Assembly (NCBI GenBank): GCA_030655315.1
Contig: JAURVT010000017.1
Span: 1 to 64,000 of the forward strand
Reading direction: 5' to 3'
Length of the DNA stretch: 64,000 bases
DNA from: Nocardioidaceae bacterium
GTDB lineage: Bacteria; Actinomycetota; Actinomycetes; Propionibacteriales; Nocardioidaceae
In this document: one piece after another, positions 1-64,000 of the stretch
Numbering within the stretch: the first letter of the stretch is position 1
Layout: every line of letters begins with the position of its first letter
The notes under the pieces: model-generated
Told to the model about the DNA's origin: nothing
Seen by the model: the letters and a program-made list of their open reading frames with translations, nothing else
Databases searched by the model: none
Made by a program: the position numbers and the translations under genes

Positions 1-58
1 GGCGGCCCGGCCTGGCGCTACCCGTCTGTGGGCCCGAAATCGACGCGACACAGCGATT

Positions 59-100
59 TGTCGGTGGCTCTGGGGCCCATGGCCCTGTGAGCCACCGACA
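59..100 (-). terminator. Stem-loop after the E1-E2 operon
   Basis: A perfect 12-bp inverted repeat (TGTCGGTGGCTC / GAGCCACCGACA) with an 18-nt loop lies just past the E2 stop codon. The loop is itself G/C rich and can fold. There is no U-tract on the minus-strand transcript, so this would be a U-less hairpin terminator or a 3'-end stabiliser. Its position after the last gene supports the call. Confidence 0.6.
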
Positions 101-112
101 ACTCATGGTCGC

Positions 113-1477
113 TCACGCGAGCAGCCGCATCGGCTGCTCGAGCAGGTCGACGAGAGCGCCGAGCCAGGTGGCGGCGAGGGCACCGTCCACCGCACGGTGG
201 TCCACCGACAGCGACAGGTTGACGACGGTCGCGACGGCGACGCCGCCCTCCTCGACCACCGGCTGCGGGCGTGCCGCGCCGACGGCGAGGATCATCGCGT
301 GCGGGGGGTTGATGATCGCGTCGAACTCCTCGACGCCGAACATGCCGAGGTTGGAGATGGCCATCGAGCCTCCCTCGAGCTGCGACTGCCGCAGCGTGCC
401 CTCGTTCGCCGCCTGCACGAGCCGGCGCACCTCGGCCGCGATGTTGCTCACCGACCTCTGCTCGACGCCGGTCAGCACCGGCGTCATCAGGCCGCGCGAC
501 GACGCGACGGCGACCGCGACGTCGGCGGTCTCGAAGCGGTGCAGCGCGTCCTCGGTCCACACGACGTTGGCATCGGGCACCTGCCGCAGCGCGAGCCCGG
601 CGGCCCGGACCAGCAGGTCGTTGACCGACACCCGCGGCGAGGCGACCTCGTTGACCTGGGCCCGCAGCGCGAGCAGGTCGTCCAGGCGCGCCGAGCGTCG
701 CAGGTAGAAGTGCGGGACGGTCTGCTTGGACTCGGTGAGCCGGCGGGCCACCGCCTTGCGCAGACGGGTGTGCGGCACGACCTCGACGCCCTCGGGCACC
801 GCGGTCTCGGCGGCGGGGGCCGACGGCCGGGGCGCGTCGACGACCGGGTCCGAAGCCTCCTCCTCGACGGGACGGGCCCGGTGGGCGGAGATCGCGAGCT
901 CGACGTCGCGCCTGACGATCCGGCCGTGCGGGCCGGTGCCGTCGATCCCGTCGACGGTGAGGCCCGCCTGCTTGAGCATCCGGCGCGCGATCGGGCTGAC
1001 GAACACCCGCCCGTTCCTCCCGGCCACGGCCTCGTCGGGCGCCGTCACGGGGTCGGGCGCCACGTCCGGGGTGCTCGCCCCCGACGGAGCCGGGGACTCC
1101 GCCTCGGCGCCGGTCTCGACGACGCCCGGTGCCTCCGGCTCGGGGTCGGGGACGTCGCGTCGCTCCGGGGCCGGCGCAGCCTCGGCCGGGGCGACGCCGA
1201 GCGAGCGCATCAGCTCGTCCAGGTCGGCGCCACGCTCGGACTCCGCGCCCACGAGCGCCATCGGCGCCCCCACCTCGACGCTGGAGCCCCCGGCGACCAT
1301 CACCTTGAGCAGCACGGCCGACTCCTCGGCCTCGACCTCGACGAGCGCCTTGTCCGTCTCGATCATCACCACCGGGTCGCCCACCTCGAAGGCGGCTCCC
1401 TCGGCGACCAGCCACTCCGACAGCACGGCCTCGGTGGCACCTGCGGCCACCTCGGGCACGCGCAGCACGTTCGCCAT
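113..1477 (-). CDS. Dihydrolipoamide acyltransferase (E2) of a 2-oxoacid/acetoin dehydrogenase complex
   Basis: 454-aa E2 core that passes the acyl group from lipoamide to CoA. Order: one lipoyl domain (1-78, lipoyl lysine K43 in ETDKA), an Ala/Pro/Glu linker, a peripheral subunit-binding domain (about 160-200, VFVSPIARRMLKQAGL), and a catalytic CAT domain ending in DHRAVDG with H427 and D431 (HxxxDG). I start at the ATG at 1477, preceded by GGAG, because the lipoyl domain begins at once; the frame is open further upstream but that overlaps E1. It lies 25 nt after E1 in the same operon. No E3 is seen, so E3 is presumably supplied from elsewhere. The substrate (pyruvate, branched-chain acid or acetoin) is not fixed by sequence; the nearby butanediol-dehydrogenase-like gene favours acetoin. 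Confidence 0.88.
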   Translation of the reverse strand: MANVLRVPEVAAGATEAVLSEWLVAEGAAFEVGDPVVMIETDKALVEVEAEESAVLLKVMVAGGSSVEVGAPMALVGAESERGADLDELMRSLGVAPAEAAPAPERRDVPDPEPEAPGVVETGAEAESPAPSGASTPDVAPDPVTAPDEAVAGRNGRVFVSPIARRMLKQAGLTVDGIDGTGPHGRIVRRDVELAISAHRARPVEEEASDPVVDAPRPSAPAAETAVPEGVEVVPHTRLRKAVARRLTESKQTVPHFYLRRSARLDDLLALRAQVNEVASPRVSVNDLLVRAAGLALRQVPDANVVWTEDALHRFETADVAVAVASSRGLMTPVLTGVEQRSVSNIAAEVRRLVQAANEGTLRQSQLEGGSMAISNLGMFGVEEFDAIINPPHAMILAVGAARPQPVVEEGGVAVATVVNLSLSVDHRAVDGALAATWLGALVDLLEQPMRLLA

Positions 1478-1502
1478 CTCGTTGTCTCCGTCCCTCGTCC
1501 TG

Positions 1503-3686
1503 TCAGTACCGGTCGAGGTCGCGCAGAGCCGCGACGACCTCGTCGGTGCGGGCGATCGCGGCTCGCTCGAGCACCTTGCTGATCGACGGCGAGGCCGTGG
1601 CCCCGTGGACGCGCAGCACGGGCGCGTCCAGGTGGTCGAACAGCCGGCGCTGGATCTCGTCGGCGAGCCAGCCGCCGTACGAGGTGCCGACGGCACCCTG
1701 CTCGACGATGAGCACCCGGTTGGTCTTCTCGACGCTCGCGGTGATGGTCTCCCAGTCCAGCGACGCCCGGTCCAGCCAGCGCAGGTCGATCAGGTCGGCG
1801 CTGACCTCGTCGACGATCCCGAGCGCCTCGGCGCAGTGGTTGACCATCGAGAGGTAGGAGATGACCGTGAGGTCGTCCCCGCTGCTGCGCAGCGCGGCCC
1901 GGCCCACCGGCAGGCAGAAGTCGAGGTCGTCGGTCGGGGCGCGGCCCGTGCTGGTGTAGAGGTCGACGTGCTCGAGCATGACGACGGGGTCGTCGCAGCG
2001 CAGCGCCGTGTTCATCAGGCCGACGTAGTCGTAGGGGCACGACGGGGCGACGACCCGGAGCCCGGGCGCGGTGGTCAGGACGCCGGCGGGGTCCATCGAG
2101 TGCTGCGAGCCGTACCCCGTGCCGGCGGCCAGCTTGGACCGCAGGACGAGGGGGACGGCGCTCTCGCCGCCGAACATGTGGCGCGCCTTGGCCACCTGGT
2201 TGAACAGCTGGTCGGCCGCGACCCACATGAAGTCGGCGTACATGAACTCGACCACGGGCCGCAGGCGCCCGTCGAGGGCCATCCCGCCGGCGGCGCCGAG
2301 GAAGGCGTTCTCGCTGATGGGCGTGCCGAGCACACGGTCGGGGAACTTCTCGAGCGGACGACGGGTGGCACCGTTGGTGCCGCCCTTGAGGCCGTCCACG
2401 TCCTCGCCGAGCACGACGATCCGCTCGTCGTCGGCCATCCGGGCCGCCGCGACCTCGCTGACGACGTCGATGAACCTGCGCTCGTCCAGCGCGCCGTCGA
2501 AGTCGTCGATCTCGACGTAGCGGGCACCCTCGAGCTCGCTCAGGTCACCGAGGACGCCGATGTCGACGAACCCCGGGTCAGGCCACTGGTCGGCCCGCAC
2601 GCGCCGCTGCCCGGGCTTGCCGCCGGGCTCGGGCTCGAACATGGTCTCGCCGAGCGCGCGCATGTGGTCGAGCACGGCCTTGCCCGACGCGGCGACCTGC
2701 TCCTCGGTGACGAGCCCGCGGCGCAGGCACTGGTCGACGAGCATGGCCAGCGGGTCGCGCTTGCGCCACTGCTGCTCCTCGTCCTTGCTGCGGTAGCCGA
2801 ACGCGCTGCCGGGGTAGGGGCCGTTCTGGTGGAAGAAGCGGTAGACCTGCGCCTCGATCAGCGTCGGGCCACCGCCGGAGCGCATGTGCTCCAGGGCCTC
2901 CTGCATGACGAGGTGGACCGCGAGGGGGTCCATGCCGTCCACGCGCCAGCTGCGGATGCCGAAGGCCTGGCCGCGGGCCGACAGGCGGGGCTCGGCGGTC
3001 ACCTTCTCGACCGGCGTCGACACCGCGTAGCCGTTGTTCTCGACGAAGAAGCAGACCGGGGCCTTCCAGGCCGAGGCCAGGTTCATCGACTCGAGGACCG
3101 AGCCGATGTTGATGGCCCCGTCGCCGAAGTAGGTGACGGTGACGGCGTCGTCCTGCGCGGCGCGGTCCTGGGCGTAGGCGAAGCCGACGGCCTGGGGCAC
3201 GCCGCCGCCCACGATCGCGTTCGTGCCCATGGCGCCGGCCTCGCGCCACTGCAGGTGCATGGAGCCGCCGCGCCCGCGGCAGTAGCCCTCGGCCAGGCCG
3301 CAGATCTCCGCGAGGGTGCGGCGCAGGACGAGGCGGACCTCGTCGGTGAGCTCGGGCAGCCCGCCGTCGACCGGCACCCCGACGTGGCCGAAGGCCTTCG
3401 CCAGGAACTGGTGGTGCCCGCGGTGGGAGCCGTTGACCATGTCGGTGTCGAGCAGGCCGATGATCGAGCCGACCGCCCCGCCCTCCTGGCCGATGCTCGA
3501 GTGGGCCGGGCCGTGCACCAGACCGTCGGCGGCCAGCTCGAGCACGTACTCCTCGAACACCCGGATCCACTGCGTCTGCGCCAGCATCCCGACCAACAGG
3601 TCCGGATCGGCCGCGTCCCAGTCAGACTCCGTCGCGTGGACGTGCGTCCAGTCCGCCGCGGGCTCGAGCTTCTGCCGTTCCACCAT
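1503..3686 (-). CDS. Fused thiamine-diphosphate dehydrogenase E1 alpha-beta subunit
   Basis: 727-aa single chain carrying both E1 subunits. The alpha half (about 1-370) has the TPP/Mg motif GDG...NN (GDGAINIGS through FFVENNGYA) and HRGHHQFLAKA and GRGGSMH segments. The beta half (from about 395) starts FIDVVSEVAAARMADDE and continues with ISENAFLGAAGGMALDG and FADFMWVAADQL-like segments. Most E1 enzymes of this class are alpha2beta2 with separate genes, so the fusion is notable though known in some bacteria. Decarboxylates a 2-oxoacid or cleaves acetoin and loads the acyl group on E2. It is the first gene of the minus-strand operon; the TGTTCA-N7-TGTACG operator lies 67-85 nt upstream. Confidence 0.88.
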   Translation of the reverse strand: MVERQKLEPAADWTHVHATESDWDAADPDLLVGMLAQTQWIRVFEEYVLELAADGLVHGPAHSSIGQEGGAVGSIIGLLDTDMVNGSHRGHHQFLAKAFGHVGVPVDGGLPELTDEVRLVLRRTLAEICGLAEGYCRGRGGSMHLQWREAGAMGTNAIVGGGVPQAVGFAYAQDRAAQDDAVTVTYFGDGAINIGSVLESMNLASAWKAPVCFFVENNGYAVSTPVEKVTAEPRLSARGQAFGIRSWRVDGMDPLAVHLVMQEALEHMRSGGGPTLIEAQVYRFFHQNGPYPGSAFGYRSKDEEQQWRKRDPLAMLVDQCLRRGLVTEEQVAASGKAVLDHMRALGETMFEPEPGGKPGQRRVRADQWPDPGFVDIGVLGDLSELEGARYVEIDDFDGALDERRFIDVVSEVAAARMADDERIVVLGEDVDGLKGGTNGATRRPLEKFPDRVLGTPISENAFLGAAGGMALDGRLRPVVEFMYADFMWVAADQLFNQVAKARHMFGGESAVPLVLRSKLAAGTGYGSQHSMDPAGVLTTAPGLRVVAPSCPYDYVGLMNTALRCDDPVVMLEHVDLYTSTGRAPTDDLDFCLPVGRAALRSSGDDLTVISYLSMVNHCAEALGIVDEVSADLIDLRWLDRASLDWETITASVEKTNRVLIVEQGAVGTSYGGWLADEIQRRLFDHLDAPVLRVHGATASPSISKVLERAAIARTDEVVAALRDLDRY

Positions 3687-3752
3687 GTGCGCTCACCACT
3701 CCATTGCATCCAATGACGACCGGGGTGGGCGATCTCGGCCCTCCAACCCGGG

Positions 3753-3771
3753 TGTTCAGTGAGACTGTACG
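3753..3771. promoter_or_regulatory. Operator of the catabolic regulon (copy 1)
   Basis: TGTTCA-N7-TGTACG, an imperfect inverted repeat between the divergent E1 and VOC genes. It shares half-site and spacing with sites at 5111, 5955 and 16527. A site here could control both directions. The binding protein is inferred to be the XRE-cupin or the GntR regulator encoded next door. Confidence 0.6.
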
Positions 3772-3830
3772 CACGGATCGGATACATTGCTAGCCCCCAG
3801 CGTGATCCGGCTCACCCCAGGAGCGACCCC

Positions 3831-4349
3831 ATGCCCATGCCCCTGTCCACCGCCCGAGGCGTCGACCACCTCGGCGTCACCGTGCCCGACCTCGACCAGG
3901 CCCGACGGTTCTTCGTCGACGTCCTCGGCTGCACCCCGCTGTACGTCCTCGGCCCCTTCGCCGACGCGGACGGCACCTGGATGCGCGACCACCTCGGTGT
4001 CGCGCCGGACACCGTCATGCGCCGGCTCCAGTTCTTCGAGCTCGGTGGCCAGGCGGTCTTCGAGGTGTTCGAGTACGAGGCCCGAGACGCCGCCGCCACT
4101 CCGCCGCTGAACAGCGACGTCGGCGGCCACCACGTGGCGATCTACGTCGACGACCTCGACCTCGCGGTCGAGGAGCTGCGGGCCCACGGGATCCGGGTGC
4201 TCGGCGAGCCGACCGCGAGCCAGGGGCCCAGCGCCGGCCAGCGGTGGGTCTACTTCCTCACCCCGTGGGGCCTGCAGATGGAGCTGGTGTCCTACCCCGA
4301 CGGAAAGGCCTTCCACCGCGATCGCACGGCGTTCGACCGTCCCGGGTGA
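3831..4349 (+). CDS. VOC-superfamily (glyoxalase fold) protein
   Basis: 172 aa with two beta-alpha-beta-beta-beta modules: GVDHLGVTVPDLDQARRFF at the N-terminus and HHVAIYVDDLDLAVEELRAHG in the second half, ending PWGLQMELVSYP. The metal-ligand pattern is that of the family: His in VDHLGV, Glu in AVFEVFE, His in GHHVA and Glu near the end (QMELV). VOC proteins include epimerases, lyases and ring-cleaving dioxygenases, and this one cannot be assigned. I start at the ATG at 3831 because AGGAG lies 7 nt upstream; the frame is open from 3759, but that would run across the operator. First plus-strand gene of the locus, followed 44 nt later by gntR. Confidence 0.8.
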   Translation: MPMPLSTARGVDHLGVTVPDLDQARRFFVDVLGCTPLYVLGPFADADGTWMRDHLGVAPDTVMRRLQFFELGGQAVFEVFEYEARDAAATPPLNSDVGGHHVAIYVDDLDLAVEELRAHGIRVLGEPTASQGPSAGQRWVYFLTPWGLQMELVSYPDGKAFHRDRTAFDRPG

Positions 4350-4393
4350 GCACCGGCGATAGCCTGCTCCCCCACCAGCACGGAGGGGGCGCC

Positions 4394-5065
4394 ATGGACC
4401 CGCTCGCCCGCACGGGCACCCGGTCGTCGGGCGTCGCGAGCCACCGCATCGCCGACCACCTGCGCGAGCTCATCCTGAGCGGCCAGATGGCCCCCGGGCA
4501 GCGGGTCCTGCAGGAGGAGCTCGCCGCGCAGTTCGAGACGAGCCGCATCCCCGTCCGCGAGGCGCTACGGATCCTGCAGGCCGCGGGCCTGGTCCGGCTG
4601 CGCTCGAGCAGCGGTGCGTGGGTGAGCGAGATGGACGAGCACGAGTGCCAGCTCGCCTACGAGATGCGCGAGCGCCTCGAGCCGCTGCTGCTCGCGCAGG
4701 GCTTCGACCGGCTGACCTCGCACGACGTGGACGAGCTGGCCTCGGTCCAGGCGCTGATCGAGCAGAACGACGACGTCGAGCAGTTCCTGGTGCTCGACCG
4801 TCGCCTGCACTGGATCACCTACCGGCACCACGACGCCGACGACCTCGCCGCGGTGGTGTCGCGCCTGTGGGACACCACCCAGCACTACCGCCGCGCCTTC
4901 ACCCGCCTCGCCGGCGAGCAGCGCCGGTGGATCATCTCGGCCGAGCACCACCTGCTGATCCAGGCGGTGCGCGACCGTGACCTCGCGGCGGCGCAGGACG
5001 TCCTCGGCCTGCACATCCGGCGCACGCGGATCGAGCTGTCGGCGCACCCCGAGGTGTTCGGCTAG
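4394..5065 (+). CDS. GntR-family (FadR/FCD type) regulator
   Basis: 223 aa. The N-terminal winged helix covers about 15-80 (HRIADHLRELILSG, then RIPVREALRILQAAGLV, the usual GntR recognition stretch). The C-terminal all-alpha FCD domain (about 90-215) contains the LAYEMRERLEPLLL helix and histidines of the kind that bind metal and ligand (HRR-like RRLHW, EHHLL). The ATG at 4394 has GGAGGGG 6 nt before it. Located inside the catabolic locus between the VOC and XRE-cupin genes, so it probably senses a pathway acid or sugar. Either this protein or the XRE-cupin may bind the repeated TGTWCA operator. Confidence 0.87.
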   Translation: MDPLARTGTRSSGVASHRIADHLRELILSGQMAPGQRVLQEELAAQFETSRIPVREALRILQAAGLVRLRSSSGAWVSEMDEHECQLAYEMRERLEPLLLAQGFDRLTSHDVDELASVQALIEQNDDVEQFLVLDRRLHWITYRHHDADDLAAVVSRLWDTTQHYRRAFTRLAGEQRRWIISAEHHLLIQAVRDRDLAAAQDVLGLHIRRTRIELSAHPEVFG

Positions 5066-5110
5066 GCCCGAGGTCGGGGCGACGCGGTCCGACGCTTCCC
5101 CCGGCCCGGT

Positions 5111-5129
5111 TGTACAGCCATAATGAACA
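5111..5129. promoter_or_regulatory. Operator of the catabolic regulon (copy 2)
   Basis: TGTACA-N7-TGAACA upstream of the XRE-cupin gene, about 70 bp before a TAGAAT -10 box at 5201-5206. Same half-site and spacer length as the other three copies, suggesting autoregulation of the XRE-cupin gene. Confidence 0.6.
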
Positions 5130-5254
5130 CGTGCACACGCCTCCTGTGGTCCCGCGACCCGATCGGCGCGGTGCGCCGCAGGCGTGCCCGCCGTCGGTCC
5201 TAGAATCCGGGTGCCAGGTCCGTCATGACTGAACGACCGCTCGCGGAGGTTGCA

Positions 5255-5947
5255 GTGATCGCAGAGATCGGGGAGCGACTCCGGGACGCCCGTCGCGAGC
5301 GCGGGATCACCCTGCGCTCGCTCGCCCAGGACCTCAAGGTGTCCCCGAGCCTGATCTCGCAGGTGGAGAACGGCAAGACCCAGCCGTCGGTCTCGACGCT
5401 GTACGCGATGGTGTCCCACCTCGGCATCTCGCTGGACGAGCTGCTCGGCGTAGGGGAGAGCTCGCCGGTCACCCCGTCGGCGCCGCCCGCACGGGAGGCG
5501 GACGCCTCGGGCGTGGTGCAGCGGGCCGGGACGGGACCGGTGCTCGAGATGGAGAACGGCGTGCACTGGGAGCGGCTCGCGGCCCACCCGGGCGGCGCCG
5601 TCGACCCCCTGCTCGTGACCTACGACCCCGGTGCGTGCAGCTCGGTCGAGGGCAAGATGATGCGGCACGCGGGTGTCGAGCACGCCTACCTCCTCGAGGG
5701 CGAGCTGACCGTGCAGGTCGACTTCGACACCGTCGTGCTGCACGCCGGCGACTCGCTGCAGTTCGACTCGGTGCGGCCGCACATGTACACCAACCACTCG
5801 AGCGCGAAGGTGCGCGGCATCTGGTTCGTCATCGGTCGCCGCGAGCAGGCGTCGGGCCCGCCCGCGCCGGAGTCGGCCGCGCCCGAGCGGATCACGTCCG
5901 CCGTCGACGTGCTCTCCCGGATGGATCGGCTCCGCCCGACGCAGTGA
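5255..5947 (+). CDS. XRE-family regulator with C-terminal cupin
   Basis: About 230 aa. HTH_3 domain at the N-terminus (IGERLRDARRERGITLRSLA, LKVSPSLISQVENGKTQPSV) and a cupin_2 domain at the C-terminus (VEHAYLLEGELTVQVDFD, HAGDSLQFDS, RPHMYTN) that should bind a small effector. Two starts are possible. GTG at 5255 has GGAGG 5 nt upstream and is preferred; ATG at 5225 adds 10 residues but has only AGG. A TAGAAT -10 lies at 5201. Regulators of this architecture often control local catabolic genes. Its own promoter carries the TGTWCA operator, so it is the leading candidate for the regulon's DNA-binding protein. Confidence 0.87.
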   Translation: MIAEIGERLRDARRERGITLRSLAQDLKVSPSLISQVENGKTQPSVSTLYAMVSHLGISLDELLGVGESSPVTPSAPPAREADASGVVQRAGTGPVLEMENGVHWERLAAHPGGAVDPLLVTYDPGACSSVEGKMMRHAGVEHAYLLEGELTVQVDFDTVVLHAGDSLQFDSVRPHMYTNHSSAKVRGIWFVIGRREQASGPPAPESAAPERITSAVDVLSRMDRLRPTQ

Positions 5948-5954
5948 CCCCTGG

Positions 5955-5973
5955 TGTTCACCTCTGTTGAACA
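5955..5973. promoter_or_regulatory. Operator of the catabolic regulon (copy 3)
   Basis: TGTTCA-N7-TGAACA, a perfect 6-bp-arm inverted repeat in the 69-nt gap before the PRISE-type reductase gene, 44 nt upstream of its GTG start. It matches the other three copies in half-site and spacer. Confidence 0.62.
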
Positions 5974-6016
5974 GTAGGCTCCGGGCGACCGTGCTCGCGA
6001 ACCGGAGGAGAACACC

Positions 6017-7096
6017 GTGACCGCATCAGGACCTGGCACCGCACTCGTCGTCGGCGCGACGGGGATCGTCGGGCGATCCGTGGCCGCCGAGCTCCTCGGG
6101 GCCGGTTGGGAGGTCCACGGGCTGTCGCGCAGCGGCGCCAGCCCGGTCCCCGGCACGATCGCCCACCAGGGCGACCTCACCGATCCCGAGAGCCTCGCCG
6201 CCGCGCTCGCCGACGTCGCCCCGAGCGCCGTCGCGTTCACGGCCTGGAGCCGTCAGGAGACCGAGGCCGAGAACATCGCCGTCAACGGCGCCGCCGTCCG
6301 CAACCTCCTCGAGGTCGTGGGCCGCGCCGGCTCGCTGGAGCACGTCGCGCTGATGACCGGCCTCAAGCACTACCTCGGCCCCTTCGAGGCCTACGCGACG
6401 GGCGCGATGCCCGACACGCCGTTCCACGAGTCCGAGCCCCGCCTGGACACGCCGAACTTCTACTACGCCCAGGAGGACGAGCTGTTCGCCGCGGCCGCGC
6501 GCCACGGGTTCACCTGGAGCGTGCACCGCGCGCACACCGTCTTCGGCTTCGCGACCGGCAACGCGATGAACATCGTCGCGACGATCTCGGCCTACGCCGC
6601 CATCTGCCGCGAGCTCGGGCGGCCGATGGTCTTCCCCGGCTCGCAGACGCAGTGGGACGGCCTGACCGACGTCACCGACTCCGACCTGCTGGCCGAGCAG
6701 ATCCACTGGGCCATCACCGACCCCGCCGCCGCCGACGAGCCGTTCAACATCGCCAACGGCGACGTCTTCCGGTGGCGGTGGTTCTGGCCCCACCTCGCCG
6801 AGCTGTTCGGGCTCGAGTGGGAGGGGTTCGACGGTGCGCCGCGTCCGCTCGAGGAGCAGATGGCCGGCGTCGGCGAGTCGGCCTGGAAGGCCGTCGTCGA
6901 CCGCTCGGGCCTGGCCGAGCCCGACATCACGAGGGTGGCGTCGTGGTGGCACACCGACGGCGACCTGGGCCGGCCGATCGAGGTCGTCACCGACATGAAC
7001 AAGAGCCGCAAGGCCGGGTTCCTGGGCTTCCGCGACAGCCGTGACAGCTTCGCGCACCACCTCGAGCGCTACCGCGAGGCGCGCGTCCTGCCGTGA
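6017..7096 (+). CDS. PRISE-type short-chain reductase (progesterone 5-beta-reductase/iridoid synthase-like)
   Basis: 359-aa extended SDR. NAD(P)-binding glycine motif VVGATGIVGRSVA lies at about 11-23. Two signatures of the plant PRISE family are present: LMTGLKHYLGPFE (about 113-125, catalytic Lys) and NFYYAQEDELF (about 149-159, catalytic Tyr), followed by WSVHRAHTVFGF. Known members reduce enone double bonds with NADPH. Bacterial homologues are mostly uncharacterised, so a role on an alpha,beta-unsaturated carbonyl intermediate is inference. GTG start with GGAGGAG 5 nt upstream. It converges on the dehydrogenase operon across a hairpin. Confidence 0.83.
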   Translation: MTASGPGTALVVGATGIVGRSVAAELLGAGWEVHGLSRSGASPVPGTIAHQGDLTDPESLAAALADVAPSAVAFTAWSRQETEAENIAVNGAAVRNLLEVVGRAGSLEHVALMTGLKHYLGPFEAYATGAMPDTPFHESEPRLDTPNFYYAQEDELFAAAARHGFTWSVHRAHTVFGFATGNAMNIVATISAYAAICRELGRPMVFPGSQTQWDGLTDVTDSDLLAEQIHWAITDPAAADEPFNIANGDVFRWRWFWPHLAELFGLEWEGFDGAPRPLEEQMAGVGESAWKAVVDRSGLAEPDITRVASWWHTDGDLGRPIEVVTDMNKSRKAGFLGFRDSRDSFAHHLERYREARVLP

Positions 7097-7109
7097 CCCG
7101 CACGACGTC

Positions 7110-7143
7110 GGCCCGCGACGCCCCTCGGGGGGCATCGCGGGCC
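7110..7143. terminator. Bidirectional hairpin between converging genes
   Basis: GGCCCGCGA (7110-7118) pairs perfectly with TCGCGGGCC (7135-7143), and the intervening CCCC/GGGG lengthens the stem. It sits between the reductase stop at 7096 and the end of the dehydrogenase operon at 7166, so it can serve both. Confidence 0.65.
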
Positions 7144-7165
7144 GTCGGCCGTGCTGTCGGTGCCG

Positions 7166-8185
7166 TCAGCCGCCCGGCACGAACGGCACGGCGGCCTCGA
7201 ACGAGATGTGCGCCTTGATGGTCCGGGCGGGGTCGTGCGCGGCGGCGAGGGCGGCCACGGCGTCGTCGAGGGCGAACTGCTGGGTGACGACCTCGGAGAG
7301 GTCGATGCCGCTCTGCGCCAGGAAGCGCAGGGTCTCGGGCCAGACGCCGGGCGAGCCGATCGACCCGGTGATGCGCAGCTCCTTGGACTGGATCAGGCCC
7401 AGGCTCGCCGACGCCTGCTGGCCCACGTCGATGCCGACGTAGGCGATCCGTCCCTGGAACGCGGCGACCTCGAGGGCCCGCGCCATCACCGCGGGACGGC
7501 CGCTCACCTCCACCACGACCTCGGCGCCGTGGCCCGACCCGATCGCCTCGAGCTGCGCGTCGAGGTCCTCAGGGGCGACGGCGTGGTGCGCCCCGAGCGA
7601 GAGCGCGGTCCGGCGCCGGTCCTCGGACGGCTCGACGGCGACGACGCGCGCCCCCATCGCCCGTGCCGCGGCGACGACCGCGAGCCCCACCGGTCCGGCA
7701 CCGAGGATCACCACGGTGTCGCTGGCGTCGACGCCACCGGCCCGGACCAGGGCGTAGTACGCGACGCTGAACGGCTCGACGAGCGCGCCCATCGTCCACG
7801 ACAGCCCGTCGGGCAGGCGGTGCAGCCACTCGGGCCGGGCGACGAAGTACTCGGCGGCGGCCCCGCTGATGGAGAAGCCGAAGTGGTCGGCCCCGATGAC
7901 GCACTCCCCCACCACGCGGTCGCCGACGGACCAGGAGGTGACGTCGGCGCCGACCGCGGCGACCTCGCCGGCCCACTCGTGCCCCGGCACCAGCGGGTAC
8001 GAGAACGGGATGATGTAGCGACCCTCGAGCAGGTCGATGTCGGAGTGGCAGACGCCCACCGAGCGGGCGGCCACCAGCACCTCGTCGGGCGCGACCTGCG
8101 GCACGGGCCGCTCGACCACCTCGGCCCGGTCCTGCTCGGTGTACTGCAGCGCCCTCATCGTCGGCCCCGTCGTGGCGGCGCTCAT
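7166..8185 (-). CDS. Medium-chain (zinc-type) dehydrogenase lacking the structural-zinc lobe
   Basis: 339 aa. GroES-like domain with catalytic-zinc residues VGVCHSD and PGHEWAGEV, then a Rossmann fold with the glycine motif LGAGPVGLAVVAAAR (about 175-190). Where related enzymes have the four-cysteine loop there is only ECVIGADHFGFSISG, so the structural zinc is absent. Last gene of the operon; its ATG overlaps the stop of the preceding gene by ATGA. A second ATG 25 nt further in (8160) is a weaker candidate. Substrate unknown; it probably oxidises a polyol or hydroxyketone taken up by the linked ABC transporter. Confidence 0.83.
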   Translation of the reverse strand: MSAATTGPTMRALQYTEQDRAEVVERPVPQVAPDEVLVAARSVGVCHSDIDLLEGRYIIPFSYPLVPGHEWAGEVAAVGADVTSWSVGDRVVGECVIGADHFGFSISGAAAEYFVARPEWLHRLPDGLSWTMGALVEPFSVAYYALVRAGGVDASDTVVILGAGPVGLAVVAAARAMGARVVAVEPSEDRRRTALSLGAHHAVAPEDLDAQLEAIGSGHGAEVVVEVSGRPAVMARALEVAAFQGRIAYVGIDVGQQASASLGLIQSKELRITGSIGSPGVWPETLRFLAQSGIDLSEVVTQQFALDDAVAALAAAHDPARTIKAHISFEAAVPFVPGG

Positions 8186-9240
8186 CGTGCCTCCACCAGG
8201 ACCTTGACCTGGTCGCCGGTGCGCGACAGCAGGGTCTCGAACCCGCCGGCGACCACGTCGTCCATGCCGATGCGCGCGGTGACGACCTTCTCGACCGGGT
8301 AGCGGCCGCTGCTGATCAGCTTGATGATCCGCGGCCAGTCGTAGACCGGGTAGCACCAGGTGCCGGCCAGCGTGACGTCGTGCTCGGACAGCACCATCGG
8401 GTCGATCGCGGCGGGCCTGGTGTGCAGGCCGGTCTGCGAGACGCGTCCGGCCGACCGGACCGCGCCCAGTGCCGACTGCAGGGCGGCCTCGTTGCCCGAG
8501 CACTCGATCACCGCGTCCACGCCGACGCCGTCGGTCCAGTCACGGGCCCACTGCGCGACGTCGACCTGCGTGGGGTCGACGACCTCGCCGACGTCGAGGC
8601 TCCGGGCCAGCGCCACCCGCACGGGGTTGACCTCCGAGACGACGACCGACGCCCCGGCGGCCGTCGCGTAGAGCGCGGCCAGTGCGCCGATGGGTCCGGC
8701 GCCGGTGACCAGCACCGAGTCACCGGGACGCACGCCCGCGACGTCGACCCCGTAGGCGGCCACGGCGGCCGGCTCGACGAGGGCGCCCTGGACGTCGTCG
8801 ACGGTCTCGGGGAGCACGCTCACCTGGTCGGCCCGGACCACCGCCAGCTCGGCGATGCCACCCCAGCGGGCGCTCAGGCCGACGCAGGCCATCGTCACGC
8901 AGAGGTGGTTGCGGCCACGGCGGCAGTGGAAGCAGCTGCCGCAGTAGAGCAGGGGCATCACCGACACCCGCTGCCCGACGCGGACGTGGGTCACATCGGC
9001 GCCGACCTCGACCACCTCGCCGGAGAACTCGTGACCGAGGATCTGCGGCAGCTGCGACCCGTTCAGGGCGTGCGGCGCCGACGGGATGACGATCGGCCCC
9101 ATCGCGTACTCGTGCAGGTCGGTGCCGCAGATGCCGCACCAGGCCGGCCTGAGCATCACCTCGCCAGGGCCTGGGCCGGTGGGGGCCTCGACGTCCTCGA
9201 CGCGGATGTCGTGCTCTCCGTGGAACACCGCTGCTCTCAT
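8182..9240 (-). CDS. 2,3-butanediol dehydrogenase-like zinc dehydrogenase
   Basis: 352 aa. AWCGICGTDLHEY, the long insert PIVIPSAPHALNG and ILGHEFSGEVVEVGADV follow the pattern of (R,R)-butanediol dehydrogenases closely. The structural-zinc loop CGSCFHCRRGRNHLC is intact. The Rossmann motif is VTGAGPIGALAALYA. Known family members interconvert butanediol and acetoin with NAD. The E1-E2 genes at the other end of the locus could cleave acetoin, so this gene supports a butanediol/acetoin or similar vicinal-diol route, although sugar-alcohol dehydrogenases share these motifs. ATGA overlaps couple it to both neighbours. Confidence 0.82.
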   Translation of the reverse strand: MRAAVFHGEHDIRVEDVEAPTGPGPGEVMLRPAWCGICGTDLHEYAMGPIVIPSAPHALNGSQLPQILGHEFSGEVVEVGADVTHVRVGQRVSVMPLLYCGSCFHCRRGRNHLCVTMACVGLSARWGGIAELAVVRADQVSVLPETVDDVQGALVEPAAVAAYGVDVAGVRPGDSVLVTGAGPIGALAALYATAAGASVVVSEVNPVRVALARSLDVGEVVDPTQVDVAQWARDWTDGVGVDAVIECSGNEAALQSALGAVRSAGRVSQTGLHTRPAAIDPMVLSEHDVTLAGTWCYPVYDWPRIIKLISSGRYPVEKVVTARIGMDDVVAGGFETLLSRTGDQVKVLVEAR

Positions 9241-10319
9241 GTGTCACTGCTCCTCGTGTCGATCTCGGGTTCCATGGTCGGGTCGAACAGGACCTTGCCG
9301 TCCAGCCCGCCGGAGGCCATCCGGTCGAGCTGACCGGCCAGGTCCGACAGCGGCCGCACGGAGTCCAGCAGCTCGGTGGCGAGCCCGGTCCGCGCCAGGA
9401 TCTCCATGGCGGGGGACAGGTCGTCGCCGCAGACGTGCGCGAGCGTCGTCTCGAGGGTGACCTCGCGCATCACCAGGGCGTGCAGGTCGATCTCCTGCGG
9501 CCCGGACGGGAGCCCGACCTGCAGGATCCGCCCGCCGGGCCGGACCATCGCCTGGGCGCGGCCCACCATGCCCAGGGCGCCGCTGGCCTCGATGACGACG
9601 TCGGCGCCACCGGGCCCCACAGCCTCGGCCACGGCGGCGTCGCCGTCGTCGCCCGCGGCGACCGTCGTGGTGGCGCCGGTGCGCGCAGCCCGCTCGAGCC
9701 GCCGACCGGCGAAGTCGACCACGACCACGTCGCAGTCGACGAGGTCGCGCAGGCCCGCCAGGACGAAGGTCCCGATGGCGCCGGCGCCGATCAGCACGAC
9801 CGTGTCGCCCGGCCGGACGCCGGCGCGACGCGCGGCGTGCAGGCCGACGGCCATCGGCTGGGCGAGTCCGGCGGCGTCCAGGCCGAGCCCGTCGGGGACG
9901 GGCCGCAGCGTCGACATGGGGACGGAGACCAGCTCGGCCATGCCGCCGTGCGTGTTGAGGCCGAGCGTGTAGTAGCGGCGGCACAGGTTGGTCCGGCCCT
10001 CACGGCACCGGTCGCAGGTGCCGCAGCTGACGCCGGCGCCGCTCGCGACCAGCCGGCCCGTCTCCCAGCCCGAGCCGGGGACGGTCTCGACGACCTCGCC
10101 GACGAGCTCGTGCCCGGGGATCATCGGACCGTGGTGGCCCGTGACCGGGTGGGGGGTGCGGACGGGGAAGGTCCGCGGTCCCTTGGTCCACTCCCCCAGG
10201 TCGGTGCCGCACATCCCGCTGCGCAGGACCCGGACGACGACCTCGCCCGCGGCGGGCGTGGGGTCGGGGACGTGCTCGAGACGGACGTCGCCGGCGTCGT
10301 GGAAGACCGCGGCGCGCAT
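9237..10319 (-). CDS. Zinc-dependent medium-chain dehydrogenase
   Basis: 360 aa. Catalytic-zinc residues are SGMCGTDLGEW and IPGHELVGEVVE, the structural-zinc loop is CGTCDRCREGRTNLC, and the nucleotide motif is LIGAGAIGTFVLAGL. It has the butanediol/threonine dehydrogenase layout and an N-terminus, MRAAVFHDAGDVRLE, very like the next gene's, so the two are probably paralogues from tandem duplication. The start overlaps the M24 stop by one base (TGATG). Three dehydrogenases in one operon imply successive oxidations of one substrate or oxidation of stereoisomers; the substrate itself is unknown. Confidence 0.82.
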   Translation of the reverse strand: MRAAVFHDAGDVRLEHVPDPTPAAGEVVVRVLRSGMCGTDLGEWTKGPRTFPVRTPHPVTGHHGPMIPGHELVGEVVETVPGSGWETGRLVASGAGVSCGTCDRCREGRTNLCRRYYTLGLNTHGGMAELVSVPMSTLRPVPDGLGLDAAGLAQPMAVGLHAARRAGVRPGDTVVLIGAGAIGTFVLAGLRDLVDCDVVVVDFAGRRLERAARTGATTTVAAGDDGDAAVAEAVGPGGADVVIEASGALGMVGRAQAMVRPGGRILQVGLPSGPQEIDLHALVMREVTLETTLAHVCGDDLSPAMEILARTGLATELLDSVRPLSDLAGQLDRMASGGLDGKVLFDPTMEPEIDTRSSDT

Positions 10320-11710
10320 CAGGGCGTCGCTCCGTCCTCGCCACGACCGGCGGGCGTGTTGAGGTGCGACTGCGAGTCGCGCACGAGGGGCAGGCCGCCC
10401 CCGACCGACAGGTAGCGCGGCCCGGCGACGAGCAGCTCCTCGGCGGGGAACTTGGTGACGACCTCGCAGCCGTCGGCCGTGACGACGACCTCCTCCTCGA
10501 TCCGCGCGGCACCGATGCCGTCGGCCGAGGGCCAGTAGGTCTCGAGGGCGAAGAACATGCCCTCCTCGAGGGTCTCGGGGTGCTCGAGCGACACGAGCCG
10601 GGAGAAGATCGGCTTCTCCCAGATCGAGAGCCCGACGCCGTGGCCGTACTGCAGGGCGAAGGCCGCCTCCTCGTCGGGGAACCCGAACTCGTGCGCCTCG
10701 GGCCAGACGCTCACGACGTCGGCGGTGGTCGCGCCGGGACGCACCAGGGCGATGGCGCGGTCCATGTACTCCCGGGCCCGCTTGTAGGCGTCGTTCTGGG
10801 CCTGCGACGCCGACCCGACGGCGAACGTCCGGTAGTAGCAGGTCCGGTACCCGTTGTAGCTGTGCAGGATGTCGAAGAACGCCGGGTCGCCGGGTCGGAT
10901 GATCCGGTCGGAGTACACGTGCGGGTGCGGCGAGCAGCGCTCGCCGGAGATCGCGTTGACGCCCTCGACGTACTCCGAGCCCAGGTCGTAGAGCGTCTTG
11001 GAGACCAGCCCGACCGTCTCGTTCTCCCGCACGCCGGGACGCAGGAACTCGTACAGCGTCGTGTAGGCGGCGTCGACCATCGAGGCGGCCTGGGTGAGCA
11101 GGGAGATCTCGTCGCGGGTCTTGATGGTGCGGGCGCGCAGGAAGACCTGCTGGCCGTCGACGACGGTGACCCCGGCCTGCTGGAGCGCGAACAGGATGGG
11201 CAGCTCGATCACGTCGACGCCGAGCGGCTGGTCGAGCAGGCCGAACTTCTCGAGCTCGCGCTTGATCTTGCGCGCCACCTCCTCGGCGACCCCGGCCGAG
11301 GGGTTGAACGCGCCGCGGAGCGTCGAGATGCCGGCACGCGCCCCGGACTCGGCGCGAGGACGGACGGCGCCGTGGTGCGGCGCGTGCGGGTCGGCGTCCA
11401 TCTCGGCGGTGGTCTGCGTCAGCCACGGGTTGTAGAGCTGGTGGTGCCGGGCGGCGGAGCCGAAGTCCCAGACGATCGGGTCGCTGTTCCGGGTCAGCAG
11501 GCTGAACCGGATCATCTTGTCCATCGCCCACGTGCCGATGTGGGTGGACGACATGTAGCGGATGTTGGAGAAGTCGAACGCCAGCAGCGCGCCGACGTCG
11601 GAGAGCTCGAGCTCGGCCTTGAGGCGGGCGAGCCGCTCCTCGCGCAGGCGGTCGAAGGAGATGCGGTTCTCCCAGTCCACGGCGTTGGTCCCGTAGGTGG
11701 CAGTGCTCAT
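10319..11710 (-). CDS. M24-family (aminopeptidase P/creatinase/DMSP-lyase fold) protein with a missing metal ligand
   Basis: 463 aa: a creatinase-type N-terminal domain (about 20-190, GALLAFDFSNIRYMS) and a pita-bread C-terminal domain. Of the five usual metal ligands I see Asp in AFFDILHSY, His in YGHGVGLSIW, Glu in FFALETYW and Glu in RIEEEVVV. The second Asp, expected 12 residues after the first, is Tyr (GYRTCYYRTF). Loss of a ligand points away from a plain dinuclear peptidase and towards a creatinase-like or lyase-like chemistry. Its place between an ABC importer and dehydrogenases suggests it releases an oxidisable product from the imported compound. That is inference. Confidence 0.8.
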   Translation of the reverse strand: MSTATYGTNAVDWENRISFDRLREERLARLKAELELSDVGALLAFDFSNIRYMSSTHIGTWAMDKMIRFSLLTRNSDPIVWDFGSAARHHQLYNPWLTQTTAEMDADPHAPHHGAVRPRAESGARAGISTLRGAFNPSAGVAEEVARKIKRELEKFGLLDQPLGVDVIELPILFALQQAGVTVVDGQQVFLRARTIKTRDEISLLTQAASMVDAAYTTLYEFLRPGVRENETVGLVSKTLYDLGSEYVEGVNAISGERCSPHPHVYSDRIIRPGDPAFFDILHSYNGYRTCYYRTFAVGSASQAQNDAYKRAREYMDRAIALVRPGATTADVVSVWPEAHEFGFPDEEAAFALQYGHGVGLSIWEKPIFSRLVSLEHPETLEEGMFFALETYWPSADGIGAARIEEEVVVTADGCEVVTKFPAEELLVAGPRYLSVGGGLPLVRDSQSHLNTPAGRGEDGATP

Positions 11711-11789
11711 CGGTGGAGCCTTTCTGGTCGGACAGGGAGGATCGGGTGCCGGACGCGGGGCGAGGCGGCGCGTCGGACGGGTGAGGGGG

Positions 11790-14288
11790 TCAGACGCCGG
11801 CCAGGCGCCGGCGTCGCAGGCCCAGCAGCGTGTAGACCACGGCCGCGACGAGGATCAGCAGGCCCTGGAAGTAGTACTGCGACGTCGACCCGAGGCCGAG
11901 GAACGTCGTCGCGTTCAGCAGCTGCTGGAGCAGGAGCGCACCGGCCAGCGTGCCGACGAAGGTGCCGCGGCCGCCCGTCAGCGCGGTGCCGCCGAGGACG
12001 ACGGCGGTGACGCTGGTGAGGGTGAACGCCGATCCCTGGCTGGGGTCGCCGATGCCGTACTGGCCCATCAGCAGCAGGGCGCCGAACAGGCAGCAGGTGC
12101 TGGCCGCGACGTAGGCGAGGACGATGGTCCGGTTCACCGGGATGCCGACCCGGCGGGCGGCGTCCTCGTCCGAGCCCGCGCCGCGCAGGACCAGGCCCCA
12201 GCGCCGGCGCCGCAGCCCCAGCTCGAGCACCACCACGAGGGCGACCAGGAGGAGGAACGCGACGGGCAGCGGGCCCACGGTCGAGTTGATGGCGGTCTGG
12301 AAGGTGATGCTGATGTAGCCGTCCTGGGTGGGGCGGAGCAGGAACGCGAAGCCGCCGAGCGCGATGTAGAGCGTCAGGGTGGCGGCGATCGGCGTGAAGT
12401 GGCCGAATCGGATGAGCAGGCCGTTCACCGTCCCCACCCCCACCGCGACCGCGAGCATCAGCACGAGCCCGGTCACCACCCGCACCGCCGAGCTGCCGTC
12501 GTTGACGAAGAACGACGCGACCACGACGAGGAACCCGGCCAGCGGGCCGACCGACAGGTCGATGCCGCCGGTGAGCAGGGCGAAGTTCTGCCCGAGCGCG
12601 ATGAACCCGACCGCGGTGGCGCCGAGGAGCAGGTTGGAGATGTTGAACGCCGAGAGGTAGCGGTCGTTGCCCGGTGCGATGAGGACGGTCAGCAGCACCA
12701 TCACCGCGACGAGCAGCAGGGTGGGGGTGTACTCGCTGTCGAGCCAGCGTCCGAGGCGCGACGTACGGTTCCGCTCGGCGTCGGCGACGACCTCGGCGGT
12801 CGACGTCACGGCTGCCTGGATGATGCGGGTCTCGGTGACCTCGTCGCCGTGCAGGTCGGCGACCACCTGGCCGCGGGACATCACCACGACCCGGTCGCAC
12901 AGGCCCTCGAGCTCCTTGGCGTCCGACGACGCGATGACGACCGGCACGCCGCGCTCGGACGTCTCGCGCAGGATCGTGTAGATCTCGGCTCGGGCGCCGA
13001 CGTCGACGCCCTGGGTGGGCTCGTCGGCGACGAGCAGCGGCGGCTCGGAGAGCAGCGCCCGGGCGAGGACGACCTTCTGCTGGTTGCCGCCCGACAGCGA
13101 CGACACCGGCGCCTCGGCCGACGCGGACTTGACCGAGAGCGAGTCCATCGAGCGGTGCACGGCGTCGAGCTCGCGACGCCGGCTCGTCAGCCCGCTGCGA
13201 CGGAAGAAGGTCAGCGCCAGCAGCGCGGCGTTCTCGCGGACCGACATCTTCATCATCAGGCCCTCGGACTGGCGGTCCGCGGGCACGTAGGCGGCGTCGG
13301 CGCGCAGCGTCGCCTGCGTCAGGCCCGTTCCCGCCGCCTCGACGGTGCCCGTGAAGCGGTCGAGGCCGGCGAGGGCCCGGAGCAGCTCGGTCTGGCCGTT
13401 GCCGACCACGCCGGCGACCCCCAGGATCTCGCCACGACGCACCTCGGCGTCCACGCCCTCGAAGCCGTGACCGCTCAGCCCGGTGACGCGCAGGCCCACC
13501 GGCGCGTCGTCGCGCACGTCCGGCTTCGGCGGGAAGGTGGAGTCGAGGCGGCGCCCGATGATCAGGCCGAGCAGGTCCTCGTCGGTGATCTCGTCGACGG
13601 TGCTGGTGCCGCGGACCTCGCCGTCGCGCAGCACGGTGACGCGGTGGGCCAGCTGGCGCACCTCGGCCATGCGGTGGGTGATGTAGACGACCGCCGTGCC
13701 GCCGTCGACCGCCGACCGGACCAGCGCGAACAGCCGGTCCACGGCGTCGGCGCCCAGCGGCGCCGTGGGCTCGTCGAGGATGAGCAGCGTCGGGTCCAGC
13801 GCGAACGCCTTGGCCACCTCGAGCAGGTGCTTCTCGGCGAGGGTGAGCGTGTCGACCCGGTCGCCCAGGTCGATGTCGAGACCCACGCGGTCGACGATCG
13901 CGCGCGCTGCCTCGGTGCCGCCGCCGAGCGGCAGCACCGAGGACGGCAGCGCCACCCGGAGGTTCTCCAGCACCGTGAGGTCGGGCAGGACCGCCGGGTG
14001 CTGGTGGACGATCGCGATCCCCATGTCGGTGACCGACCGCGGGGTGAGCGAGTCGACCTCGGTGCCGCCGACGGCGATGGTGCCCTCGTCGGGCTGGGTG
14101 GCGCCGGTGGCGACCCCCATCAGCGTCGACTTGCCGGCACCGTTCTCACCCAGCACCGCGTGCACCTCGCCGGGACGGATGTCGAGGTCCACCTGCGACA
14201 GGGCGGTGACGCCGCCGTACCGCTTGGTGATCCCGGACAGCCGCATGACCGTCGGCGCACCGGTCAGGGTGCTCGCAGCGTGGCTCAC
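11790..14288 (-). CDS. Ribose-type (CUT2) ABC transporter: fused duplicated ATPase and permease
   Basis: 832 aa. The first half (about 1-500) is an RbsA-like double ATPase. Domain 1 has Walker A GENGAGKST and Walker B LLILDEPTAPLG. Domain 2 has a degenerate Walker A, VVGNGQTEL, but an intact signature LSGGNQQKV and VADEPTQGVD. From about 515 it becomes an RbsC-like permease (YLSAFNISNLLLGATAVGF, LLTGGIDLSVGPLAGF, many hydrophobic helices). These are usually separate genes, so this is a fusion. With the second permease and binding lipoprotein it forms a complete importer, probably for a small polyol or sugar-like solute. GTG start at 14288. Confidence 0.87.
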   Translation of the reverse strand: MSHAASTLTGAPTVMRLSGITKRYGGVTALSQVDLDIRPGEVHAVLGENGAGKSTLMGVATGATQPDEGTIAVGGTEVDSLTPRSVTDMGIAIVHQHPAVLPDLTVLENLRVALPSSVLPLGGGTEAARAIVDRVGLDIDLGDRVDTLTLAEKHLLEVAKAFALDPTLLILDEPTAPLGADAVDRLFALVRSAVDGGTAVVYITHRMAEVRQLAHRVTVLRDGEVRGTSTVDEITDEDLLGLIIGRRLDSTFPPKPDVRDDAPVGLRVTGLSGHGFEGVDAEVRRGEILGVAGVVGNGQTELLRALAGLDRFTGTVEAAGTGLTQATLRADAAYVPADRQSEGLMMKMSVRENAALLALTFFRRSGLTSRRRELDAVHRSMDSLSVKSASAEAPVSSLSGGNQQKVVLARALLSEPPLLVADEPTQGVDVGARAEIYTILRETSERGVPVVIASSDAKELEGLCDRVVVMSRGQVVADLHGDEVTETRIIQAAVTSTAEVVADAERNRTSRLGRWLDSEYTPTLLLVAVMVLLTVLIAPGNDRYLSAFNISNLLLGATAVGFIALGQNFALLTGGIDLSVGPLAGFLVVVASFFVNDGSSAVRVVTGLVLMLAVAVGVGTVNGLLIRFGHFTPIAATLTLYIALGGFAFLLRPTQDGYISITFQTAINSTVGPLPVAFLLLVALVVVLELGLRRRRWGLVLRGAGSDEDAARRVGIPVNRTIVLAYVAASTCCLFGALLLMGQYGIGDPSQGSAFTLTSVTAVVLGGTALTGGRGTFVGTLAGALLLQQLLNATTFLGLGSTSQYYFQGLLILVAAVVYTLLGLRRRRLAGV

Positions 14289-14338
14289 TGTTGGTCCTCG
14301 TCCTCGTCCTCGTCGTCGTCTCTGTGGCCGGCCGGGCG

Positions 14339-15436
14339 TCAGTCGCCGAGCTTGGCCTGCTCCTCGCCGGGCATCTCGGCGGAGAGGTAGGTGTCACCGG
14401 GCAGGTCCTTGCGGCACTGGACCGGGTTGGGCTCGCCGCTCACGGAGTCCTCGAAGACCGGACCCTTGAAGGCGTCGGCGGACGGGACCTTGCCGCCGGT
14501 CGCCTTGGCCACGGCGTACTGCACCGCGAGGCGGACGTTGTCGTTGCCCGTGGTGACGGTGGTCATCTTGAACGGCGACGTCTTCTGGCTGTCCTCCCAG
14601 AAGCAGCTGAGCGAGTTGCCGTCGGTCGTGGCCAGGGCCGGGATGTCGCGGCCGCTCTTGGCGAACAGGGGCAGCGCGCTGACGAGCGTCGGGCCGAAGT
14701 CGGAGACGATGACGTCGATCTGGGGGTACTTGGCGATGTCGGCCGTGAGCAGCTGCTGGGTGAGCGCCGGGTCCCAGTTGGTCGGCTGGAAGGGCTTCTG
14801 CCCGATGAACTCGTAGGAGTCCGGGAGGTTCTTGCGCATCGCCTCGTACTCCTCGATGCTCTGGCTGTTGCCGGCCGGGCCGCCGAGGAAGAGCACGTTG
14901 CCGCCGTCGGGCACGTTCTTCTTGATCCAGGTGGCCCAGTTGACGCCGTCGTTGGCGAAGTCGTCGCCGATCCACTTGTCGTAGTTGACGCCCGCCTTGC
15001 CGCCGGGGTCGACGCGGTAGGGCACCGTCACGACGCCGGCCTTGTAGGACGCGGTGAGCGCCGGGAGGACCGCCTTGCCCGCGTCGGGGAAGACCACGAG
15101 CGCGTCGACGCCGGAGGACACCAGGCCCTTGATGTCGGAGATCGACTTCTGGACGTCTCCCTGCCCGTCGGCGTACTTGAAGCCGGTGACGCTGGGGCAC
15201 TTGGCCGCCTCGGCCTTGCCCGACGCGGTCGTGACCAGGCGCCAGCTGTTGCCGCCGTAGCCGTCGACGAGCCCGAGCTCGATCTTCTTGGTGCCGCACC
15301 ACTCGGGTGCGCCGTCGACGCGGGTGGCGGGGCCCTCGGCGCCGTTCGACGTGCTGCCGGTGCTGCCGCAGGCCGCCAGGGCGACGGCGAGCGAGGTGAT
15401 CGCCGCACCGGTCACAAGGTTTCGGGTCAGGCTCAT
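14339..15436 (-). CDS. Sugar-type ABC transporter substrate-binding lipoprotein
   Basis: 365 aa. A lipoprotein signal peptide ends in the lipobox LAAC (Cys about 23) and is followed by a Gly/Ser/Thr linker, then a periplasmic-binding-protein type I fold (DVQKSISDIKGLVSSGVDAL, VFPDAGKAVLPAL). It captures the ligand outside the membrane and delivers it to the two permease domains. It lies between the two permease genes in the operon, 50 nt from each. The ligand cannot be read from sequence. Type I binding proteins of CUT2 systems carry pentoses, polyols, autoinducer-like diols and nucleosides. Confidence 0.86.
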   Translation of the reverse strand: MSLTRNLVTGAAITSLAVALAACGSTGSTSNGAEGPATRVDGAPEWCGTKKIELGLVDGYGGNSWRLVTTASGKAEAAKCPSVTGFKYADGQGDVQKSISDIKGLVSSGVDALVVFPDAGKAVLPALTASYKAGVVTVPYRVDPGGKAGVNYDKWIGDDFANDGVNWATWIKKNVPDGGNVLFLGGPAGNSQSIEEYEAMRKNLPDSYEFIGQKPFQPTNWDPALTQQLLTADIAKYPQIDVIVSDFGPTLVSALPLFAKSGRDIPALATTDGNSLSCFWEDSQKTSPFKMTTVTTGNDNVRLAVQYAVAKATGGKVPSADAFKGPVFEDSVSGEPNPVQCRKDLPGDTYLSAEMPGEEQAKLGD

Positions 15437-15485
15437 CTGGTCCTCCGGGTGCTGGGGGTGGGGTCGTGACGGGTGGTGCGGATGG

Positions 15486-16493
15486 TCAGGTGGGTGCGCC
15501 GGACGGCGCCGCCCGGTCGGGGGTGAGCCGGCGGACCAGCGCGGTCCAGCGGATCGTGTAGAGCGAGACGCCGACGGCGAGCGCGGCGGCCTGGACGAGC
15601 GGCGAGATGGCCGGCGAGACGCCGAGCACGGACACCAGCTGCACGAGCTGCTGCAGGAAGACCGCCGCGACGACCGTCGGCAGCGGGAACCCGCGACCGC
15701 CGAGCAGCGACGTCCCGCCCAGCACGACCACGGCGATCGACGGCAGCAGGTACCGGTCGCCGGAGTAGGCGGTGGGCTGAGAGGTGATGCCTGCGATCAG
15801 GATCCCGGCCAGGCAGTAGAGCAGCTGGGCCCAGACGTAGGTGAGGCAGTGGTGGCGCCGCTCGCGGAGCCCCGCGGTGCGGGCCGCCAAGCGGTTCGAG
15901 CCGATGGCCTCGAAGCGGCGGCCCGCCACCGTCTTCTTGACCAGCAGCGTCACGACGCCGAGGGTCACGAGCGCGATCACCACCGCGTGGGGCACGCCCG
16001 CCGTGGTGCCACCGGCGACGTCGGCCAGGAGGTTCGTCGTGATCCTCGGGCGCCCTCCGGAGATCTCCAGGTTGACGCCGTAGAGGAGGGCGTTCGTGCC
16101 GAGCGTCGCGATGATGGCGTTCAGGCCCAGCAGACCGATGAGCACGCCGTTCAGCAACCCGGCGACCACGGCGAACACGAGCGCGATGCCGATCGCCGGC
16201 ACCAGGCGGCCGCTGTCGCCGTCGGGCACGTGGGTGACGACGATGAGCGCCAGCGAGATGCCGCCCGCGACGGACAGGTCGATCCCGCCCTGCTGGACGA
16301 CGAGCATCTGCCCCAGGCCCGCGATGGCGAGCACCGCTGCCACCGGCAGCATGCCGGAGAGCGAGGTGCCCGACACGCTCGCGGGATCGAGCGCGGCGCT
16401 GAGGACGAACAGGGCGACGGTCGCGACCCCGATCGTCACCAGCCCCCGCGACACGGTCACCCGCCCGCCGGACCTGTTCGTCTGCACCGCCAC
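15486..16493 (-). CDS. Ribose-type ABC transporter permease
   Basis: About 335 aa, strongly hydrophobic, BPD_transp_2 family. LVVQQGGIDLSVAGGISLAL is the conserved loop, and VVLGGTSLLGGRGFPLPTV follows near the C-terminus. It pairs with the permease half of the ATPase fusion as a heterodimer. I prefer the GTG at 16493, which has AGGAGA 7 nt upstream. An ATG at 16517 is in frame but sits right against the operator and has only AGGTG touching it. First gene of the seven-gene minus-strand operon ending at 7166. Confidence 0.85.
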   Translation of the reverse strand: MAVQTNRSGGRVTVSRGLVTIGVATVALFVLSAALDPASVSGTSLSGMLPVAAVLAIAGLGQMLVVQQGGIDLSVAGGISLALIVVTHVPDGDSGRLVPAIGIALVFAVVAGLLNGVLIGLLGLNAIIATLGTNALLYGVNLEISGGRPRITTNLLADVAGGTTAGVPHAVVIALVTLGVVTLLVKKTVAGRRFEAIGSNRLAARTAGLRERRHHCLTYVWAQLLYCLAGILIAGITSQPTAYSGDRYLLPSIAVVVLGGTSLLGGRGFPLPTVVAAVFLQQLVQLVSVLGVSPAISPLVQAAALAVGVSLYTIRWTALVRRLTPDRAAPSGAPT

Positions 16494-16523
16494 GTCGTTC
16501 TCTCCTGTGATCACCATCACCTG

Positions 16524-16548
16524 CTTTGTACAGCGTGACTGTACAAAG
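16524..16548. promoter_or_regulatory. Operator of the catabolic regulon (copy 4, perfect palindrome)
   Basis: CTTTGTACAG and CTGTACAAAG, perfectly inverted 10-bp arms around a 5-bp centre; the core is TGTACA-N7-TGTACA. It lies 31 nt upstream of the GTG start of the transporter operon, where a repressor would block the promoter. It is the best copy of the motif seen at 3753, 5111 and 5955. Confidence 0.75.
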
Positions 16549-16650
16549 GTTCGCTCTGGATGCACAAGAGGACGGGGGATGGTTTGTGGCGCCCCGCCGG
16601 CTCAGCCCGGCGGACCGCGCCGGTCGACGTCCGCCTCCTATCGTTCTCCC

Positions 16651-17124
16651 GTGGTCGATCCCGCCTCCGCCTGCGTCGTCGAGCCCGTCCGCGCGCGTGA
16701 CGCGGACGTGCAGGTCCTGCTGGTCGCGCTCACCGCCGAGCTGGCCGGGAGCGGGTACACGCCTGAGCAGACCTTCGGCTACTCCGTCGAGCAGCTCGAG
16801 GCCGGCCGGGTGCACCTGGTCGGGGCCCGGGTCGCGGGCCGGCTCGTGGGGGTCGCGGGCATCGAGGTGCAGGTCCACGGCCTGGCCGAGCTCAAGCGCT
16901 TCTTCGTCGGGCCCGAGCACCGGGGCGCCGGCGTCGCCGACGCACTGATCGACGCCCTCCTCGCGCACGCAGCCGGCTCTCACGTGCGGACGGTCCGCCT
17001 GGAGACGGGCGACGAGCAGCGGGCCGCGATGGGCTTCTACCGGCGCCACGGCTTCGTGCGCGTCCCGAGGTTCAGCCCCTACGAGGCCAGCGAGACCTCG
17101 GTGTGCATGGAACGCGCTCTGTGA
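16651..17124 (+). CDS. GNAT-family N-acetyltransferase
   Basis: 157 aa. The acetyl-CoA binding motif A is FVGPEHRGAGVADALIDALL (about 82-101), followed by VRLETGDEQRAAMGFYRRHGF, the usual family ending. Size and layout are those of small soluble acetyltransferases; the acceptor is unknown. The GTG at 16651 has no Shine-Dalgarno, but TATCGT at 16639-16644 stands 6 nt before it, so the message is probably leaderless. It diverges from the ABC transporter operon. Confidence 0.82.
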   Translation: MVDPASACVVEPVRARDADVQVLLVALTAELAGSGYTPEQTFGYSVEQLEAGRVHLVGARVAGRLVGVAGIEVQVHGLAELKRFFVGPEHRGAGVADALIDALLAHAAGSHVRTVRLETGDEQRAAMGFYRRHGFVRVPRFSPYEASETSVCMERAL

Positions 17125-17482
17125 CCTGCCGGCTCCGAGGCGTCGGCACGTCGGGACGTGGCGGGAGCCGAGCGGCTCGCGCACCGCACCACGGCTCCCG
17201 CGCCGCTCGTCGTGCGACGTCGACGGCTCCGTGTTCGAGTGAGGGAGCGGTCGATCGTGCCGGCCACGTGGCCGACGCCGTTGAGACCCTGGACCCGTCC
17301 ACCCCCATCGATCCGCCCTCCCGCACCGCGAGAGGCGCCGGTGCGACGACGAGACGCTCGGCCGTCTCGACGTCACCTGACCGGCTTCGGCCCACTGGCT
17401 CGACGTCCCAGTCAGCAGCTCGGACAGCGGTCGAGGGGGACGCGACGCGGTCGCGACCGCCCCATCCATCGAAGGAGCCACC
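17125..17482. other. Intergenic stretch without a convincing gene
   Basis: 358 bp between the GNAT and dehydrogenase genes. Frames here are open only through base bias and show no domain or start signal. The only element I can name is the GAAGGAG ribosome-binding site directly before the next ATG. No strong hairpin or repeat seen. Confidence 0.5.
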
Positions 17483-18661
17483 ATGCGAGCAGTGACCTGG
17501 CAGGGCGCACGAGACGTGCGCGTCGAGACCGTGCCCGACCCCGAGATCGTCGAGCCCACCGACGCCATCATCAAGATCACCTCGACCGGGCTGTGCGGCT
17601 CCGACCTGCACCTGTACGAGACCCTGGCCCCGTTCATGGGGGCGGGCAACATCCTCGGGCACGAGCCCATGGGCATCGTCGAGGAGGTGGGTCCGTCCGT
17701 GACCGACCTGACGGCGGGAGACCGCGTCGTGATCCCCTTCCAGATCGCCTGCGGATCGTGCTGGATGTGTGAGCGCGGGCTGCCCACCCAGTGCGAGACC
17801 ACCCAGGTGCACGACCACGGCACGGGCGCGGCGCTGTTCGGCTTCAGCAAGCTCTACGGCGAGGTCCCCGGCGGCCAGGCCGAGTACCTGCGGGTGCCCC
17901 AGGCTCAGTTCGGCCCGATCCGCGTGCCGCACGGTCCCCCGGACGACCGCTTCGTCTACCTGTCCGACGTGCTGCCCACCGCCTGGCAGGCCGTGGAGTA
18001 CGCCGACACGCCCGACGGCGGCACCCTCGCGGTCATCGGTCTCGGTCCGATCGGCGACATGGCCGTCCGGATCGCCGCGCACCGGGGCATCCGCGTCATC
18101 GGCGTCGACCTGGTCCCCGAGCGGCTCGCCCGTGCACGGTCCCGCGGGGCCGAGGTCGTCGACCTGCGCGACGTCGACAGCGTCGGCGACGCCGTCCGCG
18201 AGCTCACCGCGGGACGGGGCGCGGACGCCGTCATCGACGCGGTCGGGATGGAGGCCCACGGGTCGGCCGTGTCCTCGGCCGTCCAGAAGGTCGTCGGCAC
18301 GCTGCCCCAGGCGCTGTCCGCGCCCCTCATGAAGTCCGCCGGCGTGGACCGGATGGCCGGTCTGTACTCGGCGATCGACGCCGTCCGACGCGGGGGCACC
18401 GTGTCGATCATCGGCGTCTACGGCGGCGCCGCGGACCCGATGCCGATGGTGACGATGTTCGACAAGCAGCTCCAGCTGCGGATGGGCCAGGCCAACGTCA
18501 AGCGCTGGGCGGACGACATCCTGCCGCTGCTGACCGACGGCGACCCCCTGGGCGTCGACGACTTCGCCACCCACCGGATGCCGCTCGAGAGCGCACCCCA
18601 GGCCTACGAGCAGTTCCAGAAGAAGCAGGACGGGACGGTGAAGGTCGTCTTCACCCCCTGA
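17483..18661 (+). CDS. Zinc-dependent alcohol dehydrogenase, formaldehyde-dehydrogenase-like
   Basis: 392 aa. Catalytic-zinc segments are TGLCGSDLHLY and LGHEPMGIVEEVG; the structural-zinc loop is CGSCWMCERGLPTQC; the Rossmann motif is VIGLGPIGDMAVRIA. Length and the insert before the last third (KVVGTLPQALSAPLMKSAG) match the glutathione-independent formaldehyde dehydrogenase-like branch rather than the 340-350-aa classical ADHs. Probably oxidises a small aldehyde hydrate or alcohol with NAD. ATG with AAGGAG 6 nt before it. Stands alone; the next gene in the same direction is 86 nt on. Confidence 0.84.
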   Translation: MRAVTWQGARDVRVETVPDPEIVEPTDAIIKITSTGLCGSDLHLYETLAPFMGAGNILGHEPMGIVEEVGPSVTDLTAGDRVVIPFQIACGSCWMCERGLPTQCETTQVHDHGTGAALFGFSKLYGEVPGGQAEYLRVPQAQFGPIRVPHGPPDDRFVYLSDVLPTAWQAVEYADTPDGGTLAVIGLGPIGDMAVRIAAHRGIRVIGVDLVPERLARARSRGAEVVDLRDVDSVGDAVRELTAGRGADAVIDAVGMEAHGSAVSSAVQKVVGTLPQALSAPLMKSAGVDRMAGLYSAIDAVRRGGTVSIIGVYGGAADPMPMVTMFDKQLQLRMGQANVKRWADDILPLLTDGDPLGVDDFATHRMPLESAPQAYEQFQKKQDGTVKVVFTP

Positions 18662-18747
18662 TCGTCGGAGTCGCGGACGAGGACCTGGGGCCGCGGTGAC
18701 GGCGCGAGCCATCGGCGTCCTGGTCCACGCGCACACAGACTGGGCCC

Positions 18748-19737
18748 ATGACGACGGCGATGGTGACCGGTGCGAGCGGCTACGTGGGGTCCCGGCTCGT
18801 GGGCGCCCTGCACCACCGCGGCCACCGGGTGATCGCCACCGGACGCAGCACGGACAGCCTCGCCGACCTCGACTGGCCCGACGAGGTCGAGCGGGCCGCG
18901 CTCGACGTGTCCGACGCGCGGTCGTGCCGGGACGCGCTCGAGCGGGCGGGCCACGTCGACGTCCTCTACTACCTGGTCCACGTCGTCGGCGCGGACGACT
19001 TCGCCGCCAAGGACCTGGAGTCGGCCCGCACGCTGGCCGGCGCGGCGGCCGACGCGGGCGTCTCGCGCATCGTCTACCTCGGCGGGCTGGTGCCCGAGGG
19101 CGAGGAGCTGTCCGAGCACCTGCGCAGTCGCGCCGCCGTCGGCGAGGAGCTGGGCGCGCACGGAGTCGACCTGGTGTGGCTGCGCGCCGCCATCATCCTC
19201 GGCGCGGGATCGGCGTCGTACGAGTTCATCCGCCAGCTGGTCGGCCGGCTGCGACCGGTCGTCCCGCTCCCCCGCTGGATGGACGCACCGGTCGAGCCGA
19301 TCGCCGTCGACGACGTCCTCGACTACCTCTGTCTGTCGGCCTCCGGCGACGTCCCGCCCGGGGCCTACGACGTCGCCGGTCCCGACCAGCTGTCCTACGC
19401 CGACCTGGTGCGCACCGTCGCGCGGGTGGCAGGACTGAGGCGACGGTTCCTCCACGTCCGCGGCATCACCCCGGGGATGGCCGCGCCGGTCGTGGCACGA
19501 CTGACCCGGGTGCCCACCGCGATGGTCGACGACCTCGTGCACAGCCTGGTCAACGACATGGTGGCCGGCGACGAGGCCATCGCGGACCTGCGCCCGTCCG
19601 GATCGCCGCCCCTCACACCGGTCGTCGACGCCCTGACGCGGTCGGAGCACACCGGTTCACCGCTCGGGGTCTACCGCACCGAGGACCCCCTGCGGCGCCA
19701 CCGCGACGACGCGGCCTGGGCCGGTCACCGGCCCTGA
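18748..19737 (+). CDS. NAD(P)-binding atypical SDR (NmrA/YbjT-like)
   Basis: 329 aa. The N-terminus MVTGASGYVGSRLVGALHHR gives a GxxGxxG Rossmann motif, followed by LDVSDARSC and YYLVHVVGADDF. No complete Ser-Tyr-Lys catalytic set is evident, so it belongs with atypical SDRs that act on isoprenoid, quinone or complex-I-like substrates or only sense NAD(P). The C-terminal third (ITPGMAAPVVARLTRVPTAMVDDLVHSLVNDM) resembles sugar-epimerase-like family members that also act on lipids. No clear partner; it converges on a gene remnant. Confidence 0.72.
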   Translation: MTTAMVTGASGYVGSRLVGALHHRGHRVIATGRSTDSLADLDWPDEVERAALDVSDARSCRDALERAGHVDVLYYLVHVVGADDFAAKDLESARTLAGAAADAGVSRIVYLGGLVPEGEELSEHLRSRAAVGEELGAHGVDLVWLRAAIILGAGSASYEFIRQLVGRLRPVVPLPRWMDAPVEPIAVDDVLDYLCLSASGDVPPGAYDVAGPDQLSYADLVRTVARVAGLRRRFLHVRGITPGMAAPVVARLTRVPTAMVDDLVHSLVNDMVAGDEAIADLRPSGSPPLTPVVDALTRSEHTGSPLGVYRTEDPLRRHRDDAAWAGHRP

Positions 19738-19758
19738 CGTCGGCGGCACGACCACGGG

Positions 19759-19775
19759 CGAGGCTCCCAGCCTCG
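19759..19775. terminator. Short hairpin after the NAD(P)-binding protein gene
   Basis: CGAGGCT-CCC-AGCCTCG, a perfect 7-bp stem with a 3-nt loop in the 50-nt gap between converging features. No U-tract. Confidence 0.45.
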
Positions 19776-19787
19776 ACCGTTACGCCG

Positions 19788-20543
19788 CTACGGAGTCACC
19801 GGCCGCCGGTCCTGGGCCGTGGACCCGGTCAGCCGGCGACGGAAGGTCGCGTCGCCCTCGACGAGGATCTCCAGGTCGTACCAGCCGCGGTCGGTGCGCC
19901 ATCCGTGGGCCAGCGTGGCTCCTGCGCGCAGGCGCACCCGTCGGGACTGCCTGCCGTGGTCCAGCGCGCGGAGCCGCACCACCAGCGGAGTGCGCCCGCG
20001 GTTGGTCAGGCGGACGTCGAGCTGGCCGCTGCGGGTGCCGCGGGTGCCGACCTCCAGCCCCGAGCCGCTGCCGCCCACCCGCCCCTCCAGCTCGTGCCAG
20101 AACCGGTTGGGTCCCTGCACCACGAGGCCGTACCGGTCACCGGGGACGGGGAGGGTCAGCAGCTCGCGACGCTCGACGTCCAGGTGCTGGGGACGGGTCA
20201 GCTCGCCGCGGTGGGGGTACACGACGAGGTGGGCCGCGGACCGGCCGGCGTTGGTGAGGTCGAGGCGGACCTGCGGGCCGTCGACCCGGGTGGTCACGTC
20301 GGGGCGGTACGGCAGCGGTCGGGCCAGCCGCCGGCCGGATCGCTGACGGGGCAGCCGCTGGTCGGTCGGCGGCTGCGGCGTCCACCGCTCGACCGGTGCG
20401 GGGACGGCGGCGGGCTGCTCGAGGACGGGCTGACGGACCGCCCTGTCGAAGTCGAACGTCGACGTCAGGTCGCCGCAGGCCGTGCGGCGCCAACGGGAGA
20501 TGTTGGGCTCGGACACCCCCGTCCACCGCTCGAGGAACCGCAG
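19788..20543 (-). pseudogene. 3' remnant of a phosphocholine-type phospholipase C
   Basis: The readable part begins LRFLERWTGVSEPNISRW and continues RRTACGDLTSTFDF, the conserved end of the catalytic domain of bacterial phospholipase C. It is followed by the C-terminal beta-sandwich repeats (DGPQVRLDLTNAGRSAAHLV, LDVRLTNRGRTPLVVRLRAL). The whole N-terminal catalytic portion, roughly 400-450 residues, is missing. Immediately upstream, in another frame, is the start of an unrelated hydrolase. An internal GTG/ATG near 20516 could still initiate, but an active enzyme is not possible. Confidence 0.75.
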
Positions 20544-20548
20544 GCAGG

Positions 20549-20850
20549 GTCCGGGCCATCGCGATGTTCGAGCGCTCGCTCGCCAGGTGGTCCCCGAGCA
20601 CCATCCCGCCGCCGTGGATCGACAGGAACGCCGGCGCCGTCCGGTCCCGGAGGGACCGGGGCCGGTACGACCTCACCGTGACCGGCGGGGCACCGTCCAC
20701 GCCGGGGACGGCGAGGTCCTCGACGACGAGGTCGGCCGGAGCCGGCGTCAGCCTGGTGGCCCTCCTGCGCGTCAGGGCGGTCAGACGCGGTCCGACGGAC
20801 AGCCGGGGGATGAACCGACCGACCCGCAGGTCGGGGTGGAAGGCGTTCAC
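20549..20850 (-). pseudogene. 5' remnant of an alpha/beta hydrolase (lipase/esterase, HSL-like)
   Basis: From a GTG at 20850 with GAGGAG 6 nt upstream, the frame reads VNAFHPDLRVGRFIPRLSVG and about 80 more residues including AFLSIHGGGMVLGD, the HGGG oxyanion-hole motif of hormone-sensitive-lipase-type esterases, then SNIAMARTL. There the similarity stops, before the GDSAGG nucleophile, and the phospholipase remnant begins one frame over. The break falls in a CAGG CAGG tandem (20541-20549). It looks like a deletion that joined two genes. Confidence 0.72.
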
Positions 20851-20917
20851 GGTGGTCTCCTCGGGTGAGCGATACGTCTGCACCTGACCGACCCATCGTC
20901 GCCCATGCGGACGCTGA

Positions 20918-21256
20918 GGGCCCCGAGCCTCAGCCGGTGACCTCGTCGACGCCGAGGGCGAAGTCCCCGTGACCGGCGACCCTTCATCTCCGCGGCCTCA
21001 GGAGCTGCACGACCCGCTGCACCCCGCGTCCACCTACGTGCGGGAGGACAAGACCGCCATCGCCGCACGACTCACCGAGACCGCCCGCGAGGCCGGCGCG
21101 ACCGAACCCGAGCAGCTCGGCGAGCAGCTGGCGCTCCTCATCGACGGCGCCTCGACCCGCACCCGGGTCATCGACAGCAAGTCCTTCCCGACCGCTGCCG
21201 CGATCGCCGCCGTCCTCATCGACCGCACCATTCCCGAGCCGACCGACGCCGCCTGA
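20918..21256 (+). pseudogene. C-terminal remnant of a TetR-family regulator
   Basis: The frame is open from 20918; the first start is GTG at 20969, giving 95 aa. HPASTYVREDKTAIAARLTE, TEPEQLGEQLALLIDGA and AAAIAAVLIDRTI match the ligand-binding end of TetR proteins. The DNA-binding HTH (normally the first 50 residues) is absent and I cannot find it upstream, where the hydrolase remnant diverges. It probably lost its N-terminus in the same rearrangement. A short functional protein is possible but unlikely. Confidence 0.6.
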
Positions 21257-21424
21257 CCGAAGGCGGCTCGGTCGGCGTCCGGTCGACGACGAGCCCGCCC
21301 CGCGAGAGCAGCTCGCGCCCCGGTCCGTGAACGACCAGCCGGACCGCTCGACCGCGACGCGACCCCGCGCCTGCGTCCGCCCAGGGGGCGCGGAGACCGC
21401 CGCGCGGACGGACACCACGACCCT

Positions 21425-21454
21425 TTGACTTCGAGCACTCGAAGTTTCTAGCGT
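21425..21454 (+). promoter_or_regulatory. MerR-type promoter and operator
   Basis: TTGACT (21425-21430) and TAGCGT (21449-21454) are 18 nt apart, with the dyad ACTTCGAG-CA-CTCGAAGT (21428-21445) filling the spacer. Placement of the dyad between -35 and -10 is the hallmark of MerR-regulated promoters. The -10 ends 7 nt before the GTG of the merR gene, so the transcript is likely leaderless and the regulator autoregulated together with the genes downstream. Confidence 0.7.
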
Positions 21455-21461
21455 GGTCGTC

Positions 21462-21920
21462 GTGAGCACACGGACCCGGCAGGCGTACACGATCCGGCAG
21501 GCCGCGGCGCTGACCGGGCTGCCCGCGAGCACGCTGCGGTACTACGAGTCGATCGGCGTCACCTCCCCGGTGAGCCGGGGCGAGAGCAGCGGTCACCGTG
21601 TCTACGACGACGAGGACGTCGACGAGCTGATGTGGGTGGCCTGCCTGGCCGCGACCGGCATGTCGGTGAGCGACATGCGGCGGTACGTCGCGAACGGGCG
21701 ACTGGGTCCGTCGGCCGCCCGCGAGCAGGTCGGGCTGTTGGCCGAGCGGCAGCGGCTGCTGGCGCTGGAGGCCGAGCAGGTGGCCCTGCGCCAGCGGTAC
21801 GTCGCCCTGAAGATCGACTACTGGAACGCCGTCGACGCCGGTGACGCCACGCGTGCCGAGCTGCTGTCGGGCGAGGCACGCCGTCTCGCCGACGAGCTCA
21901 AGCAGATCCCCAGACAGTGA
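21462..21920 (+). CDS. MerR-family regulator
   Basis: 152 aa. Winged-helix HTH at the N-terminus (YTIRQAAALTGLPASTLRYY, SGHRVYDDEDVDELMWVACL) followed by a long coiled-coil dimerisation helix (LLAERQRLLALEAEQVALRQ) without metal-binding cysteines. The type commonly senses aldehydes or oxidative stress and activates an adjacent dehydrogenase. The GTG at 21462 is chosen because it sits 7 nt after the -10 box; an in-frame GTG at 21453 overlaps that box. Likely operon with the cupin (22-nt gap) and the ADH. Confidence 0.86.
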   Translation: MSTRTRQAYTIRQAAALTGLPASTLRYYESIGVTSPVSRGESSGHRVYDDEDVDELMWVACLAATGMSVSDMRRYVANGRLGPSAAREQVGLLAERQRLLALEAEQVALRQRYVALKIDYWNAVDAGDATRAELLSGEARRLADELKQIPRQ

Positions 21921-21942
21921 GCGCCAACCCGAGGAGAACGAG

Positions 21943-22347
21943 ATGAAGTACACCCCCGCCGGCGGCCGGACCGGCGCCGGACCGGCCGACTGGTTCACCG
22001 GGTCGGTCCACATCGACGGCATCCGCGACGCCGACGACCAGTCCGCCGTCGCCTGCGCCCACGTCCGCTTCACCCCCGGCGCCAGGACCGCCTGGCACAC
22101 CCACCCCCGCGGCCAGACCCTCTACGTCACCGACGGCATCGGCTGGGTGGCCCGCCGCGGCGGCGACGTCCAGGAGATCCGCCCCGGCGACGTCGTCTAC
22201 ATCGAGCCCGGCGAGGAGCACTGGCACGGCGCCACCGCCGACCGCTTCATGGCGCACGTCGCGATCCAGGAGGCCGACGCCGACGGCCAGGTCGTGACCT
22301 GGCTCGACCACGTCACCGACGACGAGTACGCCCCCACCGACGCCTGA
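21943..22347 (+). CDS. Small cupin-domain protein
   Basis: 134 aa, a single cupin_2 barrel: motif 1 is GARTAWHTHPRGQTLYVTDG (His, His, Gln) and motif 2 is IRPGDVVYIEPGEEHWHGAT. Metal-binding His/Glu residues are intact. Proteins of this size are frequent beside MerR and ADH genes and resemble carboxymuconolactone-decarboxylase-associated cupins. Whether it is an enzyme or a binding protein is open. ATG with GAGGAG 6 nt before it. Confidence 0.84.
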   Translation: MKYTPAGGRTGAGPADWFTGSVHIDGIRDADDQSAVACAHVRFTPGARTAWHTHPRGQTLYVTDGIGWVARRGGDVQEIRPGDVVYIEPGEEHWHGATADRFMAHVAIQEADADGQVVTWLDHVTDDEYAPTDA

Positions 22348-22372
22348 GGCCCCGCTCACCGCACCGCCCCTG

Positions 22373-22413
22373 GCACCCCGAACACCCCAGACACCCCAGA
22401 CACCCCAGACACC
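22373..22413. repeat. 9-bp tandem repeat
   Basis: About 3.5 exact copies of ACACCCCAG from 22382, preceded by one variant unit (GCACCCCGA). It lies between the cupin and ADH genes, ending 17 nt before the ADH start. Such arrays slip easily and would alter the spacing in the operon leader but not the RBS (AAGGA at about 22419). Confidence 0.75.
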
Positions 22414-22430
22414 GACGAAGGAACACCTGC

Positions 22431-23465
22431 ATGCGCGCCACCCTGATGTACCGCTCCGGCGACGTCCGCGTCGAGGAGGTCCCCGACCCCACCATCCAGG
22501 AGCCCACCGACGCGATCCTCCGCGTGACCCACGCCTGCGTGTGCGGCTCGGACCTGCACCCGTACCACGACCTCGAGGAGACCCCCGGCGGCCGTCGCAT
22601 GGGTCACGAGGCCATCGGGGTCGTGGAGCAGGTCGGCGACGACGTGACCACGCTGAAGGTCGGCGACACGGTGATCGTGCCGTTCTCCTGGTCGGACAAC
22701 ACCTGCGCGTTCTGCCGGGACGGGATCACCACCTCGTGCGTCCACGGCGGGTTCTTCGACGGCGCGCCGTCGGCGACGCAGGCCGAGAAGCTGCGCGTGC
22801 CCCAGGCCGACGGGACCGCCGTCGTCGTGCCCGAGGGCACCGACGAGTCGTTCATGCCGTCGCTGCTGACGCTGTCCGACGTCTACCTCACCGGCTACCA
22901 CGCCGCGTCGCAGGGCGGGGTGGAGGCCGGCCAGACGGTGGCCGTGATCGGCGACGGCGCCGTGGGCCTGTCCGCCGTGCTCGCGGCCGCCCAGATGGGG
23001 GCCGGGACGATCATCCTGATGGGCCGCCACGAGTCCCGTACCGACCTCGGCCGGCAGTTCGGCGCCACGCACGTGGTCGCCGCGCGCGGCGAGGAGGGCA
23101 TCGCCGAGGTCATGGAGATCACCGGCGGCGAGGGCGCCCACGTCGTCCTCGAGGCGGTCGGCCACATGCCCGCCTACGAGCAGGCCTACGGCATCGTCCG
23201 CCCCGGCGGCGTCATCTCCCGGGTCGGCGTGCCCCAGTACGAGGACGCCGCGGTCGGCTTCGCGTCGCTGTTCGGCAAGAACGCGACCCTCACCGGGGGC
23301 CCGGCCACCATCCGCGCCTACCTCGAGGCCGCCCTGCCCCAGGTGCTCGACGGCACCATCGACCCCGGCCGCGTGTTCGACCGCGAGCTCCCGCTCGACG
23401 ACATCGCCGAGGCGTACCGCCTGATGGACTCCCGCGAGGCCCTCAAGGTGCTCATCCGCCCCTGA
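22431..23465 (+). CDS. Zinc-dependent alcohol dehydrogenase
   Basis: 344 aa. Catalytic-zinc segments are ACVCGSDLHPY and GRRMGHEAIGVVEQVG. The loop FSWSDNTCAFCRDGITTSCV carries only three of the four structural-zinc cysteines in the usual places. The nucleotide motif is VIGDGAVGLSAVLAAAQMGA. It is close to the MerR-linked ADHs thought to detoxify aldehydes in actinobacteria; this is a context argument, not a demonstrated activity. Third gene of the MerR-cupin-ADH module. Confidence 0.83.
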   Translation: MRATLMYRSGDVRVEEVPDPTIQEPTDAILRVTHACVCGSDLHPYHDLEETPGGRRMGHEAIGVVEQVGDDVTTLKVGDTVIVPFSWSDNTCAFCRDGITTSCVHGGFFDGAPSATQAEKLRVPQADGTAVVVPEGTDESFMPSLLTLSDVYLTGYHAASQGGVEAGQTVAVIGDGAVGLSAVLAAAQMGAGTIILMGRHESRTDLGRQFGATHVVAARGEEGIAEVMEITGGEGAHVVLEAVGHMPAYEQAYGIVRPGGVISRVGVPQYEDAAVGFASLFGKNATLTGGPATIRAYLEAALPQVLDGTIDPGRVFDRELPLDDIAEAYRLMDSREALKVLIRP

Positions 23466-23506
23466 CCGCCGCGCCCCCGTCGCCGGAGAGCCGTAGGTTC
23501 GGTGTC

Positions 23507-23533
23507 GTGGGCGGCGACGGGGGTGAGGCGTGA
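23507..23533 (+). CDS. Putative leaderless 8-codon upstream ORF
   Basis: GTG at 23507 follows TAGGTT (23494-23499) by 7 nt, the geometry of a leaderless start. It reads eight codons (VGGDGGEA) and stops at TGA 23531-23533, which overlaps the GTG of the polymerase gene (GTGA). The tiny frame also contains the GGGGGTGAG ribosome-binding sequence. Translation of it would couple to the polymerase start. Inferred from sequence geometry only. Confidence 0.4.
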   Translation: MGGDGGEA

Positions 23534-25197
23534 GCCGGGTCGTGCTGTCGCGACGACCCGACGACCGCGTGTCGGTCGCCGACGAGCACGGTGACCTCGT
23601 CATCGCCCTGGCCGAGGTCCCGGCGTTCGTCGCGGCGCGCGAGGCCGACGCGCCGCGCTGGGTCTGGGACGACACCGCCCGCTGGTACCCGCCGCTGCTG
23701 GAGGCCGGGATGCGCGTACGGAGCTGCCACGACCTGCGGCTGGCCCGCCAGCTGCTCCGGCGCGCCCCGGCCGTCGACCAGGCCGCGCTCGAGGGCGAGG
23801 AGACGCCGGCCTGGGACCGTCTCCGACCGGGCGGGGCGTCCGAGCCGGCCCTGTTCCTGGCCGACGACTCCACCGAGCACCTGGACGCCGCGGCCGAGGA
23901 CGCCCGTCAGCTGGCGGCGGTGTCGGGCTCGACCGAGCCCGGACGGCTGGCGCTGCTGCTCGCCGCGGAGTCGTCCGGGGCCCTGGCCGCGGCCGAGATG
24001 ACCCACGCCGGGATGCCGTGGCGCAGCGAGGTGCACGAGCGGCTCCTCGCCGACCTGCTCGGCCCGCGTCCGCCCCGCGGCGCGCGCCCGGCGCGGCTGG
24101 AGGCGCTGGTCGGTCGGCTCCGCGCCGCCCTGGACGCCCCGGGCCTCAACCCCGACTCGCGTCCGCACCTGCTCGCGGCACTGCGACGGGTCGGGGTGGA
24201 CGTCGACGACCTCCGCGCCTCCACCCTGCAGGCCGTCCAGCACCCGGTGATCGAGCCGCTGCTGGCCTACAAGCAGCTCGCCCGGCTGGCCACCACCAAC
24301 GCCTGGGACTGGAGCGACCGGTGGGTCAGCCGCGGTCGGTTCCGACCGGTCTACCAACCGGCGGGCTCGTCGACCGGTCGCTGGTCGTCCAACGGCGGCG
24401 GCGCGCTGTCCTTCCCGGCCCAGATCCGACCCGCGGCGCTCGCCGACGACGGCTGGGTGCTGGTCGTGGCCGACGTCGCGCAGCTCGAGCCGCGGGTGCT
24501 CGCCGGCATGAGCCGCGACGACGCCCTGGCCCGGGCGGCACGCGGCTCCGACCTGTACGAGGCGATGGTCCGCGAGGGCGCGGTGGCCAGCCGCGGAGAC
24601 GCGAAGCTGGGTCTGCTGGGTGCGATGTACGGCGCGACCAACGGCGAGAGCGGGCGCCTGGTCGCGGGGCTGACCCGCCGCTACCCCCGGGCGTTCGGGC
24701 TGGTCGAGGACGCCGCCCGCGCCGGGGAGCGCGGCGAGCCGGTCCGCACCCTGCTGGGCCGTGGGTCGCCCAGCGTCGCGCGGGCGGCGGCCGACGACCC
24801 CGACATCCCCGGACCCGACCGGGAGGACCTGGCCCGCGACCGACGCGCGCACGGGCGGTTCACCCGCAACTTCGTGGTCCAGGGGACCGGGGCCGAGTGG
24901 GCGCTCTGCTGGATCGCCGACCTCCGCAACCGGCTCTGGACGCTCGCCACCGGCCCGCTGGTGGAGCGCCCGCACCTGGTCTTCTTCCTGCACGACGAGG
25001 TCGTCGTCCATGCACCGGCCCACCTCGCCGACGCCGTCGTCGCCCAGGTCACCGCGGCGGCCGACACCGCGGGGCGGCTGCTGTTCGGCGACCGGGCCGT
25101 CGACTTCCCGCTCACCACCGCGGTGGTGCAAAGCTACGCCGACGCGGGCAAGGCCGGCACCGATCCCGAGACCGTGCCGGCCACGTCGCCGGACTGA
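23530..25197 (+). CDS. Short family-A DNA polymerase with vestigial 3'-5' exonuclease domain
   Basis: 555 aa, about 60% of the length of DNA polymerase I and without the 5' nuclease. The N-terminal third is a degenerate exonuclease-like domain. The polymerase domain has STGRWSSNGG, motif A VVADVAQLEPRVLAG (DYSQIELR in Pol I), motif B AKLGLLGAMYGATNGESG and motif C FFLHDEVVVHAP with the catalytic HDE. Two catalytic acids (Asp of motif A, Asp of motif C) are kept. It is probably an auxiliary repair polymerase, as found in many actinobacteria. The start is set by GTGA overlap with an 8-codon ORF and GGGGGTGAG. Confidence 0.84.
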   Translation: MSRVVLSRRPDDRVSVADEHGDLVIALAEVPAFVAAREADAPRWVWDDTARWYPPLLEAGMRVRSCHDLRLARQLLRRAPAVDQAALEGEETPAWDRLRPGGASEPALFLADDSTEHLDAAAEDARQLAAVSGSTEPGRLALLLAAESSGALAAAEMTHAGMPWRSEVHERLLADLLGPRPPRGARPARLEALVGRLRAALDAPGLNPDSRPHLLAALRRVGVDVDDLRASTLQAVQHPVIEPLLAYKQLARLATTNAWDWSDRWVSRGRFRPVYQPAGSSTGRWSSNGGGALSFPAQIRPAALADDGWVLVVADVAQLEPRVLAGMSRDDALARAARGSDLYEAMVREGAVASRGDAKLGLLGAMYGATNGESGRLVAGLTRRYPRAFGLVEDAARAGERGEPVRTLLGRGSPSVARAAADDPDIPGPDREDLARDRRAHGRFTRNFVVQGTGAEWALCWIADLRNRLWTLATGPLVERPHLVFFLHDEVVVHAPAHLADAVVAQVTAAADTAGRLLFGDRAVDFPLTTAVVQSYADAGKAGTDPETVPATSPD

Positions 25198-25229
25198 CCC
25201 GACTCGCTCAAGGCTCCGAAGGCGCGGCC

Positions 25230-25931
25230 TCAGCCGCGGGCGGACGGGGCGGGCTCGTGGAACTCGTCGTGCCGACGCATCCAGTACGACATCGGCGCCT
25301 GCGGCCAGCCGTCGGGCACGTCCTCGCCCTCGATCTGGCCGCCGTAGGGAGTCAACGACGCGAGGCTCGTGACGCTGCCGATCGCGCTCACCATCGGGCC
25401 GTTCTGGAGGTAGTAGGTGCGGTACACCTCGTCGCCGTCACGCAGGAAGACGTTCAGCGCGAACCAGTCCGTCGCGCCGAAGTCCTCGGTGAACGAGTCG
25501 GACCCGATCGTGTACCAGGGCAGGTCGGTCCAGCCCATGCGCTCGGCGTAGGCCCGCAGCTGCGGCTGCGACGCGGGCGAGGCCATCGCGAAGGTGATGT
25601 CGCGGGCGTGCAGCAGGCCGAGGTCGGCCACGCCGTCGGCCCACGACGAGCAGCCGACGCACCCCGCGTCCGGCCACCCGCCGACGCCCTCCTCGAAGAA
25701 GAACCGGTAGAGGATCAGCTGGGTGCGCCCCTCGAACAGCTCCAGGAGCGACACGTCGCCGTCGGGTCCCTCGAACCGGTAGTCGCGCTCCACGCGCACC
25801 ATCGGCATCCGCTTCCTCGCGGCCGCCAGCCCCTCCAGCTGGGCGGCGACGGACTCCTCCAGCGCGGCGAGGTCGGCCAGCTCGGCCTCCCACTGGGCGG
25901 ACGTGACGACGGGCGGCTTCGCGACGGTCAT
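25230..25931 (-). CDS. DUF899-family thioredoxin-like protein
   Basis: 233 aa. The family pattern is clear: VERDYRFEGPDGDVSLLELF, RTQLILYRFFFEEGV, a CVGCSSWADGV segment with a CxxC pair, ASPASQPQLRAYAERMGW and a C-terminal Trp/Tyr-rich tail (PQAPMSYWMRRHDEF). The fold is thioredoxin-like; biochemical function is unknown for the family. ATG at 25931 with GTGAGG just upstream. Converges with the polymerase gene and is otherwise isolated. Confidence 0.82.
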   Translation of the reverse strand: MTVAKPPVVTSAQWEAELADLAALEESVAAQLEGLAAARKRMPMVRVERDYRFEGPDGDVSLLELFEGRTQLILYRFFFEEGVGGWPDAGCVGCSSWADGVADLGLLHARDITFAMASPASQPQLRAYAERMGWTDLPWYTIGSDSFTEDFGATDWFALNVFLRDGDEVYRTYYLQNGPMVSAIGSVTSLASLTPYGGQIEGEDVPDGWPQAPMSYWMRRHDEFHEPAPSARG

Positions 25932-26156
25932 CGCCTCACGATAGGACCGTCCGACCCCGGCGGCCAGGGCCGCCGTGCGAGCGCCCCTCCGTGCCGGAGC
26001 CTGAGGCGGTGACCGCGTCGGGCGGCACCGCGGGCGGCTCGGCACCGTTCACCTGCGCCACCCGGTGCACGCCGCTCCTCGATGCTCCTCGGCCGCCGAC
26101 GTGCCCGTGTTCTTCGCACGCCGACGTCGGCCGCGTCGAGTCGAGCCGCGGCGGCC

Positions 26157-26780
26157 TCAGGACGTCGGCGGGTGGGGCCGCACGACCCGGACGACCGACT
26201 CCCGGAGCAGCTCACGACGTCGGTCGTGGAGCTCGGCGGCCTCGTCGGCGCTGGCGGCGTAGACGTTGCTGACCGGTGACCACGCCATCGACATCGCGAT
26301 CACCATCGCCATCACGTCGAACGGGTCCACTCCCCCGACGACGAGGCCGGCGCGCTGGGCCTGCGCGATCTGGTCGAGCTTGGTCGCGTCGACGCGGTCG
26401 GCGTCGGGGGTGAGGTGACCCGTCGGGCGGCGCTCGAGCCGCGCCCACGTCGCGAGCCGGATGTGGTCGGGGCGCTGCAGGTAGTGGTCGTACAGCCGGA
26501 CCGCCCAGTCCGCGAGGTCGTCGGCGTCGATCGGCACCGCGCCCATGATGTGGTCGAACGACCCGAAGAACACCGCGTCGAAGAGGCCGTCCTTGCTGCC
26601 GAAGTAGGCGTAGAGCTGGGCCTTATTGGACCGCGCCTCACCGGCGATCCGGTCGACCCGGGCACCCGCGATTCCGAACGCCGCGAACTCGGCGGTCGCG
26701 GCGTCGATGATCCGTGCCCGCGTCGCCTCCCCCTTGGGCGTGAGGGAGCGAGTGCTCTCGACGTCGATCTGCGGATTCAC
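26157..26780 (-). CDS. TetR-family regulator
   Basis: 207 aa. HTH at about 18-62 (ATRARIIDAATAEFAAFGIA, RIAGEARSNKAQLYAYFGSK) and a TetR_C-type ligand domain (LADWAVRLYDHYLQRPDHIR, LVVGGVDPFDVMAMVIAMSM). Divergent from an alcohol dehydrogenase gene; the gap contains ACTGGTTGGT and ACCAACCAGT in opposite orientation, which are likely its own operators. It presumably represses itself and the dehydrogenase until an alcohol or aldehyde ligand binds. Confidence 0.87.
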   Translation of the reverse strand: MNPQIDVESTRSLTPKGEATRARIIDAATAEFAAFGIAGARVDRIAGEARSNKAQLYAYFGSKDGLFDAVFFGSFDHIMGAVPIDADDLADWAVRLYDHYLQRPDHIRLATWARLERRPTGHLTPDADRVDATKLDQIAQAQRAGLVVGGVDPFDVMAMVIAMSMAWSPVSNVYAASADEAAELHDRRRELLRESVVRVVRPHPPTS

Positions 26781-26795
26781 CTGCCGACCATACCT

Positions 26796-26849
26796 ACTGG
26801 TTGGTTTGCTCTCGGCCGCGACGGGCCGTACCTTTAACTACCAACCAGT
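26796..26849. promoter_or_regulatory. Divergent TetR operator pair
   Basis: ACTGGTTGGT (26796-26805) and its exact reverse complement ACCAACCAGT (26840-26849), 34 bp apart in the tetR/ADH intergenic region. The second copy is extended by CAGT to its right. The separate half-sites lie in front of each gene. Confidence 0.62.
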
Positions 26850-26868
26850 CAGTCTATTTTGGAGACGC

Positions 26869-27912
26869 ATGCGCCAGACCGCCGCCTACCGGGCCGACCA
26901 GCCCGGCGACCACCTCACCCTCGGCACCATCGAGCGCCGGGACCTGCGCCCGGACGACGTCGCCGTCCGCGTCACCCACTGCGGGGTCTGCCACACCGAC
27001 CTGCACACCCTTCGCGGCACCGATCCCGACGCGTTCCCCGTGGTGCCCGGTCACGAGTTCGTCGGCGTGGTGACCGCGACCGGCACCGACGTGGGCGGCT
27101 TCGCGGTCGGCGACCCCGTCGCCGTCGGCAACATCGTCGACTCCTGCGGCGCCTGCGCCATGTGCCGCGCGGGCCAGGAGAACTACTGCGCCGAGTTCCC
27201 CACGCTCACCTACGGCGGACGCGACCGCGTCGACGGGACGCCGACCCTCGGTGCCTACTCGGCCGAGCACGTCGTGCGCGAGGACTTCGTCTACCGCCGC
27301 CCGGCCCACCTCGATCCGGCGGGCGTCGCACCGCTGATGTGTGCGGGGGTCACCGTCTGGGAGCCCCTGCGCCGGTGGGAGGCGGGTCCCGGACAGCGCG
27401 TCGGCGTGGTCGGCATCGGCGGGCTGGGGCACCTCGCCGTGAAGCTGGCCGCCGCCCTCGGCGCCGAGGTCACCGTCTTCACGACGTCGGCCGACAAGGT
27501 CGACGACGCCCGCCGGCTGGGCGCGACGCACGTCGTCGTCTCCACCGACCCCGACCAGATGCGGCGGGCAGCGCAGAGCCTCGACCTGGTCGTCGACACC
27601 GTCGCGGTCGAGCACGACCTCGAGCCCTACCTCGCCGTGCTCGACCTGGACGGCACCCTCTGCTCGGTCGGCCATCTGGGCCCGGTGTCCGTCGAGACGA
27701 TGGCCCTGCTGGTCGGGCGCAAGAGCCTGTCGTCGTCGGGCAGTGGCGGGCGGCCCCGGACCCAGGAGCTGCTCGACTTCTGCGGCGAGCACGGCATCAC
27801 CGCCGACGTCGAGGTCGTCCCGTCGGCCGACGTCGACCGCGCGCTGGAGCGGCTCGCGCGCAACGACGTGCGCTACCGCTTCGTGCTCGACCTGTCGGAC
27901 CTGCCGGACTGA
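26869..27912 (+). CDS. NAD(P)-dependent alcohol dehydrogenase (cinnamyl/YahK type)
   Basis: 347 aa. THCGVCHTDLHTL and VPGHEFVGVVTATG carry the catalytic zinc ligands, CGACAMCRAGQENYC the structural zinc, and VVGIGGLGHLAVKLAAALGA the nucleotide motif with the GIGGLGH sequence typical of the YahK/cinnamyl-alcohol branch. Likely reduces aldehydes with NADPH. ATG at 26869 with GGAG 4 nt upstream. Under control of the divergent TetR; its 3' end overlaps the converging MFS gene by 40 bp. Confidence 0.86.
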   Translation: MRQTAAYRADQPGDHLTLGTIERRDLRPDDVAVRVTHCGVCHTDLHTLRGTDPDAFPVVPGHEFVGVVTATGTDVGGFAVGDPVAVGNIVDSCGACAMCRAGQENYCAEFPTLTYGGRDRVDGTPTLGAYSAEHVVREDFVYRRPAHLDPAGVAPLMCAGVTVWEPLRRWEAGPGQRVGVVGIGGLGHLAVKLAAALGAEVTVFTTSADKVDDARRLGATHVVVSTDPDQMRRAAQSLDLVVDTVAVEHDLEPYLAVLDLDGTLCSVGHLGPVSVETMALLVGRKSLSSSGSGGRPRTQELLDFCGEHGITADVEVVPSADVDRALERLARNDVRYRFVLDLSDLPD

Positions 27913-29318
27913 CCCGACGCCGGCCGACCGGCCAGGCCCAGCCCGAGGATCGCGCACCCGGCCGACAGCGCCGCGATGACGACCCACGAGCGCTGGAACG
28001 CCGCGACGGCCTCGGCCGGTGCGGGCTCGCCGAGGACGGCCACCAGCGTGGCCACCCCGATCACGGCGCCGAGCTGGCGCGCGGTGGCGCCGACCGCGCT
28101 GCCGGCACCGAACTGGTGGGGCTGCAGCGACTGCGCGCCGGCCGCGCCGAGGGTCGGGAACGCGAACCCGATGGCGATGCCGACCAGGATCGACCCCGGC
28201 AGGAAGTCGGTCAGGTAGGCCGGCGACGCCGTCGTCATGGTGGCGAACCAGACCGTGCCGGCCGTCATCGCGAGCGCGCCCGGGACGACGAGCACGCGGA
28301 ACCCGTGGCGGTCGGCCAAGCGACCGGTGACCGGCGAGAGCGCCGCCGCGAGCAGCGGGCTGGGCAGCACGGCCACGGCCGTGCGCAGGATCGAGTACTG
28401 CCAGACGCCGGTCAGGAACAGCACGTTGCACAGGATCACCGCGAAGAACGCCGACGCGAACAGGAGCAGCGCGACCGTCGCGATCGAGAAGGTGCGCACC
28501 GCGAACAGGCGCACCGGGAGCACGGGGTTGGGGTGCCGCAGGGCGCGGGCCACGAGCCACGGGACGAGCACGGCAGCCAGCACGAACGAGCCGACCACCC
28601 GCCACGAGCCCCACCCCCAGCTGCCGCCCTGGACCAGCCCCAGCGAGAGCAGGCCGAACACCGCGGTGACCAGGACGACGCCGAGGTAGTCCTGGGGACC
28701 GCCCGACCGGGCCGCGGTGGACTCGCGCAGCAGGCGGCGTCCCACCACCACGCCCGAGGCGCACAGCGGCACGTTGATCAGGAAGACCCAGCGCCAGCCT
28801 GGCCCCTCGACCAGGAGCGCGCCGAGCGTGGGCCCGACGGCGGCCGCCACCCCGCCGGCGGCGCCCCACAGGCCCACCGCGCCGGCCCGGCGAGAGGCCG
28901 GGAACTCCGGGAGCAGCAGGGCCAGGGACGCCGGGACCAGCAGGGCCGCCCCCACCGCCTGCACGACCCTCGCCGCCACGAGCAGCGCCACCGAGGGCGC
29001 CAGCCCGCACAGCGCCGAGCCGACCGCGAAGACGGTCAGCCCGACCAGGAAGACACGCTTGCGGCCGCGGTCGTCGGCGAGCCGCCCGGCCGTCACGAGC
29101 AGGGCACCGAAGACGACGGCGTAGGCGTTCAGCACCCATGACAGGCCGGCCCGGGTGACGTCGGGGAAGTCGGCCGTCAGGGCTGGGAAGGCGATGTTGA
29201 CGACCGTCGCGTCGAGGAAGACGACGAAGACGCCCGCCGCCGAGACCGCCAGCACCAGCCAGGCACGACGGGGCACCACGTCCTGCTGGGTCGACGCGCT
29301 CTCGTGGGTGGCGCTCAC
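27873..29318 (-). CDS. MFS drug exporter (DHA2, 14 TM type)
   Basis: 481 aa with about 14 hydrophobic segments. The N-terminus has VFLDATVVNIAFPALTADF, a DHA2 signature, followed by GRLADDRGRKRVFLVG (motif A) and ALLVPASLALLLPEF. Length and motifs fit proton-coupled multidrug or antiseptic exporters. The GTG start at 29318 overlaps the thioesterase stop as GTGA, so the two are translationally coupled. Probably controlled by the TetR gene at 30179. Confidence 0.85.
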   Translation of the reverse strand: MSATHESASTQQDVVPRRAWLVLAVSAAGVFVVFLDATVVNIAFPALTADFPDVTRAGLSWVLNAYAVVFGALLVTAGRLADDRGRKRVFLVGLTVFAVGSALCGLAPSVALLVAARVVQAVGAALLVPASLALLLPEFPASRRAGAVGLWGAAGGVAAAVGPTLGALLVEGPGWRWVFLINVPLCASGVVVGRRLLRESTAARSGGPQDYLGVVLVTAVFGLLSLGLVQGGSWGWGSWRVVGSFVLAAVLVPWLVARALRHPNPVLPVRLFAVRTFSIATVALLLFASAFFAVILCNVLFLTGVWQYSILRTAVAVLPSPLLAAALSPVTGRLADRHGFRVLVVPGALAMTAGTVWFATMTTASPAYLTDFLPGSILVGIAIGFAFPTLGAAGAQSLQPHQFGAGSAVGATARQLGAVIGVATLVAVLGEPAPAEAVAAFQRSWVVIAALSAGCAILGLGLAGRPASGQSGRSDRSSTKR

Positions 29319-30121
29319 GCCCACTCCCCCAGCACCCGACGGGTCTGCCGGGCCTGGGCGAGCAGCCGTCCCCGGTCGTCCCAGACCTCGCTGTCGTCGA
29401 CGCACCAGCCACCGGCCGCCGTGCGCGTGGCGATCCGCAGCAGCACCCAGCCCGTGGCCACCGGCGCCTCGGTGAACGACACCGTGAGCTCGACGGTCGG
29501 GACGGCGACGGGGTTCGCGGTCGCGCCGTAGAGCGCCGGTGGCATCACGTCGACCAGCATCGCGAGGGCTGCCGCGTCCAGCGGCGCGTCCTCGACGAAG
29601 CGGGCCCACGCCACGAGCTCGGCCCGGTCGCCGCCGCTGAGGGGGCGGGCCTCGGTGGCCGACCTGAGCTGCAGGTGCCTGCTGAATGGGACGAACTCGA
29701 CCGGCAGGTCCAGGTCGGGGCAGTCCTGCGGCCCGGGCACGTCGGGAGGCCGGACCGTGTCGAGCGCCGAGTCGCCGCGCGAGCGCCCTCCCACCAGCGT
29801 CGCCCGAGCGGCACCGACCGCCTCCACCGCCACGACGGCGGACGCGCCGCCCTCGCGCAACAGCGTCGACCGCAGCTCCAGCGGCCCCTCGGGCGCCGGC
29901 TCGAGGAACAGCACGGTGAGCGAGCGCGGCACCCGGCCCTCGCCCAGCGACGGCGTGCCGGCGTTCAGGCACAGCCCCGCCACCAGGCCGCCCAGCGGCC
30001 CGGCCCACGACCACCAGGAGCGGTCGAGGTGGGCGCGCCCGTCCTCGACGACCATCGCCCGGGTCAGGGCGGCCCGGTCGGGGACGGTCCGGTCGGGGGT
30101 GGTCGACGACTCCTGCTGCAC
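29315..30121 (-). CDS. Acyl-CoA thioesterase-like double-hotdog protein
   Basis: 268 aa. RSWWSWAGPLGGLVAGLCLN resembles the start of TesB/4HBT_3 family members, and VELTVSFTEAPVATGWVLLR and GRLLAQARQTRRVLG resemble the second hotdog with its C-terminal catalytic strand. Family members hydrolyse acyl-CoA thioesters. GTG at 30121 with AGAGGA 7 nt before it. First gene of a thioesterase-MFS operon divergent from tetR, so the pair may handle and export a fatty-acid-like toxic compound; that is inference. Confidence 0.72.
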   Translation of the reverse strand: MQQESSTTPDRTVPDRAALTRAMVVEDGRAHLDRSWWSWAGPLGGLVAGLCLNAGTPSLGEGRVPRSLTVLFLEPAPEGPLELRSTLLREGGASAVVAVEAVGAARATLVGGRSRGDSALDTVRPPDVPGPQDCPDLDLPVEFVPFSRHLQLRSATEARPLSGGDRAELVAWARFVEDAPLDAAALAMLVDVMPPALYGATANPVAVPTVELTVSFTEAPVATGWVLLRIATRTAAGGWCVDDSEVWDDRGRLLAQARQTRRVLGEWA

Positions 30122-30167
30122 GGCGCGTGTCCTCTCGGGCGGCGACCGACGGCCGCGACAGTCATGT

Positions 30168-30180
30168 ATAACAGCGTTAT
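30168..30180. promoter_or_regulatory. TetR operator
   Basis: ATAAC-AGC-GTTAT, a perfect dyad overlapping the proposed start region of the tetR gene and about 50 nt upstream of the thioesterase start. It is AT rich against a GC-rich background, as expected for a selected site. Confidence 0.55.
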
Positions 30181-30790
30181 GACGATGTTGTCGACGGATC
30201 TCGAGCCCCGGGACGGACGGCGTCGCGAGGTGGTGGAGGCCGCGGCCCGCGTCCTCGCGCACGACGGTGCGGGCGCCCTGACGCTGCGGCGCGTGGCCGC
30301 CGAGGTCGGGGGCTCCACCCAGCTCGTCTACACCCTGTTCGGCGGCAAGCCCGGCCTGGCCGACGCGCTGTACGCCGAGGGGTTCGCCCGCCTCGCGGCC
30401 ACCTTCGACGCCGCCCTCGCCGACGCCCCACCGGTCGGCGACCCCGAGCGCGTCGTCTCCATCGGACGGGCCTACTGCCGCTTCGCGCGGCACGACACCG
30501 CGTTCTTCTCGATGATGTTCGGCCGCTCGGTGCCGGGGTTCACGCCCCGCCGCGAGACCCGGCGCGCGTGCCGCGACGCGACGCTGGGCACGCTCGTCCG
30601 CACCGCCGACGAGTGCCTGCGGGCCGGGACCCTCGAGGCCACGAGCGCCGACGCCCTCGCCCGGATCTGCTGGGCGACCGCCCACGGGATCGCGGGACTC
30701 CTCGTGGCCGACCTCGTCGCCGTCGACGACGCGACCCTCACGCAGATGCTCACCGTGCCCGTCCGGGCGCACCTCCCGGCGACGCGCTGA
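30179..30790 (+). CDS. TetR-family regulator
   Basis: 203 aa. HTH at about 15-58 (RREVVEAAARVLAHDGAGAL, RRVAAEVGGSTQLVYTLFGG), then a TetR_C_33-like ligand domain (YCRFARHDTAFFSMMFGRSV, ARICWATAHGIAGLL). Divergent from the thioesterase-MFS operon that it probably represses. ATGs at 30164, 30179 and 30185 are all in frame; the dyad at 30168-30180 would be inside the gene for the first, so I use 30179. Confidence 0.83.
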   Translation: MTMLSTDLEPRDGRRREVVEAAARVLAHDGAGALTLRRVAAEVGGSTQLVYTLFGGKPGLADALYAEGFARLAATFDAALADAPPVGDPERVVSIGRAYCRFARHDTAFFSMMFGRSVPGFTPRRETRRACRDATLGTLVRTADECLRAGTLEATSADALARICWATAHGIAGLLVADLVAVDDATLTQMLTVPVRAHLPATR

Positions 30791-30818
30791 CGCACCCGGG
30801 CCTCGACGGGCCCACGGG

Positions 30819-31454
30819 TCACCCGCTCGTGGACGGCCCGGGCTCCCTCGCCGTCGCGGCCTCACGCGCCCGGGCTCGTGCCTTGATCGCGAGGATGACC
30901 TCGGACTTGGCGTCGGCGTAGTCGTCCATGCGGTCCCACCGCCGGGTGAGCAGGTCCCGCTTGGTGCGCTCGTAGAGCGCACGGTCCTCGGCGTCCTCGC
31001 GCAGGTGGTCGCGCAGCAGCAGGTACTCCGCCACGGCGGGGTCGCCCCGCTGGTACAGGTGCACGTGGACGTCGCGCTCCGGCGTGCGCACGAGGCGGTG
31101 GCCTGGCTCGCGGACCCGGAGCCGGTACCCGGCGGCCAGCAGCGCGTCGAGGTAGTCCTCCTCGGCGGTGATGTCGGGCACCGCGACCACGAGGTCGATG
31201 ATCGGCTTCGCCGCCAGCCCGGCGACCGACGTCGAGCCGATGTGCTCGATCTGCACGTCGACGGACGCGAGCGCGGCCCCGATCCGCCGTCGGTGGTCCT
31301 GGTACTGCTCCGGCCACCGGTCGTCGGGGTCGTGGAGCCCGAGGCGGAAGGCCTCGACGCCGCCGACCACCTCGACGGCCGTGACGTCGGGACGGCGCGG
31401 CTCGCGGTCCCGGTCCGCCCGCCCGTCGTCGCCCGTCACGCGGCCGGCGGTCAC
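30819..31454 (-). CDS. GrpB/UPF0157 nucleotidyltransferase-fold protein
   Basis: 211 aa. IEHIGSTSVAGLAAKPIIDL is the family's diagnostic segment (GST...D), and HVHLYQRGDPAVAEYLLLRD and LTRRWDRMDDYADAKSEVI complete it. The fold is that of nucleotidyltransferases; activity is not established for most members. The GTG at 31454 overlaps the tetR stop as GTGA. Last gene of the hydrolase-TetR-GrpB operon. Confidence 0.84.
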   Translation of the reverse strand: MTAGRVTGDDGRADRDREPRRPDVTAVEVVGGVEAFRLGLHDPDDRWPEQYQDHRRRIGAALASVDVQIEHIGSTSVAGLAAKPIIDLVVAVPDITAEEDYLDALLAAGYRLRVREPGHRLVRTPERDVHVHLYQRGDPAVAEYLLLRDHLREDAEDRALYERTKRDLLTRRWDRMDDYADAKSEVILAIKARARAREAATAREPGPSTSG

Positions 31455-32050
31455 GACGCGCCGTCCTCGACCCGCGGGCGGGCCATCCCGTGGAGGCCGT
31501 GGTCGACGAAGGCGATGAGCCACTCGTAGCTGTCGTCGACGTCGGTCGCGTACTGGAAGCCACCGGCGGACTGCAGGGTGGCGAAGCCGTGGAAGATGCT
31601 GCGGAGCGCGCGCAGGGCGTGCACCTCGTCGTCGGGCGCGACGTCGTACCCGCGCAGCACCGATCGCAGCGGCTCGAGCCCGCGTGCCGCGGCGGCCGCG
31701 ACCGGGTCGTCGGCGTCGCCGGGGACGGCCCGGGCACCGAGGGTGGCGCCGTAGCGGCCGGGGTGGCCGAGCACGAAGTCGCGCAGGGCCCGGGCGGCGG
31801 CCCCGAGGGCGTCCACGCCGGCCCGACCCTGGATGGCCGAGCCCATCGCGTCGGCCGCCTCGTCGAAGGCGAGCGCCGCGACGCGTCGACCGAGGTCGGC
31901 CTGGCCGGCGATGTGCTTGTACAGCGACGGCGCGCGGACCCCGACGCTCTCGGCCACCCGGGCCAGGGTGAGCTCGGCCCAGCCGATCTCGTCGGCCAGG
32001 TCGGCCCCGGCCGCCACGACGCCGTCGCGGGTCAGTCCTGCCCTAGGCAC
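31451..32050 (-). CDS. TetR-family regulator with WHG-type C-terminal domain
   Basis: 199 aa. HTH about 5-50 (LTRDGVVAAGADLADEIGWA, ARVAESVGVRAPSLYKHIAG) and a C-terminal domain with RALRSIFHGFATLQSAGGF and VDDSYEWLIAFVDHGL, as in TetR_C_33/WHG regulators. Its ATG lies inside the last 8 bp of the upstream hydrolase gene, so it is co-transcribed with it and likely governs the operon through the TTAGC repeats at 32988-33038. Confidence 0.85.
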   Translation of the reverse strand: MPRAGLTRDGVVAAGADLADEIGWAELTLARVAESVGVRAPSLYKHIAGQADLGRRVAALAFDEAADAMGSAIQGRAGVDALGAAARALRDFVLGHPGRYGATLGARAVPGDADDPVAAAAARGLEPLRSVLRGYDVAPDDEVHALRALRSIFHGFATLQSAGGFQYATDVDDSYEWLIAFVDHGLHGMARPRVEDGAS

Positions 32051-32954
32051 GGGCGGCCACCACGGAGGCGAGGAACGGCAGGACGAGGGCGGCGGTCTCG
32101 GCGGCGTGCTGCACGTGCGGGTAGTGGCCCGAGCCGTCGACGACCTCGAGCCGGCCGAGGCCCGCAGGAAGGTTGGCGACGATCGCCTCGCCCTCGGCTC
32201 GGGGATCGGCCCAGTCGGGGTCGTCGCCGCCCTGGACGACCAGCACCGGGCAGGTCACGTCGGCGAGCCGTGCACCCGCGTCGGTCGGGGCGGACCTGAA
32301 CATTGCCTGCAGCGCCTTCATCCGGCCGGGCTCGCGAAGCATGGCCTCGACCTGCGCCGTGCGCTCGTCCCAGTCGGCCGGCCGGGCGCCGGGGTAGGCC
32401 AGGGAGAGGTACCTCGACCACGCCCGCGTGGACCCGAGCAGCGCGGTGGCCATCAGCTGGGTCGCGCCGCGGCGGTAGGCGCGGCTGGACACCTCGCGCA
32501 GCCCGATCGACTGCTTGCGGGTGAAGGGGGCCAGCTCGACGACCGCGGTTACCACGTCCGGGGCGTCGGCGGCGGCGACGGTGACGGCCCCGCCCGCGAT
32601 GGAGTGACCGACCAGCACGACCGGGACGGGCGCGTCGGCCGTGAGGTGGGCGACCAGCGCGAGGAGATCGCCGGCGATGTCGGTCCGGCTGTAGGACGCC
32701 CATCCGGTGCTGGACTCCCCCGCGCCGCGCAGGTCGACCGACGCCACCCGGTAGCCGGCCGCCACGAGCCGGGGCGCCAGGAACCGGTAGGCCCGTCGGT
32801 CGTCACCCATCCCGTGCGCCAGGACGACCAGCGGCCGGCCCGCGGCGGCGGGACCGCTGACCTCGTAGGCCAGGGTGCCGCCGTCGACGGCCAGGACGTG
32901 GGTGACCGCGTCGGCCCGGGGGGTGACCGGCTCGTGGCTCGGGTGCTCGTTCAT
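32043..32954 (-). CDS. Alpha/beta hydrolase
   Basis: 303 aa. LVVLAHGMGDDRRAYRFLAP gives the oxyanion-hole region, VVLVGHSIAGGAVTVAAADA the nucleophile elbow (GHSIAG, Ser), VLVVQGGDDPDW the acid and GSGHYPHVQHA the catalytic His. A complete Ser-Asp-His set in the order of the AB_hydrolase_1 family. Substrate unknown. ATG at 32954 with GGAGG 5 nt before it. First gene of a three-gene operon starting from the promoter at 33022-33050. Confidence 0.84.
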   Translation of the reverse strand: MNEHPSHEPVTPRADAVTHVLAVDGGTLAYEVSGPAAAGRPLVVLAHGMGDDRRAYRFLAPRLVAAGYRVASVDLRGAGESSTGWASYSRTDIAGDLLALVAHLTADAPVPVVLVGHSIAGGAVTVAAADAPDVVTAVVELAPFTRKQSIGLREVSSRAYRRGATQLMATALLGSTRAWSRYLSLAYPGARPADWDERTAQVEAMLREPGRMKALQAMFRSAPTDAGARLADVTCPVLVVQGGDDPDWADPRAEGEAIVANLPAGLGRLEVVDGSGHYPHVQHAAETAALVLPFLASVVAARA

Positions 32955-32987
32955 CTCGTCCTCCGACGCAGTGGCTGTCTCAGTGAC

Positions 32988-33050
32988 GTGGCTAAGTGAA
33001 GTGGCTAAGTGGTGTAGCGCAAAGCTAATGTTCTTAGCCTGACGTGTCAA
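32988..33050 (-). promoter_or_regulatory. Promoter with repeated TTAGC operator half-sites
   Basis: On the minus strand TTGACA (33050-33045), 17 nt, then TAGCTT (33027-33022) form a good -35/-10 pair for the hydrolase operon. GCTAA-N5-TTAGC (33024-33038) overlaps the -10 and spacer, and two 11-bp direct repeats GTGGCTAAGTG (32988-32998, 33001-33011) lie just downstream. Four half-sites around one promoter suggest a repressor, most likely the operon's TetR. Confidence 0.68.
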
Positions 33051-33066
33051 GAGGACGTCGAAGGGC

Positions 33067-33723
33067 TCAGGGGCGGTCACCGGGCCGGAGCAGGCCGCTG
33101 TCGAAGGCCAGCACCACGGCCGCCGCGCGGTCGCGCAGCTGGAGCTTGGCGAAGAGGTGCCCCACGTGGGTCTTGACCGTGCCGGCGCTCAGGGTGAGCC
33201 GCTCGGCGATCTCGCCGTTGCTGAGGCCGGCGCCCACGAGGGCGAGGACCTCGCGCTCGCGGGAGGTGAGCACGTCGAGCTCGCGGGAGGACGACGGTGG
33301 CGCGCCGTCCCGGTAGGTGGCCAGGACCGTCGCGGTGACGGCCGGGTCGAGCCACGCCCCGCCCTCGGCCACGGCCCGGACGGCCCGCTGCAGGTCCTCG
33401 GCCGGCACCCCCTTGAGCAGGAACCCGGCGGCGCCGGCGCGCAGCGCCGCGGCCAGCACCTCGTCGTCCTCGAACGTGGTCAGCACCAGGACCGGCGGCG
33501 GGTCGTCCAGCGCGGACAGCATCCGGGTGGCGACGATGCCGTCGGTCCCCGGCATCCGGACGTCCATCACGACGACCGACGGAGCCAGCTCCTGGACCGC
33601 GCGGACCACCTCGCTGCCGTCACCCAGCTCGCCCACGACCTCGAAGCCGAAGCGGGTGCGCAGGATCCCCCGGAGACCGGCACGGATCAGCTCCTGGTCG
33701 TCCACGAGCAGGACGCGGATCAT
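33067..33723 (-). CDS. NarL/FixJ-family response regulator
   Basis: 218 aa. Receiver domain 1-120 with the acidic pocket in LLVDDQELIR, phospho-acceptor Asp in VVVMDVRMPGTDG (about 54) and Lys in GFLLKGV. LuxR-type HTH at the C-terminus (LTSREREVLALVGAGLSNGE, LTLSAGTVKTHVGHLFAKL). Partner of the sensor kinase whose stop overlaps its start (ATGA). The ABC exporter upstream in the same direction is the likely target, as in many LiaRS-like or linearmycin-type systems. Confidence 0.9.
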   Translation of the reverse strand: MIRVLLVDDQELIRAGLRGILRTRFGFEVVGELGDGSEVVRAVQELAPSVVVMDVRMPGTDGIVATRMLSALDDPPPVLVLTTFEDDEVLAAALRAGAAGFLLKGVPAEDLQRAVRAVAEGGAWLDPAVTATVLATYRDGAPPSSSRELDVLTSREREVLALVGAGLSNGEIAERLTLSAGTVKTHVGHLFAKLQLRDRAAAVVLAFDSGLLRPGDRP

Positions 33724-34820
33724 GCGGACCCCCGGCTCGGTCCCGGCAGGTCCGCCTCGACCCGCCACCCGGTCGCGGTCGGCCCCGCGGTGAGCCGCCC
33801 ACCGGCGGCCTCGGCCCGTTCGCGCATGCTGACGATGCCGAACCCGCCCCGGCCCGCGCCGGTCGCCCCCGGACCCCCGTCGTCGTCGACGGTGAGCCGG
33901 ACGTGTCCGTCGTTGACCACGAGGCACACCCGGGCACCGGCCGCGGGCGCGTGCCGGACGACGTTGGTCAGCGACTCCTGCACGACGCGGAACACCGTGA
34001 GTCCCGACGTCGCCGTGAGGGCGTCGAGGTCGCCGACCACCTCCAGCTGCACCGACCGTCCCGCCCGCCGGAACGTCTCGACCAGCTCGGGCAGCCGGCT
34101 CGCGTCGGGCAGCGGCACGGACCGCGTCGCGTGCTCGCGCAGCATCCCGACGGCCTGGCGCACCTCGGCGAGGCTCTGCCGACCCAGCCGCTCGGCCTCG
34201 GCCAGGGACGCCCGCGCCTCGTCGAGGTCGTCGTCGAGGGCGAGGCGCGCGCTCGTGATGTGGAGGGTGGAGACGGTGAGGGCGTGCCCGATGACGTCGT
34301 GCATCTCGCCCGCGATGCGGTTGCGCTCCTCGGCCCTGGCCCGGTCGGCCAGGCCCGACTGCGCCTCGCGCAGCTGGTCGACCAGGATCCGCTGACGGCG
34401 GGCGAGGACGCAGACGACGGTGGTGAACAGGGTGCCGGCGATCCACGCCCCGCCGCCGGCGTCGTCGTCGAGCGCGATCCACTGCGCGCCGAGGATCGTC
34501 ACCAGCAGCGCGGTGAACGCGGCCGCCTGCACCGTCCTGGTGCCGAGGGCGCACCAGCCCGTGACGACGCACAGCGCGAACCACCCGAGGTTGGACGACG
34601 CACCGCCGGCGACGACGGCGATGCCGCCCGCAACGACGGCGAGACCGGCGACCAGCGTCCATCCCCCGACGGACCTCCACGCGAGCACGGCGCTCACCAC
34701 GACGGCGAGCACGGCGGCACCGGCCGCCACCACCACCGGCTGCCGGGTCTGCAGGAGACCGACCAGCGCGAACAGCGCGACCGCCGACGGACCCGCGACC
34801 TGCCCCGCCCGATCGGCCAT
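33720..34820 (-). CDS. Sensor histidine kinase (HisKA_3 type)
   Basis: 366 aa. Four to six transmembrane helices within the first 150 residues, without a large extracellular domain, then a HisKA_3 dimerisation helix with the H-box AEERNRIAGEMHDVIGHALT (phospho-acceptor His) and an HATPase_c domain (FRVVQESLTNVVRHA, LTVDDDGG, GFGIVSMRERAEAAGG). The small membrane-embedded sensor implies detection of an envelope signal. Located between the regulator and the ABC exporter. Confidence 0.89.
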   Translation of the reverse strand: MADRAGQVAGPSAVALFALVGLLQTRQPVVVAAGAAVLAVVVSAVLAWRSVGGWTLVAGLAVVAGGIAVVAGGASSNLGWFALCVVTGWCALGTRTVQAAAFTALLVTILGAQWIALDDDAGGGAWIAGTLFTTVVCVLARRQRILVDQLREAQSGLADRARAEERNRIAGEMHDVIGHALTVSTLHITSARLALDDDLDEARASLAEAERLGRQSLAEVRQAVGMLREHATRSVPLPDASRLPELVETFRRAGRSVQLEVVGDLDALTATSGLTVFRVVQESLTNVVRHAPAAGARVCLVVNDGHVRLTVDDDGGPGATGAGRGGFGIVSMRERAEAAGGRLTAGPTATGWRVEADLPGPSRGSA

Positions 34821-34873
34821 GGGGGCCACCCTAGAGCGCGGGCCCCCCGGCCCGCGCCCTCTGACGCCTCGCC

Positions 34874-35647
34874 TCACAGGGCGGTGCGTCGGGCCGCCAG
34901 GGCCGACGCGGCGACGGCGATCACGACCACCACGAGCAGCGAGCCCGTCGCGTCGCCGATGCCGAGCCACGGCTCGCGGATCGCGTCGGTGACGAGCTTG
35001 AGCGGCAGCACGTCGGAGATCGAGCGCAGCACGTCGCTCATCACCGCCGGCGGCGGACCACCGACCCCGAGCAGGAACGACGGGAAGAACAGGAGCAGCC
35101 CGGTGGCCTGCGCGGCCCGCGCGGAGGGCATCACGGTGCCGAGCAGGACGCCGATGCTCACGAACGCGAGCGACCCGGCGAGGATCCCGAGGCCCACCCG
35201 GACCGGGTCCTCCACGGCCGGCACCCCGTAGACCGGTGCGGCGACGGCGAGCAGGAGCAGGCACGAGACGGCGATCGCGAGCAGGCCGGTGACGGCCTGC
35301 GCCAGGGCGAACGACCAGCGCGGGAAGCCCGACGCGGCCAGGCGCCTCAGCACGCCCCGCTCGCGGTACGACGCGATGTGCACCGGCAGCATGATCAGGC
35401 CGGTGGCGCCGATGACCACGGTGAAGTACGACGCGACGTACCACTGGGTCGGGTCGACGGGGAACGCCGCGTCGGCGTCCGTGCCGAACGATCCCCCGAT
35501 GATCAGCATCGACACGATCGGGAACGCGAGGACGAACGTCAGCGTGAGCGGGTCCCTCAGCAGCAGGCGGAGCTCGGCCGTCACCAGCCGGCGGGTCGCT
35601 GACGGGTGGGAGGAGGAGGTGGTCGGGGCGTGCACGGTAGTGGTCAT
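34874..35647 (-). CDS. ABC-2 type exporter permease
   Basis: 257 aa, six hydrophobic helices in ABC2_membrane order: RLLLRDPLTLTFVLAFPIVS, IASYRERGVLRRLAASGFPR (the cytoplasmic loop after helix 2), then LLLFFPSFLLGVGGP and a final VVVVIAVAASALAARR. ATGA overlap with the ATPase gene upstream. Together they form a DrrAB-like exporter for a drug, lipid or peptide. Confidence 0.87.
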   Translation of the reverse strand: MTTTVHAPTTSSSHPSATRRLVTAELRLLLRDPLTLTFVLAFPIVSMLIIGGSFGTDADAAFPVDPTQWYVASYFTVVIGATGLIMLPVHIASYRERGVLRRLAASGFPRWSFALAQAVTGLLAIAVSCLLLLAVAAPVYGVPAVEDPVRVGLGILAGSLAFVSIGVLLGTVMPSARAAQATGLLLFFPSFLLGVGGPPPAVMSDVLRSISDVLPLKLVTDAIREPWLGIGDATGSLLVVVVIAVAASALAARRTAL

Positions 35648-36618
35648 CGCAGGACTCCGGTGGGCGCGGGGATGGTGGGCAGGGGCTCCGGGCCGTCGAG
35701 CAGCCGCAGCAGGGCGGTCTCGAGGTCCGGGACGTCGACGCGCAGGTCGGCCGGGATGCTCCCCCGGCCGACGAGCCACGCGCCCACGTGGGCGATGCTC
35801 GACCGGTCGCCCCGCACGGTCACCTGGCCGTCCGCGCCGACCTCGACGTGGTGGACCCCGGTCAGGTCGTCCACGGCGTGGACGACGCCGGCGGGGTCGG
35901 ACGTCGTGCCGAAGCGGGTCGTGACGACGCCGCCGTGGCGGGTCACGAGCTCGGCCGGTGTGCCGGCGTCGAGCACCTGCCCCGCCCGCAGCGCGACCAC
36001 CCGGTCGCACAGGACCTCCGCCTCGTCCAGCTCGTGGGTGACCAGCAGGACCGTCGTGCCGGCGTCCCGCAGCTGCGCGACCGACGACCAGACCTCGCGC
36101 CGGGCGGCCGGGTCGAGGCCCTGCGTGAGCTCGTCGAGGATCACCAGCCGCGGCTGGTTCAGCAGGGCCAGCACGAGGAACAGCCGCTGCTGCTCGCCGC
36201 CGCTCATCGTGCCGAACGCCGAGCGCAGCTTGCCGGCCAGGCCGAACCGCTCGAGCAGGCCGTCGGCGTCGCGGGCCCGTCGGGTCGAGAACAGCGCCAC
36301 GGCCTCCCCCACCCGCAGGCGGTCGGGCAGCGACGAGCTCTGCAGCTGGCTGCCGACCAGGGGCCGCAGGCGGTCCGCGTCGCGGACGGGGTCGAGGCCG
36401 AGCACGCGGACGGTGCCCGCGTCGGGCCGACGCAGGCCCTGCACGCACTCGACGGCCGTGGTCTTGCCGGCGCCGTTGGCCCCGATGAGGCCGACGACCT
36501 CACCGGCGGAGACGTCGAGGTCGAGCCGGTCGACGGCGACCCGGCCGCCGTAGGACTTCGTCAGCCCCCGGACGGTGACGACCCGGTGGTCGTCGATGGC
36601 GGTGGTGGTGGGGTTCAT
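35644..36618 (-). CDS. ABC exporter ATPase (DrrA-like)
   Basis: 324 aa. Walker A GANGAGKTT (about 47-55), Q-loop SQLQSSSLP, signature MSGGEQQR, Walker B LVILDELTQGLD, H-loop LLVTHELDEAEVL. In Walker B the usual DEPTSGLD reads DELTQGLD, a small variation. The extra 90 residues after the core resemble the C-terminal regulatory extension of DrrA-type ATPases. First gene of an ATPase-permease-kinase-regulator series. Confidence 0.89.
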   Translation of the reverse strand: MNPTTTAIDDHRVVTVRGLTKSYGGRVAVDRLDLDVSAGEVVGLIGANGAGKTTAVECVQGLRRPDAGTVRVLGLDPVRDADRLRPLVGSQLQSSSLPDRLRVGEAVALFSTRRARDADGLLERFGLAGKLRSAFGTMSGGEQQRLFLVLALLNQPRLVILDELTQGLDPAARREVWSSVAQLRDAGTTVLLVTHELDEAEVLCDRVVALRAGQVLDAGTPAELVTRHGGVVTTRFGTTSDPAGVVHAVDDLTGVHHVEVGADGQVTVRGDRSSIAHVGAWLVGRGSIPADLRVDVPDLETALLRLLDGPEPLPTIPAPTGVLR

Positions 36619-36677
36619 GGATCCCAGCCTCGTCGCCCGGCCGTCCCCGCACATCGGCCCGCGGGCAGAGATCCGGG

Positions 36678-36693
36678 TCGGCCCAGGGGCCGA
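36678..36693. terminator. Short hairpin between SDR gene and ABC operon
   Basis: TCGGCCC-AG-GGGCCGA, a perfect 7-bp stem with a 2-nt centre, in the 80-bp gap between the SDR stop (36699) and the ABC ATPase start (36618). Confidence 0.4.
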
Positions 36694-36698
36694 GCCGG

Positions 36699-37493
36699 TC
36701 AGGCCGTGCGAGCCGCGGTGATGCCTCCGTCGACGGGGATGACGGCGCCGTGGACGTAGGCGGCGTCGTCCGAGACGACCCACGCCACGGCGGCGGCGAC
36801 CTCGTCCGGCGTGCCGGGACGTCCGGCGGGGGTGCCGGCGGTCATCGCCGTGACGACGTCGTCGGCGCCGTCGTTGACCGGGGTGCGGGTCGCGCCGGGC
36901 GCGACGGTGTTGACCCGCACGCCCGACGGGCCGAACTCGGCCGCCCAGCTGCGGGCCAGCTGCGCCTCGGCCGCCTTGGTGGCGGAGTAGAAGCCGACGA
37001 ACGGGTGCCCGACGGTCGCCATCCAGGAGCCGATGACGACGATCGAGGCATGGCCGTGGTCGACCATCCCGGGAGCGAGGGCCGCGGTGAGGACGTGCGG
37101 CGCCCGGACGTTCACGGCGAAGGTCGCCTGGAGGTCGTCGTCGGTGAGGGCGAGGGTGTCGACGGCCGGGCAGAGGGCGGCGTTGTGCACCAGGAGGTCG
37201 ACCGGGCCGCCGAGAGCGTCGACCCACGCGCGGGCGGTGTCGCGCAGCTCGTCGGGCGCGGCGGTGAGGTCGGCGGCCACGAAGACCGCCGCGCCCCCGG
37301 CACGCTCGATCTCGGCGACGACCGACCCGCCCCGGGCGGCGTCGCGTCCGGTCACGACCACGTGGGCGCCGCGCGACGCGAGGAGCCGCGCGGTGGCGGC
37401 CCCGATCCCGCTGGTGGAGCCGGTGACGACGGCGCGACGGCCCGCGAGGGGCGAGGTGACGGAGGAGGGCTGGGTGGTGGTCGATGAGGTCAT
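36699..37493 (-). CDS. Classical short-chain dehydrogenase/reductase
   Basis: 264 aa. Cofactor motif TGSTSGIGAATARLLASRGA (TGxxxGIG), NAA-like VHNAALCP, catalytic Ser in VVIGSWM, and YSATKAAEAQLARSWAAEFG with YxxxK. The ending GAVIPVDGG is usual for the family. NAD(P)-dependent oxidoreductase of unknown substrate. Divergent from an XRE regulator that probably controls it through the dyad at 37541. Confidence 0.87.
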   Translation of the reverse strand: MTSSTTTQPSSVTSPLAGRRAVVTGSTSGIGAATARLLASRGAHVVVTGRDAARGGSVVAEIERAGGAAVFVAADLTAAPDELRDTARAWVDALGGPVDLLVHNAALCPAVDTLALTDDDLQATFAVNVRAPHVLTAALAPGMVDHGHASIVVIGSWMATVGHPFVGFYSATKAAEAQLARSWAAEFGPSGVRVNTVAPGATRTPVNDGADDVVTAMTAGTPAGRPGTPDEVAAAVAWVVSDDAAYVHGAVIPVDGGITAARTA

Positions 37494-37540
37494 GGACCCA
37501 GTCCACCCGCCGCCGGGCCGCCGCACCAGGGCAGGCCCTG

Positions 37541-37561
37541 CCTGGTCACGGCATGACCAGG
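37541..37561. promoter_or_regulatory. Operator between SDR and XRE genes
   Basis: CCTGGTCA-N5-TGACCAGG, a perfect 8-bp-arm palindrome in the 100-bp divergent gap. It ends 21 nt before the TACGAT -10 (37582-37587) of the XRE gene, covering its -35 region. Confidence 0.65.
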
Positions 37562-37593
37562 TGCACCGTCGGCGGCGTCCCTACGATGGACCC

Positions 37594-38496
37594 GTGCCCG
37601 TCGACCGTTCCGCCCTGGGGGCGTTCCTGCGCTCGCGACGCGACCGGCTGACCCCGGCCCAGGCCGGGATCGCCCCGTTCCCCGGACCGCGGCGCGTGCC
37701 CGGTCTGCGCAAGGAGGAGCTCGCCGTCCTCGCCGGCCTCAGCCCCGACCACTACAGCCGCCTCGAGCAGGGGCGGCAGTCGACGGTGGGCGACGACGTC
37801 GTGGAGGCACTGGCGCGGGCACTGCGTCTCGACGAGGTCGAGCGCGCCCACCTGAGCGACCTCGCGGCCCCCGTGCGACGTCGCCCCGAGGCCTGGGGCG
37901 TCGCCCAGCGTCCCGAGGCGGCCCTGCTGCGGATGATGTCGACGCTCGACCACGTGCCGGCCCTCGTGCTCGGTCGCCACACGCGGATCCTGGCCTGCAA
38001 CGACCTGCTGCGGTCGGTGCTCGGGGCCGAGGTGACCACCGGGTCGCTGCTGGTGCGGTGGCTCTTCCTGGACCCCCGGGCGCGGGAGCGCATCGTGAAC
38101 TGGGCCGACTACGCGATGCCCGCGGTCGGGGCGCTGCGCTACGAGGTGGGGCGCCACCCCGGCGACCGCCACCTCGCCGCGCTCGTCACCGAGCTGCGGA
38201 CCGCGGACGACGACGTCGCGCGCTGGTGGGAGGCGCACGGCGTCACCGACCAGACGTCGGTGCCCAAGCTGATCGACCACCCCGTCGTCGGCCGGCTCCG
38301 CTTCGGCATCGAGATGCTGACCACGCCGCACGACGCCGAGCAGCGCCTGGTCGTCTACACGGTCGAGCCGGCCTCGGCGACGGAGCAGGCGCTCCCGCTG
38401 CTGCACTCCTGGGGATCGGTCGGTGCGCCGCACGACGCGGAGCAGGCCGGTGACGGGGTCAGCCCGGCGTCAGCTCCTGGGCGAGCATCACGATGA
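37594..38496 (+). CDS. XRE regulator with MmyB-like ligand domain
   Basis: 300 aa. N-terminal HTH_31 (FLRSRRDRLTPAQAGI, RVPGLRKEELAVLAGLSPDH, YSRLEQGRQSTVGDD), then the MmyB-like PAS-related domain (VPALVLGRHTRILACNDLLR, GSLLVRWLFLDPRARERI). MmyB-like domains bind hydrophobic molecules such as fatty acids. GTG at 37594 with TACGAT 6 nt upstream indicates a leaderless transcript. Divergent from the SDR; the 3' end overlaps the converging VOC gene by 38 bp. Confidence 0.86.
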   Translation: MPVDRSALGAFLRSRRDRLTPAQAGIAPFPGPRRVPGLRKEELAVLAGLSPDHYSRLEQGRQSTVGDDVVEALARALRLDEVERAHLSDLAAPVRRRPEAWGVAQRPEAALLRMMSTLDHVPALVLGRHTRILACNDLLRSVLGAEVTTGSLLVRWLFLDPRARERIVNWADYAMPAVGALRYEVGRHPGDRHLAALVTELRTADDDVARWWEAHGVTDQTSVPKLIDHPVVGRLRFGIEMLTTPHDAEQRLVVYTVEPASATEQALPLLHSWGSVGAPHDAEQAGDGVSPASAPGRASR

Positions 38497-38896
38497 TGCC
38501 GCTGGGGCCCCGGAGGTAGGTCAGCCGGTAGACGTCCTCGTAGGTCGCGACACCGCGCAGGGGGTGGCAGCCGTGCCGCGCGGCGATCTCCAGCGCCGCG
38601 TCGAGGTCGTCGACGGAGAACGCGACGCGGTGCATGCCGATCTCGTTCGGTCGGGTCGGCGTGGTCTCGATGGCCTCGGGGTGGAGGTATTCGAAGAGCT
38701 CGAGGCGGCCCGCGCCGTCAGGCGTCTGCAGCATGGCGATCCGGGCGTGGTTGCCGTCGAGCCCGACCGCGGTGTCGGTCCAGTCGCCGCTCACGGTGTC
38801 ACGGCCGAGGAGGGTCAGGCCCAGATCGGTGAAGAACGCGATGGTCGCGTCGAGGTCGCGGACGGCGATCCCAACGTTCTCGAGCTTGATGGCCAT
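38459..38896 (-). CDS. VOC-superfamily (glyoxalase fold) protein
   Basis: 145 aa, two VOC modules: ENVGIAVRDLDATIAFFTDL at the start and HRVAFSVDDLDAALEIAARHG in the second half, ending YLRGPSGIIVMLAQEL. The first metal position, usually His, is Gly (NVGIAV) while the second-half His is kept, so metal binding may be incomplete. Possible bleomycin-resistance or glyoxalase-like binding protein; function not assigned. Stands alone. Confidence 0.78.
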   Translation of the reverse strand: MAIKLENVGIAVRDLDATIAFFTDLGLTLLGRDTVSGDWTDTAVGLDGNHARIAMLQTPDGAGRLELFEYLHPEAIETTPTRPNEIGMHRVAFSVDDLDAALEIAARHGCHPLRGVATYEDVYRLTYLRGPSGIIVMLAQELTPG

Positions 38897-38927
38897 CTGG
38901 TCACGCTACCGAGTCCGGTGACGGCCG

Positions 38928-39485
38928 TCACGTGCCGTCGGCGTCGTCGACCAGCCGGCAGGGGCCGACGGGGCCGTCGGCGATGCCGATCGAGCCCGCA
39001 GACCCGTCGCGGGTCAGGGCGGCCGTGATGACGAGGGTCCTGCCCCCGGCTACGTCTCGGCGGTCCAGCGTCACCGTGATGCCGTCGCCGCCCAGGGTGT
39101 AGACGGACCGGCTGCGGTAGGAGAGGTCGACCGGCGCCTCCCGGTAGCGCCCGGGCGCGCACTTCTGCTGCCGACCGAGGTACTGGACGTCCGCGGCGAC
39201 GCCCTGCTCCTCGAGCGCGCGCTCGAGCCCCGCCGCGTCCTCGAGCCGGTTGACCTCGACCTCGACGATTCCCCCGGGCCTCGCGTCGACGGCGAAGGCG
39301 GGGGTCGTGGACAGCGAGACGACGGCGACGGCGCCGCAGACGACCGCCACGGTCGCCGCGGCGACGCCCTGGGGCCAGTGGACCGGCCGCCACCGTCGTC
39401 GTCGGTCGACGGGACGGCCGACCTGCACGGTGGCGCGCAGCTCGTGGAGCAGCTGGGTCTCGAACGTGTCGAGGGGTGGGGTCAT
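38928..39485 (-). CDS. Single-pass membrane protein coupled to the ECF sigma factor
   Basis: 185 aa. A short basic cytoplasmic head (about 1-45: FETQLLHELRATVQVG, RRRRWRPVHW), one transmembrane helix (about 47-68: GVAAATVAVVCGAVAVVSL) and an outside domain with two cysteines (KCAPGRY, PCRLVDD) that could form a disulphide. ATGA overlap with the sigma factor gene suggests a sigma-regulating partner. The head is too short for a standard ZAS anti-sigma domain and has no HxxxCxxC motif, so an anti-sigma role is a guess from context. Confidence 0.66.
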   Translation of the reverse strand: MTPPLDTFETQLLHELRATVQVGRPVDRRRRWRPVHWPQGVAAATVAVVCGAVAVVSLSTTPAFAVDARPGGIVEVEVNRLEDAAGLERALEEQGVAADVQYLGRQQKCAPGRYREAPVDLSYRSRSVYTLGGDGITVTLDRRDVAGGRTLVITAALTRDGSAGSIGIADGPVGPCRLVDDADGT

Positions 39486-40057
39486 CGGCTGGGCCTTCCG
39501 TTCGCCTCGAGGGAGGTCGTCGACCCGGTGTGGAGGCCGAGCGCCTTCTGCGCCCGGTGCAGGCGGACGCGGGCGGCACCGGGTCTGATGTGGAGCACCG
39601 CCGCCGCCTCGGCGACGCTCAGCTGGTCGAGGACGACGAGCTCGAACACGGCGCGCGGACCGGGCGTCAGCGCCTCGAGACGCCGGTACAGACCCCGTGC
39701 CTCCTGCTCGGCGTCGATCCTCGCCGTCGCGTTCTCGATCGCGTCCGGCTGCAGCTCGCGTCGTCCACCGGCCCGGTCGACCGCACGGGCGCGCCTCGCC
39801 CGCTGCCGGTGCTCCATCAGGACCGTGTGGCGGGCGATCCCGAAGATCCATCCACGGGCCGAGCCGCTGGACGGGTCGAACCGCGACGCCGCGCCGATGG
39901 CGGCCAGGAACGTGTCGGCGACGAGGTCGGCAGCCGTGTGGGGGTCGTCGACGCGGCGTGCCACGAACCGCTGCACGGCCGGCAGGTGCTCGCGGTAGAA
40001 GGTCTCCAACGCGTCCGGGTCGGTCCCGATCCGTCGCACGTCGCTCGAGGCAGTCAC
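39482..40057 (-). CDS. ECF-type RNA polymerase sigma factor
   Basis: 191 aa. Sigma region 2 (VQRFVARRVDDPHTAADLVA, GWIFGIARHTVLMEHRQR) and region 4 (ALTPGPRAVFELVVLDQLSV, EAAAVLHIRPGAARVRLHRA). Co-transcribed with a membrane protein whose start overlaps its stop. TGTAACG on the minus strand (40092-40086), about 30 nt before the start, resembles the -35 of some ECF promoters and could mean autoregulation, but no convincing -10 follows. Confidence 0.88.
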   Translation of the reverse strand: MTASSDVRRIGTDPDALETFYREHLPAVQRFVARRVDDPHTAADLVADTFLAAIGAASRFDPSSGSARGWIFGIARHTVLMEHRQRARRARAVDRAGGRRELQPDAIENATARIDAEQEARGLYRRLEALTPGPRAVFELVVLDQLSVAEAAAVLHIRPGAARVRLHRAQKALGLHTGSTTSLEANGRPSR

Positions 40058-40130
40058 ACCCGTACTTTGCCGACGGTGGGCCGGGCGTTACATCGACGCG
40101 GCACCGATGCTCCTCGGGGCGACCGGGTTC

Positions 40131-41765
40131 TCAGCCCGGTGCGACGAGCCCGAGCTCGGCGGTCGACGTCTCGCGCATGGCGACCTTGCGGATCTTGCCG
40201 GTGACCGTCATGGGGAACTCGTCCACGACCCGCACGTACCGCGGGATCTTGAAGTGGGCGAGCCTGCCGTCGCAGTACGCCCGCACCGCGGCCGCGTCGA
40301 GGGGCTCCGCGCCCGCCTTCATCCGGATCCAGGCGCAGAGCTCCTCGCCGTACCGCGGGTCGGGGACGCCGATCACCTGGACGTCCTCGATGTCGGGGTG
40401 GGCGTAGAGGAAGTCCTCGACCTCGCGCGGGTAGACGTTCTCGCCGCCGCGGATCACCATGTCCTTGATCCGGCCGACGACGTTGCAGTACCCGTCGTCG
40501 CGCATCTCGGCGAGGTCGCCGGTGTGCATCCAGCCGTCGGCGTCGATCGCCTCGGCGGTCTTCTCCGGGTCGTCCCAGTAGCCGAGCATCACCGAGTAGC
40601 CCCGGGTGCAGAACTCGCCCGCCTGGCCCCGCTCGACCGTCTCCCCGGTGACCGGGTCGACGATCTTGATCTCCAGGTGCGGGTGCACGCGGCCGATCGA
40701 CGCGGTGCGGCGCTCGAGGTCGTCGTCGCTGCGGGTCTGGCACGCGACGGGCGAGGTCTCGGTCATGCCGAAGGCGATGGACACCTCGGCCATCCCCATG
40801 TCCTCGATGCACCGCTTCATCACCTCGACCGGGCACACCGAGCCCGCCATGATCCCGGTACGCAGGCTCGACAGGTCGTGCTCGGCGAACGTCGGGTGGT
40901 TCTGCATGGCGATGAACATCGTGGGCACCCCGTAGACGCCCGTGCACCTCTCGGCGGCGATGGTCCGCAGCGTCGCCTCGGCGTCGAACCCGGGCGCGGG
41001 GATCACCATGGTGGTGCCGTGCGAGGTGCATCCGAGGTTCGCCATCACCATGCCGAAGCAGTGGTAGAAGGGCACCGGGATGCACAGCCGGTCGTCGGGG
41101 CCGAGGTTGATCAGCTCGGTGGTGAAGTAGCCGTTGTTGAGGATGTTGCGGTGGCTCAGGGTCGCGCCCTTGGGACGGCCCGTGGTGCCGGAGGTGTACT
41201 GGATGTTGATCGCGTCGTCGGGTGCGAGCGTGGCCAGGCGCTCGGCCACCGCGCCGGCGGCGACGGCCGTGCCCTCCTCGGCCAGCGCGGACCAGTCGTC
41301 GGTGTCGACCAGGACGACCCGCTCGAGCGCCCCGCACTGGTCGCGGGTCTCGGCGATCATCGCGGCGTAGTCGCTTGTCTTGAAGCTGCTGGCCGCGAAC
41401 AGCACGCGCATGCCGGACTGGTTGGCCGCGTAGACGAACTCGTGCGTCCGGTAGGCCGGGTTGACGTTGACGAGGACGGCGCCGATCTTGGCCGTCGCGT
41501 ACTGGACCACCGTCCACTCGGCGCAGTTGGGCGCCCAGATGCCCACCCGGTCGCCCGTGGCGATGCCGTGCGCGAGGAGCCCGCGCGCCAGGGCGTCGAC
41601 GTCGGCGTCGAGCTCGGCCCACGTCCAGCGCCGACCACTGGCCACCTCGACGAGCGCCTCACCGTCCGCGTGGGCGGCCACGGTGCGCTCGAAGTTGGCC
41701 CCGATGGTCTCCTCGAGGAGCGGCGTGTCACCGGGGTCGCTGTCCTGGGCGGCGAGGGTGCTCAT
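40131..41765 (-). CDS. Acyl-CoA synthetase (AMP-forming, FadD-like)
   Basis: 544 aa. Motifs of the ANL superfamily: P-loop YTSGTTGRPKGATLSHRN (about 190-207), VPFYHCFGMVMANL, AFGMTETSPVACQT (adenine binding), DGWMHTGDLAEMRDDGY, GRIKDMVIRGGENVYPREVE and the catalytic lysine of TGKIRKVAMRE. Length and sequence fit medium- or long-chain fatty-acyl-CoA ligases. Activates a carboxylic acid to AMP ester then CoA thioester. Monocistronic, minus strand. Confidence 0.89.
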   Translation of the reverse strand: MSTLAAQDSDPGDTPLLEETIGANFERTVAAHADGEALVEVASGRRWTWAELDADVDALARGLLAHGIATGDRVGIWAPNCAEWTVVQYATAKIGAVLVNVNPAYRTHEFVYAANQSGMRVLFAASSFKTSDYAAMIAETRDQCGALERVVLVDTDDWSALAEEGTAVAAGAVAERLATLAPDDAINIQYTSGTTGRPKGATLSHRNILNNGYFTTELINLGPDDRLCIPVPFYHCFGMVMANLGCTSHGTTMVIPAPGFDAEATLRTIAAERCTGVYGVPTMFIAMQNHPTFAEHDLSSLRTGIMAGSVCPVEVMKRCIEDMGMAEVSIAFGMTETSPVACQTRSDDDLERRTASIGRVHPHLEIKIVDPVTGETVERGQAGEFCTRGYSVMLGYWDDPEKTAEAIDADGWMHTGDLAEMRDDGYCNVVGRIKDMVIRGGENVYPREVEDFLYAHPDIEDVQVIGVPDPRYGEELCAWIRMKAGAEPLDAAAVRAYCDGRLAHFKIPRYVRVVDEFPMTVTGKIRKVAMRETSTAELGLVAPG

Positions 41766-41822
41766 GACCGAACCCTAGAGCCCACGTGACGTGGAGCACA
41801 CCTGCGTCCGGCGGCGGGCGCG

Positions 41823-43064
41823 TCAGGGCGCGCTCGTCAGCCGGAGCGCGAGCAGGGAGGCCGCCGCGAGGGCGAGGACGACCAGCGCCATCGGGACGGC
41901 GGTCCCTGCACCACCGAGCCCGGCGACGGGTGCGACGACGCCGGCCGCCGTCCACTGCAGGAAGCCGATGACGGCGGACCCGGTGCCGGGGTGCTCGGGC
42001 ACCTCGCCCGAGGCCATCGCACCGGCATTGGGACCGACGAGCCCCTGTGCCGACATCAGCACCAGGAAGCCGACCAGGGCGAGCCCGAGCGGCATGTCGA
42101 GCCAGAGGGCACCCACGAGGAGCAGCACGCCGGCCGCCGACGTCGCCACGAGGCCCGCCGCGATCACCCGACGGGTCGGGACCCGCCCGGCGAGCCGTGC
42201 GGCCACCAGCGTGGCGACCGTCAGGCCGAGAGCGTTGACGGCGAAGTCGACCGCGTACCAGCCCGGCGACAGGCCGTTCATCGACTGCAGCACGAAGGCG
42301 GAGGTCGCGACGTAGGCGAAGGTGATGCCCATCGAGGACGCCACCACCACCAGGTACCCCCGGAAGGACCGCCGCCGCAGCACCTGGCCCACCGGCCCGA
42401 GCAGGGACGCCAGGCCACCGCCGTGCCGGCGCCCTGCAGGCAGGGACTCGTCGAGCGTGAGCGCGACCGACGCGACCATGACGACGCTCCAGGCGGCCAG
42501 CAGCCAGAACGACACCCGCCAGTCCGAGAGCGTGAGGACCAGGGCGCCGACGAGCGGGCCGACGATCGGCGCGACCCCGGCCACGCCCTGGACGAGATTG
42601 AGCCCACCGACCAGTCGCGGACCCGACGCGAGGTCGACGACGACCGACCGGGCGATCACCATCGCCCAGCCTCCGGCGAGGCCCTGGACGAGACGGGCGA
42701 CCATCATCAGGGTGATGCCGGGGGTGGTCGCGCACACCACCGACGCCAGCGTCATCACCACCAGCGCCACGAGCAGGGGGCGGCGTCGGCCCAGGCGGTC
42801 CGAGACCGGACCGCCGACGAGCTGGCCGAGGGCCATCCCCACGAAGAACGTGGTCAGCGTCAGCTGCACCTGCGTGGCCCCGACCCCCAGCTCGTCCGCG
42901 ACCAGGGGGAACGCCGGGACGTACATGTCGGTCGCCAGCGGCGCGATCATGGTCAGGAGCGTCACGTTCACGAGCACGACGACGGGCAGCCCCGTGCCAG
43001 GTGCCGCGTCGCCCGGGGTGCGGTCGCGTGCGGGACGCGGCCCCGTCGCTCCGGTGGTGCTCAT
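41823..43064 (-). CDS. MFS exporter of the Bcr/CflA (DHA1) type
   Basis: 413 aa, 12 TM segments. TMIAPLATDMYVPAFPLVAD is the DHA1 Bcr/CflA signature (D in helix 1), GGPVSDRLGRRRPLLVAL is motif A, and GPLVGALVLTLSDWRVSFWL lies in the middle. Homologues expel bicyclomycin, chloramphenicol or similar drugs. ATG at 43064 with AAGGAG 5 nt upstream; an upstream ATG would run through the operator. Divergent from an XRE/MmyB-like regulator. Confidence 0.88.
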   Translation of the reverse strand: MSTTGATGPRPARDRTPGDAAPGTGLPVVVLVNVTLLTMIAPLATDMYVPAFPLVADELGVGATQVQLTLTTFFVGMALGQLVGGPVSDRLGRRRPLLVALVVMTLASVVCATTPGITLMMVARLVQGLAGGWAMVIARSVVVDLASGPRLVGGLNLVQGVAGVAPIVGPLVGALVLTLSDWRVSFWLLAAWSVVMVASVALTLDESLPAGRRHGGGLASLLGPVGQVLRRRSFRGYLVVVASSMGITFAYVATSAFVLQSMNGLSPGWYAVDFAVNALGLTVATLVAARLAGRVPTRRVIAAGLVATSAAGVLLLVGALWLDMPLGLALVGFLVLMSAQGLVGPNAGAMASGEVPEHPGTGSAVIGFLQWTAAGVVAPVAGLGGAGTAVPMALVVLALAAASLLALRLTSAP

Positions 43065-43137
43065 CAGATCTCCTTCGACGACGGGGGGGGCCGGGACCGG
43101 CTCGTCCCCATTCGAACCGATCCGCGCCGCAGCGGGG

Positions 43138-43169
43138 AGTCCCTGTCCAGGGGTGCCTCGACAGGGACT
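43138..43169. promoter_or_regulatory. Operator between MFS and XRE genes
   Basis: AGTCCCTGTC (43138-43147) and GACAGGGACT (43160-43169), perfect 10-bp arms with a 12-bp spacer, in the 140-bp divergent gap. It ends 22 nt before the TAGCGT -10 (43192-43197) of the XRE gene. Confidence 0.68.
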
Positions 43170-43204
43170 GTCTGCGTCCCGGGAGAGCACCTAGCGTGGA
43201 GCAC

Positions 43205-44092
43205 ATGGACAACCGCGCCGAGGTGAGCGACTTCCTGAGGTCCCGTCGGGCCAGACTCACCCCGCGGCAGGTCGGGCTCCCGAGCAGTGGCACCCGCCGG
43301 GTGCCCGGGCTGCGACGCAGTGAGGTCGCGACCCTGGCCGGGCTCAGCGTGGAGTACTACACCCGGCTCGAGCGCGGCGCCGTCAGCGGCGCCTCGTCCG
43401 AGATGCTCCACGCGATCGCCGTCGCGCTCCGGCTCGACGACGCCGAGCGCGCGTACCTGTTCGACCTCGCCCGCGCGGCCGGTCCCGTCGGCCGCACCCC
43501 CCGGCGCCGGAGCGCCCGCACCTGGGTGCCGCACGAGAGCCTGCAGTGGGTGCTCGACGCCATCACCGTCGGACCCGCCTTCGTCCGCAACGGACGGATG
43601 GACCTGCTCGCGTGCAACGCGTTGGCCCGGGCGTTCTACAAGGACGTGTTCGACATGCCCGGGCAGCGGCCCAACCTGGCGCACCACACCTTCCTGGACG
43701 AGCGTGCCCGCGACTTCTACCCCGACTGGGACCTGTTCGCCGACGTCGCCGTGTCCATCCTGCGCACCGAGGCCGGACGCGACCCCCACGACCGGGAGCT
43801 GCAGGACCTCGTCGGCCAGCTCTCCACCCGCAGCCCCGAGTTCGCCGCCCGGTGGGGTCGCCAGGACGTCCGCCACCACGGCACCGGGTCCAAGACGTGG
43901 AACCACGACGTCGTCGGCGAGATGACCCTCGCCTTCGAGGGCCTCGAGATGGCCGCCGAGCCCGGGCTCACCCTCACCGTCTACGTCGCCGAGCCCGGGT
44001 CGCCGTCGGCCGAGCGCCTGTCGCTGCTCGCCTCGTGGGCCGCGAGCCAGCAGACGCCCGCGCCCCGCGACACGGCCGCCCGCACCGACTGA
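43205..44092 (+). CDS. XRE regulator with MmyB-like ligand domain
   Basis: 295 aa. HTH_31 (VSDFLRSRRARLTPRQVGLP, RVPGLRRSEVATLAGLSVEY, YTRLERGAVSGAS) and MmyB-like domain (VGPAFVRNGRMDLLACNALA, ARDFYPDWDLFADVAVSIL, ending VYVAEPGSPSAERLSLLASW). ATG at 43205 follows TAGCGT by 7 nt with no ribosome-binding site, so the message is probably leaderless. It likely represses the divergent MFS exporter. Same architecture as the regulators at 37594 and 59966. Confidence 0.88.
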   Translation: MDNRAEVSDFLRSRRARLTPRQVGLPSSGTRRVPGLRRSEVATLAGLSVEYYTRLERGAVSGASSEMLHAIAVALRLDDAERAYLFDLARAAGPVGRTPRRRSARTWVPHESLQWVLDAITVGPAFVRNGRMDLLACNALARAFYKDVFDMPGQRPNLAHHTFLDERARDFYPDWDLFADVAVSILRTEAGRDPHDRELQDLVGQLSTRSPEFAARWGRQDVRHHGTGSKTWNHDVVGEMTLAFEGLEMAAEPGLTLTVYVAEPGSPSAERLSLLASWAASQQTPAPRDTAARTD

Positions 44093-44116
44093 CCCACTAC
44101 CCCGCCAGGAGCCACC

Positions 44117-44647
44117 GTGCCGTCACGTCCGTTCGCCGTCCTCGCCCTCGGAGCGCTGCTCGCTGCGTGCAGCCCCTCCCCCGGGGGCGAGACCGCCTCT
44201 CGGTCCGACCCCACGGGCGCGCGCACGTCGGCGGCCGCCGGCACCTCCCAGGCGCCGACCGGGTCCACGTCCACGATCGGCACCGAGGACGGCGACCTCG
44301 AGGTCGTCGTCGGCGACACCGTGCTGACCGCTCGCCTGCGCGACACCGCTGCCGCCCGCGACCTGCGTGCCCTGCTGCCCGTCACCGTGACGATGACCGA
44401 CCACGGCGGCGTGGAGAAGACCGGCGCGCTGCCGTCGGCCCTCTCGACCGCGGACGAGCCCGCCGCGGCGGACCCCGACGTGGGTGACCTCGGCTACTAC
44501 GCACCCGGCCAGGACCTCGTCGTCTACTACGGCGACCAGTCGGCGTTCGACGGCATCGTCGTCCTGGGCCGGTTGCGCGGCGACCTCGGCGCCGTCGCCG
44601 ACGCGGGCGGCGACGTCACGGTCACCGTCCGCGAGCCCGGCTCGTAG
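44117..44647 (+). CDS. Cyclophilin-like-fold lipoprotein
   Basis: 176 aa. A signal peptide ends with lipobox LAAC (Cys about 18), followed by a Ser/Thr/Gly linker to about 55, then a beta-barrel domain with VVGDTVLTARLRDTAAARDL, DVGDLGYYAPGQDLVVYYGD and FDGIVVLGRLRGDL, the pattern of the Cyclophil_like2 family. Acts on the outer face of the membrane; ligand and role unknown. GTG with CAGGAG 5 nt upstream, 24 nt after the XRE gene in the same direction, so possibly co-transcribed. Confidence 0.8.
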   Translation: MPSRPFAVLALGALLAACSPSPGGETASRSDPTGARTSAAAGTSQAPTGSTSTIGTEDGDLEVVVGDTVLTARLRDTAAARDLRALLPVTVTMTDHGGVEKTGALPSALSTADEPAAADPDVGDLGYYAPGQDLVVYYGDQSAFDGIVVLGRLRGDLGAVADAGGDVTVTVREPGS

Positions 44648-44658
44648 CCGCTCCCCCG

Positions 44659-44673
44659 GTCGCTTCGAGCGAC
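44659..44673 (+). terminator. Hairpin after the lipoprotein gene
   Basis: GTCGCT-TCG-AGCGAC, a 6-bp stem with a 3-nt loop, 11 nt after the stop codon. No U-tract. Confidence 0.42.
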
Positions 44674-44781
44674 GGGGCGATCGAGCCGCGGGCGCGTCCC
44701 GACCCGTGACCGGCGAGCAGGGCCGGGCCGGCGGCCAGGGGCACGGGGTCGTCGACGAGGTCGGCCCACGGGAGGTGACCG

Positions 44782-44901
44782 GTGGACGCCAGCGGCGACA
44801 CGGCTCGCGCAGGTGGTCCACCGACATTCCTCATCGTCCTGGCGCTCATCGCCGCCGTCGACCAGGTCTCCGGCGCCGTGCGCCGTCGCCTGGCCCGCTG
44901 A
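44782..44901 (+). CDS. Possible small single-pass membrane protein
   Basis: GTG at 44782 has GGGAGG 6 nt upstream and opens a 39-codon frame: a polar head VDASGDTARAGGPP, a hydrophobic stretch TFLIVLALIAAVDQVSG and a basic tail AVRRRLAR. A good ribosome-binding site, a hydrophobic helix and a positive-inside tail favour a real microprotein. I recognise no family, and chance cannot be excluded in this base composition. Confidence 0.4.
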   Translation: MDASGDTARAGGPPTFLIVLALIAAVDQVSGAVRRRLAR

Positions 44902-44929
44902 CCCCGCCCGGTGACCGCGCAGGTCGCGC

Positions 44930-45688
44930 TCACCCCGGTCCGGGCTCGCTCCTGCCGGCGCTGCTCGGGCCCGGCACCGCCGGGCCCGAGCTGGTCCGTG
45001 CGACCAGACGGGCGGCGACGTCGCGGAGCTTGACGTTGTTGTTCTGCGAGTGCGCGCGCAGGATCGCGAAGGCCGTCTCCGCGTCGCAGCGCTGCTGGCT
45101 CATCACGATGCCCAGCGCCTGGTCGATGACCGACCGCGAGACCAGGGCCTGCTCGAGCTGGGCGGCCTGCTCGTCGCTGCGCCACTGGCGCAGGGCGAGG
45201 GCCAGCGCCGTCGAGGCCTGGGCCACGAAGGCCAGTGCGTCGCGTCGCACCACGCCGTCGAAGGCGTGCGGGGAGCGCTGGTCGTACAGGTTCACCGCAC
45301 CGACCGAGACCCCGGCGACGAGCAGCGGCATGCTGAGGGACGACCGCACGCCCATCGTCCGCGCCGGGCCGATGTAGTCCGGCCACCGGCCCTCGGACCC
45401 GACGTCGGAGACGTCGACCACCTCGCCCGTGGCCATCGCCTGCAGGCACGGTCCCCCGTCGACCTCGTACTGGCGCTCGTCGAGGCGTGCGGCGAGCCCG
45501 TCGCTGGAGGACACCGTGACCGGCTGCCGGCCGTGGCGGCTGGTGATCCCGCACGAGACCGGCGGCTCCACCGCCCGGCTCGCCAGGTCGGCGGTCTGCT
45601 GCAGGAACGAGTCGATGCCCTCCATCGACATCAGCAGCGTCTGCAGGGCAGCCAGGTGGTCGGCAGGAGATCGGTCGTCGTCGGACAT
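44930..45688 (-). CDS. GAF-ANTAR regulatory protein
   Basis: 252 aa. GAF domain about 35-180 (VEPPVSCGITSRHGRQPVTV, YEVDGGPCLQAMATGEVVDV, SLSMPLLVAGVSVGAVNLYD), then ANTAR (LVSRSVIDQALGIVMSQQRC, AFAILRAHSQNNNVKLRDVA). ANTAR domains bind paired hexaloop RNA hairpins and prevent termination. The target RNA is unknown. First of three such genes within 6 kb. A TATAGC/GGGTAT box at 45798-45790 on the minus strand is a possible -10 about 100 nt upstream. Confidence 0.87.
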   Translation of the reverse strand: MSDDDRSPADHLAALQTLLMSMEGIDSFLQQTADLASRAVEPPVSCGITSRHGRQPVTVSSSDGLAARLDERQYEVDGGPCLQAMATGEVVDVSDVGSEGRWPDYIGPARTMGVRSSLSMPLLVAGVSVGAVNLYDQRSPHAFDGVVRRDALAFVAQASTALALALRQWRSDEQAAQLEQALVSRSVIDQALGIVMSQQRCDAETAFAILRAHSQNNNVKLRDVAARLVARTSSGPAVPGPSSAGRSEPGPG

Positions 45689-46049
45689 GAGGGGCACGCC
45701 TTCGTCCCGACCCGGTTCGCGGGTCCGTGGTCTCACCGAAGACGGCGGAACCTGGACGGCCCGTGCGGAAGACCCGCGGCACCCCCGACGCTATACCCGC
45801 AGAGCGACGATCACCTCATGATCACGACCGGTCACGGACGGCCGAGGCGTGCTCGGCGGTGGGCGACGGGCCCCGGATGGTCCGACCGATCGAGCGCTCG
45901 TCGGGCGGATCCGGCCGCTGGGGCGCACGGTGGGGGCAGGACCTCCACGCTCGGCCCGTCCTGCACCACCACCCCGGCCGGACGACCAGAGCTGCGACCT
46001 CGTCCCGATCCCCGACGCGTGAGCGACGTGACGTACCGGACGGACGAGC
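45689..46049. promoter_or_regulatory. Divergent intergenic region between GAF-ANTAR and MerR-like genes
   Basis: 361 bp without a convincing gene. It holds GATCA-CCTCA-TGATC (45809-45823), a 5-bp-arm dyad, next to a minus-strand GGGTAT/TATAGC box (45798-45790). GGGTAT resembles the -10 of SigB/SigF-type stress promoters, but I find no GTTT -35 at the right distance. No hairpin of terminator quality. Confidence 0.35.
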
Positions 46050-47009
46050 ATGGCAGAGCGATCGACCTCCCGCGTGCCCTCGGTCGCCGGGGAGCACGCA
46101 CCGGACGTGTCGCTCGTGACGATCGGCGCGGTGGCCGCGCAGCTGTCGGTGCCGTCGACGACCCTGCGCACCTGGAGCCGTCGCTACGGGCTGTCGCCGA
46201 CCGGACGCACCGCCGGCGGGCACCGGCGGTTCAACCCCGAGGACGTCCAGCGGCTGCACGTGATGGTGCACCTGCTGGGCCTGGGGGTGGCAGCCGGATC
46301 GGCGGCGCAGAAGGCGCGTGACGCGCTCCCGGCCGACCTCGCCCGGTCGTGGGCCGTCGCGCCCGGCCAGGCGGCCTTCGACCACCTGCTCCGCTCGGGT
46401 CCGGTCGCCGTGGTCGAGGCGCTGGTGGCGGCCGCGCAGGTGCTGGACCCGACGACCATCGACGCCCTCACCGGCCTGAGCATCGACCGCTCGGGGGTCG
46501 AGGTCGCTTGGGACCAGGTGATGGCCCCCTTCCTGGCCTGCCTCTCGGTCCTGCGGCTCGAGGTCGGTGCCGACGAGGTGGCCGGCGCGGTCGTCGAGCA
46601 GCTGGCGATCGAGCGCCTCGTCGGCGTGCTGTCGTCGCCCCACCGGCAGGCGAGGTCGGGGCCCTCGGTGCTGCTGGCCGGTCTCGGCGACGGGGGCCAC
46701 GCGCTGCCGCTGCTCGTGGTCCAGGGAGCGCTCGACACCGATCACGTCCCCACCGTCAACCTGGGGCGCCGGACCCCCGCCGCCACCGTGGCGCGGGCGG
46801 TCTCGCGGCTCGCGCCCGCCGCGGTCTTCCTCTGGTCCGAGCAACCGCCCGAGGACGACGACGGGATCTGGTCGCTCGTCGGGGCCACCGGACAGGTGCC
46901 GCTCGTGGTGGTCGGCAGCCCCGACCCGCGGCGGGGCGGGCTCCTCGGCACCGGCGCCCCCACGAGCACGGCCGCTCGCGTGCTCGCCGCGATCCGCGGG
47001 GCGCTCTAG
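46050..47009 (+). CDS. MerR regulator with degenerate cobalamin-binding-type domain (CarH/LitR-like)
   Basis: 319 aa. MerR HTH at 22-90 (VTIGAVAAQLSVPSTTLRTW, SRRYGLSPTGRTAGGHRRF). It is followed by a four-helix segment like the methionine-synthase cap (WDQVMAPFLACLSVLRL) and a Rossmann-like domain (VLLAGLGDGGHALPLLVVQ, VNLGRRTP). In light-sensing CarH proteins the helix bundle carries W-x9-EH and the B12 domain ExH. Here the first reads G-x9-EQ and the second GGH, so AdoCbl photochemistry is probably lost. Possibly a repressor or activator of the surrounding stress genes. 3' end overlaps the converging gene by 4 bp. Confidence 0.82.
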   Translation: MAERSTSRVPSVAGEHAPDVSLVTIGAVAAQLSVPSTTLRTWSRRYGLSPTGRTAGGHRRFNPEDVQRLHVMVHLLGLGVAAGSAAQKARDALPADLARSWAVAPGQAAFDHLLRSGPVAVVEALVAAAQVLDPTTIDALTGLSIDRSGVEVAWDQVMAPFLACLSVLRLEVGADEVAGAVVEQLAIERLVGVLSSPHRQARSGPSVLLAGLGDGGHALPLLVVQGALDTDHVPTVNLGRRTPAATVARAVSRLAPAAVFLWSEQPPEDDDGIWSLVGATGQVPLVVVGSPDPRRGGLLGTGAPTSTAARVLAAIRGAL

Positions 47010-47755
47010 GGCCGTCGGGTGCTCGCGCGGACCCAGCGGTCGCCCGCGCGCGGCCGCTCGGCGGTCAGGGCCGCGGCCACGACCTGGCGGACCCCGGCGG
47101 CCAGACCGAGAGCCAGCCCGAGCTCGTAGGGGTCCTCGTCGGCCGGGCAGCTGAGCGCACCGGTGAGCGAACCGACGACCGTCGCGGCGACCACGTGGAG
47201 GTAGGGATCGGGAGCCGAGGACGTCCGTCGGCGCCCCGAGACCACCCCCCGGAACACCGCCACGTCCTCGCGGCAGCCCGTCCAGGCGGCGATGATCACC
47301 GCCCGCGCGAGCCCGAGACCCGTCTCGAGACGGTCGGCCGGCACCCCCTCGTCCGGCTGCCTCCCCCACGTCCGCTCGGCCGTGATGGCGGCCAGCACCG
47401 CCCGCTGGCCGCTGAGGAACGGGTCCTGGTGCAGGGCCCGGCTGGTCGACACCAGGAGCCGGCGGTCGGCCGGCCCCAGGGAGACGAACCCGTCACCCGC
47501 CCCGCGGACGGCGTCCGCGCACCGTCCGAGGTGGTCGCCGGCGACGCACCCGTCGCGGGCGTCCGCGCCGAGGACGGCCCGCGCCGCCAGCACCGCCTCG
47601 AGGCTGGAGGGCCTGGACGTCCGAGCCCGGGGGCGCACCTCGTCCGCGACCCGTCGGCAGACCCGCATCACCTCGTCGAGGCAGGACAGCTGGGCCGCCA
47701 GGTCGAGGACGGGTGGGTGGCCGGGGGTCTGGGTGCGGTCGTCGAGCAGGGACAT
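47006..47755 (-). CDS. Unrecognised helical protein in the stress island
   Basis: 249 aa from the ATG at 47755. Mostly alpha-helical by composition, with Ala/Arg/Leu-rich helices (LDLAAQLSCLDEVMRVCRRV, RAVLAAITAERTWGRQPDEG, LGLALGLAAGVRQVVAAAL). No membrane segment, signal peptide or recognised motif. Codon bias and conserved frame (no stop over 290 codons, while the start agrees with a GC-rich leader) support a real gene. Placement beside GAF-ANTAR and MerR genes suggests a regulatory or stress role, but I cannot name one. Confidence 0.6.
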   Translation of the reverse strand: MSLLDDRTQTPGHPPVLDLAAQLSCLDEVMRVCRRVADEVRPRARTSRPSSLEAVLAARAVLGADARDGCVAGDHLGRCADAVRGAGDGFVSLGPADRRLLVSTSRALHQDPFLSGQRAVLAAITAERTWGRQPDEGVPADRLETGLGLARAVIIAAWTGCREDVAVFRGVVSGRRRTSSAPDPYLHVVAATVVGSLTGALSCPADEDPYELGLALGLAAGVRQVVAAALTAERPRAGDRWVRASTRRP

Positions 47756-47882
47756 CGGGCTCCGTCCTGCCGGAGCCGCCCGCGGGCGAGGCGTCCGGGT
47801 CACCCGCCGCGGTGGTCGCGGACGGTACCGCCATGGCACCGCGCGGACCGCCGGGTCGGTAGTGCCCGCGGGCTCCACCGGT

Positions 47883-47898
47883 CGGGACCTTGGTCCCG
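47883..47898 (+). promoter_or_regulatory. DosR/DevR-like box, perfect palindrome
   Basis: CGGGACCTTGGTCCCG, a perfect 16-bp palindrome matching the GGGAC-N4-GTCCC core of mycobacterial DosR boxes. Its centre is about 95 bp before the universal stress protein start and 53 bp from a second box. Confidence 0.72.
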
Positions 47899-47936
47899 CC
47901 CGGCCTCGGCGAGCCGCGTGGCCGTCCCACCACCTC

Positions 47937-47950
47937 GGGACCGAAGACCC
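47937..47950 (+). promoter_or_regulatory. DosR/DevR-like box, imperfect
   Basis: GGGAC-CGAA-GACCC, one mismatch from the GGGAC-N4-GTCCC core, 36-49 bp upstream of the universal stress protein ATG. With the box at 47883 it forms a pair about five helical turns apart, as at strongly DosR-activated genes. Confidence 0.6.
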
Positions 47951-47985
47951 TGGAGTCGCCGCCCGTCGATCACCAGGCTGGGACC

Positions 47986-48906
47986 ATGACCGACCTCGCG
48001 ACCCACCCCCACTCCTCCAGCGCCGCGGTGACCGCCCACGCGGTCGTCGTCGGCACCGACGGCTCCGAGCGGAGCCGCGGTGCGGTCCGGTGGGCCGCCC
48101 ACGAGGCGCGGCACCAGGGACTCGCCCTGCGCGTCTTCATCGCCCTGGACGACTTCGTGGTGCCCGGCGCCTACCTGCCCTCGAACGTCCTCCTCGAGGA
48201 CGCCGACGCGACCGAGCAGCTCGTCCTGGACGACCCCGAGCTCGCCGCCGCCGCGCAGGACGGGGTCGACGTCGCGGCCGTCACCGTGTCCGGGACCCCT
48301 CCTCAGGTGCTGCTCGACGCCGCCGAGAACGCCAGGATGCTCGTGGTGGGCTGCCGGGGGGCGGGGGGCTTCTCACGCCTCGTCATGGGCTCGACCTCCA
48401 CCACGCTGGCCGGCCACGCACCGTTGCCCGTCGTCGTCGTCCCAGACTCGTGGCACCCCCGGGCCGACGCTCCGGGCTCGGTCGTCCTCGGCGTCGACCT
48501 GCACGCACCCGTCAAGGAGTCGATCGAGTTCGCGATGCGTCACGCCGCCGCGACCGGCGTCCGCCTGCGGGCGGTCGCCGTCTGGGACACCGGCCAGGCG
48601 CGGCTCCTCGATCCCGAGGAGCGCCGCAGCGCCTTCGCGTCCGCCCACGACAGCGGGCTCGCGCACCTCGGCGTGATCCTCCGGCCCTGGGTGAAGGCCC
48701 ACCCGGGCGTGGAGGTGCGCCCCGAGATGGTGATGGGTCACCCCGCCGGGACGCTCGTCGAGGTCGCCGGGGAGGTCGGCGCCGGCCTCCTCGTGGTCGG
48801 CCGGCCGCGCACCACGTCGGTGCTCGGCTTCCCCCTGGGCTCCACCGCCAACGCCGTGCTGCACCACTCCGGCCGCCCCACCGCGGTCGTGCCCCCCGTC
48901 GCGTAG
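47986..48906 (+). CDS. Universal stress protein, tandem USP domains
   Basis: 306 aa with two USP domains. The first (15-150) opens AVVVGTDGSERSRGAVRWAA and ends VVGCRGAGGFSRLVMGSTST, an ATP-binding G-x2-G-x9-G(S/T) loop. The second (160-305) opens VVLGVDLHAPVKESIEFAM and ends VVGRPRTTSVLGFPLGSTAN, with a looser loop. Tandem USPs of this length are typical DosR-regulon members in mycobacteria and help survival in hypoxia or dormancy. Two GGGAC-N4-GTCCC-type boxes lie upstream, and the devR-like gene is 5 kb away. Confidence 0.89.
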   Translation: MTDLATHPHSSSAAVTAHAVVVGTDGSERSRGAVRWAAHEARHQGLALRVFIALDDFVVPGAYLPSNVLLEDADATEQLVLDDPELAAAAQDGVDVAAVTVSGTPPQVLLDAAENARMLVVGCRGAGGFSRLVMGSTSTTLAGHAPLPVVVVPDSWHPRADAPGSVVLGVDLHAPVKESIEFAMRHAAATGVRLRAVAVWDTGQARLLDPEERRSAFASAHDSGLAHLGVILRPWVKAHPGVEVRPEMVMGHPAGTLVEVAGEVGAGLLVVGRPRTTSVLGFPLGSTANAVLHHSGRPTAVVPPVA

Positions 48907-48925
48907 CCGGACCCGGCTCGACCGG

Positions 48926-49681
48926 TCAGACGTCGTCCGACAGGTCGAGGGTGCCGTCGAGGACGGCGCCGGCCACCTCGTCGAGGTCGCGGTGGTGGGC
49001 GAAGGCGTACGCGCGCATCCGGACGAGCGCGTCGACGAGCGGCACGCCCAGGTCGACCATCAGGGCGCCCTGCGCCTGGTAGATCCGGGCCCGGGTCCCG
49101 AGCGCCGAGGTCAGGCCGGGGTCGAGCCCGCCCGCACGCCCCGGCGCGGCGCTGTCGAGGAGGGTCTCGGTGGCCATCTCGGCGAACCCGAGGGCGGTCA
49201 GCAGGTCGCGGTCGGGCATCGGTCCCGGCACGTCGGCGTAGACGTCGAGGACACCGAGGCCGACGGCACCGACCTGGAGCGGGAACGCGAAGACCGCCCG
49301 CACGCCCGCCTCGAGGGCCGAGGTCGTGTAAGCGGGCCACCGCGTCTCGCGGTCCAGGTCCGAGGCGAGCACCGGGCGCCGGGTCTTGAAGGAGTCGTGG
49401 CAGGGGCCCTCGCCGAGGACGAACTGCAGCTCGTCCACCCGGGCGCTCCACGGGTCGGAGCTCGCGATCACCGCCTGCGAGCCCATGGCGTCCGACATCA
49501 GGTTGACCGCTGCGCCGCACACCGGCAGATCGGCCAGCAGCGCGCGGCACACGCGGTTCAGGACGGTGACGGGGTCGTCGGGGTCTCCGTCGCCCTGGGG
49601 CGACGCGGCGGCCATCGACGCGAGGACGCGCGCGCGGAGGTCGTGGGTGCCATGGGCGTCCCCGGGTCCCTGGTGCGGCAT
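48926..49681 (-). CDS. GAF-ANTAR regulatory protein (divergent ANTAR)
   Basis: 251 aa. GAF about 45-180 (LPVCGAAVNLMSDAMGSQAV, FVLGEGPCHDSFKTRRPVLA, FAFPLQVGAVGLGVLDVYAD), then an ANTAR-like tail (TRARIYQAQGALMVDLGVPL, DALVRMRAYAFAHHRDLDEV). The ANTAR helices keep the Q-x-G-x-L spacing but have drifted. Converges with the USP gene and diverges from another GAF-ANTAR gene. Confidence 0.84.
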   Translation of the reverse strand: MPHQGPGDAHGTHDLRARVLASMAAASPQGDGDPDDPVTVLNRVCRALLADLPVCGAAVNLMSDAMGSQAVIASSDPWSARVDELQFVLGEGPCHDSFKTRRPVLASDLDRETRWPAYTTSALEAGVRAVFAFPLQVGAVGLGVLDVYADVPGPMPDRDLLTALGFAEMATETLLDSAAPGRAGGLDPGLTSALGTRARIYQAQGALMVDLGVPLVDALVRMRAYAFAHHRDLDEVAGAVLDGTLDLSDDV

Positions 49682-49955
49682 GAGTCCCTCTCGGACTTCT
49701 TCGTCGTCACCGGGGACAGGGGTGAGAGGTGGAGATGCGTCGTGGGCTCAACGTACGCCCTCACGGTCGGCCCGACGACCCGCCGGCGGTCGAGGTCACA
49801 TCGGCTTGATCCCTCGCGGGCCGCGGCTTACCGTGAGGTCTCCCACCCGGTCGTCCCGGTCCCCGACGTCGGCCCGTGCACCACTGTTCCCGAAAGAGGG
49901 ACATGACCGACCTGTGGGGCCTCCAGGGCCCGTGCCCGGGCCCGAGGCGGGGACG

Positions 49956-50687
49956 ATGATCCCCGCCGAGCACCTGTCCGACATCTTCGTCGAGATGGCC
50001 GACTCGCTCGTGGACGACTTCGACCTCGTCGACTTCCTGCAGAACCTGACGGTGCGGGCGGTGGAGGTCAGCGGGGCCGCCTCGGCCGGTCTGCTCCTGG
50101 CGGACCACCACGACGACCTGCACTACATGGCCGCCTCCAGCGACAGCGGCCGCCTGCTCGAGCTCTTCCAGCTGCAGAACGAGGAGGGACCGTGCCTTGA
50201 CTGCTTCCGCACGCGCGTCCCGGTGGTGAACTCCGACCTCCGTGAGGCGTCCGAGCGGTGGCCGCTGTTCGCCCCCCGCGCGCTCTCGGCGGGCTTTCGC
50301 TCCGTCCACGCGTTCCCGATGCGGCTGCGCGACCGCGTGGTGGGGGCGCTCAACATCTTCGGCAGCGAGGACGCGGTCCTCGCCCCCGAGGACGTGCGGG
50401 TCGTGCAGGCCCTGGCCGACGTCGCCACGATCGCGATCCTGCAGGAGCAGGCGATCACCAACGCCGGCACCCTCACCGAGCAGCTGCAGTCCGCGCTGAA
50501 CACCCGCCTGGTGATCGAGCAGGCCAAGGGCGCCATCGGGCGCGCGCAGCGCATCGACGTCGACGCGGCCTTCGACCTGCTGCGCCGCTACGCCCGCAGC
50601 CGCCGGGTGGCCGTGCGCGAGATCTCGCTGTCGGTGCTGAACGACCCGACGGGTGACGCCGCACGCGAGCTGCTCGGTCCGGCCTGA
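49956..50687 (+). CDS. GAF-ANTAR regulatory protein
   Basis: 243 aa. GAF about 15-165 (LVDFLQNLTVRAVEVSGAAS, LQNEEGPCLDCFRTRVPVVN, AFPMRLRDRVVGALNIFG) and ANTAR about 175-230 (LNTRLVIEQAKGAIGRAQRI, AAFDLLRRYARSRRVAVREI). RNA-binding antiterminator type; the GAF ligand is unknown. ATG at 49956 with GGGGA upstream; no better start is seen although the frame is open above it. A DosR-like box follows the gene and belongs to the next one. Confidence 0.86.
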   Translation: MIPAEHLSDIFVEMADSLVDDFDLVDFLQNLTVRAVEVSGAASAGLLLADHHDDLHYMAASSDSGRLLELFQLQNEEGPCLDCFRTRVPVVNSDLREASERWPLFAPRALSAGFRSVHAFPMRLRDRVVGALNIFGSEDAVLAPEDVRVVQALADVATIAILQEQAITNAGTLTEQLQSALNTRLVIEQAKGAIGRAQRIDVDAAFDLLRRYARSRRVAVREISLSVLNDPTGDAARELLGPA

Positions 50688-50703
50688 CACCCGCGCGCGG
50701 CGT

Positions 50704-50719
50704 CGGGACCAACGTCCCG
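50704..50719 (+). promoter_or_regulatory. DosR/DevR-like box
   Basis: CGGGAC-CAAC-GTCCCG, perfect 6-bp arms with the 4-bp spacer of DosR boxes, centred about 84 bp upstream of the PPOX gene. Confidence 0.68.
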
Positions 50720-50795
50720 TCCCACGGGGGCCCGCGACCGTGACCCGCACGGCAGGGGGACGGCACGCTGAGGGAGTCGACCCGAACGGAGCCCC

Positions 50796-51233
50796 ATGGA
50801 ACACCCCCGCCCCTTCCCGCCCTCACCGACGCGTGGGCACCAGGTCGACCTCGAGCCCGCCCGGTGCTGGGCCCTGGTCGACGAGCAGGAGGTCGGCCGG
50901 ATCGCGCTGGTGGTCGACGACGCCATCCAGGTGCTCCCGGTGGCCTACGTCCGGGTGGACGAGACGGTCTACTTCCGTACCTCGGCCTTCGGCCTGATCG
51001 CCCGCCACGTCGACGGCCAGCCGGCGTCCTTCGAGGTCGACGACGTGCACACCGACGAGCGGTCCGGGTGGTCGGTGCTGCTCACGGGCACGGCCCGCCG
51101 GGTCGTCGACCCCGAGCTGCTCGCCCGGCTCTGGACCCCGTCGCCCCCGCTCCCCTGGGCCGACGGGGTCCGCAACCTCTGGGTGGGCATCACCGTCGAG
51201 CACGTCACCGGGCGCTCGGTGCAGCAGCGTTGA
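50796..51233 (+). CDS. Pyridoxamine-5'-phosphate-oxidase-like flavin-binding protein
   Basis: 145 aa. CWALVDEQEVGRIALVVDDA, VLPVAYVRVDETVYFRTSAF and VHTDERSGWSVLLTGTARRV give the split beta-barrel of the PNPOx-like/nitroimidazole-resistance family, which binds FMN or F420. A mycobacterial homologue of the same size belongs to the DosR regulon, and here too a DosR-like box precedes the gene. Substrate unknown. Confidence 0.84.
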   Translation: MEHPRPFPPSPTRGHQVDLEPARCWALVDEQEVGRIALVVDDAIQVLPVAYVRVDETVYFRTSAFGLIARHVDGQPASFEVDDVHTDERSGWSVLLTGTARRVVDPELLARLWTPSPPLPWADGVRNLWVGITVEHVTGRSVQQR

Positions 51234-51537
51234 CCGGTCGCCGGGTGCCGTGGGAACCGGGCTCGACCGACGGGCCGCGGGGAGCCAGCGGCCGAGGAGG
51301 ACAGCGCTTCCCGGCACGATCGCGTCCCGACCATCCAGGTCGGTGACGTCCTCGGCCCCCTCACGCCCCGCCTCGCACGACGAGCAGCCGCAGCACGTCT
51401 GACGGGGCTCCGCGTGGTGGGTCCATGCCCCACGCCAGCACGCCCCCCGTGCTCGCCGACTGGGTCGAACGGCCCGAGCCGCTACGGTGGGCTCGGCTCC
51501 CCCGACCCCGGAACCCCCGAAGGGACGGAGGACGCCC
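51234..51537. other. Intergenic stretch before the sensor kinase gene
   Basis: 304 bp with no convincing coding frame. TACGGT at 51483 could be a -10 for the kinase transcript. The ribosome-binding site GGACGGAGG lies just before the ATG at 51538. I found no GGGAC-N4-GTCCC box here. Confidence 0.45.
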
Positions 51538-53898
<2,361 letters not shown>

Positions 53899-53917
53899 CG
53901 CAGGCCTCGTCCGCACC

Positions 53918-53931
53918 GGGACGTTCGCCCC
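53918..53931 (+). promoter_or_regulatory. DosR/DevR-like box, imperfect
   Basis: GGGAC-GTTC-GCCCC, one mismatch from GGGAC-N4-GTCCC, 53-66 bp upstream of the USP-nitroreductase fusion gene. Confidence 0.55.
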
Positions 53932-53983
53932 TGTCGGCCGGGCGATGCCGCGGCGAGGCTCGAGGTGGTCGGAAGGAGACCCC

Positions 53984-55495
53984 ATGCAGCCGAGCCCCGC
54001 CGACGACGCCGACGCACCGGCCCCGCGCATCGAGCCCGCCGGTCGGGGCACGGTGGTGGTGGGGCACGACGGGCCCGGCGCCGCCGACCACGCGCTGCGC
54101 CGAGCGGGCGAGCTGGCCCGCCGACTCGACGACGTGCTGGTCGTCGTCCGCGCCTACTCGCTCGCCGGCGACGCCCCCTGGGCGAGCAGTCCCCCGCGCC
54201 AGGACCCCTCCGCCTCCGAGGTCGGGGCCGTCGTGACCGACGAGCTGCGACGCGACGTCGCTCGCGTGCTCGGCCACCACGACGGCGCGGTGCTCCTCCG
54301 CGTCGAGCACGCCACCGCGGTCCGCGCGCTCACCGCCGTGTCCGACGGGGCCGACATGCTGATGCTCGGGTCGCACGGTGCGCAGGCCGGTCCCCGGCAC
54401 GATGACCATCCCGGCTCGGTCAGCCGCCGGTGCCTGCGCGACGCCACCTGTCCGGTGCTGCTCGTCGGACCCGGGACCGATCCCGCTCCCCGCGGTCCGG
54501 TGCTCCCACGGCGTCGGACGCCCGACGAGCCCTCGCCGTGGACGCCGTCGCGGCACCACCTGGAGGTGCTGATCGGCGCCGGCACCCTCGCGCCGTCCAT
54601 GCACAACACCCAGCCCTGGACGTTCTGGACCGCGGGCGCCGACCTGTGCGTCGGCCTCGACGGGGCGAGGCTCCTCCCGGCGGAGGACCCCGGGTCACGG
54701 GCCGCCGTGCTGTCCGTCGGGGCCGTGGTCACCAACCTGCGGTGCCAGGGCGCGGCCGGCGACCTCGGCACCGACGTGACCTGGCTCCCGCCGTCGAGGA
54801 ACGGTCGCACGGCGCTGGCCGCGGTCCACCTCGACCCCGGCGCCGACGTCGACCACGAGCTGGCGACGCTCGCCCTCTCGATCCCCCTGCGCCGCACCCG
54901 ACGCCGCCCGATGAGCGGACGCCCCCTCACCGCCTCGGCCGAGCGCGACCTCGCGCTCGCCGCCTCGTCCGAGGGCGCCCGGCTCCTCCCGGTGCCCCGG
55001 GGGACGACGCGCGAGGCGCTCCTCGAGCTGGTCGACGAGGCCGCCCTCCTGGACCGGGTGGACGATCCGCGCCACCTCGAGCGTGACTCCTGGACCGGGG
55101 GCGTGCGGACCGCCGACGGCATCCCCGAGCGCTCCTTCGGGCAGCAGGACCGCGGCCGGGCCGTGATCCGCGACTTCGCCCCGGGTGTCCCCTCCGCAGT
55201 GCGCGGCTGGGCCGCGTTCGAGCCCGACGCGCCGCTCTACCTGCTCGGCACCGTCCGCGACGACGAGATCGGCTGGCTCCGCGCCGGTGCCGCGCTCGAG
55301 CACCTCTGGCTGGTGGCCACCTCGCGCGGCCTGGCCATGTCGTTCCTCAACCAGGTGCTCGAGCGCGACGACCTCCGCCGTCGGACCCGCGCCCTGGTGG
55401 ACGACGCCGTCTGGCCGCACATGGTCGTCCGGCTGGGGTACGGCGACCCGCCGGTGGCCACGCCGCGTCGACCGTGGCAGAGCTTCCTGACCTGA
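53984..55495 (+). CDS. Fusion of a universal stress domain and an Acg-type nitroreductase
   Basis: 503 aa. Residues about 20-160 are a USP domain (TVVVGHDGPGAADHALRRAG, DMLMLGSHGAQAGPRHDDH, CLRDATCPVLLVGPG). From about 185 it is an Acg/Rv2032-like nitroreductase (LEVLIGAGTLAPSMHNTQPW, TFWTAGADLCVGLDGARLL, YLLGTVRDDEIGWLRAGAAL, GLAMSFLNQVLE). In mycobacteria the two domains are separate DosR-regulon proteins. Here one chain joins them. Acg-type proteins bind FMN but have a lid over the site and may sequester it. ATG with GGAAGGAG 5 nt upstream. Confidence 0.86.
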   Translation: MQPSPADDADAPAPRIEPAGRGTVVVGHDGPGAADHALRRAGELARRLDDVLVVVRAYSLAGDAPWASSPPRQDPSASEVGAVVTDELRRDVARVLGHHDGAVLLRVEHATAVRALTAVSDGADMLMLGSHGAQAGPRHDDHPGSVSRRCLRDATCPVLLVGPGTDPAPRGPVLPRRRTPDEPSPWTPSRHHLEVLIGAGTLAPSMHNTQPWTFWTAGADLCVGLDGARLLPAEDPGSRAAVLSVGAVVTNLRCQGAAGDLGTDVTWLPPSRNGRTALAAVHLDPGADVDHELATLALSIPLRRTRRRPMSGRPLTASAERDLALAASSEGARLLPVPRGTTREALLELVDEAALLDRVDDPRHLERDSWTGGVRTADGIPERSFGQQDRGRAVIRDFAPGVPSAVRGWAAFEPDAPLYLLGTVRDDEIGWLRAGAALEHLWLVATSRGLAMSFLNQVLERDDLRRRTRALVDDAVWPHMVVRLGYGDPPVATPRRPWQSFLT

Positions 55496-55529
55496 GCGTC
55501 GCCGCCGCCGGCCGGCGTTCCCGGTGCCA

Positions 55530-55576
55530 TGGTCACCAACCTGCGGTGCTAGGGCGCGGCCGGCGACCTCGGTACC
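55530..55576 (+). repeat. 47-bp degenerate copy of part of the nitroreductase gene
   Basis: Differs at 2 of 47 positions from 54726-54772 inside the preceding gene, in the same orientation. One change turns a CAG codon into TAG. No nitroreductase sequence is seen on either side of it, so it is a leftover of a duplicated gene or a short templated insertion. Confidence 0.75.
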
Positions 55577-55617
55577 CGCGCGGGCTCCCACCGCCCTCCC
55601 ACCCCCAGCCGGGGAGG

Positions 55618-56034
55618 TCAGTCGACCGGGACGCCCCACCGTGTCGCGAGGTCGCGGACGCGGGCGTCGATCTCGTCGCGCACCAGACGCATCCGCTCGA
55701 TGCCGTCGACGCCGCGGTCCGACGGCTCGTCGAGCTCCCACGTCTCGAGCCGGACGTCGGGGTCGACCCGCAGGTCGGCTTCGCGCCCCAGCACCACCAC
55801 GACGTCGGCACGGGCGACCATCTCGTCGGTCAGCCCGCGCGGGACGTGGTGCCCGATGTCGACGCCCTGCTCGGCGAGCACCTCGGCCGACAGGGCGTTG
55901 ACCGCGGTGCCCGGCTCGGTGCCGGCCGAGGCGACGTGCGCCCGGCCGCCGACCGCACGGGTCAGCAGGGCCGCGGCCATCGGCGACTTGCCGCCGTTCC
56001 GGGCGCACACGAAGAGGAACCCGGGGGTGCTCAT
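55618..56034 (-). CDS. arsC: Arsenate reductase of the low-molecular-weight phosphatase family
   Basis: 138 aa. The P-loop FVCARNGGKSPMAAALL has the nucleophilic Cys but ends C-x5-K where the canonical loop is C-x5-R. I recall this NGGKS form from actinobacterial ArsC proteins thought to use mycothiol. The catalytic Asp is not in the usual DP pair near the C-terminus. Start at 56034 in ATGA overlap with acr3, so ArsC is made with the exporter: arsenate is reduced to arsenite and then pumped out. Confidence 0.83.
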   Translation of the reverse strand: MSTPGFLFVCARNGGKSPMAAALLTRAVGGRAHVASAGTEPGTAVNALSAEVLAEQGVDIGHHVPRGLTDEMVARADVVVVLGREADLRVDPDVRLETWELDEPSDRGVDGIERMRLVRDEIDARVRDLATRWGVPVD

Positions 56035-57116
56035 GCCGACGCTCCCGCCGGCGCGGTGCGGCGGCCCCGGAGCCACAGCGCGACGTAGACGAGCCCGACC
56101 AGGACCGGCACCTCGATCAACGGGCCGACGACCCCGGCCAGCGCCTGGCCCGAGGTGACCCCGAACGTGCCGATGGCGACGGCGATCGCGAGCTCGAAGT
56201 TGTTGCCCGCGGCGGTGAAGGACAGCGTGGCGGTCTTCTCGTACCCGAGCCCCAGGCGGGACCCGGCGACCCAGGACACGCCGAACATCACCAGGAAGTA
56301 GGACAGCAGGGGCAGGGCGATCCGCACGACGTCGAGCGGGCGGCTCGTGATCGCGTCGCCCTGCAGCGCGAACAGCACCACGATCGTGAACAGCAGCCCG
56401 TACAGGGCGAGCGGGGCGATCCTCGGCAGGAAGGTGCCCTCGTACCAGTCGCGACCCCGGGCCCGCTCACCCAGCGTGCGGGTGAGGAACCCGGCGGCCA
56501 GCGGGATGCCGAGGAACACGAGGACGCTCGTCACGATGGCCCCGACCGAGAACTCCGCGCTGGTCGTCGACAGGCCGAGCCACCCGGGCAGCACCTGCAG
56601 GTAGAACCAGCCGAGCGCACCGAACGCGACGACCTGGAACACGCTGTTGATCGCGACCAGGACGGCGGCGGCCTCCCGGTCGCCGCACGCGAGGTCGTTC
56701 CAGATCAGCACCATCGCGATGCACCGGGCCAGCCCGACGATGATCAGGCCGGTGCGATACTCGGGGAGGTCGGGCAGCAGCAGCCAGGCCAGCACGAACA
56801 TCAGTGCGGGGCCGACGAGCCAGTTCAGCACGAGCGAGGCCACCAGCAGGCGACGGTCGCCGGTGATCCTCGACGTCTCCGTGTACCGGACCTTGGCCAG
56901 CACCGGGTACATCATCAGCAGCAGCCCGACGGCGATCGGCAGGCTCACCGACCCGACCTCCACCGCGGCCAGCGCGTCGTCCACCCCGGGCACGGTCCGT
57001 CCGAGGACGAGGCCGACGACCATCGCGACGACGATCCAGATCGGCAGGAAGCGGTCCAGGACCGAGAGCCGGGCGACGACCGCCGACTCCGGGCGTGTGG
57101 GCGGCGCGGTGGTCAC
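56031..57116 (-). CDS. acr3: Acr3-type arsenite exporter
   Basis: 361 aa, ten transmembrane helices. LLLMMYPVLAKVRYTE, LVGLARCIAMVLIWNDLACG (the conserved Cys of helix 4) and FTAAGNNFELAIAVAIGTFG are Acr3 signatures. Exports arsenite using the proton gradient. GTG at 57116, divergent from arsR. On the minus strand TTGACA (57193-57188) and CAGGAT (57170-57165), 17 nt apart, form its promoter, and the ArsR dyad covers the -35. Confidence 0.9.
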   Translation of the reverse strand: MTTAPPTRPESAVVARLSVLDRFLPIWIVVAMVVGLVLGRTVPGVDDALAAVEVGSVSLPIAVGLLLMMYPVLAKVRYTETSRITGDRRLLVASLVLNWLVGPALMFVLAWLLLPDLPEYRTGLIIVGLARCIAMVLIWNDLACGDREAAAVLVAINSVFQVVAFGALGWFYLQVLPGWLGLSTTSAEFSVGAIVTSVLVFLGIPLAAGFLTRTLGERARGRDWYEGTFLPRIAPLALYGLLFTIVVLFALQGDAITSRPLDVVRIALPLLSYFLVMFGVSWVAGSRLGLGYEKTATLSFTAAGNNFELAIAVAIGTFGVTSGQALAGVVGPLIEVPVLVGLVYVALWLRGRRTAPAGASA

Positions 57117-57178
57117 GGCAGCACTCCTGGGCCTCGGCAGACATCGACGACCGTCGATCCACCGATCCTGACCAACAC

Positions 57179-57209
57179 ATCGACACCTGTCAATACGAGG
57201 TCGTACGAT
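57179..57209. promoter_or_regulatory. ArsR operator and divergent ars promoters
   Basis: ATCGACA-CC-TGTCAAT (57179-57194), inverted arms with one mismatch. For arsR, TCGACA (57180-57185) and TACGAT (57204-57209) are 18 nt apart, and the ATG follows after 6 nt (leaderless). For acr3, TTGACA lies on the opposite strand in the same dyad. ArsR bound here would shut both. Confidence 0.72.
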
Positions 57210-57215
57210 CGGGCG

Positions 57216-57575
57216 ATGAGCACCGACGAGGCCTGCTGCGCACCCCTCGTCTCGGCGCCGCTCGGCGCCGACGAGGCCGTAGAGCTCGCGGCGACGATGA
57301 AGGCGCTGGCCGACCCCACCCGCCTGCGCCTGCTGTCGCTCGTCGCGGCGCACGAGGGCGGCGAGGCGTGCGTCTGCGACCTCACCGGGCCGGTCGGGCT
57401 GAGCCAGCCGACGGTCTCGCACCACCTGAAGAAGCTCGTGGACGCCGGCCTGCTCACGCGCGAGCAGCGTGGCGTGTGGGCCTTCTACGCGGTGCGCACG
57501 GCGGCGCTGGGCGCCGTCGCCGACGTGCTGCGCGACCCCGCGCCCGGGACCGCTCAGGCGGCGTCGAACTGCTGA
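57216..57575 (+). CDS. arsR: ArsR-family arsenic-responsive repressor
   Basis: 119 aa. Winged helix with MKALADPTRLRLLSLVAAHE, the metalloid site ACVCDLTGPVG (Cys-x-Cys in the DNA-contact helix region) and SQPTVSHHLKKLVDAGLLTR. A further CC pair in DEACCAP near the N-terminus may add a ligand, and one Cys ends the chain. Arsenite binding should release the operator between it and acr3. Probably leaderless start. Confidence 0.9.
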   Translation: MSTDEACCAPLVSAPLGADEAVELAATMKALADPTRLRLLSLVAAHEGGEACVCDLTGPVGLSQPTVSHHLKKLVDAGLLTREQRGVWAFYAVRTAALGAVADVLRDPAPGTAQAASNC

Positions 57576-57829
57576 CGCGCCAGTCGCCAGATGCTCGGGG
57601 ACACGTCGCCGTGGGTGCACAGCGGGGTGAGCCGGTCGGCGAGGCGCGCGTCGCCGTGGGTCTCGAGCAACGACGCCGGGGCGAAGTGGTCCTGCCGGTC
57701 GAGCCAGCCGTCGACCAGCCGCTGCCGCTGCCGGGTGCTGGTGGCGTCGGGCGACGCGCGGGCCGCCTTGGCCAGCAGGGCGAGCAGGGTCGAGGACTCC
57801 CGGTGCAGGTAGGGCGTCGAAGTGGTCAT
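57554..57829 (-). CDS. Hypothetical 91-aa protein
   Basis: Frame of 91 codons whose 3' end overlaps the arsR end by 22 bp. Sequence is polar and helical (SSTLLALLAKAARASPDATS, RQRQRLVDGWLDRQDHFAPA) with no motif I recognise. No strong ribosome-binding site is seen. Third-position GC bias is compatible with coding. Uncertain. Confidence 0.5.
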   Translation of the reverse strand: MTTSTPYLHRESSTLLALLAKAARASPDATSTRQRQRLVDGWLDRQDHFAPASLLETHGDARLADRLTPLCTHGDVSPSIWRLARQQFDAA

Positions 57830-58075
57830 CCCACCAGTGTCCGGGGCCGAGATGTCCAGGAGTTGACGTGCTCGCTACGACTGGGGTCCGACTCGGTCGG
57901 AGCCGCCCGCGAGCCGTCGTCGTGCTCCGGCCCGCCGGACGGGCGTATGGTCATGAGGTCAGGGGTCCTGCGACCGTCGCGACCAAGTGCGGTCATTCCT
58001 GGTTCTCACGAACAGGACGTCCCTGCGGGCAGCGCTACGGCTGAGGTCGCACACGGCCCTCGGATTGGCAACGCG

Positions 58076-59095
58076 ATGGATCATCGCGCCGTGAACCACG
58101 CCCTCGCCCGGCTCGTCTCGCTCGCGACCGAGATCGTGGACCCTCGGGTCGCCGCGCGGGCCCTCGCCGACGCCGCCGACGGCGTGCTGGGGGTCGACGG
58201 CGTCGGCGTCGCGCTCCACGGCGCCGCCGGGCACCGGTCCGTCCATGCCACGACCGAGCCGGCTCACGTGCTCGAACGCCTCCAGGACGAGCGCACCACG
58301 GGGCCGCGCGCGCAGGCAGACCGGTCGGGTGCCGACGTCGCCGCCTGGGGGGACGCCGGGCTCGCGGTGTGGCCGCACCTCGCCGACACCGCCCGGACCG
58401 TGGGGATCGGCTGCGTGACGGTGATGCCCCTGGTCAGCCGCGGACGGTGCTGGGGCGTCCTCAGCCTGTACACGTCGAACCCGGAGCCCGTGGCGCCCGA
58501 CGTGCTCGAGGCCGCCCGGATCCTGGCCGACGTCACCACCTCCCTGCTCGTGAAGGCCGCGGACGGCCAGGCGGCCCGTGACGCCAAGATCGACGTCCTG
58601 CGTCGCGCGAGCCGCGACCCCCTCACCGGGGCGTCCAGCCGGCTGGTGCTGTCCGCGCGCCTGGACCAGGCCCTGCACGAGTCGCGGCGTCGGGGCACCA
58701 CCACCGGCGTGCTCTTCGTCGACGTCGACGACTTCCGGGGCGTCCGCCGCACCCACGGCCCCGCCGCGGGCGACGAGGTGCTCCGCGAGACGGCGCGTCG
58801 CATCGGCGCCCAGCTCCGTCGCTCGGACACCCTCGCCCGCCTGGCCGACGACGAGTTCGTGGTCGTCTGCTGCGACCTCGCCGGCACCGTCGACGACCCC
58901 GACGGGCCACTGCGCACCGTGGTCGACCGGATCCGCCGCGCCATGCTCCCCGCCGTCCGGACCGCGGCCGGCGACGTGGTGGTCTCGCTCAGCATCGGCG
59001 AGGCGGTCTCGACCGGCACCGACCTCGGGGCCCACCTGATCGACGAGGCCGACCGGTCGATGTACCGGTCCCGGGCGTCGAGGGCCGACGGGTGA
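58076..59095 (+). CDS. GAF-GGDEF protein with degenerate GGDEF signature
   Basis: 339 aa. GAF about 10-165 (VDGVGVALHGAAGHRSVHAT, GCVTVMPLVSRGRCWGVLSL) and GGDEF about 175-335 (RDPLTGASSRLVLSARLDQA, VLFVDVDDFRGVRRTHGPAA, ending SIGEAVSTGTDL). The active-site loop, normally (G/A)G(D/E)EF, reads ADDEF. The missing second glycine should reduce or abolish c-di-GMP synthesis; a sensing role may remain. ATG at 58076 without a good ribosome-binding site. No EAL domain. Confidence 0.82.
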   Translation: MDHRAVNHALARLVSLATEIVDPRVAARALADAADGVLGVDGVGVALHGAAGHRSVHATTEPAHVLERLQDERTTGPRAQADRSGADVAAWGDAGLAVWPHLADTARTVGIGCVTVMPLVSRGRCWGVLSLYTSNPEPVAPDVLEAARILADVTTSLLVKAADGQAARDAKIDVLRRASRDPLTGASSRLVLSARLDQALHESRRRGTTTGVLFVDVDDFRGVRRTHGPAAGDEVLRETARRIGAQLRRSDTLARLADDEFVVVCCDLAGTVDDPDGPLRTVVDRIRRAMLPAVRTAAGDVVVSLSIGEAVSTGTDLGAHLIDEADRSMYRSRASRADG

Positions 59096-59103
59096 GGCGC
59101 GGG

Positions 59104-59966
59104 TCACCGGGCCGGTGACGGGCCGCCCGGTCGCAGCGACTGGGTCCCGATGACCGACAGCAGACCCAGCCGCTCGTGGCTGACGGTCCCGGGGACCGCG
59201 GTGTAGACCATCAGGGCGTGCGCCTGGTCGGGGTCGACGAGCCGCTGGCAGTGCAGCTCCAGGGTCCCGACCTCCGGGTGGACGAAGTGCTTGGTCTCGC
59301 GGGGACGGACGCCGACCTCCTGGGTCGCCCACAGCGCCCGGAACTCCTCGCTCCGCTCGAGCAGCAGGTCGCTGAGCCGGGCGGCCGCCGAGTCCGGCCC
59401 CTCAGCGCACGGATCTCCCGCAGGCCGGACGTGAAGAGACGGCTCATGAAGGCGTGCTCCTCGGGCGCGTAGAGCGCACGGGCGGACGGCTCGGTGAACC
59501 AGCGGTACCCCAGGCTGCGTCCGGGTCCGCGCCGTGACGCGAGGTCGCCGGTGAGGGCGACCCCGAGCCTGGTCTGCCGGAGCGTCTCGCCGAGCTCGGT
59601 GATGATCTCGGCGGGGGTGTCGTCCAGCCGGTCGAGCACCCGCAGGAGCCCGGGGCTGAGGTGCTCGCCGTCGGCCCCGCGCGTCGGCGGGTGGTGGCCC
59701 GCGAGGTGGAACAGGTGGTCGCGCTCGCGGTGCGAGAGGTGCAGCCCCAGGGCGATCGAGGCGAGCATCTGCTCGGACGGCTGCGGTCCGCGCTCGCGCT
59801 CGAGCCGCGCGTAGTAGTCCACCGACATGTGGCACAGCGCCGCCACCTCCTCGCGGCGCAGTCCGCTCGTCCGGCGCCGGGCCCCGCGGGGCAGCCCCAC
59901 GTCCTCGGGCTGCAGCGCGCCCCGACGCGCGCGGAGGAACTCGGCCAGCGCCGTGCGGTCGATCAT
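59104..59966 (-). pseudogene. XRE/MmyB-like regulator interrupted by a frameshift
   Basis: N-terminal part from the ATG at 59966: HTH_31 ([55 protein letters not shown]) and the first half of the MmyB-like domain (LGYRWFTEPSARALYAPEEH, LREIRALRG). At a C4 run (59398-59401, G4 on the coding strand) the frame changes. One more G would join it to PDSAAARLSDLLLERSEEF and the normal ending FVHPEVGTLELHCQRLVDPD. Divergent from an SDR, as are its two relatives in this window from an SDR and an MFS gene. Real mutation or a homopolymer error. Confidence 0.8.
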
Positions 59967-60171
59967 GTCGCTCCTCGTCGCCGTCCTGCGGGTGGACGAC
60001 CCTGTCTACCGTCCCCGGCCGCCCGCAGCCACGCCTCGTCGATCCCCCCGTGGATCCCACGCGGCCCCCGGACCACGGCGCGCCGATCCTCGGAGCGGCG
60101 GTCCCTGGATCAGCCCGGTCGCGACCGTGAGGCTGGTGCGACCACCACCATCACCCACCGAGGAGCCGGAC

Positions 60172-61116
60172 GTGCCGCGTCAGCAGATCGACCCCACCCT
60201 TCCCGACCTGCGGGGCCGACGCGCCGTGGTCACCGGCGCGAGCGACGGCGTGGGCCTCCGGATCGCCCAGCAGCTCGCGGCGGCCGGCGCCGAGGTGGTC
60301 ATGCCCGTCCGCAACCGCGCCAAGGGCGGGGCCGCCGTCGACCGCATCCGCGAGACCCAGCCACAGGCGCGGGTGTCGCTGCGTGACCTCGACCTCTCCT
60401 CACTGCAGTCGGTCGCGGCCCTCGGCCGCACGCTCGGCGAGGAGGGCCTCCCCATCCACCACCTCGTCAACAACGCCGGCGTGATGACCCCACCCACCCG
60501 GATGACCACGCAGGACGGTCACGAGCTGCAGCTCGGGACCAACCACCTCGGCCACTTCGCGCTGGTCGCCCACCTGCTCCCCCTGCTGCGAGCGGGCGGT
60601 GCCCGCGTGACGTCGCAGGTCAGCATCGCCGCTCGCAGCGGCTCCCTCGACTGGGACGACCCGGAGAGCGAGCGCAGGTACGTCGGGGGCCGGGCGTACA
60701 GCCGGTCCAAGATCGCCCTGGGCCTGTTCGGCCTGGAGCTGGACCGTCGCAGCCGGGCCCTGGGGTGGGGCATCTCGAGCAACCTGTCGCACCCCGGCGT
60801 CGCCCCCACCAGCCTGCTGGCCGCCCGTCCCGAGATCGGGCGGAGCGGCGACACCCCGCAGGTACGCCTGATCGGCTGGCTGTCCGCCCGGGGCATCCTC
60901 CTCGGCACCGTCGACGGCGCCGCCCTGCCGGCCCTGGTGGCGGCGGCCTCCCCCGATGCCGAGGGGGGACGGCTGTACGGGCCCGGCGGGACCGGCCACC
61001 TCGCGGGCCCGCCCGTGGAGCAGGCGCCGTACCGCCCGCTCCGCGACGTCGACGCCGCCGCACGGCTGTGGCAGCTGTCCGAGGACCTCACGAGCACCGT
61101 CCTCGCCCCGACCTGA
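60172..61116 (+). CDS. Short-chain dehydrogenase/reductase (retinol-dehydrogenase-like)
   Basis: 314 aa. [20 protein letters not shown] (TGxxxGxG), [11 protein letters not shown] (NNAG), Ser in [14 protein letters not shown], and [16 protein letters not shown] (YxxxK). Longer than classical SDRs, with the C-terminal extension of the protochlorophyllide/retinol-dehydrogenase branch. Substrate unknown. GTG with AGGAG 7 nt upstream. Divergent from the XRE/MmyB-like gene. Confidence 0.86.
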
Positions 61117-61188
61117 CGGACCGCCGGCCGGCCCGCGTCGCGTACGGTCCGGGTGACCGCACCGCTCGGACCGACGCGAAGGACCCCC

Positions 61189-61398
61189 ATGAAGCTCTCC
61201 ACCCGCAACCAGCTGCCCGGCACCGTCGTCTCGATCACCTCGGGCGAGGCCATGGCGGTCGTCAAGATCCAGCTCGCCGGCGGCGAGGTCATCACCTCGT
61301 CCATCACCCGGGACGCGGTCGCCGACCTCGAGCTCGTCGAGGGCTCCGCGGTCACCGCGCTGGTGAAGTCGACCGAGGTCGCGCTCGCCGTCCTCTGA
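61189..61398 (+). CDS. Molybdopterin/molybdate-binding TOBE protein (Mop-like)
   Basis: 69 aa, a single TOBE domain: MKLSTRNQLPGTVVSITSGE, AVVKIQLAGGEVITSSITRD, GSAVTALVKSTEVALAVL. Mop-like proteins assemble into hexamers that store molybdate or tungstate. ATG with AAGGA 5-6 nt upstream. TACGGT at 61143 is a possible -10. No molybdate transporter gene is nearby. Confidence 0.87.
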   Translation: MKLSTRNQLPGTVVSITSGEAMAVVKIQLAGGEVITSSITRDAVADLELVEGSAVTALVKSTEVALAVL

Positions 61399-61429
61399 CG
61401 CCCTCCGCGCCGACCGACCCCACCGGCAG

Positions 61430-61702
61430 CTACTGCTGCACGAGGTCGGTCCACCCGTCGGCGGTCTGCAGCTGCGGACGGTCGATCTCCCCGACCATCC
61501 CCGAGTGCAGCCGCACCACGACGTCGGTGCCGTCGGGCAGCGACGCAGAGAGCTCCTTGGTGCCGTAGACCACGCGCGTGTCGTCGACCGGCTGCCCGTC
61601 GACCTCGAGGCGGGCCCGGTTGACGATGGCGAGCCGCTGGTCGAAGACCAGCTCGATCTCGTGGCCGGCGTGGGTCCCGTGGTACCGGGTGACGTCGAGC
61701 AT
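61430..61702 (-). CDS. Hypothetical small beta-rich protein
   Basis: 90 aa. MLDVTRYHGTHAGHEIELVF, AIVNRARLEVDGQPVDDTRV and LSASLPDGTDVVVRLHSGMV look like consecutive beta strands of a small barrel or sandwich. No family recognised with confidence. ATG at 61702 with AAGGAG 7 nt upstream. Divergent from a TetR gene, with a dyad between them, so it is probably that regulator's target. Confidence 0.7.
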   Translation of the reverse strand: MLDVTRYHGTHAGHEIELVFDQRLAIVNRARLEVDGQPVDDTRVVYGTKELSASLPDGTDVVVRLHSGMVGEIDRPQLQTADGWTDLVQQ

Positions 61703-61723
61703 GCGTGTCTCCTTCGTGGATTC

Positions 61724-61741
61724 CGTTATTCTCACTAACGT
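61724..61741. promoter_or_regulatory. TetR operator and leaderless promoter
   Basis: CGTTA-N7-TAACG (61724-61740), a dyad in the 46-bp divergent gap. TAACGT (61736-61741) stands 7 nt before the tetR ATG and can serve as its -10, so binding at the dyad would block the regulator's own promoter. Confidence 0.6.
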
Positions 61742-61748
61742 AACACCC

Positions 61749-62324
61749 ATGGCGCGACCCCGGGACCCCTCGATCGACGTCCGGGTGATCGAGAGCTGCG
61801 TGGAGCTGCTCGACGAGGTCGGCCGGGCCGGTCTGACCCGGGCGAGGATCGCGGAGCGCGCAGGCGTGAGCCTGCCCGCGGTGAACCGGCGCTTCGCCGG
61901 CGTCGACGAGATCGTCCTGGCCATCTCACGGACACCACCTCGTCCCGCCCCGGGGGCGCCGTCCCTGGACGACGCCACGTCGTTGCGCGACTTCCTCACC
62001 CGGTCGCTGGTGCGCACCGCCCTCTCCTTCGCCGCCGGGCCCGTGCGTCGCCCCGCGGCCGAGCTGCTCGCGGTGGCCGCTGGCGACGAGCTCGTCGACG
62101 ACGCGTTCCAGGAGACGCTCGACCGCGTCCGGGAGGTCGGTCGTGGATGGGTCGAGCACGCCCGGGCGGCAGGAGAGGTCCGCCTCGACGTCGACGCCGA
62201 GGCGCTGCTCGACGCGGCCGCCGGTGCGGCCTACTACCGGCTGCTCTGGCGGGGCGAGGCGCTGGACACCGACGACGCCGCCCGGCTCGTCGACCTCCTC
62301 CTCCTCGGCGCGGCACCGCGCTGA
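61749..62324 (+). CDS. TetR-family regulator
   Basis: 191 aa. HTH about 10-55 (DVRVIESCVELLDEVGRAGL, RARIAERAGVSLPAVNRRFA), with the tail expected of TetR_C_11-like regulators (VREVGRGWVEHARAAGEVRL, AEALLDAAAGAAYYRLLW). Probably leaderless. Likely controls the divergent 90-aa protein and itself through CGTTA-N7-TAACG. The membrane protein gene 72 nt downstream could be in the same unit. Confidence 0.85.
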   Translation: MARPRDPSIDVRVIESCVELLDEVGRAGLTRARIAERAGVSLPAVNRRFAGVDEIVLAISRTPPRPAPGAPSLDDATSLRDFLTRSLVRTALSFAAGPVRRPAAELLAVAAGDELVDDAFQETLDRVREVGRGWVEHARAAGEVRLDVDAEALLDAAAGAAYYRLLWRGEALDTDDAARLVDLLLLGAAPR

Positions 62325-62396
62325 CGGCATATCCCCGCAACGACAGCGATGATACCGGGTATGGTGGTGGTCTTCGACGAGAAACAGGTGCCCTCC

Positions 62397-63077
62397 ATGA
62401 CCGCGACCTCCCACGACCGCCCGACCCGGACCCAGGACCGCCCGCGCCGCCGCGGGCCCGTCGTCGACGTCGTCGCCCTGGTGGGGATCGGGGTGGTCGC
62501 CGGCGCGCTGACCTCGCTCGGCCAGGGCCACCTGCCCGAGCAGCTGAGCTCGCTCGCGAACGCGGCGACCCCGTGGACGGTGGTCGCGTACCTCTGCGCA
62601 CTGCTCCCCCGGCGGCTCTGGGCGTCGGTGGCGTTCGCCTTCCTCGGCTTCGTGCTCCTGCTCGTCGGGTACGAGATCGCGTCGACCCTCCGGGTGGACG
62701 TGGGGATGTCGTCGCTGACGTGGACCTTCTGGCTGGGGGTCGGGCTCGTCGTCGCCCTCCCCCTCGGCTACGCGGCCTGGGCCGTGCACGCCCGACCGCG
62801 GCTCGGCATGCTGCTGTCGGTGGGGCTGCTGTCGGGCCTGGCGGTCGGCGAGGGCGTCATGGGGCTCACCGTGGTGGCGGCGACCACGTCGCCGGTGTAC
62901 TGGAGCCTGAGCATCGCCGCGGGCGTCCTCGGCCTCACCTGGTACGGCCTCCGCACCCGGTCCGTCCGCTCGCTCGGGACGGCCGTGCTGCTCGCCGTCG
63001 CGTGCGGCGGCGTGTTCCTGCTGCTTCAGGCCGGGTCGGGCCGGGTCTGGTTCTTCCTGTCCGACCACCTGCTGTAG
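62397..63077 (+). CDS. Integral membrane protein, probably DUF6518
   Basis: 226 aa from the ATG at 62397 (AGGTG 6 nt upstream; in-frame ATGs at 62349 and 62361 lie in the promoter region, where TATGGT and GGGTAT occur). Six to seven hydrophobic helices (VVDVVALVGIGVVAGALTSL, PWTVVAYLCALLPRRLWASV, SPVYWSLSIAAGVLGLTWYG). The PRRLWASV loop after helix 2 recalls the DUF6518 family, from memory and so uncertain. Function unknown. Confidence 0.7.
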   Translation: MTATSHDRPTRTQDRPRRRGPVVDVVALVGIGVVAGALTSLGQGHLPEQLSSLANAATPWTVVAYLCALLPRRLWASVAFAFLGFVLLLVGYEIASTLRVDVGMSSLTWTFWLGVGLVVALPLGYAAWAVHARPRLGMLLSVGLLSGLAVGEGVMGLTVVAATTSPVYWSLSIAAGVLGLTWYGLRTRSVRSLGTAVLLAVACGGVFLLLQAGSGRVWFFLSDHLL

Positions 63078-63080
63078 CCC

Positions 63081-63731
63081 CTACTCGAGCCCGCGCACCT
63101 CGGGCTCGGTCTTGTCGCGCACCTCGTCGGCCGTGACGCCCGGGGCGAGCTCGACGAGCCGCAGGCCGCCGCCGTCCGGGACGACGTCGATCACCGCGAG
63201 GTCGGTGATGATGCGCTGCACCACCGCCAGACCGGTGAACGGCAGCGAGCACTCCCGGACGATCTTGTAGGAGCCGTCGCGCGCCACGTGCTCCATCAGG
63301 ACGATCACGCGCTTGGCGCCGTGGACGAGGTCCATCGCGCCCCCCATACCCTTGACCATCTTGCCGGGGATCATCCAGTTCGCGATGTCGCCGGTGGCCG
63401 AGACCTGCATCGCGCCGAGGATGGCCGCGTCGATCTTGCCGCCGCGGATCATGCCGAAGCTGGTGGCCGAGTCGAAGAAGGACGCCCCGCGGCGCAGGGT
63501 CACGGTCTCCTTGCCGGCATTGATCAGGTCGGGGTCCTCGTCGCCGTCGAACGGGTAGGGCCCCACGCCCAGGATGCCGTTCTCGCTCTGCAGGACGAGC
63601 TCGACGTCGTCGTCCACGTAGTTCGGGACGAGCGTCGGCAGCCCGATGCCCAGGTTGACGTAGGACCCGTCGACCAGCTCGGACGCGGCCCGCGCGGCCA
63701 TCTGCTCGCGGCTCCACCCGTGGTCGCTCAT
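63081..63731 (-). CDS. scoB: 3-oxoacid CoA-transferase subunit B
   Basis: 216 aa. [20 protein letters not shown], then [16 protein letters not shown] with SENG, the glutamate that forms the CoA thioester, and [20 protein letters not shown] and [19 protein letters not shown]. This is a standard ScoB/AtoA-like beta subunit. It transfers CoA from succinyl-CoA or another donor to a 3-oxoacid. ATGA overlap with subunit A upstream. Confidence 0.9.
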
Positions 63732-64000
63732 CCGGCGTCCCCATCCCGCTCGGCCGCGGCCGGCTCGACCCGCTCGCGCACCGTGCGCTTCTCGATCCGC
63801 TTCTCCGCGGCCTGCTCGGGCGTCAGTGCCACCACGCGCTGGACGAAGACGCCGGGGGTGTGGACGTCGTCCGGCCCGATCTCGCCCGGCTCGACGAGGT
63901 GCTCGACCTCGGCGATGGTCAGGCGTGCGCACATCGCCGCGAGCGGGTTGAAGTTCCGGGCCGAGTCGCGGTAGACGAGGTTGCCGTGCCGGTCGCCCTT
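63728..64000 (-). CDS. scoA: 3-oxoacid CoA-transferase subunit A, partial (5' end outside the window)
   Basis: The last 90 codons are present: [55 protein letters not shown]. These match the C-terminal third of ScoA-type alpha subunits (about 235-260 aa in full), with a charged tail after the core. The start lies beyond 64000. Overlaps scoB by ATGA. Confidence 0.88.

Follow-up and report, generated by a model that had tools for sequence, protein, structure and literature searches.

How the genes of an apparently catabolic locus in a Nocardioidaceae bacterium are coordinated, and by which of two adjacent regulators, is the question raised by four copies of one dyad, TGTWCA-N7-TGWACA. The locus lies in the window, by which we mean the whole 64,000-nucleotide stretch of DNA that was analyzed. 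One minus-strand unit (113 to 3686) encodes an E2 acyltransferase that contains lipoyl and E3-binding domains (113 to 1435) and a fused E1 alpha/beta protein resembling 2-oxoacid dehydrogenases (1503 to 3686). Divergent from it, a plus-strand unit (3831 to 5065) encodes a VOC family protein of the glyoxalase fold (3831 to 4349) and a GntR/FCD regulator (4394 to 5065), and next come, also on the plus strand, an XRE-cupin regulator with HTH_3 and Cupin_2 domains (5225 to 5947) and an SDR/PRISE-like reductase (6017 to 7096). Finally, a long minus-strand unit running from 16493 to 7166 encodes, in order, an ABC permease (15486 to 16493), a Peripla_BP_4 substrate-binding protein (14339 to 15436), the ATPase-permease fusion of a sugar-type ABC importer (11790 to 14288), an M24-family protein (10319 to 11710), and three zinc-type alcohol dehydrogenases (the third at 9237 to 10319, the second at 8182 to 9240, and the first at 7166 to 8185). 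Going by family matches, the locus looks like one for import of a sugar-like compound, followed by oxidations and then an E1-E2 step.

The earlier note had described four operator copies directly in front of these units, and all four were found where it had placed them. One putative XRE-type operator, with a single mismatch, lies in the divergent E1/VOC promoter (TGTTCAGTGAGACTGTACG, 3753 to 3771), and exact copies precede the XRE-cupin gene (TGTACAGCCATAATGAACA, 5111 to 5129), the SDR gene (TGTTCACCTCTGTTGAACA, 5955 to 5973), and the ABC permease gene (16527 to 16545); none is assigned a strand. The last is the core of a palindrome (16524 to 16548) for which perfect 10-bp arms had been claimed, and these can indeed be read from the sequence as CTTTGTACAG-N5-CTGTACAAAG. 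A weak possible tandem partner (16548 to 16566, 9.6 bits) sits 21 bp from the 16527 site and could be chance. The gaps from operator to homology-inferred start codon are 33 bp for the ABC permease, 43 bp for SDR, 66 bp for E1, and 95 bp for XRE, and on its other side the 3753 operator ends 59 bp ahead of the VOC ATG at 3831. In shuffled versions of the 64-kb window, dyads with up to two mismatches were expected 0.42 times and reached a maximum of three, never four, and exact dyads, of which the window has three, averaged 0.00.

The dyad is nearly unique in the genome. The earlier note had proposed a genome-wide scan and held that many matches at random places would speak against a regulon. We scanned the source genome (4,176,123 bases in 57 contigs) with TGTWCA-N7-TGWACA, and the same pattern read backwards served as the control. 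With up to one mismatch, the pattern occurred in five places, four at the locus and one at positions 13186 to 13204 of contig C12, and the control occurred in one. The sole match outside the locus probably is due to chance, as it falls inside a 395-amino-acid coding frame on the minus strand. With up to two mismatches, the pattern matched 27 places and the reversed pattern 30, and the 22 places gained were all on other contigs; thus, looser matches carry no signal. We conclude that the regulon, as defined by this motif, is confined to the locus.

Whether half-site and spacer are conserved was addressed in relatives. Searching for homologues of the XRE-cupin yielded 44 loci (757 kb), which are mutually related and in part overlap; 26 have an M24 homologue, 25 of these being 73 to 85% identical, and many also encode dehydrogenases and an ABC importer of the sugar type. 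In this set, the N7 spacer gave 5 exact matches and 25 with up to one mismatch, and other spacers from 0 to 15 gave no exact matches and 0 to 8 at one mismatch each. Likewise, the 360 permutations of the half-site, the true one included, averaged 0.06 exact and 1.83 one-mismatch matches versus 5 and 25, and only two near-identical permutations compare with the true half-site. Inclusion of the inner bases refined the dyad to the 19-bp TGTTCAgt-N3-acTGAACA. At a threshold of 11 bits, a matrix made from 37 core sites found 163 sites versus 8 in reversed sequence, having been built on the loci that it scored. When exact dyads were ranked de novo, GC-rich repeats drowned the signal. Tandem pairs of sites (at least 11 bits each and within 25 bp) numbered 10, all spaced by 20 to 23 bp, and the window has only one weak partner, that at 16548.

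The dyad recurs in front of particular genes in relatives; the earlier note had proposed looking for it at orthologous loci. Upstream regions of 250 bp were scored for dyads with up to two mismatches, shuffled sequences served as controls, and rows were excluded when the homology match began past residue 60 or the upstream sequence was too short, a rule applied also to the start-codon gaps and the distinct E1 regions described below. Dyads were present upstream of XRE in 30/44 regions (0.75 in shuffles) and in 7/15 from a separate class search (0.00), upstream of M24 in 15/34 (0.35), and upstream of SDR in 5/5 among the 44 XRE-cupin loci (0.10). ABC permeases of at least 35% identity had a dyad in 2/21 regions (0.20), and recurrence was a matter of close homologues: at 55% identity or more, 7 of 10, the window included, had, within 300 bp, a site that scored 12 bits or more. 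The permease of locus L117 was left out of the upstream counts, and its sites at 1667 and 1733 precede the gene.

The XRE count is subject to relatedness. Eight of the 30 dyad-bearing XRE regions are one common Microbacterium sequence, and 22/35 remain when Microbacterium is set aside; 14 of the 44 XRE regions had no dyad at up to two mismatches. Counted by label, 17 of 26 had one or more dyad-bearing loci, where Microbacterium sp. 18062 is merged into Microbacterium (27 labels if kept apart). A survey of start-codon gaps, in which some overlapping stretches of one genome are counted repeatedly, found sites of at least 12 bits before M24 in 30/54 cases (median gap, 51 bp), before SDR in 12/17 (52 bp), and before XRE in 49/79 (93 bp); the eight Microbacterium loci had no site of that strength. 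Absences in the XRE and GntR class searches are weak evidence, as at most seven candidates were scored per genome.

Which regulator binds the dyad was left by the earlier note between the XRE-cupin and GntR proteins. The E1/VOC promoter also holds another candidate operator that had gone unmentioned. Alignment of the E1/VOC divergent regions (21 sequences) revealed another conserved box pair, ATTGnATCCAAT. In the window, the putative GntR-type box on the E1 side (ATTGCATCCAAT, 3703 to 3714, plus strand) is the sole exact match in the genome, and the one on the VOC side (AATGTATCCGAT, 3777 to 3788, minus strand) has two mismatches and lies 5 bp from the 3753 to 3771 operator. With up to two mismatches, the box occurred in all 20 usable regions upstream of E1 in the XRE-anchored loci, the set from which it was derived, and in 18/19 held-out GntR-anchored E1 upstream regions (0.65 in shuffles), a set in which 19 of the 20 loci L059 to L078 were counted and to which L079 and L080 were not supplied. 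It was found upstream of neither XRE (0/44 and 0/15 in two sets), M24 (0/34), SDR (0/5), nor ABC (0/21) genes. Moreover, of 45 distinct E1 upstream regions (duplicates removed), 43 had the box; a GntR gene was present in 44 of the stretches, and the box co-occurred with it in 43 of these 44.

The GntR/FCD protein could instead bind the TGTWCA-N7-TGWACA sites and run the regulon, and indeed its gene sits between two dyad sites. The distribution of the dyad makes this very improbable, however. The same E1 upstream regions that have the box lack the dyad, both in the XRE-anchored set (0/20; 0.30 in shuffles) and in the GntR-anchored set (0/19; 0.20), and the dyad also is missing from all 20 usable regions upstream of GntR. 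Moreover, XRE-type sites adjoin XRE genes in stretches in which no GntR gene was found: in short stretches with XRE-M24 pairs (L081 to L084, L087, and L088), in 20 kb of L131, and in a Rhodococcus plasmid stretch whose listed genes include no GntR, where a one-mismatch dyad lies between VOC and XRE. The dyad thus tracks XRE and ATTGnATCCAAT tracks E1 and GntR, and therefore the most likely assignment is of the dyad to the XRE-cupin protein and of the box to the GntR protein. Of the two binders first suggested, the XRE-cupin stands, and the GntR protein is better matched to a box of its own.

The GntR/FCD protein is the likely binder of the ATTGnATCCAAT box. It matches PF00392 and PF07729 above their cutoffs, and it is like FadR/FCD-type GntR regulators in this domain pair and in the short inverted-repeat box found at the divergent operon to which its own gene belongs. 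Its best NCBIfam match, phnR_burk, reached 78 bits versus a cutoff of 271.5.

The XRE-cupin protein is the likely binder of all four dyads. It matches PF01381 and PF07883 above their cutoffs, and its structural model has a helical N terminus and a beta C terminus (mean pLDDT, 78.5; pTM, 0.52). The first Foldseek match in the PDB was an HTH_3 regulator, 1y9q (E value of 2.7e-13), with a TM score of only 0.33 for the whole chain. In a comparison of 22 homologues that excludes the L042 protein, residues S40, S42, L43, S45 to E48, G50 to T52, and P54 to V56 of the recognition-helix region were invariant, which is in line with a constant operator. The site at 5111 before the XRE gene, together with the dyads before XRE in 30 of 44 relatives, supports a local regulon in which the XRE-cupin likely regulates itself.

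A regulon of this kind has precedent. In Pseudomonas aeruginosa, XRE-cupin proteins are described as repressors with palindromic operators adjoining their own genes (Trouillon 2021, PMC7901475), and our comparison gives good support to the view that the dyad system is of this known kind. PsdR, PauR, ErfA, and other Pseudomonas XRE-cupin repressors are like the window protein in combining HTH_3 and cupin domains with a palindromic operator, in having targets in their own neighborhood and few sites, and in controlling metabolic genes (PMC7901475). Here, the 19-bp dyad is symmetric and spacer specific and falls within about 15 to 25 bp, its assignment to the XRE-cupin being our inference; a site precedes the regulator's own gene, and four of the five places in the genome with up to one mismatch are at the locus. 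The window protein differs in being actinobacterial with a consensus of its own, although operator consensus also varies among the Pseudomonas members (PMC7901475). Moreover, the window has four local sites, whereas the Pseudomonas repressors mostly have one or two targets, PauR excepted (PMC7901475), and unlike the Pseudomonas systems, it has a GntR-type box in the same promoter as an XRE-type site. DbuR of Pseudomonas putida is likewise an XRE-cupin whose imperfect palindrome of 20 bp covers a catabolic promoter, which DbuR represses by promoter blocking, but its operator, AATTCTCATATATTAGAATT, is different and serves a single operon; the effector of DbuR was not found in that study (PMC12724383).

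Similarity to PuuR of Escherichia coli was considered and set aside. PuuR is 27% identical to the window XRE-cupin over the HTH and cupin, and the half-site TGAACA is present once in the E. coli puuA-puuD intergenic region. The PuuR consensus is AAAATATAATGAACA, however, and its operator is not an N7 dyad; the consensus had no occurrence among the literature matches listed. As a PuuR, the window protein scored 67.1 bits versus the NCBIfam equivalog cutoff of 211, and the putrescine genes expected as PuuR neighbors were absent from the family matches shown for the genes of the locus.

How the XRE-cupin might act is suggested by the placement of its sites. We consider it likely, going by sequence, that the four dyads are XRE-cupin operators and that all four units would be repressed until a metabolite binds the cupin. 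A dimer would bind the dyads before the E1-E2/VOC-GntR, XRE-cupin, SDR, and ABC-M24-dehydrogenase units and may obstruct RNA polymerase, and a metabolite of the pathway would occupy the cupin domain and free the protein from DNA. The distances to start codons, 33 to 95 bp here, fit repression by promoter blocking. In two relatives the distances are shorter still: in L117 and L119, the gap from an operator directly 3' of the XRE gene to the next ATG is 15 and 14 bp, respectively; in L117, this ATG is that of EboE (395 bits; cutoff, 250). A sigma-70-like promoter was found in neither of the two stretches scanned near the sites, and overlap with promoters therefore was judged from start codons only. 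Alternatively, the XRE-cupin might bind the dyads as an activator or as an activator and repressor both. The XRE and E1 sites, at 95 and 66 bp, would leave room for activation from upstream, and another XRE-cupin regulator, NceR, is called an activator of ompA in the title of a reference cited in PMC12724383. We give activation little credence, however, as gaps of 33 and 43 bp here, and of 14 to 15 bp in the two relatives, leave little space for a downstream promoter, and the P. aeruginosa XRE-cupin regulators studied were inhibitors throughout (PMC7901475). Repression by the XRE-cupin thus remains our preferred reading.

Why the E1/VOC promoter should have two operators is a separate question. 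Among the 45 distinct E1 upstream regions, the window is the only one with both a GntR box and an XRE-type site of up to two mismatches. The one exception in GntR content is a Paenarthrobacter plasmid (L054): no GntR gene was found in its stretch, the box is missing, and the region carries a weak XRE-type site with three mismatches (13.5 bits). Within the family, no XRE-type site is present upstream of E1 in L124 or in the E1/VOC regions of L117, L119, L120, L121, L123, and L136. As the dyad is found at E1 in the window alone, XRE control of E1-E2/VOC looks lineage specific, an addition in the source lineage. The 3753 site might also be a chance near-match outside the regulon, which then would control three units rather than four; the other three sites are exact, whereas this one has a mismatch, and none of the relatives examined shows a counterpart. 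This seems unlikely to us because the site scores 24.1 bits, equal to the exact sites at 5955 and 16527, and matches the inner GT..AC, and because an equal match outside the four sites occurs in only one place in 4.18 Mb. If the XRE-cupin does bind there, then the GntR protein would repress E1/VOC through its own box and the promoter would need release of both repressors.

Loci in genomes of the same family were examined as well. Among 341 same-family genomes, 47 had an M24 match at an E value of up to 1e-100, and 20 stretches were picked by hand from the homology match lists. L117 and L119 have homologues of all 13 genes, E2 through permease, and L118, L120, L128, and L130 have parts. Of the 17 stretches with M24 (L117 to L132 and L136), 15 (all but L125 and L127) had a site that scored 11 bits or more with up to two mismatches; the three with an SDR homologue only (L133 to L135) had none. 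The M24 protein probably is not a peptidase; it has Cys at a position expected to be a metal-binding Asp, and it matched ectoine hydrolase and peptidase families below cutoffs only. Identity as the dimethylsulfoniopropionate lyase DddP was also rejected (110 bits versus a curated cutoff of 600). The structural model of the protein is poor (mean pLDDT, 55.8). We note that Paenarthrobacter plasmids carry M24 and XRE genes, one close to a predicted sulR gene. A role in sulfonamide breakdown was considered and dropped, as the related literature matches listed mention neither "Xaa-Pro" nor "dihydrolipoyl dehydrogenase."

We speculate, with somewhat less than even confidence, that the regulon marks an undescribed, Actinobacteria-wide catabolic pathway built around a nonpeptidase M24 protein and that, in this lineage, gain of an XRE operator 5 bp from a GntR box joined a previously separate E1-E2/VOC module under GntR control to it and created a two-repressor AND gate. 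In the meantime, a likely operator has been given to each of two adjacent regulators by sequence alone, and a single short probe therefore would suffice to test each. TGTTCAgt-N3-acTGAACA, moreover, is a search pattern for further genes of the pathway. Ultimately, a functional 3753 site would clearly illustrate how gain of a single operator joins a second catabolic module to a regulon.

The M24 protein of the window (10319-11710, minus strand) is strongly conserved, with 75-90% identity to its homologues in an alignment with 14 of them. M24 peptidases usually carry their second metal-binding Asp at the position matching C291. Because an invariant Cys, C291 in the motif GYRTCYYRT, replaces that residue throughout the alignment, the M24 protein is probably not a peptidase.

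M24 genes are also found on plasmids. On two Paenarthrobacter plasmids (L054 and L057), M24 and RidA genes occur with cupin or helix-turn-helix regulators that are homologues of the XRE-cupin protein. A predicted sulR gene lies near the M24 and RidA genes on one of these plasmids, and any link to sulfonamide breakdown is hypothetical. On a Phaeobacter plasmid (L056), an M24 protein with 54% identity adjoins individual genes for E1 alpha, E1 beta, E2, and E3, with a sugar ABC importer also beside it; a search of L056 for XRE-type sites of at least 14 bits found none.

In the same-family relative L117, the next gene after XRE encodes EboE (13303-14502; NCBIfam match above cut-off) and is preceded at 15 bp by an XRE-type operator with 0 mismatches; a ketopantoate-reductase-like gene (14504-15547) follows it. 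In the window, the interval from XRE to SDR contains neither of these genes. The genome of the window encodes a second SDR homologue, 64% identical (G000:C26:101298-102353), outside any catabolic locus of the window's type, and no XRE-type site was found in the stretch around it (L135).

Paired XRE-type sites occurred in L010, L011, L023, L027, L033, L039, L052, L054, and L089. Spacing was 20-23 bp in all 10 of the 10 pairs at most 25 bp apart, and this arrangement suggests that two dimers may bind cooperatively.
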